From Lineus longissimus (taxonomy: Eukaryota; Nemertea; Pilidiophora; Heteronemertea; Lineidae): 64,000 nucleotides of DNA. The notes beneath the pieces are model-generated. The model saw nothing but the letters and a program-made list of their open reading frames with translations, was not told the DNA's origin and searched no databases. Both the position numbers and the translations under genes were made by a program. The stretch covers positions 7,254,001 through 7,318,000 of the forward strand of contig NC_088314.1 in assembly GCF_910592395.1 (NCBI RefSeq), written 5' to 3'. Shown piece after piece: positions 1-64,000 of this stretch; positions within the stretch are counted from its first letter, which is position 1; the number at the start of each line of letters is the position of its first letter.

Positions 1-177
1 TAGTCGTTTCGTAACAGGTCCTGGTGTGTACTGAGGAATTTTTTTAGCTTTGATGTTCTCTGCAAGTGGTGTCTTCTGGCGTATTTCAAAGCTAACCTTT
101 TCTCGGTGGCACGTCTTTTCATTTCTCTATCTTTGATAAATAGAATTCAAAACGTTTATAGCATGTTACTTTTACAG

Positions 178-3100
178 GTTTTCGTCGATCTAGCTGGGGT
201 CAGGCTCCGGTATCTGGCCAGATCGGGCGAGCGAACGGCCACTGGTACTACCCAAAGTCTTACATATGCGGCGTAACAGTCCCTGGTTCTGCCAGGGTTA
301 TTGAGTACAGTAGTTCTCCCGGTGAAACTTTTGTGACATCTACCATAACACCGACGACGACGATGGTCTCTGACACTACATCAACAACAGGTAAATCCGT
401 TCCAGAAAATTAACTGCTTTCAAGCTAATGCTTGGCCATCGCTAGGCGTTTTGGCGTCGATTGAAAGGCGCCAAATTCGAAATTTAGCCAACAGGAGGAA
501 GCGGGGCGGAGCGTGTGTGGAAAAAGATGAATTGATGACTCTGTAGTAAAGTAACTGAGTAGCCTAACGTTAATGTTGCATGGTGTTTCAAGTTACGTGG
601 ACTTTGTCAGGAAGTCATTTTTTATTGAAAATGGGACGTTTTATGAAAAGTCACATGCATTGGCCATTTCTGATCTTTTAAATTTTAGATACACGTAGAA
701 CCACGGAGAAGATTCGCATTTTTTCTGTTGCTGCTAGAATCACATTGGCTCCACGTGACCACAAGGTAAAGGATGGAGGTGCCGTCAGTTTTGTATGCCA
801 GGCATCTGGTAGTCCAGTCCCGGATATCGAGTGGTTGAAAAATGGTAAAAGAGTGCCGACTCGTGGTCGATATAAAGTACTTGACATGCCTTTTGGTTCG
901 GTCTTAAGAATTGAACCGGTAGAAGTGGAATTCGAAAAATACAATGCGACGATATCATGTGTTGCACAAAGTGGAATAGGAGAACCAGCGCGAGTCTCAG
1001 CTAACTTACAAGTCTATCCTCCAGGTCGAGGTAGGTAATATTTCCTTTTTTCATGCTTATAGCATTGCGTAACTCTAAAAATTAATTTTATTCTTTATGC
1101 GGTTACTTAAATCATACAGTCATGTTGTAGTTCGTGCGAAACTGACGGCTAAAAAACAACATAACAAGTATAAGATTGTACTTCACATGAGAGTTTTGCT
1201 GCTTAATACTGACCAACAAAATAAGTATAAAAACGAAAGGGTTCCTTTATCATACTGCTTGGTTTGTCTTTCTTTTTATTAGTACCAAGTGGCTTTCCTA
1301 CAATTACTCAGAATCCAAGCTTACGTGCTGTCGAAAAGGGCCGTACCTCGGTAATGTCTTGCGCTGCCACGGGAAATCCAGCCCCGACCATAACATGGCT
1401 GAAGGACTTTATACCGGTTGAGTTGAGTAACCCTCGGCTGACCCTTCTTAGTTCTGGTGAGTGAGGCTATGATCTGTGTACACTTCACGAAAATACGACA
1501 CTCCGATTTTTGGTTTATGATTTGCCGACACAGAAAGCACGGCTGAAGTTAATCAAGCCGTCATCTCCACTCAGTGAAACAGTCTTAAGAATCTAAAGGC
1601 ACTCACTTTGAAAAATAGAGATTTAAAGATCGAACGCATGTACATTAGCTATGATCGATGACGACACGTCATTGTAACGATATAATGACCCCTAGGTCAC
1701 GACGTGGCCCCCAGTCTTATGGACATGTATTTATAATATAATGTTCATCTGTGAATGATATTTAACTAATGAAGTATTCCTTTAAAATCCGATCGAATTG
1801 CTTCCCCGTTGTCACAAAGATAAGCCTTGAATGTGTTCCTTTACGAGCCAAATGTCCTGAGTTTGATTTCCCCTTTTTTTTAAGGCTCGTTGCAGATTGA
1901 GAAAAGTAATCACACTGATGAAGGCCGCTACGAGTGCGTGGCGGAAAATAGTGTGGGTGAAACGTATTCATATCCCGCTTCGCTTTACGTTCGAGGTATG
2001 TGAACCCCCTGGCTCATGACTTGGCGGACCCCTTTTACGTCATTATTAGTTTCGATGGTCTTCTATTCTTCTACAATCGCTCCCGTTCCAAATCTCTACG
2101 AAATGGCTAGTTTTATATCGGCGCCAGACTGAATAAAACGGCTGCAAAAAGGGGGATTTCCTCAAAATGTGCTTTTTTCTTGAATATAATTTTTGAACCC
2201 AACAACAGAAAAAAAATTCCATTGTTCCTTTATCCTAGCCCCATTTTCCTTTTACCATTCACCCAGTAGGGATTTGAGAGGGGTTTTTTTCTGATGGAAA
2301 TTTCATTAAAAAAACATGGCACGTTTGAAGAGAAAAAAAAACAAAAAAACGGAAGATTTCAACAACGGTCGCAAAGTCCCTAAAAATAAATGGGGGATCG
2401 GCGGAACAGCCTGAATCACAAGTAATATATATTTGTCTTTTTTTAGTGCGTAGAGTACCACCTCACATAACGAGTCTTCCAAAAAGTATCGAAGTCCTGC
2501 CTGGCGGATCGGTCAATCTTACGTGCGTTGCTGCAGGCTCTCCCAAGCCATATGTGAAATGGCGAAGGGCAGACGAGGAACTTACACCAGAAGAAAACGT
2601 CCAGATGGGAGAAAACGTCTTAATGCTGACGAACGTGCGAGAGTCAGCTAATTATACTTGCGATGTGGCTAATATCCTGGGTGCCATAAGTGCAGTAGCC
2701 GAGGTCAAGGTCAAAGGTAATTTTACCGTCCCAGTTAATTATGAGTCCATAATGGACTCTTATTTCTGTATCCATCGATAAAGTCGTGGTTTCCGTCGCT
2801 AATTTTTTTTTATCAATTAGTAAAAATAACTGTGTTATAGCATGATTTTTTTCTCGGAATGACCGAATCATCTTTCAAAATTATTTTTTATCTGAACTTA
2901 CGTTGCATATATGAACTTATTCTTCAATTCACAGCAATCGTTCCCGGAGTTGAACTTCCCGAGGCGCTCGCATCCTGCAGCATGAAAAAGGTCGGCAGTG
3001 CCGCGCTGCGTGAGATCGGCATGGACGTCACATCGATGGGCTCAGAGGGCTTGTGTGGAGATAAATGCCGCGAGAACGTGATGTGCGATAGCGCCACCTT

Positions 3101-4788
3101 CAATAAGGATAAGAACGAATGTCTGCTTCATCTCAGACAAGGATTTGCGATGCCGCGACTAGCACGGAATAGCTGTTGTACGACGTATATGAAGGTGTGC
3201 CCTTTGATAAAAAGTAAGTACTGTGTCTCTCATAACTGGCCATACGGCATACTACGATTTGTGGACAAGCCTGAAACATGAATTAAAATACCCTTTAGCA
3301 TGTTTACTCTCTTTTAACATTCAGAGGATCAGTAACAAATATAACACAATATAAATTTCTTTAATTTTCGTTCTAAATGCATACGTGTGTATAGATTAGT
3401 GCGAAGAGCACCAGGCTAATGCTGTGATCAAGTTGTGCATACTCGTGTAGCAAATACTGATGCCCAAAGATATGCTCATAAAAGAGACGGGAAAGAGTCA
3501 ACATAGTGTGCTTGGACAGCGGTGACATTTCACCAAAAAAAATGGCGAAAAGAGTGCCACTGACCTTGTTTACATGTACGAAGCAATATCCTAGGGGAAG
3601 GGTGCATCCGATCGAAGAACTGTTGTTTATCTGCAGTCTTTATTATACTGCAGAATTAAGTATATTCCGCAACGTCGAATGGGTAATCCGACACATGCTT
3701 GTTGCACATTTACTACTGGTCAAGTTAAAAATATTTTGGCGTTTCTCTTCTTTAGGTCCCGTACCACCTCCCAAAGAACAAATCCTGTGCCCCCTCGACC
3801 TGGGCAACAGTAAACCTTCCGATAAGTATGCGTATAGAGTTCTAAGGTACGATAAAGTCATATCTGAACTTTTGCATGAATTTTCTTTCGTACATCATGT
3901 ACATGATGTTAGTATTTTCCTCAATTTCGTGCTTAAACTTTTATTACAAAAGAACAATAGTTTTCTTTACACATGGTCCACTTTTTACGATGTACATCAA
4001 GAAAACGACGAACCTGGCGGCCAAAATAGTGACCAATGATGTCAGTTCCCAATGAAAAAAAAAACTGATCGAGACACATGCGATCATCTAATTTTTGTAC
4101 TTGATTGCAGGCTAAAGAATAACTTTGAACGCGGACTGTACTCATGCCGTACAGACGAGCTGTGTGCTGGAATTTCATTTGAGATTCAGAGCGGGAACCG
4201 CGTCGATTTCACCTATTATTACAATACAACCTCTGAGCCTGGCGCCTCGTTTTTCAACTCGGCCCGCCAGGCCATCAAGAACTGTAGAACAAGCGGTAAG
4301 TACATCATAATGATCGAACAACTCAAAACGGCACACGCGGGTGACTATTGAAGGGCACGGCAAAAGCAACAATACAGTTCCTGTGACAAATCAGTTGACT
4401 ATTTTTACCCAAAATCAGAAAGCATTGCTTGTACTTTTTGTCGCTCCTACCAGCGTCCTCATAATATTTTTCATGCCTGCAGTTAACCTTTACATTTCTA
4501 GGACCAACATGCAGACATCTGAAGGCGGTTTTTGGTATGACCCTTACGAACATCACCCAATACCGCAAAAAGACAGCGGTGGAAACAAAGGCTGGGTGCG
4601 TTGCCTCCTGTGAAAGAGATCAAGGTGTATGCTCGGCAGCAACATTTCGTTGGAGAGACAAGGAATGCTTGCTCTATCATTTCCCCGAGGACTATGAGTA
4701 TCAGTTAGCACCATCTGATTTGATGGTGTCGACCTGGATTGAGGACCCAAGTCTGTGCTCCGTGCGGCGTGGCGGTGAATATGATTAG
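178..4788 (+). CDS. LAR-like triple-Ig protein with C-terminal PAN-like cassette (5' end outside window)
   Basis: Exons read from splice sites and phase: 178-390, 689-1030, 1283-1456, 1885-1995, 2447-2716, 2935-3213, 3756-3846, 4111-4295 and 4502-4788, giving 649 in-frame residues to TAG. Order: a segment ending in a Thr/Ser-rich linker; Ig1 ([23 protein letters not shown]); Ig2 split over two exons ([26 protein letters not shown]); Ig3 ([36 protein letters not shown]); then a PAN/apple-like domain (C-x3-C-x5-C, MCDSATF), two linking exons and a second PAN-like domain ending TWIEDPSLC. The Ig domains resemble Ig1-3 of LAR-type receptor tyrosine phosphatases nearly residue by residue, including the RRVPP start of Ig3. 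There is no FN3, membrane span or phosphatase before the stop, so the product is probably secreted or matrix-bound. Almost all introns are phase 1, as expected of shuffled extracellular modules. The start codon and signal peptide lie to the left of the window. The family assignment of the Ig domains is firm; the ligand is unknown. Confidence 0.85.
2935..4788 (+). other. PAN/apple-like four-exon cassette, copy A
   Basis: Exons 2935-3213, 3756-3846, 4111-4295 and 4502-4788 (279, 91, 185 and 287 nt) form a block that recurs at the 3' end of the minus-strand gene at 12729-17731. The first and last exons each hold a PAN/apple pattern (C-x3-C, then a Cys, then S/A-ATF). The second encodes [17 protein letters not shown] and the third [15 protein letters not shown] with FTYYYN. 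Entry phases of the four exons are 1, 1, 2 and 1. PAN domains usually bind proteins or carbohydrates; the middle two exons match no domain I recognise. Confidence 0.8.
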
Positions 4789-7329
4789 AGCGATATAGAG
4801 TCTGACTCGGACTTGGTCTAACTTCGATAGAACTATCGACGGCCGAGTTGCTGCTCTAGCTGATACCACTCGCATAAACCGGATACATGCACATAACGGA
4901 CTGTATTTCAAGTTCCGGCCCCGCCTTGTTTGTTTTCAATATGTTTTTTAACATCGGACATGGTTCTCTTTACAAATTATATTGGACATTGTCTGGTCAT
5001 GCGTATAGGCCCTAACGGATTTCGTATAAAATTCCCTAAATAATAATGGATATGTATTGTATTTGTCATTATCATCTTGCGAAATTATAGCAAACTGCAT
5101 GTACATTAGGAACGTTTACATTATCATTATCTGTATAGGCGACCTTTTCCAAATTGCTCCGCCGTCTTTTTTGGTTTGGGAGTTCATAATGCACACCCAA
5201 TGCCAACACAAACATGACGAAAGCTCTTATATTCGCAGCGTTTGAGGGCTCGAAAATATTATAAAGATGCAGGTTGAAGATCACCACAACATAAACATCC
5301 ACCGATTAGATTAAGTATAATAACATGTAATCACTAGATAACTGTAGCAACCTTGGAGATGAAGATGTATTGCGAGTCAGTAGGATGCGCAACCTCCTCT
5401 CTAATACTAAAATCACCATATATTGTATTTCTAAGTAATAGAGCAAGCAATATCATATTGTACAGTTTGAGTGTGGTTTATCTGCTAAATCTCAGTGCAT
5501 GCGGCCTCCACTTGACGACGAATCAGCGACCAAATTAGGGAAATGGGTTCGGTGACCGAATCGTCCACGAACTGAGAGTTCGTCCAGGCGTCAACCGGTG
5601 AGATCGACCACCAAAATATCACGAGATCTTGCAGGAAGGCGCGTCAAAGTACCCAACAAGTTTCCAATTACCATCAAGACCTCACGTCACGTGACTTATT
5701 TCTGGGACGCTAGGTGGATCACCCCATAAGACTTTTAATTTATGTTCTTATACTCGATAGCTATCCTCGGCTATGGCCACTTCTACGGATTTACGGTGCA
5801 TGCATTTACACAGCGGTCAGGGCAGGAAGAGAAGCTATATGTTCCACCAGAAGGTAGGATCATCTACTATACATGAATATATGTCAGTTGCAGGTCTTTT
5901 TAATTATTAGCGTTAATATCAAACTGTGAAAATTCGAAACCCGCCGAAAATAACTTACGGCCTTTTACTACCAATGGAACTTTCGAGGGGATAAACGGAT
6001 AGCTCCATACTGCAGCGATCGTCTCTTTGTACGGAAAATCATCACTACCGCCGGTCTCATTCTGTCATCAGAAAGACACCTCACAGTGATTGGCCTCACC
6101 GGAGACAGATACCAACATGCTCATCGACATCCGCATAGGTGGCGCTGATTTTGACATCACCTCTGTGTCGTAACAATTTAATACTGTCTACAGTGACAGT
6201 CAGTGACACGTGTAGTGTAGCCTCGGTGGTAGTTTTGTTGGCACTCTCTTGAAGTCATATCAAAATATCTCTAGGAATTCGAGACGCATGCATCGCATTC
6301 GCTTCGCGCACGAATGTGATCTTGACTGGTCTGGTCTGCATGGTTCGATGTACATGCATTGTACATGCACTGACGTCATTACTAAACTTTCTTCATTTAT
6401 GACGGCGATCTGACCTGGTCTGGTCCGGTCTGGTTCAATAGTGTTACCGTGTAAACGGCACTCTTGAATTTCCGCTCATATAAAAGAGCAACCAGTCACA
6501 GAATAGAAGTGTAACTAGGGAAGTGTTGCAACACTGTTGTCATACTCAACAATCTATAATATATCATGACTGACCCAATTGATGATGACTGACCCAATTA
6601 ATGGCTGACCCCATTATATCCTATCAAAAAACTGCGGTATAAAAACATGTTTGTTCAGCCTGACATGACTGATACACTTTTAACCTCTGCTGTTGCAGAA
6701 TCGAGGCCACGTATTTAACGGTAGGCCTATATGCTCGGCCTCGAGTACCCTGATGGGTGATAAATCATCTACCCAGTTTAACTGTTACACGTCCACGATT
6801 TGTTGTTTTCTTCGCGTCGTGTGAAAAGCACTCGTGATTCAAACCAGGAAACACTGGATGATTTTTTAAAATTCCGGGTTTTTGCGAGACGGAAATAGTA
6901 CAATGATTGACGGAAATGTTCTGACCCATCTTCGGTGGATTCACTGGTTTGCCAGTGTGTCTTCAAGACACCAGGTTTTGTGTTAAATACGTTAGGTAGG
7001 TTTTTTCAATCAGGCCTCAAAAACTGCTGAATATTGTACAAGTGCTTTTTTCCACGTTTTTTGTGCTGGCCTATTTTGTATTGTATCTGTGTAATAGAAA
7101 TCAATGTCCCCAGGAAAAATGTCCGGTATCATTAATATCATAAATATGTGTTTTACTGGCAACCGAAAAAAAAAGGTCGGAAGTTAGAATTTGGTAGTGG
7201 GTCAACGCATGCCGTATTTGTTGTATCACATATTCGAATCATACAATACTTTGTGACTTAGTAATTCAGTTCATTTTTCATGTAGGATTCCGCATTCTCA
7301 GGGAGGGCTCGACTGACCACGTCGCGAGA
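4789..7329 (+). other. Intergenic region between the Ig/PAN gene and the otopetrin
   Basis: About 2.5 kb with no gene I can support apart from one weak exon candidate (5761-5853). It is AT-rich in its first kilobase, which should include the 3' UTR of the upstream gene, though I see no perfect AATAAA close to the stop. Short degenerate repeats occur around 6540-6620 (copies of GACTGACCCAATT). The otopetrin promoter and any 5' UTR exons should lie in the last part. Confidence 0.5.
5761..5853 (+). CDS. Possible orphan coding exon
   Basis: A 93-nt stretch bounded by an AG acceptor (CTCGATAG) and a GT donor (GAAG|GTAGGA), open in the phase 1 to phase 1 frame. It would encode a segment beginning ILGYGHFYGFTVHAF and ending KLYVPPE. 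I recognise no family. Its phase does not fit the first otopetrin exon. It could be an unrelated exon, a relic, or chance. Confidence 0.2.
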
Positions 7330-10300
7330 ATGGCCCCGAGTGTCATCACCCTCGGCCTGGCAAGGGCGGGGACAAAGCATACATCCCGGGCAAACGAGCC
7401 GGGACAGAACAAGTTCAAAGCGAGGTAAAAACCTTTGCTCGTACCCTCGTGGCACTTTATACAGTTGCTGTTGTGCAAGTTGTCGATTCTCTTGAAATGA
7501 CTATCCGTTTTGTACAAGCATAAACGTACAGTGATGATACATGCCCGAAGGGAGCTGTTCACATTGATATCATGATCTTTTATGAAAGGAGGTCATCAAA
7601 TATTGGGATACTTAAAAAATTAGCACATGTGGTGCTAAAAATCGAGGGAGGCGGCCTCTTTAGGGAAGTAAAGGGATTTTGTCGCCAAGCACTGGGGAAT
7701 GTTATTTTCAAAATTGGGCACGGCCAGATTCCATTGTCACTGTCAACTCATCTGCATACACTCTTTAGGGTACATTCATCCACCTTTTCAGATCTGCTAT
7801 GACTCAACTGATGTGTGGCATCTACTGCATGATGACCTGCGTGTTTGGAGCAGTCTTCCCGATCAGTGACGCACTGGCCCAGACGACAGAAGGCCACCAC
7901 CTGTACTACACTGAGGTTAGCATCCTCAATATAGCATTACTATACCGAATGTGTCAGACGTCCTTTCAGAACACGTACACTAGAAGAACATTCTACAGGT
8001 TATCATATCTGCACGGTTTTCCCTTTATCAGACGTCCTTTCAGAACACGTACACTAGAAGAACATTCTACAGGTTATCATATCTGCACGGTTTTCCCTTT
8101 ATCACTTGAACTATCGATAATGTCAATCAAATTTGTGTGAACATCACAAAAATATATAATTTAAAATGTTAAAGCACAGATGTTTCAATGAAAAGTCAGC
8201 AATTTTCCTAAATTTCACAGGCTAATACCAGTTCTATGTGTACGTCCGTCTCGGGTCAACCTACACCAATGACGCAGTCTCTTGCACTGCTACATGTACG
8301 GTCTGGGCGTCATAAATTACACCTCATATTTCCAGGTATTCCACTGCTACATGTACGGTCTGGGCGTCATTGCCTACATATATTTCCTCTTGCTTATCGT
8401 GATGCAACGACGAATGCTGAGAGCATCCGGGAAGTTGGAGGACATTGAACTGGATGTCATTGCCGGAATGCAATCAGTATCAGCCACTCGAAGGCGAGGT
8501 AAATATTGTTTTGTAATAATCAAGCAATTCGCCACTTTCCTCAAGCAGAAATCATGTAGGACATTGACCAATCAAATCTCCCGTATGTGATCATGGCCGT
8601 GCTGTCTGTGCCGAACAAGCATGATAGCTCTATTCGGATTGGTCAATACCTGTCAGGCTAACTTCTTGTCAAGATACTGAAATGTGATAGTAATACCGTA
8701 AAGAGTGGCCTTTGCTTTAGAACAGGCAATCAAACGTTTCTTTCAGAGATTGTAAGTGATAAAAATATAAAGTTTATTCCAATCATTCAACCGCTTTCGA
8801 CGACGTCTTACCTCTCGTCTGAAGTCTGGTCTTGTGATATCATGATAAATACCAGTCCCCTACCCAATGACGTTGTGACGGCGGTTTTAAGCTTAGTTTT
8901 CGTTTGGATTGCTTCGGAATCAACCCAGGTAGTGCAGTCAGCATCATTTCTGAATAGTTTAGCAGCTCTGATGCAGTACAGTTTTACATAAGACGCTTCT
9001 TTTCTCGTCAGGGGGTTGTGATTTTAGCGACCAGAGATCGGAAATGGCTGCCGCGGCGCGGCTTCTGGCCGAGAGGGAATTGAAGCAGGCCCACGATAAA
9101 GAGATGGAAGACTTAGAAAAAGAGGCCAATGTGACGTATGAAGCAGAGGGGGTTAATTTCTACTTGCGTCTAGGTGCAATGGGTAAGCGCATTGTTCAGG
9201 ATCGTTTGTAAGAAAGTGCTGGTGACAGGTGAAGTTGAATCGTACAGGTATCCTCATCAAGTAAAAGGAACTATTTACTGCTGCTCTCCAACTAATTAAC
9301 CTAATTTGTCCCGTTTTACGGATTTGCAGGGTTTGGAGTGGGTGGAATGGTCCAGTCTGGTTTCAGAATCTCCGAACCATTTGAGAACCCGTATGCGATG
9401 AATTGTCGAAGTATCCTTTTCCTGCTGAATGCAGCATTGTATCTTGTTTTCGTGTTCCTGCAGACCTTCTTTATTTTCAAGTATCACAAGGTAAGAATGA
9501 TGGCAGTCGGTACTCATTTTCGTAGTATACGCCTAAACTTCTTGTCTCGTCAGGTGTAGACAAACCATCAGAATGTATCGCAGATGAAAAATGAATGTAT
9601 GACGGAACTTGTTTAGAATATCAAAATGTCATTAAATGTCCGGGGAAAACATCTCGGACACCCTAGTTTGTGGTTGCGTGTGGAACTCTTCTCGTCTGAC
9701 AAATGAACACCCACCCTCGACTTCCATAGTCAGGCGTATGCACCTCCTCTCGCACACGTTCCTGCAGCCCGGTCATTTGTGCCGGGTTTTGCACTGACGT
9801 TCAGGATGATGAACACCAAAACTGACAAAATGAATCCAATAAGCCTACCACATTTCAGGTTGTCGTTCACAAGCACAAGGCTTTTGTTCGTTTCTGTCTG
9901 ATGCATATTCTTGCCGCAAACCTGTCCGTCTGGTTGTCGACCACCACTCACGAAACTGCTGAAGACATTGGACGGATGTCTGCGAAGTCGGTTTCAGGGA
10001 CACAAGCAGCTTTTATGAATTACACGACCGGTGAGTAGTAAGTAGGTAGTGACTGTCAGTCCGTGGGAAATTACATATGTATGTGTCCAATCCCATTGCC
10101 CAGAGGGCAACATCCGCTCGATGCCTTTTCCCGTAAACTATCCCTATGGCATGATTTACATGCCAAGAGATATCGCGGGTTTGTATTGCAGAAATGGTTT
10201 ATTAGTACAGATCCTAACGTCAGGTAACGTTACTTTTTTCCACAGTAAGACCTATATATCTTTTTGAATGGCGTTTAGCAGCTTTTGTACATGAATTCCT

Positions 10301-11510
10301 TTTTTCTAGCACGAGAGTCGCAATTCATCATCCAGTTCTAATAGGAGGTAGTTTCTTTCATCTTCTCCTTTTAGCTGGAGCGAAGTTGTGGCGATACGAA
10401 CAGGTCGGAATGAATTCCAGTGCTACTAACCTATCCTTGGACATTTCCGACCAAGATACCGGTAATGTAAACCACATAAATGACATGCTGAAATGCCATC
10501 AGTCGCAAACTCTCTCCGATCGAAGCGCTCCCTACCTCTTTCCCTGTCTGATCGAATACAGCCTCATAGGCGCTGCGGTGGCGTACAGGACATTCCTGAA
10601 CGTCGGAAAGACTGTCGCAAAGGATGATTCTAACGACTCAGACAAGGATGCAGTACAGTTTTCAGAACCTGTCGAATGCCACAAATCAAACAGGGGTCTC
10701 TTTCTTGGTCTTTTGATGATACTTGTGACATTTGTGAGCGTGGCACTTTTCTACGTATTCGAAGAGGATAACCGGAAGGATGTCTCTGCGACAATTTTTT
10801 TATCCTCGGAATTATTTTTGTTTGCGATTAGTATTATTTCATGTATTATTGGAATGTGTTACACAAGAAGATTGGCGTATGTCGGACTGTTAGACGAAGA
10901 CTTTTTCGATGATAAATTGCTGCTCATCGCTCAGATTGGTATTTTTCTTCTGTGCACATGCGTCTCGATATCGTCTGCGACTGCGCTCGTTCAAAACATT
11001 GATAATGGCATCATGACACTTCCGGCGATGTACCTCGGCATGGCATTGTTCAACTTCATCCAATCATCGATCCAGACTGTTTTTATTCTGGACGGTCTGC
11101 GTCGTTGCGCGGCAACGAATGACCACATGACTCAAAAACCGGGCAGGGCTGTGATCACGTTTCTTCTCGTTTGTAATCTCGCTATGTGGACTGTTAACAC
11201 TTTCGAGACTAAATCAGCCGAAGTTGTGGACATCCACGTAGATTTCTTCCGTTATTTGCCGTGGTCTATAATCATGCATTTGTGTTTTCCATTGGTTATT
11301 TTCTACAGATTTCACTCCAGTGTGTGTTTGAGTGCTATTTGGCATACGGCGTATGTAAAAAGAAACATTGAGGACTACGGTCAGCAGATAAATAGTGTCG
11401 TCCCGGCGATTCGACTTGAGGAGTGCCCCCAGGGAAGCGAATCGGGGTGCTCAACTCCACCCTATCGGGGTCGAAAACAGGCGACGTATCTGTCTCTGGA
11501 TGCAGCATAA
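7330..11510 (+). CDS. Otopetrin-type proton channel
   Basis: Seven coding exons in consistent phase: 7330-7424, 7792-7915, 8336-8498, 9012-9182, 9330-9490, 9859-10030 and 10375-11510; 673 residues. Otopetrins are proton-selective channels with 12 membrane helices in two homologous halves. Visible landmarks: TM1 with CVFGAVFPIS; TM2 with YMYGLGVIAYIYFLL; a cytoplasmic charged loop; FGVGGMVQSGFRISEPFE and FLLNAALYLVFVFLQTFF; KAFVRFCLMHILAANLSVW; then, in the large last exon, LFPCLIEYSLIGAAVAY opening the second half, four further hydrophobic helices, FLLVCNLAMW, and PLVIFYRFHSS near the end. The ATG at 7330 has A at -3 and G at +4 and gives a short cytoplasmic N-terminus running straight into TM1, as in other invertebrate otopetrins. 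An in-frame Met at 7799 is an alternative start. Family assignment is firm. Which paralogue it is, and its gating, cannot be told from this sequence. Confidence 0.9.
7955..8102 (+). repeat. Perfect 74-bp tandem duplication in an otopetrin intron
   Basis: 7955-8028 is repeated exactly at 8029-8102 within the intron between the second and third coding exons. The perfect identity indicates a very recent duplication, a polymorphism, or an assembly artefact. Confidence 0.9.
8285..8370 (+). repeat. 29-bp copy of the otopetrin exon 3 start
   Basis: 8285-8313 and 8342-8370 are identical over 29 bp. The second copy is coding (HCYMYGLGV) just inside exon 3; the first lies in the intron, 57 bp upstream. 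Confidence 0.85.
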
Positions 11511-11607
11511 TCACTCTTTCCATCTCATGATCTATATCATCGGGGGAAATAACGTCATTTCCTCTTGCCGTTATTTCCAACCCAAGCCTGTGAATTTTGT
11601 ACTCCAG

Positions 11608-11613
11608 AATAAA
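11608..11613 (+). terminator. Poly(A) signal of the otopetrin gene
   Basis: AATAAA about 100 nt after the stop codon at 11510. No competing signal is nearer. Confidence 0.6.
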
Positions 11614-11793
11614 AGTGGCGTTAACTCTACGGGAAATTGTCGAGTCTGGCAATTTGAACTGCTACTATATAAAAATTTGATTATGATGACCGGGAAGATA
11701 TTCTTGTGAGATGTCGAGCCGCGATTTGGAGCAGCTAAGCAGGAGTCGCGTAGTTTGCAGTTTATCTTATCACACACCCCACATTTCCCTTGT

Positions 11794-11938
11794 ACCGTAT
11801 ACTCTAACCATAATTCATGCAGTCTATTCTATCCCACCGGCGCGGTAACACTACTCATCATTTCCGTTATGCCGTATGTGACCATAATTCATGCAGTCTA
11901 TTCTATCCAACCGCCGCTACCCTCATCATTTCCGTTAG
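11794..11938 (+). repeat. Diverged two-copy tandem repeat
   Basis: Two units of about 70-78 bp sharing CATAATTCATGCAGTCTATT and CATCATTTCCGTTA, starting near 11794 and 11872. They lie between the convergent otopetrin and FN3/PAN genes. Confidence 0.7.
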
Positions 11939-12566
11939 ACTCACAATTTGCCCAACGAGAATAAACAAAGTTTTCAAAGCCACTAAATCATCTCTATTCA
12001 CTTTATTCGGTTTACCACTGTCATCAGATATCGTTTAAAAATAACCGTGTACATGTACATGATTTTTCACCCAACTTGGTACTTACATTGATGAAAGGTA
12101 CGGAATTATCTTTTCCACTAAATGTTACGCACATGTGTACGATAATGTTCTTCACTCCTCTATATACACGGGAGAGTAGGCTAAGGATACCTTCATGATG
12201 AATCAGCCAATAGTACATGCCCATATTATCATGTCCGCCGAAACCTAAAGCCATTTTGTTCATCCAAGAGTTTCATATATATTCACTGTACCGATGTTCA
12301 GATGTCGACAATCAGGTTACCTGCATTCCACAGTGTTTAAACCTATGTCGTGTTTGTGGGGTCAGTTATTTCAATATTTTCGGTGTTGCCTTATCATAAC
12401 TCCCAAGCGGGTTGATACTGGCATGTGTGAACCTTTGTCAGTGTAACATTAACACCTGAAATGGTAAATATCGTTCCACCTTCCATGTGATATTGGAAAA
12501 CACTCATTAATGTACATGTCACCATAAATTTCCCGGTGTCCGTTTTGTGAAGTATAATTGTAAGTT

Positions 12567-12572
12567 TTTATT
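12567..12572 (-). terminator. Poly(A) signal of the FN3/PAN gene
   Basis: AATAAA on the minus strand (TTTATT on the plus strand), about 155 nt downstream of the stop at 12729. Confidence 0.55.
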
Positions 12573-12728
12573 TCATATAAAATTATTCAATCCATCAATC
12601 ATAAATTGGCTTACAGCAAGATCTTAAAACAAAGAATCAAAAGATTCTTATTTGGTTTTCGACCTGGGATCAATGCATTATCATCATCCTCATTCTCAAG
12701 TAACACAGTCTTCTACCCGACTGTGATG

Positions 12729-14684
12729 CTACTTCCCCGTGCCTTGTGTGCATAATGCAGGAGACTTGATCCAGGTCGTCTTTTCGGCGTGACCAGTGTA
12801 TCTCTCCAATCGATTTCTATAACCACTCGGGCCCGCGCTCTGAGAAGGTCGACCGTAAAGATTGCAATCAAGTTGGCGGAAGTAATCAACAAAGGCAGCG
12901 GCATGGCAGCGGCTGGCCTTCTCACAGATATCCAAGCAATCACCAAGTTTGCCCCTGCGGCCGATCTCGCGGCGGAGTGAGACTGTGGAATACAAGAATG
13001 GCCAGTTGGCCCTGATGCTCTTCTTGTAGTAGGCATCAAAGAAGCCGCAGTTTGGACCTGAGAACGAGTAGGAAAAACGCAATTACGCAATAGAAATAAA
13101 CGAGTACAGGAAATAAAATAGATACATGCAACAAAGAACATTCATCAAATACAGGATACCACACGAAGATGGGTGGTGTGACAACGATTTCAGGCTGCCC
13201 GGTCCAACAAAGCATCTGATTTCGTTTTTCGATCTTAGTCCAAGCCTTGTAAAATTGTCAAGAATTCAAACCGCTAAACCATCCCCTGCAGTCTAGCCGC
13301 TGCTTTGAGCGTCGACTGGAAGGCCAATTAAGTGGCCAGCTTGGCACATTAGGTTTCCAAAAAACACCGATAGGTGTCGTTATTATCGGAGAAGCACTAG
13401 ATAAATATATATTCGCACTCGGGCAACAGCAGTTTTTGACGTTTAACCAGAGTAGACCAGGTTCTAACTGCATTATATCAGTCACCTTAGCCACCAAGTT
13501 TGACCCCGAAGCTCCTGCCTATTCTCGCCGCGTAATGTTGTGAATCCCTTGTATTCTGAGCCATACCTACCAGTTGGTTGGCAGTTTTTCACAGCACTCC
13601 TATTTGATATCGGCGTCCCTTCATCAGGGGTGGCATCGTAATAGTAGGTGAAGTGCAACTTGCCATTCGCTGGATCTATTTCGTAGGAGAGGCCTGCACA
13701 CAGCTCGTCTATGCGGCACTCGTACGAACCGTCTTCATAGGTGGCTCTGTATCTGAAATCAAGTCGCCATGTTGATTTAACGGGACGAATGTCAATGGCA
13801 TTACATTATTTGATGTCATGATCTTAAGGCATTTGTCTTTATTACCAGGTACCTTTATCTTTCTGACATACCTTTTTAATTTGTAGGCATACTTCTTTGA
13901 CGGTTTCGGTACACCCCTATCTAGGGGACAGATAAGTTGGCGTTTGTTACGATCCCTACCAGCTGAAAGGAATAATCAAAAGAGGTTGATGAGCTTTAAA
14001 AAGCTATATTCGAATAGCATTCATTATCAAATGGATGGTAATTTATTGTTCTTCGGTCACAAGTGGCAAATTAAAAATTGTTACTTCTAAACATTCGTAC
14101 ACTTCAAGACCTCATTCATGAGTGACTCAACAGTCCATGTTGGAGGCGCCCTCATTGAAGTTCCCCGAAGAGTTCGTCACGCCTCATACCCTCGCAATTG
14201 GTAACGGTTGCCAAGAGATATTTGCACCGCGTACTGACTCTGCACCAGATTGGCTAGCGAACTCTCGCTCCGCAGCAAATGGCTAGCTATCCTCTCATTG
14301 GGAGATTGACCCACGAAAGTCAAGAAAGGGGAACATTTTCCCAAAGGCTAAAAAACTGATAGACACCACAATATCCTATCAACTTACGGTACTTGACAAA
14401 CGATGGGCAGTCCTTCTCAAACATGACACTAGTGCCTTCCTTGCCCATCCAACCAACTCGAAAATAAATTCTTCGCGGGTGGATTTCACACGTCTTCGTG
14501 GTGTTCGTGAACGTGGCACTGTCACACATTGGTACTTCAAGGCATTTTGCAGCACATTCCTCCTCTGTCTTAATTTCGGGATGTGCTTCCCAATCCGGCG
14601 CCATCATCCTTCCATCGTCTGTTCTAGTCAATGTACAGTTAAGAAGGACTGGGGGCACATCGCCGTATGGCCCAATGGACACCC
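12729..14684 (-). other. PAN/apple-like four-exon cassette, copy B
   Basis: Exons 14684-14388, 13962-13872, 13752-13571 and 13057-12729 (297, 91, 182 and 329 nt) match copy A exon for exon with the same intron phases. The second exon is 91 nt in both copies. The best-conserved stretches are MCDSATF, CPLD-x-G, KYAY, CR-x-DELCAG and FTYYY. The final exon is the most diverged. Confidence 0.8.
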
Positions 14685-17600
14685 CTGCAATTAATTACAT
14701 ACTAGCTAAAAACATCATCATCATCATCATCAACATATGACCTCCGAATGGTCTACTAAGATAAGTCACCATACCTAGAAGAAGCCGATCAGGAGAGTAA
14801 CATGAAAACATACGTCGGATTGCAACCCAGCTGCGGATAAGTGCCTTATACAAAGCGGTACTGCGTACACTGCTCGAAATGCTGGAGGGTATAGGGCCAT
14901 TGCTCGTCTGATATTAAAACAAAAACATAACATAACATACGTAAATTGACTGAGCGAAACTTTGCAGGAGTGTGACTTATTCCAAATGGCAGGCAATAAC
15001 GTCTTTGGAAGTATAGTAACATTTCATCATCTGTACGCGCTTCATTCGACCAAGGCTTCCTTTCTGGAGCTATTCAGTGATCCACTCCAGGAAATGCGCA
15101 CAGAGGTCAAACCCAGCCCCTCCGTCACCTTGAAGTTCTTGGGCGGTGAAGAGGTACATTGTATAATCACTGAAAGCGCATGATCACTAAGTTAACCAAT
15201 TAACCGTTGTCAATATCTCCAGCTGCTCTAATTTTCCATTCTAAGCCACAGTACATCGCTGTGAATCGTGTCGTCCAGCTGATTCGTGACTCTTCGGAAT
15301 GATGTATCTTCTTTTCCCTACATATCATCCAATAACGATCAATTTGGGCGTAGCACTTTCAGGGGCGAGCAAACAGCCGGGAATTATTTTTGGTGCACGG
15401 CGTACCTCAGTCGTAAGGCCCCTGCTAAATGTCAGTAAATTTTTAACTCGCATCAGTTTACTATAACATTTCATTCTATCGTACAAAAACGCCGCCCTGC
15501 AAGAAAGTTCATCCAACTCGCAATGTTTCTTCAAGTCTGGTACATACCTTTGTCCGTCCTAAATTGAAGTTGCTCTGTTTCAGGTCCTGCTTTGTCAGCA
15601 CTTGTAAATGCTCTCACCCTGAAGAGATAGTCGGTATCCGCGTCAAGGGGGAATGCGTTCCCAATTGTAACAGCATTGACGCTCGTGTTCATGTTGTTTA
15701 ACCACTGTGATTCGGTCTCTTTTACCCATTCCACCATGTACTTCACTATTTTCCCCTTTCGGGAAGCCTTTGCCGGGGGTTCCCAAGTGACGCGCACGGT
15801 GGTCGGACTCAGTCCCGTTACGCTTAGGTTCTGGGGAGGAGCGGATGGGCGTCCGTCGGGTGCCTTAACAGTCAAGAGGGCATACTCCCCACGTTCGCCG
15901 TCAATATCGCCAGCCACTCTGATATTGTACTCTAAGCCATTTTCAGCGTATATCGCAGTAAATGGCGTCCTCCCAGCGATTTGTCTCTCCTCTAATTGAG
16001 TCTGGCCTTTTTCACCAAATTTCATCCAGTAGTAATCGATCGGGTCAGGGGCGTTGGCTGGGGGATCCCAGGACACGGTGCCAAAGGGTGGATCATGATA
16101 GATGAATGTAACTCGTATATTTCTCGGCGGGCCAAGCAAGAAAACAGCTGCAAGCGAACAAGAAAGCAACTACAGCCTATCGAGCAAATAGAGATAGTGT
16201 TACTATAAGGATGTCCTATATACTGTGTCTTGCCTGTGAGTGTGTTTTTCTGAGTGAAATTGACTTAAAGAGTACCATTTTCTCATGAAACAGACCATAG
16301 CTTCCAGTTGCAATGCTTTTATACTAGCACCAACTGCTGTACGTACCTTTGTCTGTTTTAAATTGAAAGGTCGGCGATATGGGTCCATACCCAGCACTAT
16401 TAAAAGCTCTAACTCTGAAGACATAGTCTGTGTCTGGTTCGAGGGGAGTTGAATCACCAACTGTAGCAGAGGTATCACTCGTGTTCAGGTTGCTAGTCCA
16501 CAGACGCTGAGCTTCACCAGAATCTTTCCGCCATTCCAACATGTAGTTCACAATCTTTCCTCTTCTTCCACTCTTCATCGGGGGATCCCATGCGGCGTGC
16601 ACAGAGGTCGGACTCAATCCCGTCACGTTGAGGTACTCGGGCGTAGCAATTGGCCGTAATTCTGGTGCCTTTACGACCTCGAGTGCATATTCCCCACGTT
16701 CGCCGTCAATATCTGCAGCAACGCTGATCTTGTAGATTACGCCATTCTCACCCATAATGGCAGTGAATGGTGTTCTTCCTGTGATTTGTCTCTCCTGTAA
16801 ATGAGTCTGGCCTTCTTCGCCAAATCTCATCCAGTAGTAATCGATCGGGCCAGGGGCGTCGGCTGGTGGGTCCCAGGTCACGGTGCCGAAGGGCGGATCA
16901 TAACGGATGAACACAACTCGAATGTTCCTTGGCGGGCCAAGCGCTGCAAAGAAATTTAAACACGCTGAAGTATGAAGAAAGCGCTCCTCCTACAAAATCG
17001 ATTTGAAAGCCAAGCGTATCATGAAGTGGGTGAAGGAAAAGGTAACATTTCAATGATTGAACGAGTACGAGACACAGTGATCAATAGGGAGTTTCCGCAT
17101 CGCTTACGATTACGATTACGATTACGATTTCAAAGTCGTAATCGTAATACTCTCAAAACCGGCATGAACCAGAAATTTAGTTTCCGTATTCACACCAACG
17201 ACTTGATGTACTGTAGTATAGGCCCTATACTCTGCTTTCATGCTCTGGGTGCACTTTCACGGCGCTAAAACATGATCAAAATCGCCGTCGATCACATTAA
17301 GTGATATTATTTCATTTCTGCATAACTCAAATTGTCTTTGACAGGTCCGGGTCATCGCGTTATCACTCAGGTCAGTTATCTGATAAGGTTGCGGACCGGA
17401 GCGACTGACCACCCAAATATCACGATAGGGAGTCGCGTAGTTTTACCAGGCTAAAACATCGCCATATCTCGCCACATCGTCACGCCAGATGACTAATTTT
17501 GGTATCTACGGTCAGCCTATCCAATGAAACCTAAAATTGACTGAAAATGCAGGCATTTGCAAGGGTGACCCGATGCCCATAAACTTTTCGACACTTCAAA

Positions 17601-17731
17601 TATACCAAAAGAGCGTGGTGCAGGCATTGAGAGAATAATCTCAAGATTAAATAGCACTTACCGTCAATAGCCACTAATGCCTGCAGCAAACAGCAACTCA
17701 ACAAGATAAAAGGAATCTTCATTTTCGTCAT
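12729..17731 (-). CDS. Secreted LAR-like FN3 protein with C-terminal PAN-like cassette
   Basis: Minus-strand exons 17731-17662, 16943-16347, 16147-15548, 14684-14388, 13962-13872, 13752-13571 and 13057-12729 give 721 residues. The first exon is a signal peptide (MTKMKIPFILLSCCLLQA). Each of the next two exons encodes a pair of FN3 domains, starting LGPPRNIRV and ending TDK; the second domain of each pair (NLSVTGLSPTTVRVTWEPP, then TDYLFRVRAF) closely resembles the seventh FN3 of LAR-type phosphatases. The last four exons are the same PAN-like cassette as at 2935-4788: CLEVPMCDSATF, ICPLDRGVPKPSKKYAYK, ECRIDELCAGLSYEI with FTYYYD, and a final domain ending TTWIKSPALC. There is no membrane helix and no phosphatase domain, so it should be secreted. 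An alternative upstream Met would place about 25 residues before the hydrophobic core. The model is firm; function is unknown. A soluble competitor or ligand in LAR-type adhesion is one inference. Confidence 0.88.
15081..15360 (-). pseudogene. Decayed third copy of the FN3-pair exon
   Basis: In the intron after the second FN3-pair exon, the minus strand holds three collinear remnants of that exon. About 15360-15322 reads DRYWMI (DYYWMKF in the intact exon). 15295-15203 reads RFTAMYCGLEWKIRAAGDID (PFTAIYAENGLEYNIRVAGDID in the intact exon). 15148-15081 reads PPKNFKVTEGLGLTSVRISW (start of the second FN3). Stops and shifts separate the blocks, so it is not coding. Order and spacing match a once-intact exon. 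Confidence 0.75.
17103..17148 (+). repeat. ACGATT repeat with inverted partner
   Basis: Four TTACGA units followed by their complement (AAAGTCGTAATCGTAAT), able to fold into a hairpin. It lies in the first intron of the minus-strand FN3/PAN gene. Confidence 0.6.
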
Positions 17732-20700
17732 TCTTCGTAATCCAGCCGCAGTTGGATGGGATCCGACACGACACACACTGATTGCAAACCAATGTTTCGA
17801 GTTCAATCAACGGTTAATTACTACTATACTGGGTACATGTAATGAATGAGTTAGAAAGCGCTATAACGATAACCCGGCGGTCTTTTGACATAATCACATG
17901 TCTATAGGCTTTTCAGAAGTTAATGTCCACGTATTTTTGGCCGTTGTGCGAAAGCTTCGACTGGGCTGATGTTTTAAAAATTTGTTCTTTCTGTATTCTA
18001 ATTTTATGACCCAACACAATATTATTTAGGCTAGAGGATAGAGAAAACTCAAAGAAAATAACGTCAAGATTCCATCAAAGTTCTTAAAGAAAGGAGCGGC
18101 AGATGTACAGAGCGAAAATGTCAAAAGACGATGCACTACATCAATGTACACAACAGTCGATGCACTTCATCAATGTACACGGATACATACAAAAAGGTAT
18201 AATTCGCAACCATGATTGCTGAAATGTGAAACTCCTGACTTGGGTCCTAACATCATGAGATGTTTTTTGAACATCCTGTTCTTAATGTTGAAATCTGCCC
18301 AGGCCAGTAGTTTCGACAGAGCGGCCTACTGACAAAAGGACGTGAACTTTTACTTCTGAAAAAAGATAGGACAAGATAGGAGACGACACAGGACGTAATA
18401 ATTATGTCATTAGACCGATTATTATTTCGGAAATATAAAAACGAGTTGGTACTTCGACGATTTGATCGATTACATTAGAGAGGTTCGGGTTTGGCTTTTT
18501 TGACCACGGATATCGCGTTTGCTGTTGTTAGAAATGCATTTAAACAGTGTGTCTTAAATATCTGCTACGCCTGAAAACCATAACACCAAAGCAATCAACT
18601 TGATTTTGTAACGTCAGCCAGAAAAAACACCTCGTTCGCGTCATGTTCTCATGTCAAAATCTGAACCACTCTATAATCGCCATCTTGTGTAGTGAGAAAT
18701 AATTAACTACTTAATACGTACAGAGGCATTATCAAGTTATTACCATTATGCCTAATCGCAAACTCGCCCGGCCAAATTGCCATTTCGTCAAATTGCAAAT
18801 TTACCAACATTCCGCCAACTGTTAATTATTATGGACAATGGGCATGAAGAATTAAAACTGCTAAAGGTTTAAAAATGAAATGTCTGTTGTTCTGGGTTAG
18901 AAAAGTACATTTTTGAAAAATTGCAACCTATTGAGGAAACATTGTGTGCGAACCGTAAGCAAGCCAAACAAAAAGACCAAAATCAGTTAAAGAAGACATC
19001 CTTTATTTCAATCAGGCCTACGAGTCTGACGGATGTATCAACAAAGTATTGTGCGGACCAGTGAGATAAAATGATTTTTACTTATTACATCTAAGAACGC
19101 CGCTAAGTAATCGACAGAAAGACCAGGCGGAAACATTACGTCATGGAATCGGACAAATTGGTGTCGTTGATATCAAGTTGTTCCATTGAATCGCCACTTT
19201 GACACACAAAGATCCGAGATCGGCCTGCCCCTTCAACGAGCTCGGGACGGGTACGTATCTAGGTTCTCTTGGTGTTAAGGAACTTTGCTCATTGATCATC
19301 AGCAAGAAATCTCATCGCCCTTTTTAGCTAGATCTCGATGGGAAGATACAGGACTCTAACATAATTTCCAACCCAAGCGGTTATGGTTGCCTGACCATAA
19401 CCGCTGAATTCAAAACGAGGCTTCATTGGCGCATAGTGCATTTACACTGTAAAGTGCAGTTCATTCTTAACCCAGACGTTTTAGAATTATTCTCTTTATA
19501 AACTGAAATAAATTATCCACAGCTAAAATTCATAACCGATTTCTTCCAACCTCCACTGATACTCAAATGGTTTCGTTGTCTCTTTACGGGTCACCTCTCC
19601 CGTTTTGTTTATGCTGCAAGGTCAAGGTGACGTAGATGACATGACACGTGACGGTTTTAAAAATAGGAGGAGGCTGACATTTTACGGCAATCTCTCTGCG
19701 TTGATCGCAGTGTTGACTGATGTTGTGAATGTTTTCATTACAACAGTTATGGACGAGGCTGAGAAAATTGGTGCGACTTAGTACACGAGGCCAAGGGGAG
19801 TTTCCAGGATATCGAGAAGCGGTGGTCAGACTCCCCGATTTCAAATTTGGACGAACGAACCTAATCATATAGTCATAATCTGGCCCCATGCATGGGTCAT
19901 TCAAAACAGTCAACGTCTGCCCTTCGGTCGTCCGAATAAACATGTCATTCATCATAGGCCTGCTCCTGAGAAGCTGAATATCAGAGCAAACGTCAAGCTG
20001 AACGTTTTCATGACACTCTACGAGATTTTAATGAAATGCCGTTATTAGTGGCATAGGTTGTTTACCAACTGCCTTTGTCGTCTGCACATGACATCAACAT
20101 GGCCGCTTAGATCACGAGCACTCGCAAGCATTGACTAAGAGAGCAAAAAATGAGGTCAATAGGTCCCATATGTTGATGATTTTGTCAAAATGCCAACCAT
20201 CATAACAACTACTCGAATGTAGGACATGAAATTAATAGCCCCCCCCCCCCCCCGCCCCCTCCCCATATCACGCGCATAACGACATTGCAGCATATACGTG
20301 ACTGTGCATACATGTACATGTAGAAATGTACGCATATGAGATTATCAAATCGTTAGGAACGAGGTCAGTGATAGTGTGGTCGACTTTGTTTATGTTTACA
20401 TCCGGGATCTTCCAATGGCATGTGTCCAGAAATGCTTCGTCTTATATGTTCTCTGCCTTGAATGCATTTTAGTCAGAATGATTATAAACATGATTAATAT
20501 ACGTGTGATGGTGACTTTGTTGTCCATGGACCGGGTAAAATAACGTAAGAGCGAAACGATCTGACTGCAGTGTTGAACACGGACTCGCCCTTTTGATAAA
20601 GGTAAGACCCTGTGATTGTTTTCATTAAGTTTGTTGTTGTTTCTGTTCTTGTTATGTTGGTTAAAACGGGTGGGGGAGTTCTGGGTCTAAAATAAACCAA

Positions 20701-21046
20701 TCACGGTTACCTGAAGAACCGCGTTGAATCTGCTCATTCACAATGAAACGCATACAGAAAGGACGACCCCTCCCATTATCATATTTTTATATAGATCCGT
20801 TCGACTGTTTTTTAAACCAATATGAGATTGTGAAATTCTCCATGAATCAAAAGCACCTGGAACCAATGTACATGTACATGTAGCATACGGGATTATAGTT
20901 TTCTCTGCAACCACATTTCAAACATCATATATACGGACTGTCTGTTTAAAACCTATATCTGTCTCATCAAAAGTATCACAAATTGTAGTATAGGAATATT
21001 GGCCCATATATTTTGGCATAGGTGGTGTGTGTTACGTGATATTATT
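17732..21046 (+). other. Intergenic region between divergent genes
   Basis: Separates the 5' ends of the minus-strand FN3/PAN gene and the plus-strand Kelch gene, so both promoters should be here or in the element that follows. It contains a 16-bp poly-C run near 20238 and short repeated ATCAATGTACAC stretches around 18140-18180. An open minus-strand frame at 19955-19584 has no recognisable domain. I see no gene I can support. Confidence 0.4.
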
Positions 21047-21656
21047 GGTAACCGGAAAAACGCCGACCGACCGACCGACCGACCGACCTACTCGCCGACT
21101 CTGACAACCTCACTTACGGCATCCCATTCGCGCCTCATAGCCCGGTAACCGGAAAAACGCCGACCGACCGACCGACTGACCTGCCAACCTACCGTCATAT
21201 GCAGTATCCCTTTCGCTTCTCTATAGCACATGTATCTGTGTAGTGCCCAGCGCAATGGACGTGATGGAGTCCGACGTGTCTGACAGCAGCATCTCCAGTC
21301 AATTATACCGGGAAAACGAGCCCACGCGGTAAGGAACTGATAACGATACTCTAAAGATATGCTTTGTCTACATGGTCGGTGGATATAAAAACATGATTTG
21401 GGCCTAATCTATGCACTGTAGTTTTTCTACTCGAGTGTCTCGACCGATGCAATGCATGAACTGCAACTTTGTTGTCATTTGACCAGCGCACGTGCGCTTG
21501 TTTACAATTTCATTTCACGTGACCTGCTATCGTGGATTGGATATATCACATTGACTTATGAGACCTGCGACTCAACTACGAAACTCCTTGGGTTGGTAGG
21601 TCGGAAGGTCGGTCGGTCAGTCGGTCGGTCGGTCGGTCGGCGTTTTTCCGGTTACC
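21047..21656. mobile_element. Foldback/MITE-like element with 9-bp target duplication, spanning the Kelch first exon
   Basis: The left end begins GGTAACCGGAAAAACGCCGA followed by CCGA repeats. The right end is its reverse complement, ending CGTTTTTCCGGTTACC. GATATTATT flanks both sides exactly (21038-21046 and 21657-21665), as a 9-bp target-site duplication. The left end holds a second direct copy of the terminus at about 21143, so its terminal repeat is internally repeated, as in foldback elements. No transposase is present. A 9-bp duplication fits foldback, Mutator-like or Merlin-type insertions; I cannot choose between them. Confidence 0.75.
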
Positions 21657-24600
21657 GATATTATTGTAAAACATACTGTCTCGGTGGTTATATACAGCAG
21701 CTCATTACCAAGTCAACACTGACAATATCTCGCTATTTCTCCAGACAGATCAATACTCTTAGTGGTACACGTGTATGTCAGCTTGTCTGTTGTCATGGTA
21801 ATATTGTGCATTGTATCCCAAAATAATATGACACAGTTAACGTATTTATACGGCTGTGCCTCGGTGTAAAAAGAATATATTTCCCCTGAGTTGTCGTTCA
21901 TGACCATTGCTTTCTTGGTAATGTAACCATCAAAAATCCGACGAATTGAAATTGAACAAAATGTGTGAATGCTAAGCGGCATGGTCCAGAAGATAAGTCG
22001 GCTTCCCTCTTCCAGACAAAACACTTTATTATATAAAGTATGTCTACAATAACGGTAGATTGATATATAGTTGGCCTTAAAAAAATAACAGTGTCACAAT
22101 TTCGTGGGTTATTTGGTGCGATGATATCTTATTGGCCAATTATGGTTCATTACAGACTATAAAACGGAAACCAAAAGATCATGTCAGCTGGGCCCGTATC
22201 TGACGGCAGGCGATATAAGCTTACCCATGGATTTTTAACATACTGTTACTCTGCACTCTGAAGTTTGTTGTGCCATCAGTGCTTGTATTGTTGGATTTCC
22301 TTTTCATGTTTTCTATGCAATAGTTTGGAACATGACCAATATTACTATCCACATTCATCTCTTGGGATACGAGCCAATAGGATGTGAACGTATTGAAACA
22401 TAACAAAGATAAGAATATCATATTGTAAGTAGCGGCAATTTGAGTAGCTTTTACTACTCTTAACTGCGTTGTTTACCTTTAGAAACACTGTACATTATGA
22501 TGTCTCTTTCTTATAACCTACACCTGACCCGCGTGGGCGAATAATATGATACCAGTTTTCCTTCGACAAATTGCCAACAAAGGAAACCTGCCGCGCGGAT
22601 AGGAATATAAATGACAGATCGAAACTTTGTAAAGTATTTCACATGACAGATCATCCATCATTGGAGTTGGTGGTTGGTTCCGACAACTTGATGTACTACG
22701 CCCTCTTTCTTTCTTCATGAGGCATGGTGCACGTGTAAAAGTGATATCGAAGGGTCAACTTGGGTACGAGATTTGTTGTTTTTTTCATGGCCGGGTCTAT
22801 TTGGCAAGCCGCTCGCCGAACAGGCTTCTTTTTTTGTCCTGTTTGGAGAGTCGCTTGCCAAACAGCACTAAAAAGCCACCCTGTTCGGCCCGCCGGGCTT
22901 GCCAAACAGGTAAAAAATCTACCCTGTTTGGCGAGCTGGAGACTTTACTTTAATATCAATGAGTTCGGCTCTCCATTCAGGACAAGAAAAAGTCGCTGTT
23001 TGGTAAGCCGGGCTTGCCAAGTAGTCACTTCCTTTTTTCATACAACAATGGCTTCCAGCAGGACTGTGACTTCTCCAAATAGTTGAATTCTCCAAATCGT
23101 TGAAAAACCAATGAATTGCATCCACTAGAACGGGGTGTAACCAGAGACCTGCCTGAAAATCACAAGCAATTTTCCAAGACAGCCCCGCAAGACTGGTGAA
23201 AATCTTTTTCAGAGATCAGCAATAATTTGATCCTACAGGTGGCGGCTCATAGCGGCAAGCAGGGGCATTATCCTCTTGTACAGGTAAATCCCGCTCCCAA
23301 GCTGTCCCTTCAATAAATCTTCTTTACAGTATGTATTGATGTGTAAAAGGGGTTATTCATAAATTCTATCGACGAATCGCTTCAAATCGCAGGCATTTCA
23401 TAAAATATTGCCAAAGAATGGCAAAGAGTGTCGTATAACCGTCTTCATTATTCTTGCTTATTATAAATACCACATTGGCCTGGATGTAGTTATTGCTGTT
23501 TTTGTAAAATAACAATTCCTGCAGAGATTAAGGCCTAGATTGATATATATAATAGGCATATTTTGATATATCTTGGGGAGTGGCGTGGCACTGAGAACAT
23601 ACGTCGAAACTTTCGAGAATTGTTCAAGCACACTTCACGTAGTATGTTCAGCACAAGGGGCATGAGTGAATTGCTCTAGGGCCTGTACATAATGTGACGA
23701 AGGCTGTTCAGGATTGGCAGTTCATTTTGCAAATAAGGTGTAACTGTCTACTTTTGGATATTACAATTTACCTAGGGAACGCAGACAATACAGTGTCAGC
23801 CAGTTAATTGCATGTACAGTACTATACTATCAAGAATATAGCTTCAATTTCTGATTCGTGGGATAGTTACTTCAAGTGTGTCGAAGTGAAATATTCGAGA
23901 AATCCAAACGGCGAAGGAACCATTTACGTTACCACGTACATGTACCACATACATGAGTCATCAGGTCACAAATTTGTTAATTCAATTTGGATAAATCATA
24001 ACTATTTCGCATAGAATAACTCAAAACAATGGCGAGGTAAGTCAAAATCAAATTAAATGGATTTTGTTTTCAAGAACAAACCTGCACGTTATTGCAATGC
24101 AAATCGGAAATGTCTCTGATAGGCTGGTCAGTTATATCTTTTAATTTTTATTTCTTACATAAGTAGAATAAATCCTATTAAAAGTCCTTGATATCTCGTG
24201 AAGTTTGAGCATTTAAAGATCTACATGTACGCCGTCCGTAAAATTCAGTGTTTGTCATTAAACTTGAAAATATGCCAAGATGTACTGAATATGAATTTCA
24301 GGATTGCCGTTGTGTAGACAGATATTCAGATGCTATCTGTAACGAGTTAAGGAAAGTTGCCGTTGTGTAGACAGAAATACAGATACTATCTGTAACGAGT
24401 TAAGGAAAGTTGCCGTTGTGTAGACAGAAATACAGACACTATCTTTAACGAGTTAACGAAAGTTGCCGTTGTGGAGACAGAAATACAGATACTATCTGTA
24501 ACGAGTTAACGAAAGTTGCCGTTGTGTAGACAGAAATACAGATACTATCTGTAACGAGTTAACGAAAGTTGCATGCATGACAACTGCACTTCTGCATATC

Positions 24601-27460
24601 GTCTGTAGAAACGATTGAATACGAACGACGTACCCCTCTTTAGAATTTTTTTTTTGTTGATAAATATTTAAGTCCTTTCAACTACCAATTAAAAATGTTG
24701 GTACATGTAGTTCATAAATTTCGGACCATTTTTTGAGAAAAAAATAAAAATGCCATACCTCTTGAAAACAATTCAGCCCATGTGACCCTGTATGGTGTGA
24801 TGTGATTGGCCCCCTTCTGATGTACATGTATGATAAAGTCATATGCATACATACGTATGTACAATCGAAATACAAATCACAGACTAGTATATAGCTTAAG
24901 GTAATTTATCCGAGGAAAATATTACAGTATGTTATTAACTGTATTTCGAAGTCCACCACGACTAAACAATGGCATCATGCAATTATCGAATTTAGAACAA
25001 AGTACCAAGAGCATGTGAAAACTTGCCCTAAAGTGGTGTTGAGAATTAGAGATTGTGTACAAGTGCACGACTTGGTCGATTAGCCTAAAATGAGACCATT
25101 TGATCTTGCTCTTTGACCTTTTAATGTCGTTGCCAATGAACAATAACGCAGAGATACTCGAAAATCACGGATATGAGACCACTTCATTTATTTGTTAGCC
25201 AGTCCCCCCCCCCCCCCCCACCCCCTCTCTGAGCCAAGGACGAGACGTCAAGACCTTAGAACAACTTCGTGACGCCCACATACTAGTATCATCAATCCGA
25301 ATTAAACATGTTGAATGCCATGCATAACGTTTAAGTGAGCTTGGCTTGAATATTCACCAGAAACGGTTTTGAATAGCATATCCAATGGAAGGCAGACCAG
25401 CGTTCCTGTCTTATCAATGAACCCGTGATGAATCTTATGACGAATATTGCCTCAGACAGTGTGGCCATCCAGTAGGAATTTTTTTTCTTCTTGTTCATTT
25501 TTCAGTTCACCGCTGATCATGATGATGTGGTTGCCATGAAAAGGGGCTGTGATCGACACCAAACAAATTAAACGAATCCAACATCTTTCATCTGACAGCT
25601 ATGCGGTATATATGTTACTGACTATTCTCTTTTTATTCTTCTACTTTCAGTATCATCAACTCCGACGCAAGCGACATGCCGACAGAACATGTCAAGATCA
25701 ACGACACGACCGAACTGGTCAAGTTTAGCGACAACAAACACAAATACAACAACAGGACCTTCACCAAGGTCAAACAGAAGATGTTTGATTACACCTGCGA
25801 CATCCGGTTGAAGGTGGACTCGGAAATGTTCCAAGCTCACAAGGAAGTCCTCGGGGATGCGAGTGATTATTTCGCCGCCATGTTCAGCGTGGACATGAAG
25901 GAAAAAGAGCAGGACATGATCGAGTTGTATGACATAAGCCCGACAGGTTTCTCTGCCTTGTTGGAGTACTTCTATCACGGCCACATTGCGTTCACGGCGG
26001 ATAAAATCGAGGACATCATTGAGGCTTCTCGGTTTTTCCACGTGGAGTGGCTGATAGAGGTCTGTTGTGATTTCCTTGTCCGCCATCTTAGCATCGAGAA
26101 CTATTACCAGGTACTCCAACTAGCGGACAAGTACTATTTGGGCGATCTGCGGATCGATATCTTCAGACATGTTGGGCGGAACTTCCAGCACATGTCAAGC
26201 CAACTGCACTTCATGAACATTTCTTATGATTTGCTTCACCAGTTGCTCTCTGACGACTTCTTCATCGAAGCTCCTGAGAACATCGTTTTGAACACTGTCT
26301 TAAACTGGGTCGACCATGACAATGAAAACAGGCATCAGCACCTCTTCCCGCTGCTCAAAGAGGTCCGGTTTGCGCTTGTTGATCCTGAATTCATTCGAGG
26401 ACTTGGGGAGGAGATCCTCGGGAATGAAGATATCGCCGCCTTGCTGGAGAAGGCGAAGGAGTATCATGAAAAGCCGTATCAGCAATGCTTGGAAGAGCCC
26501 GAGAATGTCTGCGTACGCGGTAGCCATCAGGTCATCGCGCTTATCTCTGCCGTGGAGGAGGCAGATAGCATCCAGTTCAAGGTACCAGGAACAGAGGGCT
26601 TCTACGTCCAGGCCATGGACACCACACATCTTGATGTTAACTTTGAATTCGCCAGGGTAGGGACGATGGGGAACTTTCTATTCGTCGCGGGCGGGTATTG
26701 CAGGAATTATTGCAGCAGTGCCGCATGTTACAGATACGATCCCCGCAATGGAGGTTGGTTGGAGATCGCACCCATGAACTTGCCGCGTGTCAGTTTCGGA
26801 TTTGCTACGTCGCAGGACTCCCTGTTCTCCGTTGCCGGCGTCCTCCATGTTGTTGATGAGGATGACAACGATCAGGAGTCATTTCTATCGTCTGCTGAAC
26901 GGTATGATCCTGTTTTGAACACGTGGCACGCACTGCCGGATATCCCTTACCGATGCTCAGACTGCGCAGTCGCAGTCTGTGGCAACAACGTGTTCGTTTC
27001 AGGTGGAATCTCGGATGATGTGCACGACCCAATTCCAGTGAATTACGTCGTTGAATACACTCCGGGCGACGAGACCTGGACCCCAAAGTCACCAATGCTA
27101 AACCAGCGACAGGGACACAGCATGTTAGGTCACAAGGGGAAAATCTACTGTTTCGGGGGCTACACGGCACAAAACGAAATCTCATTTGGTGACTGCTACA
27201 ACAACGAACTCTTTGATTTAGAAACTGAGCAATGGAGTGCAATTTGCAGTACACCTCGCGTCTATGGTCACCTGCAACCCTCGATTACTATCTTCGAGGA
27301 TACGATCTACTTCATTGGTGGTTCATTCACAAGTCGTCATCTTTACGGTTATAATACTGACACCGATGAAATATCGGAGGGAGAATACTGTGGAGTGAAT
27401 TACCAGAAACTCGCCACGCTGAAGATTGGTCTCCCTTACCACTTGCTTCCCGCAGAGTAG
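21255..27460 (+). CDS. BTB-BACK-Kelch protein (probable CUL3 adaptor)
   Basis: The large exon 25651-27460 encodes BTB, BACK and Kelch domains: BTB with DYTCDIRLKVDSEMFQAHK and SALLEYFYHGHI, then the 3-box/BACK region (HLSIENYYQVLQLADKYYL, VLNWVDHD), then a C-terminal propeller of about five or six Kelch blades (FVAGG, SAERYDPVLNTW, VFVSGG, IYCFGGY, IYFIGGS). Such proteins usually bring substrates to CUL3 ubiquitin ligases. The exon is open upstream of the Met at 25676 as far as an AG acceptor at 25650. A candidate first exon 21255-21328 (MDVMESDVSDSSISSQLY, donor CG|GTAAGG) joins it in the correct phase and gives 627 residues. If that exon is not used, translation starts at 25676 with 594 residues. 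The first exon lies inside the mobile element at 21047-21656, and the intron of 4.3 kb holds two repeat arrays. The domain call is firm; the first exon is inferred. Confidence 0.85.
22798..23030. repeat. Cluster of interspersed direct and inverted TTTGGCAAGC repeats
   Basis: Multiple copies of TTGCCAAACAG and its complement CTGTTTGGC(A/G)AGC occur within about 230 bp in the Kelch intron, in both orientations, separated by 20-50 bp. Many pairs could form hairpins. The open frames on both strands here are by-products of the repeats. Confidence 0.65.
24305..24569 (+). repeat. 53-bp minisatellite, five copies
   Basis: Five head-to-tail units starting GCCGTTGTGTAGACAGA and ending GAAAGTT, with a few substitutions each. 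They lie in the Kelch intron. Each unit contains an inner palindrome (ACAGATAC/GTATCTGT-like). Confidence 0.9.
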
Positions 27461-30400
27461 GATATGTGGCGAACATGCATAACCGGTACGTTTAACTATA
27501 AATCGCTGATTGAAAAAGCTGGCTGAACCACTTCGTGCAGTGCATTTATTTTACACGGACTCTACGTGCATCTCTCTGCTCTAAAAGCTGGCGTCAATAA
27601 CTTTAAATTTCGCATGCAAATGTGACTCTGCATGTGATCATGTTCTCGATACCGGTCTCGTATTTTTCGAATTTGGAGCCACTCGGAAGCCAATGCTATG
27701 TGATTGCTATGCATAGTACATTACGATTCATCCACTATGTTTGAGTCGTGTTCGTCCTGCAGCAGCAAATAGTCTTTGGAATATTTAGCTTGGATTCAAC
27801 GAATAATTTTCACTGAGGAACTAGTATCTTTTGTCTACTATCCAACCAAGCCAGTGCGTTGTGTGCCGATTCTTCGCACACCACGCCATCTAGATTTTCC
27901 TGAATGCAAAATCCATGAGGTGATCTTGCAGATCTTACAGCTGCTCGAGGTCATTTTGCTGATCACCTGATGTTATCAGTCTTTCTCATAACTGATGGTT
28001 ACTCTTACTTTATTAACAACTCGAACTATCGTGAATGTCAATGGCATCTGATTACCACCTTAATAGCCTCAGGCATCATCACTTCCGTTACAAGTAACTC
28101 GGCACGTGATATGGGGAAGAAATCAGTTTCTTGAAAGGACATACCACTTTGATCTATTCCATTCATTACAATCAACGATGTGACGAACATAAGATATTAC
28201 GAGTACTTATTTCTCTCTTGTGTCTGTATTCACAATGTGTATCACTGCTCTCGAACCAACGATAATCGGTTGTAGTTTCATGGACGTTTCGTTGGGAAGC
28301 CCATACAAGGAGCTCGTACGTGGTGCTATTCTATTACTCAGCAACCGGTACCACTGGCGAGGCTTTGAGATTGCTGGTGCAGCAGCTGCAGATGGACTTG
28401 GTGAAGACTTGGCGGAAGCTGCCAATGACAGAAGACAATAGCAAAGGTCGACCGCATTTTTGATGGCTTCAGCCATTAGCGAAGAGAACCAGCATCGAAT
28501 GTGCATGCCAATACTGTATGAATAAGCACGTTGAAGTTTGATCTTGACAATAGGTCCAATAAATATTCCTTGTCCTTTTCAGATTGTCATATGATTAAAT
28601 TCAAAATAATTGGTTTAAGAATGTCTTGGACAGCTCCGATGATTAATGAAATTGAATTTAGCGCTTGAATTATCGCATGCTGTATGACTGATGACTTGGC
28701 CAAACTGTTCATCAGAGTGTAAAGCAAAAAGCAATTGTGATGAGTTTGAACAGCTTCTATTGCACATTTAGTCGTTTGGATATTTCTTTCTTAAATATAG
28801 CGGTGTACCATGCGTACTGTCAGTTGATTATCGATGAAGGTGATGATAGGCATGGGAGAGGGGTGGTTAAATTTCACGATCAGCTGCTTGCCAAGTTGCT
28901 AGGTTTATGCTAGGTACGGTACGGCAATAAAAAGTACATCTGACTCATGGACTCTTGTGCCTGCCCGAGGTGAACCAATAACTACATGTAGCTCGAACAA
29001 ACTAGAAAATAAATTTGAATGTTTACTGCCTTTCCTTGCGGGGAATCCGAATGGTTCTTTTACCAGGGCCAACATCGACGCTGGACCAGTACTACATATA
29101 AACTACCAATGAACAAAATCTGCAGTTACCAGGAGCTTGTAACTAATGGCATTAAAGTTTTATGATACCGGGGCCTGGCTCAAAGTGTACCCTCTCCACC
29201 ATAAAACTTTGAAAATAAGTGGTTTTTCAGTCGTGTTTTGAAAGTATCGAAGTTTGTTTGTGATCCTGTTTGCGCTTTGGAGAGGAGAGTGACTCCTGAC
29301 ACATTCATTGCGTATGAATACGTAATTCATGTGTAAAGAGAACTGGCTTCTATTTCTATCTCTTTCTATCTATTTCCTCTCCAAGGGCTTTACAAACAAC
29401 TGCCTTTCATTCACCAATGCTGCTTCTAATTGAGAGACCCCAGGAGGTGCCAGCACATAGTAATTGCTATTGCCGCACCTTTTACTGTAGATACACAAGG
29501 TCAGTACGGCCAGGCGGAGCAAGTACCCGGCACGGTATACCATAACAAGTGCGGTGCCTCAGTTGAATTACTTCCATCGCTCACATCAATCGTTCACGGT
29601 GCCGCTGCGGATCGACCAACTCCGACATTTAGGCAGCGTTGAAAAGAAACTTCGCAACCGATCTAGGAGATACTTTAAAACGTTGATGTTTCTAAGACAT
29701 GGTATCGATCTAACATCGTTCGACCGTTCAATAGCGTCTGGTCCGTGATTTTGCGGTCAAGGGAGTGCTGTCACTCGAATAGCGCCAAAACCCTCCGGGA
29801 TTCAAACCCAACCGCATCGTCGTTGATTGATATTCTTAATCCGTTTTTCCTCATCATATTTTCGTTCCCCTGGTAGGAGTCGATGTTTCACTTTGGTTCT
29901 GGTCTCCTTCGACTCGGGAGCAGCAGAATTGATTTGGTTTAGCCTTGCAAAAAGGACGGTGTTCTGGCCAGCCCGGAATACGATTTCGTGCCACTTAAGG
30001 AAGGATATTGGGGGTAAAGACAACTCTATACCGTCATGTTATAACGGCATGCTTCCGTTGACTCTTTCACAGCCGGCAATCAAAGAAAAGCATTTATCCT
30101 AACCTGGAGTACACTCGTCTCACCAACATAGGAGCAAAAGGTTCACATTCTGCGGAAACCGACAAGTTTGATAACAAATTGGCGAGGGAATTTTTTGGAG
30201 TAACCTATTTTATGTAAGACATGTTCGTTGACCGTGCTAGTAACTTGACGTTGTGTCTCCATACGAACGACTTTATGGGTATTAATTCTGGTATTTCGTA
30301 CAAATCTGATAATTTTGAGAAGAAAGCAGAGATCGAAAGCCTCAGCAGAACACTTTGAGAGGTGGACTCAAGGATTACCTGGTGCAGATCGTTAAAAGGT

Positions 30401-33400
30401 AATGGTATATATTTTAAATTCTTTCTTTTCACTCGAGGAAACAGTTTTGCCAGTGAAAACGATTTCGATGGGTTTTAACTTACATTATTCAACTGTAAAA
30501 TTTAGCAGATATGTACTAGCATTTTCATCTATCATCGAAACTTAAAGGGATCTATGGGCATGAACCATGTAGGTCGGATTGTGTTACAAGAAGTCGCCAG
30601 TAGGGGTCTCCTCCATCTCGCAGCACAGTACAGAAACACTATTCACACGGTAAGGCGAATATAATTACTAGTATCGTCGAATCGAACGGAACCATGGCCC
30701 CTAACAGTGCATACTAGTTAAAAACTTTGGTTATCGAATTTGACCCCAGCTCTTGTCTGTAGTCGGTCATACATTAGGGACGTGTTGGACAAGATGACAG
30801 AGGGCAAACTGGCATAACCAAGCACGCAGAGGGATCTTCAAATCCCTCTGATTTGAAAATCTTTGGCATCACATCTCGTCTTCATTCCTTGCTCCGGGTC
30901 CTCTATCACACTGGGTTATTTTCATTACGACACTTTTAGACCACTACCGCTGTATCAATATTTGGATTAGGGAAACCATTTCAAGATATCACTAAAAAAG
31001 AAAAAAGTCCAATCAGCAAGTTGGCGGACACTGATAACGCGGCCGTGAGGAAATACACGTAATGTTAAAATGGTTGAGATGTCGTCACAAATCAAAATAA
31101 TTATCTAAAATAAATACCACACTGAAGTGATGGCGTGCTTGGATGGGCGAGTAAATACAAACCCGCCTTGTAACTGACGTATTTTACTGTTGCCATTTGC
31201 TCAGATATTATTTGTATCCATCAGCAACTTGCTTTGTATGATACTGCAGACAGATTGAATCATTCCAACAGGGTTCGATATTCTCCTTTTAGCAGTGAAG
31301 AATCTGTATTTGGTTGCTAATCGCTGTCGAACTATTGATCTTTGCCGTCTCGAATATTTTAAGTGATGCGCCTTGAGGATAATGGTGCTTGGCTGGCATG
31401 CAACCTTTCAATGGAATGGTCCTATTTTCTACAAGAAATTGGCTTGTAACGATTCATAATTAAATAGGCCAATTAAATGAACATTTGTAACTGACATTGT
31501 TGCCAATTTCTCACATAGGTCCTCATTATTACTGATACACTGACGGCCGGGTAATTCTAGAATTTCGACCCACGATCCATTGATAAGACAGCCACAACAA
31601 AATCATATAAGGTACGTCACTGTAAAAGGGGAACATTCTATCTGTTTAAATCAGAGATTGTCGATGAATTAATTGAAAGGGTAAACAGGGATAAAGTTGT
31701 CATCAACAAGGGATGCTGCCTAACACTGAACGTTTACCCTGTTTTATGTTGTGACGAAGAGGTTGAAGCTTTAGCGTTAATCGCGACTGGAGACATTTAA
31801 AGTATATATGTCGTTTGACAACAAGAAATAAGGCAAGAACTGCCTCGATTATCATGAGATAATGCATCAGCCGTGCTACAGATCCGCCGGGCAGATGCGG
31901 GGCACACTGAGCGTTCCATCCGGATATCACCGTCTATCTCACGGTGGCAATGATAATAGTTTCGATTCTCCAAGAAAACGAATAATAGCCATGTGTATGA
32001 AAACTATTCCCATTATCGGTGAAGAAGAGAATAAACCGGACATTGATTGGCCAGGCCATGCATTCTCTCTTCAACCATCTTAGCGCCGGCAGCAATTAGG
32101 AAAAACAATATGGCTTCCATATATATTCGCGGCAGAGGTAGGATGTATATATCGATTACCCAAAGATGAATGTTAGGTCACGTTTTAATGGCTTGATGAG
32201 GAAGTGTCCAGCTCATGGCTGCTCACTCGTGGATTCGTGGATAGTATTTGCCGGTTGTTTGTTTTCGGATTCTTTGGTATGCATCCTTTTCCATCCTCTT
32301 AGGTATTTGAGAGCCAGGCAAGCAAAGTGGCTGACGCAGATGGATTTCTCTTTTCACAGTCTACTCTCAGACTGTTTATAAGCTCACTAGTTGTATACAA
32401 TGTAAGTCGTATATGTGCTTAGCTAAAAGCTAATGTCGCATGATACAGTCGCGCGAAATAGATCCCTGAAGCACTTATTTGAAGTACGTATTCAAATGTT
32501 GACATTGAAATACTGGTATGCCGAGCGTCTGTCGGAAGACGAGTTGAAGTGGTAAAAGTCTGGTGTCGATATTACATAGAGATGTTATGGTCCGATCAAT
32601 TTTGAACAACTACACGAAGAAATGAATTTTGTTTGGAGAAATCAAAGTTCATATGGGAACACTTTACCCTTCGCCTTTCGGAGGACTTAACAAAAATTGA
32701 TTTCGAAAATGTATTTTACTCAGATATGGTGTTTATGAGGCTTATTATGCCATAATGAGCAGTGGATCAAACTGACATGATTTTATTTTGTGTGTGATGG
32801 GTGACAAGTATCATTTAACCGATGAATAATCAAAATCATTCAAAATTACATATATCTTACTGACATCCAATTACCCGGATCGAGTGTTTATCTTACCACA
32901 ATGCCATCCACCAACTGGAAGATATTGGCGATTCTGAGGAAAATCTTAGCAGTCCAGAAAAATCGTTCACAGATTTTGTCATTTTTTAGAAAGACCGATA
33001 TCAATAGCCAGCATCAAGTTGATGCAGTTACAAAAGGCTTGTACAGGAATATTACATTCCTATGATGACGGGTGCATTGCATGTCATTGGAGAAAATGAG
33101 AGCATCTTTGATCAGATAGCTAAGCACTATCTATCATGGTCATGTCGTTCAGGAATGTGACATGACTGGTGTAAGTGCACTCAGTGGATTTGTTAAGATG
33201 ATGCACAGCGCAATGCACAGTGTAGTGCATGCTGAAAATCTTAGTGTACGCGTCTTTGTCAGTGCCTTCATTAAGTATTTTGGCTTTCTGCATTCAGCAA
33301 TTTTTTTGCTTTATCACAATGTCTACCCCCTCTCCTCCTCGAAGCAACTGCGAAATCAACCAAATAGTTCAATGATTTCGACCCCGATCAACCTCATTAT

Positions 33401-34884
33401 CCGTGTATACATTTATTCCGTCTAAGGCTTACAGCAAAGTAGCCTTGATTCAACAATCGATAGCTCTTTGTGATCATTTTCAAGTCTTCTCATTGTCGTT
33501 TTAATTAGAAGGAACCGAATCTGTTGCTCCTTGAGCTACAGGTTGCAGATTGCGACGGAAAGGTTGCTCGAAACGTGATGTACAATTCACATTGGTGAAG
33601 TGTGTATTTTATAGGATGAGGGTGGTTTTCTTAGTGTTATTTGATTAATGGCAAATTAGTGCCGCAAAAAAGAAATATAAAGCCACTCGAAACCTAGTCA
33701 TGCTCATACATGCGTCTTTCACTCACATTTTACCGGGGAAAATCGTATGAGAATATACATGTAAACTTACTCCGTTTCTATTATTGCAACTTGTATACAA
33801 TCTCTGGGTTCTGCTATGCATACCAATTTCATATTGCTGTCACAGTGGTGACGGATGATCAAAGTGCCTTTTTTTACTACACGTACATGTCTGGGCATGC
33901 CTAGAAAAAAATTACACAACCAATCTTGTCGTTTTTCTAGATAATAAGGTACATTTTTGATGCAGGTTCCCATATTATGTTCCTCGCATCTTGTTATCAT
34001 TTCCCTTGCTCCATTACCCAGCATTGATATAGTAACTCATCGTGCTGGAACATTCTCATTAGAGCTATCACGCGATGAAGAGGAAATTTAATTTGATAAA
34101 TTCACCCTAACGTTACGCTATACATTTTTAGTTTTAATGATAAGCAGTAACTTTTCAATCCAACAAAGTTTGAATTCATCGAAAACAAATTAGTATGAAA
34201 AATGTACAGAGAAATTGTCGGTAGCGATGGAGTCCCGTCAGTTTTTCCCGCAACAAACGAAGCCTTAAAATTTGATGTCATGGACAATATTGATGTTCTT
34301 CAACAGCTGTTTCTCAGAACTTCATAATCTGTATAGAAGCGTATATTTCAATTTATTGTACTTGCCTCTCGAATGCCTTTCAATTTGATAAATGAAACCT
34401 AACATAACATACACGTATCGCTCTTTTGCGCCATTACTGACGCTGAAACAGTCTTAGTTACCTTGGGCGTACAATTCATTATTTGATGAAATCAAATACG
34501 GCTGAACAAGGACTCGCGAGAAGATGAGATACCTCGTAGAGAATTATGTCAAGAACAGCAAGAAAATCTTCTTCAAGGCAATCAAATTTCCGGCAGACAT
34601 AATAAATGAGAATCATCTCATCCCCCTGATTTTCACTGGCAGAGTTGGTGGTGAATGAAGATTTTAATGTGTTGTCGCAAAAAAAACGTAACCATCATGA
34701 TTTTAGAATGCATTTTTGATGGAGAAGATAAACTTACGGAGGGATTTCCGAATAAAGTGAGTGAAGGGTTGTTAAAATTAATTCAGTCAGTCACACAGAC
34801 GTTCGAATGAACGTAAAAATATAATCGAATCTGTTGAAAAACAGAGATCATAAAGAAATCAGATAAGATACCTTCACTCATGTC

Positions 34885-35045
34885 CTACTGGATAGGGTAT
34901 TGGCCTTCGACACCTTGTGGCCCAGGTTCGATTCTCACTTGGGCAACTTTTTGACAAAAGCGTGTATGCGTGAGTTTTTAAGTTTTGGATACACAAAAGC
35001 CATCATCGCCAATAAAAGCGTCATAATGATGATGATGAGGAGGAA
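34885..35045 (+). mobile_element. Probable tRNA-derived SINE
   Basis: An A-box-like stretch (CTGGATAGGGTATTGG) is followed about 30 bp on by a B box (GGTTCGATTC), then an unrelated body and a short GATGATGAT tail. The T-arm does not pair, so it is not a functional tRNA gene. Pol III boxes plus a simple-repeat tail fit a SINE. Confidence 0.5.
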
Positions 35046-35573
35046 AATATTAATATCGATGAGTTTCTCCCACCTCTGAAGCTGCGACATTCTGACTTAT
35101 CAGGGCATTTCATTCAATACTTTTAAATACTTAACTTTTATACTCCCTTATGCATCGTACACGGTTGTCATGCTGTAAGACCATGTTTGCGAGAGGATGA
35201 CGCTGCTTCAACCTGATTCGACACCTTCCCCTGACAGCTTTGGTCAGGCATCTCCTCGCCGGCTCGAAGTTTATCCCACATGGATTTACAATATCGCAGT
35301 GGCTTATACTGAGCTCTCAACCGAATATGTTACGCTATAAGCAAAACTAGGAGATTTGATAGGGTGATATGTCTATAAGTTCAGATAATAATCTCGAAGT
35401 AACTGACTGTGAAAAGAGTAATTCTTGGCCATTTTAATGTTTATTTAGTTTTCTTCTTTTTTTAGCAAGAACAACCAAATTTTTACTACTATCAGTTACT
35501 AATTTCACAATTTCCCGAAAAATTTTAAGCATGCAGATGTGGAAAGTGAAGGAACCTGTCTACGCTTTGATGC

Positions 35574-35694
35574 TTTTAGTCAGCTTTTTCTTTTAAGAAA
35601 AGCTGACTAAAAAAGTATGGCCTAAAGGCAACATTGATGTTAGAGGCAATATTGATGTTAAAACATCAATGTTGCCTTTAGGCCATACTTTTTT
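35574..35694. repeat. Nested foldback (two adjacent long hairpins)
   Basis: A first hairpin has 15-bp arms (35574-35588 and 35598-35612, TTTTAGTCAGCTTTT and its complement). Directly after it come arms of about 33 bp (35609-35641 and 35662-35694, core GTATGGCCTAAAGGCAAC) around a 20-nt loop. The second pairing is essentially perfect. Confidence 0.85.
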
Positions 35695-36756
35695 ATCCCA
35701 GACGTTTTGCGGTATGTTCAAGAGGCTTAAGAGGGGGCTTAAAACTGCTGAGGAGATAGATAAAAAGGTAGCGGAGCAAACGCTAAGTTGTGCTAGAGAC
35801 GGCTAGGTACTGCCTGACCGTGATCGCGAAGGCCGTGATTACAGCAGTAGCTGTTCGAAAATAACATTAAAAGCAAAAACGAGTAGAAACTAATAAAAAG
35901 TATTATTACATGGAAACACTTCTTGAATTAGGGAGGAGGAAGATACGAAGAGGGTTGGTCTAGGTGATTGGATTTTATAATCTAAATTACCCAGCAACCG
36001 TCCGCAAACAGACGTTACATGTATTTCAAATAACCTAATAAGTCAACGTTTTGTAGTTTCCAGATGTAGCCCTGCCAAGTTAGCAGACGAATGTTGCCAG
36101 TGGTGCCGTCTGGAAGGGGAAGTTATTATTCTAAGTCTTCAGCTCTCCAGCTAGAGGAGGGCTGTATGTTAGGTGGACTCTCAAGAGGCCGATTTTCCCT
36201 TTTCGTGTCCGACGTTTAATCTACACAAACAATCTAAATTACGAGTCATCTCTTCTGGGACAATGGTTCATCCCCTTCTTTAGGCACTGGGCATCACTTG
36301 CATGGCATTAGTTTCAATTTACTTGCTGTACTTTATGGAAAATCTACTTTCTAACCCCGTGTGGTCTGTTAGCTCCTTTGTTTGGCTCCTCAGTGCAATA
36401 CACGTATATTGTAGTGTATGCAGTAATGTTGTGGTAATATAGGTCTGATGTGTCTCAATCAAGTTGTCTTCATGCCAAAGTAGCTAAAGCTACTAAAAGT
36501 AGCTAAAGTCTAGATAGCCCAATGGATTCTCGAGGTCCCAATTCCCAGACCCGACTAACACGACACGAGAGGATCTAGGTTTCCCTGCAGTATGCAGTCA
36601 TTCCTGTTTTACACAGTTATGACTACAAAATCGTCCTATCGAATGCTGGCTCCTCACGTGACCAACGAACATATTTATTGGACTCAGTGTACTTAAATCT
36701 GCTCCGATTTGCCGTTTTAACAGGCAGAGGTCAATGTTAAGAACTCTCGGCAACAC

Positions 36757-37343
36757 GGGACTCTTCCCCGTAATCCCCCAATCACTGAATGTTATTGACT
36801 CGCGCAATATCGACCAATGTAACTCGGCTGGTACGGATATTCATCATTGAACACGGACTCAGGATAATCGCAGAATCGTATATCTTGCTTTAGCGCGATT
36901 TCAAATCTCTAAAGTCTTCGGGGACGGGATGAGGCAAACTTTTCTATCTCAATGTTGCTAATTCTTGGGTTTTTACCAGTTCGATCTATTTTGAGGGTTC
37001 CTTCTGGGTTCATTGATAAATTTACCACACAGCAGAAACAAACATTTCGGGATCAAATTTATTGATCAACATGCTAGAGTTCAGAGTTAAAGAAGTCAAG
37101 GTCGTCAATGTTTGGACATCACCGCAATAGCCGGGGAATCTCCCTGAATCCACCAATCACTGTTAGGCTGCTTACTCTCAGATATCATTGACTCGAGCAT
37201 ATCGACCAATGTTCAATAGCCAAGCACGGACATTCATCATCGAACGCTGACTCAGGATAATCTCTAAATCGCATATCTTGTTCCAGCGCGGTTTCAGATT
37301 TCTGTAGTCTTTTGGGATGGGATGAGGCAGGCCTTTCTTTATC
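36757..37343 (-). repeat. Diverged duplicated segment with shared reading frame
   Basis: Segments at 36757-36948 and 37131-37343 are clearly related along their whole length. On the minus strand both read a similar peptide (RFRDYPESAFDDE in the downstream copy, RFCDYPESVFNDE in the other); one copy is interrupted by a stop. The source is unknown: a repeat family or a broken duplicated exon. Confidence 0.6.
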
Positions 37344-40300
37344 CTGTTCATCATTGATATAGAGCTGCGGATTTGTCGAAGGGATCCCGTCTGGGAGCCC
37401 GATCGGAGAGTTGGTCAATAAACCAATTTCACCTTCTTATGGATGTAATTTTGGTTAGCTCAGTCTGACCCGGCTTAGAGTGTTTTGACGGGGTCCATTG
37501 ACGTGCGAGAGAGCCACGGAGGGTCACGGAGATATCTCGTAATCTGTTCATGATCCTAGCGTTTGCCGATTGCAAGCTTGATCCACTCGAATTTGATACT
37601 GCTTTTTTAAAGAATGGACATGATAGCAGCGTAAAATAAGCGAGACTATTTTTACACTCGTATAGACATATCTTTGTCGCCATGTTTTCAGACTTCGGTC
37701 AGAGCGGAGCAATCGCCGTATATCCGCCCACAGCTCGTCTTTGGATCATTTCTATGATACACTCACACAAAGACTGAGTTTATTTTAAGAACGATGATAC
37801 AAAATACCGCCTTTCGTCTTTTGCTGCGTGATGTTCATCAAAAAAGCGATATCTGTACCACAATAGTGCAATGAGATGGTCATGAAAAAAAATCCATATA
37901 CTTACTCTAATGAATGTACAAATGTCACGAGCCTCGTGCACTCAACATTCATTTTAGCTAATAATTTGATAATGGAGGGTATGTTTTATCAGCAAACCTA
38001 CCCGTACATGACATGTAATGCCAATGGGCGTCATGTCAAAATGGACGGTGAGTAATAAAAAATGCGTTCTCACGAAATATTCCGGGAAAGTGCAGTAAAG
38101 TGGTTTTGATTATGGAGGATGGGCCTACGCAACTACATGTGCATCGAATTTCTGAGCTATATGAACGATGAACACTGTTGTAAAAGAACTGTGCCGCCGC
38201 GAAGTAAAAGCTGAACGGATAAATGTGTTGAGCTTCTTTAACATTTCACCACACTTTATATACCTGCAAGATCCTGGCAGTAAATGTTTACACTTGCAAT
38301 ATATGCCGTGTTTCACCTGTTTTTCAGGCAAGTACGGCTTTCACCACCGCATCCAGCAGGCAGACAGGTACCTAGCATATGATGACTGATCCATCGGTGT
38401 TTCTTGTTATCCCATTAATTTTCTTTACGAGCTTGTTTGCGTAGTGGTGTCTTCTTCATGGTTGTTTGTATGTTTGGTAGTTGTAGCTGTTCATAAAGCA
38501 GGTGCTCTAAAGGACCCTTTCGGCCGTTCAATTGAGCCTTCGAAATTGTATCGGTTTCATTCAGCGCAGCTTTTAATCAGCACAGTGAATGCACGGGTAC
38601 ATGTACTCATTTGTCAGTGTTGGTTATCGTTATCACATGGTTCTTCGTATACTTGGTAGCTGTTTGATACCTAAAGCAACTGCTCTACGACTCTTTGGGT
38701 TCTCCAAAATGCCCACTTACTTACTCCTGTCCAGTGCTGTTTCACAACAATGCAGCTTCTGCGTATAGCGTAATCGAAGATCAAGAGCTCAACAACTCTT
38801 TGCACTGAAGACTGTTTCTTCCGTTGTTCCACACCTTCTTCCAGTACCAATGTAACATGTACTAGTATATGACAAAAGTAGGTTTTTCATGTGAAACGAT
38901 TGCGATATAGTTACTGCCGACCCCAGACAGCTATTTGAAACAGGCCATCCGATCTCGGCTGTTAGCGATTGGACATGTTGCTCGAAAGTCAATTAGGCTT
39001 ATATTTCAATCTAAAGTTTTTGGGAGTGTTATTTTCTTTTAAAAAGGACACAATCAAGCCGATATTATTCGAATCGGAAATATCTCAACGTCAAGCACGC
39101 ACTCGAGTAATCGCCAAATGGATGAGAAATTCATTGTATTTCTTATTTGATTATAGCCATCAAGAAGGTATGATGAGATTACTCGGAAGAATCCTTGGAA
39201 ATTCTCAACCGTGAATTGTTGCTAATGGCCAAGATCATGAGATGGATATTGTACCCGAAGAGTCTTCCAAATAAAAACGTCGACTCGTAAGACACTTATC
39301 AAGATAATGTCGGACGCTGAATTGACATTGCGTCTGACCAATTTATTGATCAAATCGAATTGCTAAAGCTAATTCGATATTGTTAAATCTGACAGTTTGG
39401 ATTGACTGTTTATTTGCTGTATACATGCATGTATAGAGCTGTTCGTTCTGACTTTGCCTAATCCATTTAGTAATCTTCGCGTTTCCTAATTTATGCTCGG
39501 AAATGGTCGGGCTGCTGGCGGACGGGTATCTGCCAAAGTACTCGAATGGTTGAAACGCACCACGTGACGTAAAGCATCTTACAAAATAATATTTGCATAC
39601 TTCATCAAACATACAAGTCTGAGCTAGTCTCCCTCATCGCCGGGTTGACCAGGGAGACTCGTCCCTCCTCCGCCATGGTTAACGCCTGTGGAGGGACTAG
39701 GAAATTCCGTGAATGGTTTGTACCGCGGTACAAGACCTTGACACGCGCTTCTTCCTTAGAACATGAGTCCAATTACTAAAGAAGCTTTGATCAGATAGAA
39801 GACGATATATTAGATGGGAATACTGTCAGCTCTTGAATGATGCCCGAAACCATGAGGAATATTCATGACGAGGAGGGAAGACACCGTCGTGGAATATCGT
39901 TAATCATGGAATTGAAATTTTCTTAAATCCATCCTTCTGTTCACCAGAGCTGTCCAACAAATATAAATATGATGCAAAAAAACAGGCAATTTGAAAGATT
40001 TGGATTTCCATCATAAAAGTGTCAGTGAAATAAGAAATACTGTCGTGTGATGTACAGCAAAAAGAACATTACATGTACAATGAAAAGTGTATTTGTTTGC
40101 AAGTACGAAATGCTTGCCATGTTAGATTTTCCCAAAGTGTAGAATATTCTTAAAGATTTTGGTGAAATTTGTAGTATCAAACTAATAACTACAAGTGTCG
40201 GTGAGTGAATGGTTTCGTTTAAAAGAAAGATGTCCGTCATTATATATGTCACGTTCGTTCCAGAATGTGACGATGGTTAGTTGTCAGTATCAGTCGACCA

Positions 40301-43300
40301 CCACCAAATACGCCAATTTACCATTCAGGAATGTCTGGTATGTCCATACATCGTGATTTAAGCATTGGAATATACGTGTAGGACGAGAAGTTGATTCCAA
40401 TGATTATACATAAAAACCTTAAACGTGATATACTAGTATTTGAGGCATTTTCCGCCGACGATCTGTTTTGGCATATTTTATACCAACCCAAGATGGTTGT
40501 CTCACCAAAAGCTCTTTGGTCATGTTGGTCAAACGAGGCTAAATCATAATCCATTATAACATTTTCGAATGAATTGCAACCACCCCGATCGACATGTTGA
40601 AATACGGCTCACCCAAAAATTCTAGCCTGATTAAGTTTCAGCGGGCTAAAAGCGGCAGAGGTGTTATTACACTTTTCATCCATTAGCGAGATAATGCGAC
40701 AAGTTCTTTCCAAGTTCGTTGATGTATTTCTGGGTGTATCTTTGGACTATTTAGCGAAATCCTTTCAAGGCGCAGTTCCGTTTGAAGATGAAATGTTTTG
40801 CTTCAAACACGCTCTGTGTTGCCTTATGCAAGAGGGATTGTTTCATTTGCTGAACCTAAACATCAAGATATACACCGTCATTACTTGTGATTCTGAAAGA
40901 TGGATCTGAAATAAAGGAATGGAAATGGCACAGAGAATGTTTTTACAAATCCATATGGCTAGATTGAATCTAAGTGCTTGGCTTTCAAGGCGATAATTTT
41001 CGTTTGAACGCTTTTTTCGGTCATTCCTGTACGCATGATGCAAAGAAATAAGAAATGGATAGGTGTTGGTTGTGGGGTCTGAAGGTGGTATTATCAAGGA
41101 AGATTGACTATGCAAAGTGCTCCCAGTCTCAGGTTGGAGTTCTGTTTGGAGAAGAAGTCGATCGATCACCATTTCAATTCGTTGTAACGTTTTTCCGTAA
41201 CCCCTGAGGAGATCGTGCAGGTCTGGAAATGAAACACTTACACCTTCCTATTGTTAGGGTCGCCTCCTAATGGCATCCATCATAATCTTTCGATAGCGTA
41301 CTCCCCGTGGGGTGTGGCAGAGATAATCGAGGGGCTAGCGGGAGGAATCAATCTTGTGACACCCTCGGGGAAGAGGAGGCTGACAATATGCGATACGATT
41401 GTTGGCGGGGATTTAGTTGAGACTTACTTTACAGACATTATCCGAGATGCTCGGTGAGAAAAGACCTGTTGATTTGGCGAAATTAATTGGTCACTACAAG
41501 CAGAAGGCAACACGATCACGATATATCATCACGAGCATGTTGCGCCGTGATTGGCTCACCAGTAATTTGCCTCGTGTAAAGGTCCAATCTACCTGGCTTT
41601 ATGATAGCCGGGATAGTTGTCACCACTGCGAGTTATGTTGTGGTGTAATTTACGTGAATGTACCACTTTACCTGGTCAGCCGGGTAATGAGGAGAGTTTT
41701 CACCAGCGTGAGAAACAATTATGACTGTAAATATTTGTAAACAGGAGAGAAAATCATACAACTGCTTGACCGAAAATCTTTACAAAAGAATAAACTAGCC
41801 AGTTAACGAAAGCCCATTCCACATATCGTTCTGCGATGGTCTCTCTTTTCTCATGGAAGCTTTAAATTACCTTATACAGAAGTTGAAATCAATAAAATGT
41901 GATGTACAATTCTGATGGCATTAGTCTCGTACATGTGATTTCCCAAAGGTATCATCCAATGGGAGTACATATTAGTTTAAGTTCCTATTATCAAGGCAGT
42001 CGAAATATGACACTGTCAAAGAGGAAGTAAAAATCACTCAGCCCTGTTCCCGTGTGGTTGGTTTCCGAATCTCCGGTAGGGACCGCCACCGGTATTGGCC
42101 GCCATCTTGGTAGCATGATGCAGCCCCAATTAGCCTCTATAACAACCATGATTTTTCGGAATGATATTTCGATCCCCTTTCCCTTCCATGGTGGGCACCA
42201 TTTTTCTAAGGAGTGAAAGCTTACAGAGTTCAAGCAGAAATTCTCTTCCGAAGAAATCTTTTTCTTTGAAATGTGTCTTTTGGCCCCACTTGATGCGCAA
42301 TGATTGCTTCCATGTAACAGCTGCTGATCCAAGCTATCACTATTGCGGAATCGGCGGATTTTTCCAATTATCTTGCCTCAGTGGCTGCGATAATGATGAC
42401 GGAACGACATGATGGAGAAATACACGAACGTAATTGGTCATCACACCACACAAGACTAGCGAAATCCTCATGAATATGAAAATGGTTTTGCAGGATTGCA
42501 GGTGAATTGAAAACTATCTATTGTTGAACGAATGTGATACTTTTTGTTCTTGCTGTTCATTTTTCTCAATAAAATGAAATACTTTCTGTATATGGTAGTA
42601 AACATAAAAACTGGGCTATGTTTCGGTAGATAGTAGAGATAAGGACTGGAAAGGTGGAAATAATGGGGTATACTGTAAATCTGTGTCGGCCGAAAAATGG
42701 TTTTCCAGAAACATTTGCTTCTAATAAGAGCGTATGCAATTCTTCAATACTAGCCCTCTTCCGCAAATCTTGATGTTAATTATAACCGTTTTATATAACA
42801 TGCAGCACAAAATCCGGTGGGCCTACCGGTAACTAGCAAACAGCAAATTAAAGATGTATCGGGTTCATCTCAAAACTCTTCATCCGTTAACTCCTTGGGT
42901 GAAATGGATTCCCCACATCAAGGCCACGTCATTACCTCCAAGCGCGTCCCTTGATTGCAGTTTGATCATTTAAAGCAGTGAATGATAAAATCGTATTATT
43001 CTCTGAAAGCTTCTATGCCTTTGGGTGATGTTTTGTAGATAAGGGTGTGGACATGCCGGGGCGAATAAGTGGGTCTTCGCTGGGAGTAAAAATGAGTTGA
43101 GAGCTGAGCGTCAACTAGGACATGAAACCAGCCTGGTACCACATGCCTCCCTGGGAGATCTCGTGATATTTGAGTGGTCCATTGCTCCGGTAATCCAGAG
43201 TCTTTCAAATAAAATTACTTAAAGACTATGATAATACTTACTTCGCTGAGCTTCTTCCTAAACTTTAGCCATAATACTTAAAGGGTATTTTGTGTAGTTT

Positions 43301-45763
43301 CGCTTAAACTTTACCAATTCATTAATCCCAATTAACCCCCCCCCCCCCCGCAAGATCATAGACCAGGATCAAACCCTGATTGAATCCAATAGAATCTTTT
43401 TCAACAGAATAGTTCAAATTAACAAAGTACATGTAGTCGTCTTTTAACAGGGAAACCTTAATGACATTTAAAGTAGTATCTTTGTCTTAGTTTCAGCGAT
43501 TCATCCAAAGCTTTCTGTCCAAAGTACCGGATGGTAATTACCTTTGACAAAAGCCTTATTTTGTTAACGTTAAGTACATTGTATTTACGAGCCATGATCA
43601 AAGAGGGCCCCAAAGAAATCGACCAAGGGATCTCATCGTACTGTGATGATGACGATGAGCTTTGCTTTGCCATTTTGCGCAGCAGTCTGTCCAAATCAGC
43701 AGCCGGGAAACTGTGCTCTATCAGACTATAGGTTTCGAATACTAGCTTCCCGCAACCTGTGTAGTTTCACCTTGAAATGTTTATGGCTCGCGAATTTCAC
43801 GTAAAAGCTTGTGATTACATTCCGTTGGAATTTTCAATGGTCTTGTTGGTGTTGTTATGAGAAGTAACGGTTAAGCTGGATGCCATTTTCGCAGGAAAAA
43901 CCAACATTTTATCTTGCCCAACCTGTGCCTTAAATAACATTACATCTCGCCGTGGTAAGATTTTTCGGAGATTTTGCAATCGTCCGTGATTATTTCTGGC
44001 AGATTGTTCCCCCGAGGTATCAGCCTGGAAATGAGTTTTTACGCAATTGTTATTACTTGCAGTAGTTTAATTGGAAGTAATGAAAAAGGATACCCAATCG
44101 TCCAGCGGAATATTTGAACAAGAGAGAGGAAAAGATTGAATAAAGCCAGCCATTCACCAAATAAACAAACTGGTCAACGAGTGGAGCTTTATCTGCATGG
44201 TTGATATTCTCGTTTAGTTTTTTTCGATGTTTCTTTTTTACGTTATTGATTTAGCTACTGACTAATCTTTTCGGCCAATGTGGCCATCTTCAAGCATCGC
44301 CATTGGTCATGGTTGCTTTGTAATACTAGCACCGTTTACTAGCGTTATTTTGCTATAGAGCAAATGCTGGGTACCTCTCACTGGAAGATTGCTTTAGCCG
44401 TTGGTATAGTTCACGCGAGGTATCTCCGACACCATCATGTCACCTCAGCAAGCCAAGCAGTTAAGCGCTGCTCAAACGTTATATCCGCACTGTTCGACAA
44501 AAAGATCGCTCTCCTGCGGTAAAACCGGTAATCGTTTGGTTTGATAGTGATCGCTGCAGGTCACTGCGATCTGACGCCGATTCTTGTCGCGCAGGCATCT
44601 GCGATGACCACTGCAAACGAGCACTTTCTATCGCATGATCATCATCACAGGTCGCAGCGATTGAAATCATTCGTTTGCGTGGCGCTTAGTCGCGAGGGGG
44701 TCAATAGTCATTGCGCGGTGATCATGGCGTTGTAAGCTGAATGCGATTACCTATAACGGCATGATCGCCGCGCAACATGGTCATGAGATGTCTTGTAAAG
44801 GGGATCAACTTCTGAAGGTTGGTACCTGGGAGTCAATTAGAGGAGCTTAAGTGACCCTTCAAAGGTATTCCTAAGCTCCTTTGGGGCCGGTGATCATTTC
44901 TTGTCTTGGAGTCCCGCTTCGGCAGTCATGTGGTGCTGGACGGGCGACGCCTTCACTCCCCGATGACGGGGAATAGATCTCGCGCGAGCAAATTAAACAT
45001 CAAAGATTTTATAGACAAGAAGACATCTTTGGTTCTTCTTCCGGAGCACAGACTCTTAGCCATGCCGATCTATCGGCGTTGTGCGTCGATATCCATTCTT
45101 CCATGAAGACAGGGACTTTAGGATTGTCACGCACCGCTGGTAAATCGGCATGAGTCTTAACCAGAATGGTGATTGCACTACAGTGGATGCCTCCCAAAGC
45201 TCCCTATATCGTGGTTATTACTTGAAAACTAAATAATTCATCACTCAATTAGCCAATTCCTTCGCCTGCCAGTGTTGATCATCATTCCTTACATGCCTTG
45301 CTCGGGACCAGCTGGAAGATCTCTCCTCTGCCCCAAGAGAAATCAACCTTCAAAGATTTTTTACCACTGACAACCGAATGTAGAATAAATGATCAGGTGG
45401 GCGCTCCGGAAATTGCCTGTAATGATGCTTATGCGCGATAGTATCTGCCCCTCGTTCCACGGGTGCATCCCATTCTGTTTTAACATATTCTCCTCGTCGC
45501 AGATCGAATCAGCCATCTCTGGGTTTAACATAACGTTAACTTGGAAATACTTAGGGCGTGGTTTATTTGTTCTCTAAGTAATTCGGAGACCAGCTAATCG
45601 GGCACAACACCCTAGCTTAATAATCACCCTTTGAGCAAATATGACCAGGAAAACACCAATCGAAAAACACTTCGAAAACGCCGACATTAGAAATTAATAT
45701 ACACATACCATTCTGATGTTTTGAACTTCTATCTTTGCAGGCTCCCCGAGGGTGACATCTGCG

Positions 45764-47845
45764 ATGGACATCAGCACACTTTGCCAACTCAGGGCCGTAT
45801 TATTGGCTATATTCATGCCCCTTATTGGTAAGCGTTGCATCGTATATTGACAGCAAAATTTTGGCATTTAAACATATTGATACAAAATGATCATATACGA
45901 GGAAAGTATTGTCCGGGATGAAGTGTTGAAGATATCTTAGTAATATCAAAATTATATTAAGAAACACGATTTGACTTGTATGTGGTTTACGATATTGATC
46001 TTAAGTTATTATTTCCGACAAAGATCATGGAAATTTTAGGTAGTTGCTAATCAAAACGTAAATTTCAAAATTGATCAAGATATATTGTTGTGAAGATTGC
46101 CATAGAACTGCCGGGGCAGACTGAGAAACTGTGTTCTTTTGACAGTGTTTGACCCTGTGTCGTCAGAGAGTAACTGCGGCGACACCATCGTAATGGACTT
46201 GATGCAATGTGTCGAGGAACCAGCAGGGGCTACTAACGAGGAGCAGATACCTATTGTTGGTAAAGGCAACCCGGACCTTGTTGAGGCAGCCTGCAGGTGA
46301 TGAGTTTTCCTTCTTGTTAGGCTAACACCAACCCTTGGCACAATGCATGTTTACGATGTATGTGCCCTCGAACCGGCCATTCGCAACTTTACTCAATGAG
46401 CAGTATTTAATTTTCCTCTGATCAGGTTTAAGTCAATCAAAAGAAACCTATCATGCTTGCTCGGCGCAAAAAGCCATCAGATAGTCCCAAATTCCAGCTT
46501 GAGAAAAGAGCAATACCATATTTTCAAAGCTTTGCAAAGAGCGTTCCGAAAAAGTGTTACTTGAACGCGGGTCCATCCGGATACGCCAATATGCGCAGCA
46601 TGGTCATAGGGCCTTTGGATAGAATCCTCACGTGCTTCGAAAAATGATGCATACCAAGCATGCTAAAGGTTTCGGCAAAATGAATCTCTGGCGAAAAAAA
46701 TAATAGACGAAAGAAACTTGGAACCAGTTAACAGGCTGTTCTCTTCAATCTACTAATCAGTTCGAGCATAATGATAATCCTTTTCTCAACGAACATGATA
46801 AATGCTCTATGCTTTCAGAAATGGAACCTTTTTAGCCATGGTTTCCTGTGTAAAATCAACGCTTGGAAAGTGCTCAGAGAAAAACATCCAATTACTGAAC
46901 AAATTCCTGGATCCCGAGGAAATGAACAGTTCCTTGTCACACTTCTGCAATAATACAGCAGGTATGTAAACAGTCAAAGAGCTACCAAACGTGTAATTCC
47001 CGATTCGGTGAAAATCTCTGGTAAAGATCTAATAAGTCACACGACCTCTTTCCCTCGTAAACGATAAAAATCCTGACCAAACATTGTATACTTTAGTTTA
47101 CAGAAACTCTGCGCCATGTCTCAGACGCCAAGAGAAACCAGTAAGAGAGTGTGTGAACCAGCAAGTCATTATCACCCTGAACGCCCTGAGAGTGGCTGGG
47201 GACAGTATGGACAGAAGGATACATGGCGTATGCAGGTGGGTAGGTCAGCCATACGATGGTGGCAATAGCATCGTTGATGGTGTGGAGCCGAGACGACTGC
47301 CATCTTACATGTTGTGTCCTCATCAACTAACAAAGCTTCAAGCCTCCTCCAGACATGTTCGTCGCCACAACATGGTATTATATGGTCAGCTGTAATTGGA
47401 AAGGTGACGATGTTCACGGAAACCTTTATATGCATCGAGTCTTACTCCAAACGGGAACTAATGTTAGTACTACCAGCAGCACCCCAAACTGCCATCACGG
47501 GGGCACTAACTCCACAGTACGTGTCACATGGCGGTGTTTGACGACGCCCTTACTTTGAGTCGTCAGTGTTTAGGCAGTGGTTTGAGCACAACCTCGTCGC
47601 TAAATTTGTACGCTCTTCTTTTCAGCGGCTACGAATCGGGGGTTCTGTGCGTCGACAAAGCAGTACGGACGGCGTGCGGTGATAAAATCGCTGACGTCAT
47701 CAAAACCGTTAATGGCGGCCAGTGCCTTGTAAAGGCAAGAAATGCACTCAGTTCAAGTGGAACTCTCTCAAAAAATGTTGCTGACTTATATTCGTATTTT
47801 GTGGCATTTATAGCTTTAAAATTCCTAAACAGTAATTATACTTGA
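45764..47845 (+). CDS. Small secreted cysteine-rich protein
   Basis: Five exons in phase: 45764-45827, 46146-46296, 46819-46961, 47097-47235 and 47626-47845, giving 238 residues. The first exon is a signal peptide (LRAVLLAIFMPLI). The rest is rich in predicted helix with about a dozen spaced cysteines, seen as motifs such as CGDTIVMDLMQC, CVKSTLGKC, SHFCNN, CLRRQEKPVREC and CVDKAVRTACGDK. This looks like two repeats of a disulfide-bonded helical domain, and resembles in style the helical cysteine-rich secreted domains common in invertebrates; I do not recognise a named family. The C-terminus (YSYFVAFIALKFL) is mildly hydrophobic and could be a weak GPI signal. Reading on past 47235 stays open to 47395 and would give another C-terminus, but the spliced form restores a cysteine-rich pattern and is preferred. 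Confidence 0.65.
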
Positions 47846-49071
47846 TGAAGTCGATTAGCCTTAGGATAAGTTGGTAAAATTGTTTTTATTTTAAGTATTG
47901 CCAATAGTGGATCGTCCTTGGTGACGCACAACGCCTTCCAGAGGTTTTTTCAAAACAAAACATCATAAGATCGCAGCATATGATTGGAATAAGTTTTTAA
48001 CAGTCGTGAAAATAATCAAAAGAAACCTGGACTTTTCCAATGATATTTTAGATAAAAACGTCTTTGAACGTTATTCTAAATTACTCTGGGACACGTTTTG
48101 TACCGCATCTCCCAAGACGACATACCTTTTGGTGAAGTATATTGTCTGCTGTTACTGAATGTTGTCGATGAAGTGAAACAGCCTGGGGCAAAGACGGAGG
48201 TTGGTCATCTCACAGGGCGTGCTGTTTTCGCGTCACAATTCAGCCGAGGCAGTGATGCTTGTCCGAGTGTAGCGCGATCACAGCTGGTGACACAGGGTTA
48301 TATTGATGTTGCTGATGATGATGATGGTGATGAAAGACTATTTGTAATGCACTAGGTAGAGTACAAATGAACAAGGCTATGCTGTTGCTATATGAAGATG
48401 ATTCTGATGATAATGGAAGACTATTTGAGATGCACTAGTAGGTAGAGCACAAATCACTTCTTGATATCACAAAAACGAAAAATCAATGGGTTTCTGAGGT
48501 CGATGAAAGTGGATTTTAGATTTCAGCGAACTATTCCGAAATCACCTGAACAATCCCAATCCCGCCGAAATTTAAACAAGTTCGAAACAGAAAACCGTCA
48601 GGGTGCCGACTGTACAAGTTTGTAAACGTTTTGATTTTGCTTATAAGATTGTAAAATTATCAGTAAGTTTGTAAAAAAAATAATTAAAAAATAAATTAAA
48701 ACAATTTATGTTATGCTATGGTCAGTTGTTGATTCGTGAAAGTTGTCTTCAAATGAAAGCAAACTGACAAAGTCATGTTGGCGCAAACATTTAAAGGACA
48801 GCTTGGGCATGGTATTTTGGTGGCCGGGAGGACAAAATCCCTGCTCCCCAACATCCGCCGCAACATGTACATTTGTAGTATATGTATATTCCCCACATTC
48901 CCAAACAGATCTCGTCTTATATTACTTCTGACGTTTCTGTTCGTGACGTTTTGAAACCTGCCTATTATACTCACAGAGAATAGGCCAATCCTCGCTTCCA
49001 GGACATTGGCAAACCCACTTGACCTTCGGGTAGACTTGCCTATGCACCACTTCCTTGTTCATGAGACAACC
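47846..49071 (+). other. Intergenic region between two small secreted genes
   Basis: Contains an 85-codon open frame (48098-48355) with an Asp-rich end from a GATGATGAT microsatellite; it has no domain or splice support. An AT-rich stretch around 48650-48700 could be the end of the upstream 3' UTR. Confidence 0.4.
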
Positions 49072-51378
49072 ATGTCGCCATTCATAGAGACCATATTCTG
49101 GGTCTCAGCTCTGTTTTTCTGCTACAATCTCTCAGGTAAACGCCCATTCCTTTCATCAGACCAAAGACGTAGGCCGCTTTTTCCATTTAACATTCCATAT
49201 TCACTATATAAATGTTAACATTTCCCCTATAAACACTAGGCCTAGAAAAGCGTCACAATCTCTGTCCTGTCCTATGCCTGTTTGAACAATGTGAGTGCAC
49301 ATACAACTACGTGCAGTTGACCCACTATAAGTATGCTTCACAAAATCGTGCGTACATTAACCACATAACAAATAGATTTTAGGTATTTCTTTTTATATAT
49401 ATATATGCGTAATATTGTTTAGCCGTTCCAGGCTTCTTCACTAACAGGAAAGTCCCCGAGACAGCCAACACCTCGAAATATTGGTTGTCTCCGTCGTCCC
49501 AGTGATAGAGAATCTTGACTTCTGAGCTCTTGTCCATAGTGGCTTGTCCTTGTCCACAATAGCTGAACCAAGTTCAGAATTGCTTAACCATCTCTAAAGT
49601 GGCTGAACCATGTCCAGATTGGCTAACCACGTCCGAAACGGCAGTGGGTGTGCATGTAACCCTTCAGCGTTCATGATATTTTGCGGTTAATAATGAAATT
49701 TATGTTTCAGGTGTGTCCGGTTCTTGCTCAAACACAGTCACTAATTATGTGTTTGGAAATGAATCCACATATGATAGGTGAGGACAAAACATCACCATTG
49801 TTTCATTGACAGATATCGTTAACATGTTTCTGTAAATAGTTTACCCCTATCATCCCCCTAGTATCTGGACGACTCAGCATATTTCCCTTCACGCCGACAT
49901 TGGCAATTACATCAGAAATTCTGTGAGGTTCTCTTATTCTGAGCAAATATACACGTACTACGCAAAAGGCGCGGACTCCGACATTTTACGTTGCTTTTCA
50001 GAGATTACAGCAGTATCACGTCGGGTAAGAAACCACTTGGCTTCAGTACTGCACTATGGCGCTACAATACCGACACTAACCCCTGCGTGAAGGTGGCAGT
50101 TTCTTCTGGCCACAGGATTGAAGTCATGGTAAGAAAACGGTTGTTTCAATTCCCTTCGTTAAACATTTACAATTTGAACTTGTCTGATTACGAAAAAGAC
50201 GTATTTTTGATACAAAATACAACAAAGCCATTGATTGTGTAGACTGACATTATAGGCCCTAAACACGATGAATGCCTGGTTTCATCGCATTTGCATGAAT
50301 GATAGCTACAATACGACAACGTCTTTTTACAATCGGGACACAACATGCAAGCTATGCCAACACCAACGACCACGCCTTTCACTACAAACGTGAAATCGAT
50401 TGAGTCGAGCCAATGCAGTTCTGTGGACGGAAGAAATGACGGGGCTGCACAGCTCTCAGTCCAGCCTCCTTGCCCATCAGTTAATTTGACTGGTTATTAA
50501 CAATAATTTTATTCTCTGTTGTGTTTTAGATGGATACTGAACCTCCTAACACGAGGATATGGTAAGCTCTCCTTTTTACTGCCAAATACGACTCTTTAAA
50601 TTTGACTTTAAACGCCAAAAAAAATCTCGGATTCTTGGTCCAGCAATGGCGCTTTCCCTCTGGCGATTTGTTTTAGCAAATTATAAACTTCACCCTTACC
50701 ACTGAGTTAGAAAAGTGAGATGAGTACCATATAAATAGCTAATATGGTATCGGAAATGCATTAGGGGATTCACGTAAAAATAACCGCAGTCAAAAAATAC
50801 TATGTTTTAAATTTCTTCAGTGTAAAAGAGGGGACAAACAGCGTTTGCCAGTCGGGAAAAATTTATGACTGCCGGCCAACTCGAGGGAACACAATGACAT
50901 TTGAATTCTACTGTGATGCTGAGTGTGCGGAGGCTGATGTGAACTTTTGGTACAGGTTTACCTTGAGTAAACCCCCTGGAGGTTAGTATTGTCCGGGTCG
51001 CCGATCTCGTGGAGCTGCATTTCACTTCTTATACGCTGAGAAATAGTTTGGTGAACTTGACCACAGAGATTGATACACCCGAAATATACGCGTTTGCATG
51101 CACATGAATCTACATGTATATTGTTATACGTGAAGTTCGCAGCATGTTATTCTTTCGCCTCTAAACATTTTTTTTCAGAGCTTGATCCAGAACTCTGGTG
51201 CGATTCACGAGATTCCAGCGCGTTTCCAGACTCATTGATCAAAATACCCATTCAGCCTCGGAAAACCACCCCGAAACCAGTTAGTGCTGCACCTTCCAGT
51301 CAGTGTTCATGGCATTCCATCATCTGTTTCATTGTTCTGGTCAATTCGTGGCTTTATTTCGCCAATTTGTCGTCATAG
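49072..51378 (+). CDS. Probable GPI-anchored small cysteine-containing protein
   Basis: Seven exons in phase: 49072-49135, 49711-49777, 49862-49927, 50002-50128, 50530-50561, 50821-50981 and 51179-51378; 238 residues. An N-terminal signal peptide (TIFWVSALFFCYNL) and a C-terminal hydrophobic tail (IICFIVLVNSWLYFANL) after a Ser/Pro/Thr linker indicate a GPI-anchored surface protein. The core alternates strands and cysteines (TNPCVKVAVSSGHRIEVM, SVCQSGKIYDCR, FEFYCDAEC, FWYRFTLSKPPG) and might be a CUB-like beta sandwich; that is a guess from the pattern. The sixth exon has the same entry and exit phases as the third exon of the PAN cassettes and shares G-x-x-Y-x-CR and a late F-x-Y motif with it. 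The gene is in the same orientation as the small secreted gene upstream. Confidence 0.65.
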
Positions 51379-51877
51379 GTGATTGTAAAGGCATTCGAAC
51401 TAGTGGCTGGTTTCCACACGCATAACGGATGTTTCTTCAAAAGTCAGCAAAACAAACACTGGTACTGTTATTTCTGTTCGATTATTTTTTTGTTGGACGA
51501 CGATATTCCTCGCGGTCACATCAGTAAAGGACAATGTCGCACTCATGAAATTCGCGGAGGACAGTAGGAGACGACGGCGGGAGAAGACTTTCGTTCTTCG
51601 CACATGTTCTTCGTCTTGCGTAAGGGGTACAATCCCTCCCAAATAACGGTGGTGTACATGTTATCGCCGCCGGCAAAGCGAAATTCGCGACCTTCAAGCA
51701 TCGAAAAACATCGGTGTCGGGTTGTTTATGATTACGAGATATGAGTCTGTGATGTGTGAGTTTCACAAGCGGATTGTTCTCTGTCATTTCCGCCAGCATC
51801 AGATGGTTGCCGTACTTTCGGATGCCCAGACATCTGTGAGCGCACACTCAGCCATTCTTTGATAACGGACAAATGTT

Positions 51878-51883
51878 AATAAA
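51878..51883 (+). terminator. Candidate poly(A) signal
   Basis: AATAAA about 500 nt after the stop at 51378. It is the first perfect signal I noticed downstream. Confidence 0.35.
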
Positions 51884-52078
51884 TATTGCTCAATGTGACT
51901 ATCAACATAACCGCATGCATTTCCCTGTTGTTGCATAATTTGGGTTGGTAGAATAATGTTATAATCATTGTACAAAATGATGCTGTGATAAATTTTGATA
52001 TAACTCCATTGTATTCATGCAAGTTCTGATGAAGACGAAAATAAATTTGTGTATTATAATATCTAGAACTACGTGAAG

Positions 52079-52204
52079 ATGTCTGTGTCTTTTTTTGTAC
52101 TGACCACGGTTTTCGCCCTCTTGTCTTCATCACCAACGATGGCCAAAATCCTTGATACGGCGCTTTTGTGTTATAAGAGTTGTCACAATGCAGTTACGCA
52201 ATGT
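52079..52204 (+). CDS. Probable first exon of a small secreted cysteine peptide
   Basis: The ATG at 52079 opens a signal peptide (FFVLTTVFALLSSSPTMA) followed by LLCYKSCHNAVTQC, then a good donor (TGT|GTAAGT) at phase 0. The C-x3-C-x6-C spacing resembles short helical cysteine peptides in other invertebrates. The continuation is unclear. An AG at 52258-52259 would add FRTFCSLLSF and more before a stop; reading through the donor gives a 71-residue peptide; or a later exon was displaced by the mobile element at 52331. Treat as a partial gene. Confidence 0.4.
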
Positions 52205-52330
52205 GTAAGTTTGAATCTATCCCTGAAGTTCTACCTTGGCTACAATGTGTTTGGCACAGTTTCGGACGTTTTGCAGTCTACTGTCCTTTGATCATGAACA
52301 ACGCTGCGCATAGAGACTCCTTGCTTGGTC

Positions 52331-52623
52331 TTAACACCTTCAGCGCCGGTGTCCCCCCAAACACCCCCTTTTCAGAGCCCCAGAAAAAAAGTATAAGAGA
52401 TGGTTACATAAGGTCTTTTGCAGTAACTTCTCCAAGACAAGGTCTTCTTGAATTAATAGAGTTGTGTGAGCTACACCCCTGAACTCTATTTTATTTGTTG
52501 GTTCAAAAATGACCAAAAATGACCAAAATGACCCCCTTTCCAACAATGAGACTCAGATAACCAGCTCAAAGAGGGATGATTTGGGCCACGCAGATCTACC
52601 TGGTTCGGCGCTGAAGGTGTTAA
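52331..52623. mobile_element. TTAA-flanked MITE
   Basis: A 293-bp element with perfect 18-bp termini: TTAACACCTTCAGCGCCG at 52331-52348 and its complement at 52606-52623. The outer TTAA on each side is the likely target duplication, as made by piggyBac-type (or Kolobok-type) transposases. There is no coding capacity. The interior has C-runs and repeated GACCAAAAATGACC. Confidence 0.75.
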
Positions 52624-53634
52624 ACTGTTACACTTCGGATGCAGTGGACCGCCCTCATCCCTCACAGTAAGGATGACGAAATGGTCTAAAACCCGGGAGT
52701 CTACCTTCTGGTGGTCGGCGGAGATCATATCGTCGGGATAAACATTCAACCTCCAGCACTGTCCTCCAAACCCAACCTAAGGTCCTCTCCTGACTTTCCG
52801 GCGGAGATCGCTAATCCTCATTTGAGACATCCCGGTCGGATGCTTTTCGACTGAGGACGGTAGCAGCTGACCAACGTTAAGAGGTGAGAGTTGGTGGTAC
52901 CCCTTCATGGTCTCCTTGCGTCTCCGGAGTATGAAGCCATGTCCCTCAGATGACCACATTAACTTAAGTTCCCATTGAATGGTTTATCACCAGTACGAAT
53001 CCCTATACCTCCGATGTCCACATGAACTTGAGTTCCCATTGAATGGTTTATCACCAGTATGTATCCTGGCCAACAGAAGCCCAAGGCTGCTAGGAACAAC
53101 CCCCTCCCTCAGAACCCCCCCCCCTTTAAAAGTAACAAATCCCCCTAAGACTAAATTAACCGTCCACGCATGCGCATTCGTATTTCCCGCGGTTTGAACT
53201 AATGGTGGCGTCACCTATCTCAAGATGGTTATTACTAGAAGAATCTCGATGTGTACATTGAGGATGTTACAAATCGCCGACCGGCGTTTTATAATTTGTT
53301 TGCTTTTTTCGGGTTAATGTACCAGATAAATCCTAAATAAAATTGTTAATTTACGAACTAAATATGGTATGTGTTCATTTAAATTCACTGGGTGATCACA
53401 TTTGTGCCAGAGTATTTGCCAATCTGCGTAATTTGTGCAAGACGAGTCTTCTCTAATCTCGTCCGATAAACTGTGTGCACTGTCGTGGTATTTTGTGTTC
53501 TATTGTCAGACACAAGTGACACATGGGCCCATCAGGCCCAAATCAAGGCGCTACTGTTGAAAACGTACTTGTTGGTCTAAAAGTAGCCCCGAACAAGGCC
53601 TAGTGATGTAGGCCTAGATGGCCACAGTAAAAAA
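52624..53634 (+). other. Region upstream of ALG12
   Basis: Contains a short tandem repeat (about 52950-53060; GAACTTGAGTTCCCATTGAATGG-like units, two copies about 70 bp apart) and a C-rich stretch at 53099-53125. The ALG12 promoter should be in the last 400 bp. I see no gene here. Confidence 0.45.
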
Positions 53635-56600
53635 ATGCATATTCCGGTGAGCCTAGGCTACCGACCAGGCCAGGGCAGACCGGTGTCATTGACTGTTCTG
53701 TTATGTAGTGTGTAGCGTAGGCCTAGCTAGGCAAGGCCAAGGGGCCTACTCAGTCCATTTGTTGTATAGTTAGAATAGTTACTTCCCATGCATGTCCTGT
53801 CCAGCCATACTATTCGGCATTAATTATATCATTACTACAATCAATTGATTGGCATAATGGCTAATGCTCGTTATTATGATAATTATCTTCTTTTCAGGAA
53901 ATACAGTGGTCGGCAATTCTGAAGGGGGCATTTGTTTTGGTTGCCTTAGGTCATCTGATTGTGTGCCCTTACACAAAGGTGGAGGAGAGCTTCAACTTGC
54001 AAGCAATGCATGATCTACTTTATCATGGATTGGACATCGAAAAGGTATCTGGCAGTATTAACATTATCAGCAGTTAACTAGACATGAAAAAAAAGCTTGG
54101 TATAGTGACAGTTTTCAATATCATTGGGTAAACCCAACTATCAATTTCATCTCATTTCATTTTCAGTTTGACCATCTGGAGTTTCCTGGTGTTGTTCCAA
54201 GAACGTTCATAGGTGCCATATTCGTATCGACACTATCAAGTCCAGTTGTCAGATTGGCCAGATACTGCGGCTTCGATAAATTCTTTAGTCAATATATTGG
54301 TACGTCTAGCTATTCCGTAACTTAACTTGATCTGACCACATGTAGCCAGATCCTCAGTGAAGACACTTTCCCTCAGTTGGTGTGCAAATCATAAACAAGT
54401 CTATGTTTATTCAAATTATTGACATGAAAGAAGACAGTCGTGGTCAAAATAGGCCCATTCTTACCGGTCAGATAATTAAACTCTTTCAAGTTGAGTGAAG
54501 AAAGATAAAAGTAACCTTAATTTCAAAAAGTTTGATTTCCCCTATTTTTAGTGCGAGCTACTCTTGGCTTATGTGTGATCTATGCTCTGTTCAGACTGCA
54601 AAAAGTAACCTTAATTCAAAAAGTTTGATTTCCCCTATTTTCAGTGCGAGCTACTCTTGGCTTATGTGTGATCTATGCTCTGTTCAGGCTGCATAAATCC
54701 ATCTCCAAGTTGTACAGTGCCGGCATCGGGAAATGGTTCCTCCTCATCACTGCCTCACAGTTTCATTTCATGTTCTACTTATCAAGACCACTGCCAAACA
54801 TATTTGCCCTTGTCGGCGGTAAGTCAAAACATTTTATCATTTGAATACTCAGTGAGTGGTCTTTTTTCATCACTCGCACTCATCTCCTTGGTCCTAGAAA
54901 AAGGGGAGGCATTCTCCAGTAGTTAGGGGTAGACCTCTTTGAGGCTTGAGGCCCGGCACTCTTCCAGCGTGGCAGGACTCCCCTGGCCAAGTGTCATAAC
55001 GATTGCTTGTAGTTTTGACTATCACTGAGTATAAAGATTGGTAATGCCATGGTTAGGTGTCTTGTTCTCAGGGCCCAGTTTTTCGTCTTAAGCAATTTCG
55101 ATGCTATATCGGAGTTTTCCTTCGCCTAGACTGGTTGCCACTTGTGCCATGTAAACACCTGGTGAGGACAACCTGCGGTGCACCAGCATGATAAAAATAG
55201 AAATTCTATTGTGTATTTAAACCTCTTTTGTACAGTTTTCCACTTTTATGAGACACTCTGTATCATTTTTCAGTTTTGTTAGCCCTTCACTACTGGTTGG
55301 AACAGAAGCATCTCAAGTTTATTGCTGCGTCAGCATTTTCTGCCATCATCTTCCGAGCAGAGTTGGGCATTTTGATGGGGCTCTTGTTGGTGGTGAGCTT
55401 GTTTAGAACGAAGCTCACCGTGGTTAGATCAATTTGCTATGCTGTTCCTCTTGGACTTCTAGCTCTAGGTAAGCTGAAGCCTGGTGAAGTTGTAGCTGGT
55501 CTGACTAGAAATATTTCTGAGGCATTAAAGGGGGACATAGGCAAAACTATAGGTCAGTTGATGGTCTTGAGTAATTGAATCCCAGTGTCTGTGTGTCATT
55601 ATATCTTCCATCTTTTGTCATCTCAACAGGTTTGACAGTACTGGTTGATTCAGTGTTTTGGAAGAGGTGGCTGTGGCCGGAAGGAACCGTACTCTACTTC
55701 AACACTGTGCTGAACAAGAGCTTCAAGTGGGGCGTATCCTTGACAGTGTGACAGAGATGCTTAAGAAATTGCATTAGACTATGGGGTTATCGACTGAAAT
55801 CTGTAGTTACTAAATCAGTACGGTAATCAAGTCCAGGAAAGGCCAGATGTTCACTATAAGCAGTTTGTGTATGCCTTGAAAGATGTGATGATTAGGTTCA
55901 CTTCACTCAGTCCTGGGACTTTCTCCTGGGGCACTAAAACAAGTTCTAGTAGTAGTACTCTACCATAAAATCCACTGACTCCAAAATCACCAACATACTA
56001 CATGTATCCTTAACTTTTCTCAGACCCTGCCATTCGCCTGGTACTTCTACTCGGCGATTCCCCGAGCTCTCTCCAGTAGCTTGGTGTTCGTTCCCCTTGG
56101 TGCTTACATGGACAGTAGATCCCGACAGGTACTCCTACCGGCCATTTGCTTTGTCTTCCTCTACTCATTCCTCCCACACAAGGAGCTGAGGTTCATCATC
56201 TATACGATACCGATGTTCAACTTGGCTGCAGCCTGTGCGTGTGACAGATTGTAAGTATTGATACTGTTAACCCCTCTATTTTCACAAGCCTAATATTTAG
56301 TGAGTTTCAGGTAAGGGGATCAAAACGCAAACAATAATGGTGGGTACATTACTGATCTAATGGTTTACTAGAAAACCCATCCGATTTTTTCATTGTTTTT
56401 GGTGATCTGTTTCACATAGATTCTTTTCTTTTTAGGTACCAAACAAGAAGGAAGTCTATATTCAGGAGACTCATATCATTGGTAGCAGGCGGTCATCTTG
56501 TCTTCAATCTTTGCTCAACAGCCATATTCCTCTACATCTCGCATCATAATTACCCTGGTGCAATGGCCATAAATGCATTGCATCAGATAGTACCAAGCTC

Positions 56601-57279
56601 TCAAGGTGAGATGTCATATTCCAAGAAATCTCATTGCAATTTACTATTGAGTATCGACAGGAAACTGGAGACCCCAGAGGAATGTTCTCCGGTGCAGTCC
56701 AACTTCAGCTATATTATTGGATGCTCTTACTTGTAAATCAACTCGTCAACAGTTTTTTCTTTGTTTCACTTATTCCATTATTTATTTTAAGATGTCAATG
56801 TGCACATTGGTGTGGAGAGCGCTCAGACAGGAGTATCCAGGTTTACACAGCTTCATGATCACTGGAGGTGAGTTTTATAAATGTAGCCCGTTCTTTCAAA
56901 AGGACTCATTCCTTAACCCAGCCTTGTGAGATGCCACAATTTTCTTGAAAAAGTACATATACCCTGCTAATATCATGTTCCACCATATCCTTGTTTCAGG
57001 TATGACAAGACTGAGAACCTGCTCCACGGCGGTGCCAAGATGTCAAAGTTCAGCCATATCTTGCTTGGTATCACAGTCGATAACGTCCAGCCATATCTAA
57101 AAACTCATGAACGCCTTCGAATGATCAGAGGTTTTCACAGCATCTCCCTAAACAAGGACTTTGGACGCGGCTCGTGGAAATTATTTGACGTTCTTTTTCA
57201 CCCGCGTGTGTTTGTGATTCGGAGTCTGAACGCGGATGAACTGCAAGAAGAAAAAGAAAAGGAAGCCAGAGGACTTTAG
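53635..57279 (+). CDS. ALG12: ALG12: dolichyl-P-Man lipid-linked-oligosaccharide alpha-1,6-mannosyltransferase
   Basis: Exons 53635-53646, 53898-54044, 54167-54299, 54645-54818, 55274-55468, 55630-55733, 56024-56250, 56436-56605, 56792-56867 and 57000-57279; 505 residues, close to the vertebrate length of about 490. ALG12 is a multi-pass ER membrane enzyme (GT22, GT-C fold) that adds the eighth mannose to lipid-linked Man7GlcNAc2, using dolichyl-phosphate-mannose in the lumen, before transfer to protein. Family landmarks follow in order: [18 protein letters not shown] after the first helix (lumenal acidic residues typical of GT-C active sites), [73 protein letters not shown], and [14 protein letters not shown]. 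Family and most exons are firm. The tiny first exon (Met plus three codons, donor CCG|GTGAGC) is inferred because the next exon has an in-frame stop just before its acceptor. Confidence 0.92.
54507..54692 (+). repeat. 94-bp tandem duplication over an ALG12 splice acceptor
   Basis: 54507-54600 and 54601-54692 are near-identical. Each copy holds a polypyrimidine tract, an AG acceptor and the first 45 or so coding bases of ALG12 exon 4. Only the second continues into the full exon; the first would run to a TGA. Confidence 0.9.
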
Positions 57280-57755
57280 ATCATTTCTCCGAGATTTATT
57301 ATCTTTACTACGTTGGAATTAAAATGTAAAAAATGAAACAAATGAAACAAATGCAAGTTCTTATAGTGCTTTTATCATGTAGAACATTCTCAAGGCGCTT
57401 TTCAATCATTCCCTAGCCTAGGCGGAAACTTTTCCGTAGACTTCATCCATTCCCTAGTCTGGGCTGAAACCTTTTAGTAGATCTCAGATTGGCCGCTCAA
57501 TCAGCGCAGACTAATGCATTAAGCATTGTCCTTTATACTAAGTTCTTGCTCTCCGCACAAATAGAATAATGACCTATTGCATTTGAGGAAGTTTTCAAAA
57601 TTTTAAGATTGATGCCATGTATGGAGCAATGCCTTTGATTTCAGCCAATAGCATGGTGTCTTGAAGGCACCCCTTCTTGGTGGTAAATTTTGTTGTCTTT
57701 ATTCATGACTGACGTTCTCTGTGAAAGATGAAGTTAAAAGGAATCGCGTCAGTAT

Positions 57756-57761
57756 AATAAA
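57756..57761 (+). terminator. Candidate ALG12 poly(A) signal
   Basis: AATAAA about 480 nt after the stop. A weaker ATTAAA occurs nearer, around 57319. Confidence 0.4.
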
Positions 57762-57942
57762 ATTGTTAGATATTGTACAGGTAAATTTTTTCCTCTCCCC
57801 ATGTGCTACCTTAGTAATCATGCAAATTAAATTGACTGGTGTAAGATAGTTCTTTTCACTACATACTAAGTTACCAGTACTTCATTTACAAACGGTACTA
57901 AGAACTCAAATCGAATGTATTTTTTATATGCATGTACAATTT

Positions 57943-58014
57943 ATATTGTGATCAATTATATGATATTGTGATCAATTATATGATATTGTGATCAATTATA
58001 TGATATTGTGATCA
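57943..58014 (+). repeat. 20-bp tandem repeat
   Basis: Almost four copies of ATATTGTGATCAATTATATG downstream of ALG12. Confidence 0.85.
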
Positions 58015-58139
58015 GTGATTAAGCTTTGTGATTATAAAGCCTGTAAGGAAGTACATGTATACTGTAAATTTACTTATCTGTATTTTCTTGCCACGTGTTT
58101 CCTCATTCTTTACTGTCATGATGTATATTTGAAAATGGT

Positions 58140-59340
58140 CTATAGACACAACCAGCCCAATGGCATGGTCATTTAGGCATGCGTCTCAATACTGCAAGAC
58201 ATGTGCCTAAGTTACCATCAAACCTGCAACAAGACCAGCTTACGGGCATTGCCAGTGAATCATGTGTCTCAAATAAGACCTGCAAGACTGTTACAACCAG
58301 CCGAATGACGTAGTCATTATTGGAGCATTTGTCTCAAGTACCTGACTGGAAGACTGTGTCACAACCAGTCAAATAGCATGGTTATTGAAGCACCAGACTC
58401 CAAGACTTTTTCAACCAGCAGATGTCTCAACTACCCGACTCGAAGGTTACAACGGAGCTTACCAAAAGACTGCCACAACCAGCCTAACAGCATGATGATT
58501 GGACCACTGCTCCTGACTGCAAGATCACAACCGAGCTTAACACAAGACAAGACTGCCGCAACCAGCCTAACAGCATGATGATTGGACCACTACTCCTGAC
58601 TGCAAGATCACAACCGAGCTTAACACAAGACAAGACTGCCGCAACCAGCCTAACAGTATGATGATTGGACCACTACTCCTGACTGCAAGATCACAACCGA
58701 GCTTAACACAAGACAAGACTGCCGCAACCAGCCTAACAGTATGATGATTGGAGCACTACTCCTGACTGCAAGATCACAACCGAGCTTAACACAAGACATA
58801 GGAGCAGGCAACTGTCAAACTGCAAGACTACCAGCAACTGTGTCACAACCGAGCTTGTAACAGCTGAGCTTACAAAAGACTTACAATCAGCCTTATGGCA
58901 GGGCCATAGGAGCAAGAGTCTCAACTGCCAGACTGCATTAGTCACCAGCGACTTTGTCACATTTGACCTCACAACAAGATCACCTGGACAGTGCCACAAC
59001 CAGATTGATGACATGGGTCAAAGGGGCACGAAGTCACAATCATCCTGACATCATTCCATGTCTTGACCACACAATCGCCTAGTCTGCGTCACGATCAACC
59101 TTACTTCATAATTTAAGAGACTGCATCATAATCTCTAGAGAGAGTTCGGCTGCGTCACAATGACCCAGCTGCCAATGAATACCAAAAAAGGCTTCGTTAC
59201 GATGCCCTCCATGGTGGTGGTATCACAACCATCCCGACTCGCAATTAAAAGTAAAGTCCGACCTATTTTGATTATCATCTCAGACTGTGTCACAAACATT
59301 CTATCAGTATGATTGTACTATAAAGACTGCATCACAAAAT
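58140..59340 (+). repeat. Degenerate satellite with an 83-bp minisatellite core
   Basis: 58501-58798 holds three full and one partial 83-bp unit (GGACCACTACTCCTGACTGC and so on). The flanking kilobase is made of decayed variants of the same phrases (TGCAAGA, CACAACCAGC, ACTGCATCACAA). Open frames on either strand here are by-products. Confidence 0.75.
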
Positions 59341-61596
59341 AAATGACCTAACCTCATGATCAGTCGGGCATCCTGTCTTTCGATACAATGCCATCTTCAT
59401 TTCGGGCATTAACAGACTGTATAACCACGCCACCATCCTCGGAATCAAACGGGGGACTGTCAAAACCGTCCTACCGGGAAGGTGGAGGCTCCACCTCAAC
59501 CTCTACCGCCTCAAGTTCTCAACGATCATCTGATACAAAAGATCATGCTGACCTCAATGCAGGCCATTCTCACATCCCGGGTCTCACATATACGGACCTA
59601 AAGATTCTTGTAGGCCGACTGAGTAGCAATCAGCGGACCTAACTTTCAAAGGAAACGGTGTCACATCCAGCGCATGACCTAACTTTCAACATTTGGAGGA
59701 GTGGGCTCGCAAGTAGACTGACCAGCAGTCTATATACTTTTAGATAAATTTTTCAAAACAAGCGGTTTCCCCGGGCGGGGCCGTATCACAACCATCCTAA
59801 CCTCATTTTCGGCATGTGCCACAGTCATCCTAGATGAAAATAAAGCTGTGTAACATACAATCATCATAGATAAAATGAGACTGGGTTTATACCGTAATTA
59901 TTTTTGGGTATGATAATTAACCATCTCCTAATTGGTGTGATACTGATATAGACCAGTCATGCCAGTGACACGTGCGCCAGTTGGCATCATAAGAGGCGCG
60001 CGCGCGCCATCTCACAACCATAGGTCGCACAATCGATGGCAATTCTATCGATCGACTGATGCGAGTCCAAACGTGCATGCTTCTCATCGTGTGCATGATA
60101 TATACCTTGGAGTGTATCGCAGCGCAAATATGCAAATACACCGTACATTTTATACTGGCAGCCTATATAGATAAACTAAGCCTTTGTCAAGCCTATAGCA
60201 TTGACCATTAAATATTTTTGTGAAGGTGGCCTACATTTTTACATGTCGCTGGTGATTGTTGTGTGATCACATGGAAAGCAGACGACTGAGTTTGATCATC
60301 TGATATTCTGTGCGTATGGATTCATTCCCATTTTATTAGTTCGTGTACCCGATACATTCTACCAGCCAGGCCAGAGGTAAGTCATTATATTTGCGTATGC
60401 GGAATAGCCTTTGCAAGCTTGAGCTAATCGCGTTAACCCGCCTGACCTTGGATAGGCTTCGTAAGTGGGGAGGGGGATCGGGACGCAGAGAAGGGGCATA
60501 GAATTTTCATTGGCCTTGACTTGAGGGGTCTATGTCCATTATATCGCTCAAATGATCCAAAATAAATTGCTGTTGATTTATTAATCGTGTAGCGCCGTCC
60601 GGGCGCGTGCGTGACTAAATGGCGGGAATGTTGAATTTCGCGCCTTTCCATACTTCTCAGGCATGTGCTTATGGCCCAGGGGTAACACGTTAGGCGCGAA
60701 AAAGGGAAAAAGGGATGTAGTACGAAACGCCACGCATCACTATCAACTAGTGGGACAGGGTCATAGGAGTCGTTTTTCTCACATTCCTCCCCGCATACCT
60801 ACAATTATCAACCCGGATTTTGAAACTCGAACACGAACCGAAACCCAGGACCGAAACTAAATCTAAAACTATGTCTATATCTGAAACCAGGAAAAAGGAA
60901 TGAAAGTCTTTCTATGGGCGTCAGCTAGCCCAGTTATACCGACATGAATACCATCCTAGGACTACTGCTAACATACTTTTGTAGGGACGGGGACGAGATC
61001 ACCTGCACTAGGCTTAATGTAAGTAGGTTTTTTGCCAAATGCTAATCCCGGCCCATACCATCCTGAGATTCCGGTTTTTGATACTCCTATACACGTACGT
61101 CTACATGTATGCAAAATATCGAGACGCGGAGTATATTGAAAACCAGTGGAGCCAGGGTGGACCCGTATCTGTTGATAGAATATAAAAAAGACACACCATT
61201 GTCATCTGTATAGGCCTATATGCGTGTCAGTCCTCCCAGGTGGTTAATAGGGAAAGGTTTCGAGTTCTTGGAGTGTTTCAGTTCGGCTGTCCGAACAGAT
61301 AGACCTAACTTACGCCCCATTTGACGGTTCAGAAGCAATTACTATTCATGTTACCTGCGACAACAGCTTGAGAAAAATGGCGAATGGAGCAAACCTAGAT
61401 GGTAAAAACAGTTGTCTTCAGAAAGGATCAGCCCTCACCTCGGACGCAGCGGACCGGATCGTCATGTCAGTCGCCATGAAGGGGGACGATCAGGATGACT
61501 AAATGGACCACATGGTAGTCTATAGACCCGGGAGTCTAGATCAGCCTGGCTGACTTCAAACGCATTACAGTCATAACTTTTCCCATTGTTTTTCAG
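59341..61596 (+). other. Intergenic region upstream of the ankyrin-SOCS gene
   Basis: No gene I can support. 59388-59642 has an 84-codon Ser/Thr-rich open frame without other support. 59997-60006 is a short CG alternation. At 61378-61503 a well-placed ATG opens a 41-codon frame (MANGANLDGK start, ending DDQDD) that may be an uORF or a leader exon of the ankyrin-SOCS gene, but no donor joins it in frame. Confidence 0.35.
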
Positions 61597-61610
61597 GACT
61601 TAGAATTGTG

Positions 61611-61706
61611 ATGGTGATGCTGGTAGTGGATTGAATGGTGACAGCCCCTACAACCCGGCAAAACCTTCCGCATCAAGTTACGAAGTTAAATTTTGGAAAG
61701 GCTTAA
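61611..61706 (+). promoter_or_regulatory. Two abutting upstream ORFs in the ankyrin-SOCS leader
   Basis: The leader exon appears to start after an AG at 61595-61596. It contains a 7-codon uORF (61611-61634) directly followed by a 23-codon uORF (61635-61706), whose stop lies 15 nt before the main ATG. They would reduce translation of the main ORF or make it depend on reinitiation. Confidence 0.5.
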
Positions 61707-61721
61707 CATTCGATCTTCACA

Positions 61722-62978
61722 ATGGTTTCCGTAGCTGAAATGTCCGGCTCTGACGAGATGGGCCGCTCAGCGCTCCACCTCTGTTGTTTCAACGGACACT
61801 TCGCAGTGGCGGAGGTGCTTATTCAACATGGAGCGCCAGTGAACGCCAAGGACAGGATGGGAGCAACCGCACTCCACATGGCTGCTATCAGTGGCCATGC
61901 TAAAATCGTGGAGCTTCTCATTGCCAATGGAGCACAAATAGGGGCCAAGACTGTCAGTGGAGACAACGCCTTTGAGTTGGCCTACGACAAAGAACATTAC
62001 GATGTGGTATCATGTATTTTGGACTGCTACAAAAGTGTGAGTCAGGTCGGGTATTGGTCCGCGTCCAATATTCTACTGGATGCTGTTAGGGCGTGCCATA
62101 TTCCCCTTGCAATTTCAGCACTTTCTAAAGGTGCTGATGTTAACATTGGAGATGAAGCCAATGCTACTCCACTCCATATCGCCTGTGAGCTGAACAACGT
62201 GAATATGGCGACCCTGCTGTTAGACAATGGCGCGAGGGTCGATGTCATCAACTCGAATTTCCAGAGTCCCCTGCATTCGGCTTGCATGAATGGCGGACTA
62301 GAACTGGTCAAGATGTTGGTCAAAGGCGGAGCGAAGGTGAACGCACTGGACAGAGAAAAGTCATCCGCATTGCACACCGCATGCTACTTCCAGCAGAGCA
62401 GTGTGATCAACGTCCTTCACGACTATGGGGCAGATATCTTTTGCAAGGATGAAAAAGGGGTAACCCCCTTGTTCTCCCTGATTAGGAGTCCAATTAACTC
62501 CCCACAAGGGTTCTTAAATGGATTTCTGGTACTTCGTTATGACGTAGAGAGTGTGCTAAAACTGCTCTCCGATATGACCCCAATCGGCGTGGTGTACAAG
62601 TTGGAAAAACGAGTACTCCTCATTGCCATGATGACCGCCTGTGGTCACATATCTGATATCCCTCCTGCTCTGCTGACCATGCTGACCTACTATAAAGAGC
62701 TGGACAGCCTCTTCGCTATCAACCAATATGGCTTCCTTCTGAAGAAGTACACAGTTGATTTGGCGCTGAAGCAGTTTCATTTGACAAAGCTTGAGGAGTT
62801 CAAACAGCAGCCGCCGTCTCTTCTTGCGGCCTGCAGGATGAGGGTAAGGGCGTGCGTTTGCAAGCGCGGGCTACCAATAGAACCACGCATCCAGCTCCTC
62901 CCTGTCCCAGAGTCAGTTAAAAAGTACTTAAGATTTGAATCGGAGATAGAGCAGCTTACACAGTCGGGAACGGAATGA
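61722..62978 (+). CDS. Ankyrin-repeat and SOCS-box protein (ASB family)
   Basis: A single coding exon of 418 residues. The ATG is the first Met in frame after an in-frame TAA 18 nt upstream. Ankyrin repeats begin at once (MGRSALHLCCFNGHFAVAEV, GATALHMAAISGHAKIVELL, ATPLHIACELNNVNMATLLL, QSPLHSACMNGGLELVKMLV, SSALHTACYFQQSSVINVL), with a weaker repeat or spacer around residues 85-135. After a helical linker, a SOCS box occupies about residues 364-406: the Elongin-binding BC box is PPSLLAACRMRVRACV and the CUL5 box is LPVP at 393-396. ASB proteins are substrate receptors of Elongin B/C-CUL5-RBX2 ubiquitin ligases; the ankyrin surface chooses the target, which cannot be told here. The domain call is firm. 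Which ASB it is orthologous to is not evident. Confidence 0.9.
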   Translation: MVSVAEMSGSDEMGRSALHLCCFNGHFAVAEVLIQHGAPVNAKDRMGATALHMAAISGHAKIVELLIANGAQIGAKTVSGDNAFELAYDKEHYDVVSCILDCYKSVSQVGYWSASNILLDAVRACHIPLAISALSKGADVNIGDEANATPLHIACELNNVNMATLLLDNGARVDVINSNFQSPLHSACMNGGLELVKMLVKGGAKVNALDREKSSALHTACYFQQSSVINVLHDYGADIFCKDEKGVTPLFSLIRSPINSPQGFLNGFLVLRYDVESVLKLLSDMTPIGVVYKLEKRVLLIAMMTACGHISDIPPALLTMLTYYKELDSLFAINQYGFLLKKYTVDLALKQFHLTKLEEFKQQPPSLLAACRMRVRACVCKRGLPIEPRIQLLPVPESVKKYLRFESEIEQLTQSGTE

Positions 62979-63081
62979 TCTGTCTGTGTCCATGTAACTA
63001 ACTGTAATTTAATTTAATTCTAAGGGCACTGTTAACCTGAAGCTTATATGTATGTACAATCATATCCTGAAGAAATCGGGG

Positions 63082-63139
63082 GTTAATGTTCGCTTCTCCC
63101 GCTCTGCACACAAACTGGGCTGGAGAAGCGCACATTAAC
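63082..63139. repeat. Hairpin with 18-bp arms
   Basis: GTTAATGTTCGCTTCTCC and its complement with one mismatch (63122-63139), separated by 22 nt. It lies in the probable 3' UTR of the ankyrin-SOCS gene. Confidence 0.7.
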
Positions 63140-63145
63140 AATGTA

Positions 63146-63590
63146 CTATAGTCGTACTTTCACCTATCAAATCCCCGTGTCTTTTGCGCTTACACCTATG
63201 AATTGCCGTGTCTAAATAGACCCGTGTGTCAAATCCCCGCGTCTATTAGCCCCGAGCTCGATGGGGCTAATCGGGGGCGAATTTAGACCCGTGTTCAACA
63301 CGGGTTTTTTGGTAGGTGGAATCTGAATAGACACGGCAATTGCAAGTTCTAAGATCCGGCGACAGATGGCGCGGTGTAGTTGCCTCGGTATTGTACATGC
63401 GCAATTCCCCTCCCAACGGGAAAGAAACACCCAGGAGAGCTCCCTACCTACAGCGCACCTGTCGCCGGGGCTATTAACCATTATCTAACACCACTGATGT
63501 GTAAGTGCGCCCCGGGTTTTTTGACACACGGCGAAGACACGGGTCTTGAAAAAACACGGGGTTTTATGATAGGTGGAACTATGACTATAA
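63146..63590. mobile_element. MITE-like element with imperfect terminal inverted repeats
   Basis: The left end CTATAGTCGTACTTTCACC-TATCA and the right end TGAT-AGGTGGAACTATGACTATA match as inverted repeats over about 40 bp with several mismatches, extending inward to CCCCGTGT/ACACGGGG. Internal shorter inverted repeats (ATTGCCGTGTCT near 63200 and its complement near 63330; GCCCCGAGCTCG-type palindrome) add structure. There is no coding capacity and no clear target duplication. Confidence 0.55.
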
Positions 63591-64000
63591 TGGTAACTTT
63601 GAAGTTGCAAACTTGTATTCTATTGCAATGCTGACATGACGCCGCCTTTCTTGATGTTAGGCTTGTGATGTGTTACCTATCTTTGATTAAATGTAAATAT
63701 TACGTTTTGCTGTTTCGTTATAGACATTAAAAATGACAGCAACGAAGCATTCTCTGAGCTGTCTATCATGACGTTTTTTCCGTCAGTTACAACACTAATG
63801 AATATTTCTTGACAGTGTTCAAAACGACGCACGAACGTACCATAGCAAATTACATGTAATATTCATGTTCACAATTTTTCATATTTTTGGCAGATACATT
63901 ATCAACGAGCTCTCCTGGTCTTTCGGCAAAGTTACTTTTAAACAGTTTATATGGGGCATGATAATTATTGGTCTTTCTTCAACAAAGTTTTATGCATTAC
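63591..64000 (+). other. Right edge of the window
   Basis: AT-rich sequence with nothing I can identify. Confidence 0.4.

Follow-up and report, generated by a model that had tools for sequence, protein, structure and literature searches.

What do two genes encode when each joins a different part resembling the ectodomain of a LAR-type receptor to the same C-terminal tail? The question arose in a 64,000-nt stretch of the genome of the bootlace worm Lineus longissimus (Nemertea; GCF_910592395.1, NC_088314.1, positions 7,254,001-7,318,000, forward strand), hereafter the window, within which all feature coordinates are given. A sequence-only reading had proposed that these genes (here A and B) are neighbours and belong to a lineage-specific family of soluble proteins made from a synaptic receptor ectodomain.

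Gene models and the shared cassette

Splice models were built for both genes; their exons, together with one relic exon in gene B, are as follows.

Gene A, + strand:
178..390: end of the sixth TARSH_C domain and Ser/Thr-rich linker (phase 1-1; 100% identical to residues 1168-1237 of P0103)
689..1030: LAR-type Ig1 (phase 1-1; I-set 2.3e-12)
1283..1456: LAR-type Ig2, first half (donor at the meA site)
1885..1995: Ig2, second half (donor at the meB site)
2447..2716: LAR-type Ig3 (phase 1-1; I-set 1.5e-14)
2935..3213: cassette, first PAN (PAN1; phase 1-1; PAN_1 29.7 bits, cut-off 21.4)
3756..3846: cassette, domain X exon 1 (phase 1-2; no Pfam match; 60% identity to gene B over 25 residues)
4111..4295: cassette, domain X exon 2 (phase 2-1; no Pfam match; 46% identity to gene B over 65 residues)
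4502..4788: cassette, second PAN and stop (PAN_1 27.2 bits, cut-off 21.4)

Gene B, - strand:
17662..17731: start codon and signal peptide (identical to P0001; hydropathy 2.16)
16347..16943: first FN3 pair (phase 1-1; fn3 6.1e-21; second FN3 LAR-FN7-like)
15548..16147: second FN3 pair (phase 1-1; fn3 1.4e-19)
15045..15364: broken third FN3-pair exon, a relic with stops and frame breaks (tblastn, 44-51% identity, two pieces)
14388..14684: cassette, first PAN (PAN1; phase 1-1; PAN_1 37.6 bits, cut-off 21.4)
13872..13962: cassette, domain X exon 1 (phase 1-2)
13571..13752: cassette, domain X exon 2 (phase 2-1)
12729..13057: cassette, second, divergent PAN and stop (PAN_1 17.1 bits, below the cut-off of 21.4)

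The model of gene A (649 residues) was 100% identical to residues 1168-1816 of the 1816-aa public predicted protein P0103, and that of gene B matched the public predicted protein P0001 (721 aa, complete) letter for letter, which bears out the proposed arrangement of Ig1-3 in gene A and two FN3 pairs in gene B on the same four-exon cassette. All internal junctions were of the AG/GT type with fitting phases, including those predicted beforehand to join the LAR-like parts to the cassette (2716-2935 in gene A and 15548-14684 in gene B). Contrary to their earlier description as neighbours, the two genes are separated by an otopetrin-type reading frame (10218-11510, + strand). A tRNA scan (bacterial settings) and an Rfam scan gave no matches.

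The bulk of gene A lies to the left of the window and encodes, according to P0103, a signal peptide, a PAN-like domain (PAN_4 match narrowly below the cut-off, 26.0 vs 27) and six near-identical TARSH_C domains (Pfam, six stretches, 755.9 bits, cut-off 27; the window exon 178-390 alone scored 14.4 bits, below this cut-off). The six repeats share 82.0-99.5% pairwise identity and, judged from these values, the array is either young or homogenised. There was no FN3 domain among the Pfam matches of P0103 and no Ig domain among those of P0001. The latter is publicly named "tyrosine-protein phosphatase Lar-like", a misleading name for a protein with no phosphatase domain.

Comparison of the two cassettes revealed 33% identity (E 1e-39), and the match of 142 bits has to be set against a maximum of 28.5 bits in shuffles with fixed Cys positions (500 made, 411 of which aligned at all); on the grounds of these shuffles and of the identity with public proteins, chance or artefact was set aside as the source of the mosaics. 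The Ig matches of gene A clear their Pfam cut-offs. Three of the four PAN domains pass the PAN_1 cut-off, the failing one being the second of gene B, and a profile of the second PAN aligned with that of the first in hhalign at a probability of 53%. For the intervening domain X, neither the copy of Pfam nor the solved structures (PDB) searched gave a match, and it would represent an addition to known domains; a reading of it as a third PAN found no support (hhalign against the first PAN, probability 0.2). In an AlphaFold model (five sequences) the mean pLDDT was 50.6, with residues 491-721 below 50, so that most of the cassette was left unresolved and the quality was insufficient for comparing folds.

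Phase 1-1 applies to the exons of the Ig domains (Ig2 being split in two), the FN3 pairs, the TARSH end and the first PAN, and domain X is encoded by two exons of phases 1-2 and 2-1. Insertion, duplication or loss of a 1-1 module exon therefore keeps the frame, as shown for A and B. This fits the expectation of exon shuffling; the shuffling itself we infer.

The claim that neither protein has a membrane span or a phosphatase domain was upheld. The hydropathy maximum (19 residues, outside the signal peptide) was 0.84 for P0001 and 1.43 for P0103, compared with 3.36 for a LAR control, and no phosphatase domain was found among the Pfam matches of either protein. Both proteins look secreted.

Origin of the Ig and FN3 modules

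The Ig block of gene A can be assigned firmly, by its sequence and its intron positions, to the LAR family. The best solved structures were PTPRS and PTPRD (approx. 1e-87; the nearest other family, Robo2, 1.6e-56), and in the Ig tree the block falls within the LAR clade (fork 84/96), on an end branch of 0.34, equal to the tree median. The introns after positions 1456 and 1995 coincide with the meA (in Ig2) and meB (Ig2/Ig3) sites, at which no insert-like peptide was found with simple patterns.

Ligand-contacting residues were compared by alignment. The heparan-sulfate lysines K68/K69/K71/K72 of PTPsigma, as given in a passage of PMC5645493, align with K, N, K and R in gene A, i.e. three of the four basic positions are kept. 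By the same kind of count, the IL1RAPL1 patch has changed at three of the five residues that could be placed (N66, R88 and R91 of PTPdelta align with T, E and F), while K59 and R68 look retained. The former two results lead us to favour the Ig block as a putative glycan or matrix binder above synaptic partnering; the apparent retention of K59 and R68 leaves room for binding of the synaptic type.

The FN3 pairs of gene B had been likened to the last FN3 domains of LAR, and this holds in part: the second FN3 of each pair fits FN7 out of eight, and the first matches no particular domain. FN3 domains were numbered 1-8 by us along LAR sequences from fish, LAR having eight of them. FN7 was the best of the eight reference domains for all six second FN3s (6/6), and none stood out for the first. 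With E up to 1, each exon gave two fn3 stretches; with E up to 0.01, all of P0001 gave two, the strong match being confined to the second FN3 of each pair.

In the PDB, the profile of the second FN3 ranked titin first, through summed weak domains, and scored Dscam at 90.8 and neogenin at 71.5 bits (chain totals) vs 71.0 bits for the one-domain PTPRF chain 2edy; a single second-FN3 sequence placed 2edy at the top of the one-domain chains (54.8 bits). A fair case can thus be made for a LAR origin (FN7-like) of the second FN3, and the profile scores would speak against an exclusive one. For the first FN3, the best chains after titin were PTPRD (36.6 bits) and fibronectin (35 bits). Its identification as LAR FN6 would rest on position, with no reference domain preferred, and was not adopted. 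The FN3 tree does not resolve and was left out of the proof.

The two FN3-pair exons share 74% DNA identity over 195 codons and have a dN/dS of 0.31 or 0.42.

A family of cassette proteins

Protein searches identified five cassette proteins, all from L. longissimus, with unlike modules in front of the tail:

P0001 (gene B): FN3 pairs
P0002: LDL-receptor-B and FN3x4
P0003: two LamG-like
P0007: FN3x4 and TARSH_Cx2
P0103 (gene A): PAN-like, TARSH_Cx6, LAR Ig1-3

Candidates for the search had to measure 0.55-1.75 times the length of the query; cassette proteins longer than approx. 1,870 aa, and the full-length LAR of the worm, would thus be missed. In one cassette search, scoring was applied to the 7,999 candidates with most words in common. 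The lineage specificity proposed earlier agrees with these results, and should be read as no other source found in the database searched, within its coverage of nemerteans. Among the best matches of a literature search by title, none described a family of such PAN-X-PAN mosaic proteins.

The cassette tree, ((A,P0007),(B,P0002),P0003), had support of 100/100 on both inner branches, and module content differs inside each of its two pairs; the cassette of P0007 is 63% identical to its paralogue in gene A, behind other modules. The signal peptides are alike in sequence when placed side by side (judged by eye). The LAR Ig block occurs in one of the five proteins, the others carrying laminin-G-like, LDL-receptor-B or TARSH_C modules. 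The notion of a family made from a receptor ectodomain is therefore not supported in that form: on the sequences compared, the unit uniting it is the signal peptide together with the PAN-X-PAN tail, and not the receptor piece.

Possible roles of the mosaic proteins

The reading that we prefer, at roughly even odds (about 0.5), is of a nemertean family of secreted mosaics, with A and B among its members, anchored by the cassette in mucus or matrix and using their modules as binders. By sequence, each protein starts with a signal peptide similar to those of the others, carries interchangeable modules in its middle and ends with PAN-X-PAN. The phase 1-1 module exons would have been gained, duplicated or lost by exon shuffling. 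Gene A carries LAR Ig1-3 as genomic exons, and gene B a duplicated FN3 pair. The cassette may keep its protein in place within mucus or the extracellular matrix, in parallel to LET-653 of Caenorhabditis elegans, whose PAN domains bind a luminal-matrix partner and retain it in that matrix according to PMC4970718, and the modules would supply each protein's own binding face. We infer function throughout, the matrix role by analogy with this one nematode protein. A term search of the main text of a toxin-centred mucus proteome of Kulikovia (PMC11768458) found no PAN, apple, fibronectin or immunoglobulin.

That the LAR exons were joined to the PAN exons by annotation only, having come from a phosphatase gene, is barely credible. 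The public name of gene B points in this direction; however, in gene A 218 bases separate Ig3 from PAN1 and their phases match, a single public model covers this gene and includes a signal peptide, the cassette recurs in P0007 behind other modules, and P0001 and P0103 lack a phosphatase domain. Rather unlikely is a role as soluble LAR decoys or bridges, in which Ig1-3 of gene A would compete for the proteoglycan or synaptic ligands of the worm's own LAR, thereby tuning axonal or epithelial signalling. Ig1-3 is called the minimal binding region of LAR-RPTPs in a passage of PMC5645493, PMC8711739 reports or proposes that LAR ectodomains, once shed, act as paracrine ligands or antagonists, and predicted LAR-Ig proteins with no membrane span occur elsewhere (Tachypleus P0005, Scomber P0006, amphioxus P0008); the median branch length and the apparent retention of K59 and R68 are consistent with such a role. 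Against it stand the three replaced residues of the IL1RAPL1 patch and the lack of the LAR Ig block in four of the five cassette proteins, so that LAR competition cannot be the role of the whole family.

Secreted immune recognition of the FREP type, in which variable modules would detect microbes and the PAN-X-PAN tail would be a constant effector or oligomerising part, appears quite improbable. The constant tail with swapped modules, the high identity of the TARSH_C repeats, and the duplication and loss of FN3-pair exons would suit it, but these exons are constrained, with no positive selection, and no fibrinogen match was found by Pfam in the five proteins.

A bolder and rather unlikely reading is that of a nemertean multigene system whose signal peptide and PAN-X-PAN tail, the latter including the undescribed Cys domain X, stay constant and which repeatedly captured exons of receptor ectodomains, LAR Ig1-3 and an FN6-7-like pair among them, as secreted recognition modules, gene A perhaps being a diffusible or mucus-bound LAR mimic. 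Should the preferred reading be right, receptor exons would have been reused in secreted proteins: a single tail would have taken on modules from unlike sources, and related genes would have come to hold two regions that resemble one receptor (Ig1-3 and the FN7-like pair). The secreted-type Ig1-3 of gene A offers a directly testable ligand question.

Comparison with known systems

Gene A shares with the LAR/type IIa RPTPs (PTPRF, PTPRD, PTPRS, Lar) the sequence and order of Ig1-3 and the meA/meB introns, and gene B the FN7-like second FN3 of its pairs; unlike these receptors, A and B lack a membrane span, phosphatase domains and the full FN3 array, and are joined to TARSH_C or PAN-X-PAN parts. 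With TARSH-type proteins, for which we take ABI3BP as the comparison, the family shares the TARSH_C domain and, in P0007, its combination with FN3, whereas gene A has six tandem TARSH_C domains followed by Ig domains and the PAN cassette. Snail FREPs are secreted proteins of Ig and fibrinogen domains; they resemble gene A in that secreted Ig modules are followed by a C-terminal tail that stays constant, which is PAN-X-PAN and not fibrinogen in the cassette proteins.

LET-653, as described in parts of PMC4970718 (PAN and ZP), is likewise secreted, with PAN beside a separate functional module. The comparison is one of role and not of PAN sequence, and the cassette proteins have no ZP domain among their Pfam matches. 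Isoform X8 of amphioxus LOC144908651 (P0008) also combines a LAR-type Ig block with PAN domains and lacks a membrane span, but it has F5/8C in front and four PAN units at its end. When this one protein was compared with the cassette, the best alignment had an E of 0.007 across 30 residues and was no clear match; its PAN units match the N-terminal PAN-like domain of gene A at 39%.

Gene structure and the shared cassette

Nine exons were delimited for gene A (+ strand, LAR-type Ig1-3) and seven for gene B (− strand, FN3 pairs, i.e. two FN3 domains on one exon), with AG/GT at all internal junctions and fitting phases. The spliced protein of gene B is identical to the public prediction P0001 (721 residues), and the 649 residues that gene A encodes within the window match P0103 ("uncharacterized protein LOC135490709 isoform X2") exactly, at its residues 1168-1816. 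P0001 is named "tyrosine-protein phosphatase Lar-like [Lineus longissimus]", yet a Pfam domain search revealed no phosphatase domain in it. The two genes are separated by an otopetrin-type reading frame (10218-11510, +; Pfam 4.4e-73). Other features of the window are:

7954-8104, tandem repeat, 74-base unit x2.0, 100% matches
24304-24572, tandem repeat, 53-base unit x5.1, 95% matches
25622-27460, +, intronless BTB-BACK-Kelch reading frame, 612 aa stop to stop (Pfam)
58466-58798, tandem repeat, 83-base unit x4.0, 98% matches
61707-62978, +, reading frame of ankyrin repeats, SOCS box close to the C-terminus (Pfam)

The sequence-only reading had both genes running into the same four exons and then stopping, with a membrane span in neither. 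Both points were borne out: the phase series is identical, the cassettes are 33% identical (E 1e-39), and they align with 142 bits; of 500 shuffles with fixed Cys positions, 411 aligned at all, and none scored above 28.5. No membrane span was seen outside the signal peptide (hydropathy maximum 0.84 for P0001 and 1.43 for P0103, versus 3.36 for a LAR control).

The cassette consists of a PAN_1 domain, a cysteine domain (X) and a second, more divergent PAN. X (~85 residues, four invariant Cys in the alignment of cassette proteins) is the most conserved part, with a mean column identity of 67% versus 62 and 54 elsewhere in the cassette. Pfam offers no convincing family for it (of the five members, a single one matches a family, at 0.099), and solved structures include no relative (best E 0.49). 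The AlphaFold model as a whole was poor (mean pLDDT 50.6).

Protein searches found five cassette proteins, every one from L. longissimus, in agreement with the lineage-specific family proposed earlier.

Modules of the five cassette proteins (Pfam)
P0001 (gene B): middle, two FN3 pairs
P0002: middle, LDL-receptor-B, an EGF-like match under its cut-off, four FN3
P0003: middle, two laminin-G-like
P0007: middle, four FN3, two TARSH_C
P0103 (gene A): PAN-like, six TARSH_C, LAR-type Ig1-3

Their signal peptides are similar, as judged by eye, and their cassettes share 32-66% identity. In a tree of the cassettes, A pairs with P0007, and B with P0002 (support 100/100 on both inner branches); the front modules differ within each pair. 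P0001, P0003, P0007 and P0103 were placed on one sequence of 21,159,187 bases and P0002 on another of 21,663,950 bases. In the published assembly (PMC8593623), chromosome 7 (21.16 Mb) has the size of the former and chromosome 6 (21.66 Mb) that of the latter.

To the left of the window, gene A was read from the predicted protein P0103, which begins with a signal peptide followed by a PAN-like domain (residues ~39-83; PAN_4 26.0 bits, under the Pfam cut-off of 27) and TARSH_C x6 (Pfam, 755.9 bits) with a period of 189 residues and pairwise identities of 82.0-99.5% (15 pairs). The value of 99.5% is reached between copies 2 and 3 and points to recent duplication or homogenisation. The tandem array spans approximately residues 103-1237 and extends into the window at 178-390; the first in-window exon encodes the C-terminal end of the sixth copy, and this exon alone scores 14.4 bits, under the Pfam cut-off.

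Origin of the Ig and FN3 modules

The best 14 matches of the gene A Ig block among solved structures were all of PTPRS or PTPRD types (1.1e-87 to 1.7e-80), followed by Robo2 (1.6e-56). BLAST identity to the LAR-type sequences placed in a tree was 37-52%, except for one alignment with the amphioxus protein P0008 (27.5%), versus 23-28% to contactins, BOC, NCAM-like and another Ig protein. In a midpoint-rooted tree of 32 rows, hand-picked among protein-search matches and with long outgroup branches, gene A grouped with LAR-type sequences (24 rows, not all of them named) at an unstarred fork of 84/96 and belonged to no starred set; its end branch (0.34) equals the median. The Ig block of P0048 (Leptidea sinapis) also sits in the LAR clade, and its UniRef name, "Hemolin", is probably a misnaming, as judged from sequence. 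Introns of gene A coincide with the meA (in Ig2) and meB (between Ig2 and Ig3) insert positions described for PTPdelta (PMC4423211). Structures, tree placement and introns together uphold the assignment of Ig1-3 to the LAR family.

At the four lysines given for heparan-sulfate binding by PTPsigma (PMC5645493), gene A has K, N, K and R. Five of the six residues given for the IL1RAPL1 patch of PTPdelta in the same paper could be placed, by counting on the PTPRS alignment: K59 and R68 are apparently retained, and N66, R88 and R91 are apparently replaced by T, E and F.

The FN3 pairs had been likened to the last LAR FN3 domains; of each pair, only the second domain showed a fair LAR likeness, to FN7 of eight. 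Among eight reference LAR FN3s (fish sequences, numbered in this analysis), FN7 was closest to the second FN3 in 6/6 cases, with 63-71 bits versus at most 45.8 for the four from gene B and P0002, and 38.5 and 40.8 versus 35.4 and 39.7 for the two from P0007. The first FN3 had no distinctive LAR counterpart (best 16.6 bits). The label "FN6-7 pair" would thus take FN7 from sequence and FN6 from position. When a profile of the B/P0002 second FN3s was run against 241 domains of 78 proteins, a set biased towards LAR and contactin types, two LAR FN7 domains came top (79.7, 70.3), followed by FN4 (51.8), FN2 (46.0) and a third FN7 (44.3). Among one-domain chains of the PDB, PTPRF 2edy scored highest against the second FN3 of gene B's second pair (54.8 bits); with a six-sequence profile, Dscam and neogenin chain totals were equally high. 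The FN3 tree did not resolve and lends no support to the placement.

Gene B's first and second FN3-pair exons share 74% DNA identity (dN/dS 0.31 by NG86, 0.42 by YN00; 195 codons). A broken third one (15045-15364, −), located between exon 3 and PAN1, is best read as module decay.

Possible function and known counterparts

The architecture of the cassette genes is close to certain, and their proposed mode of action is a moderate bet. The gene models show a secreted-type architecture with a common tail and with modules that differ among paralogues; in gene B one module has been duplicated and a further copy has decayed. The tail would anchor or multimerise the protein, and the modules would do the binding. 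A role as LAR decoys is supported in principle by LAR ectodomains that are shed and for which a function as ligand or antagonist has been reported or proposed (PMC8711739), but it leaves unexplained the four family members without LAR Ig. A putative immune role is possible. In a toxin-centred paper on the Kulikovia mucus proteome, the terms PAN, apple, fibronectin and immunoglobulin are absent from the main text (PMC11768458), and the idea of a mucus function therefore gains no help from it.

For anchoring by the tail, the nearest functional precedent in the literature consulted is LET-653 of C. elegans: its PAN domains bind to a partner in the luminal matrix and contribute to retaining the ZP domain, the functional one, at its site (PMC4970718). 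Among 99 matches listed in one protein search, PF00024 occurred in two, P0007, which has no Ig domains, and amphioxus P0008, which comprises F5/8C, LAR-type Ig and four PAN units, without a membrane span. The PAN units of P0008 resemble the N-terminal PAN-like domain of gene A (39%, 8.7e-10, six-sequence comparison) and are barely like the cassette (best E 0.007). P0008 represents a second joining of LAR-type Ig with PAN, the F5/8C in front being its own. LAR Ig1-3 is repeated, without a membrane span, in Tachypleus P0005 and Scomber P0006 (P0005 to P0008 are all gene predictions). The cassette genes are a clear and uncommon example of apparent capture of receptor exons, joined to a previously undescribed tail domain, and fall within a known kind, the exon-shuffled extracellular proteins.
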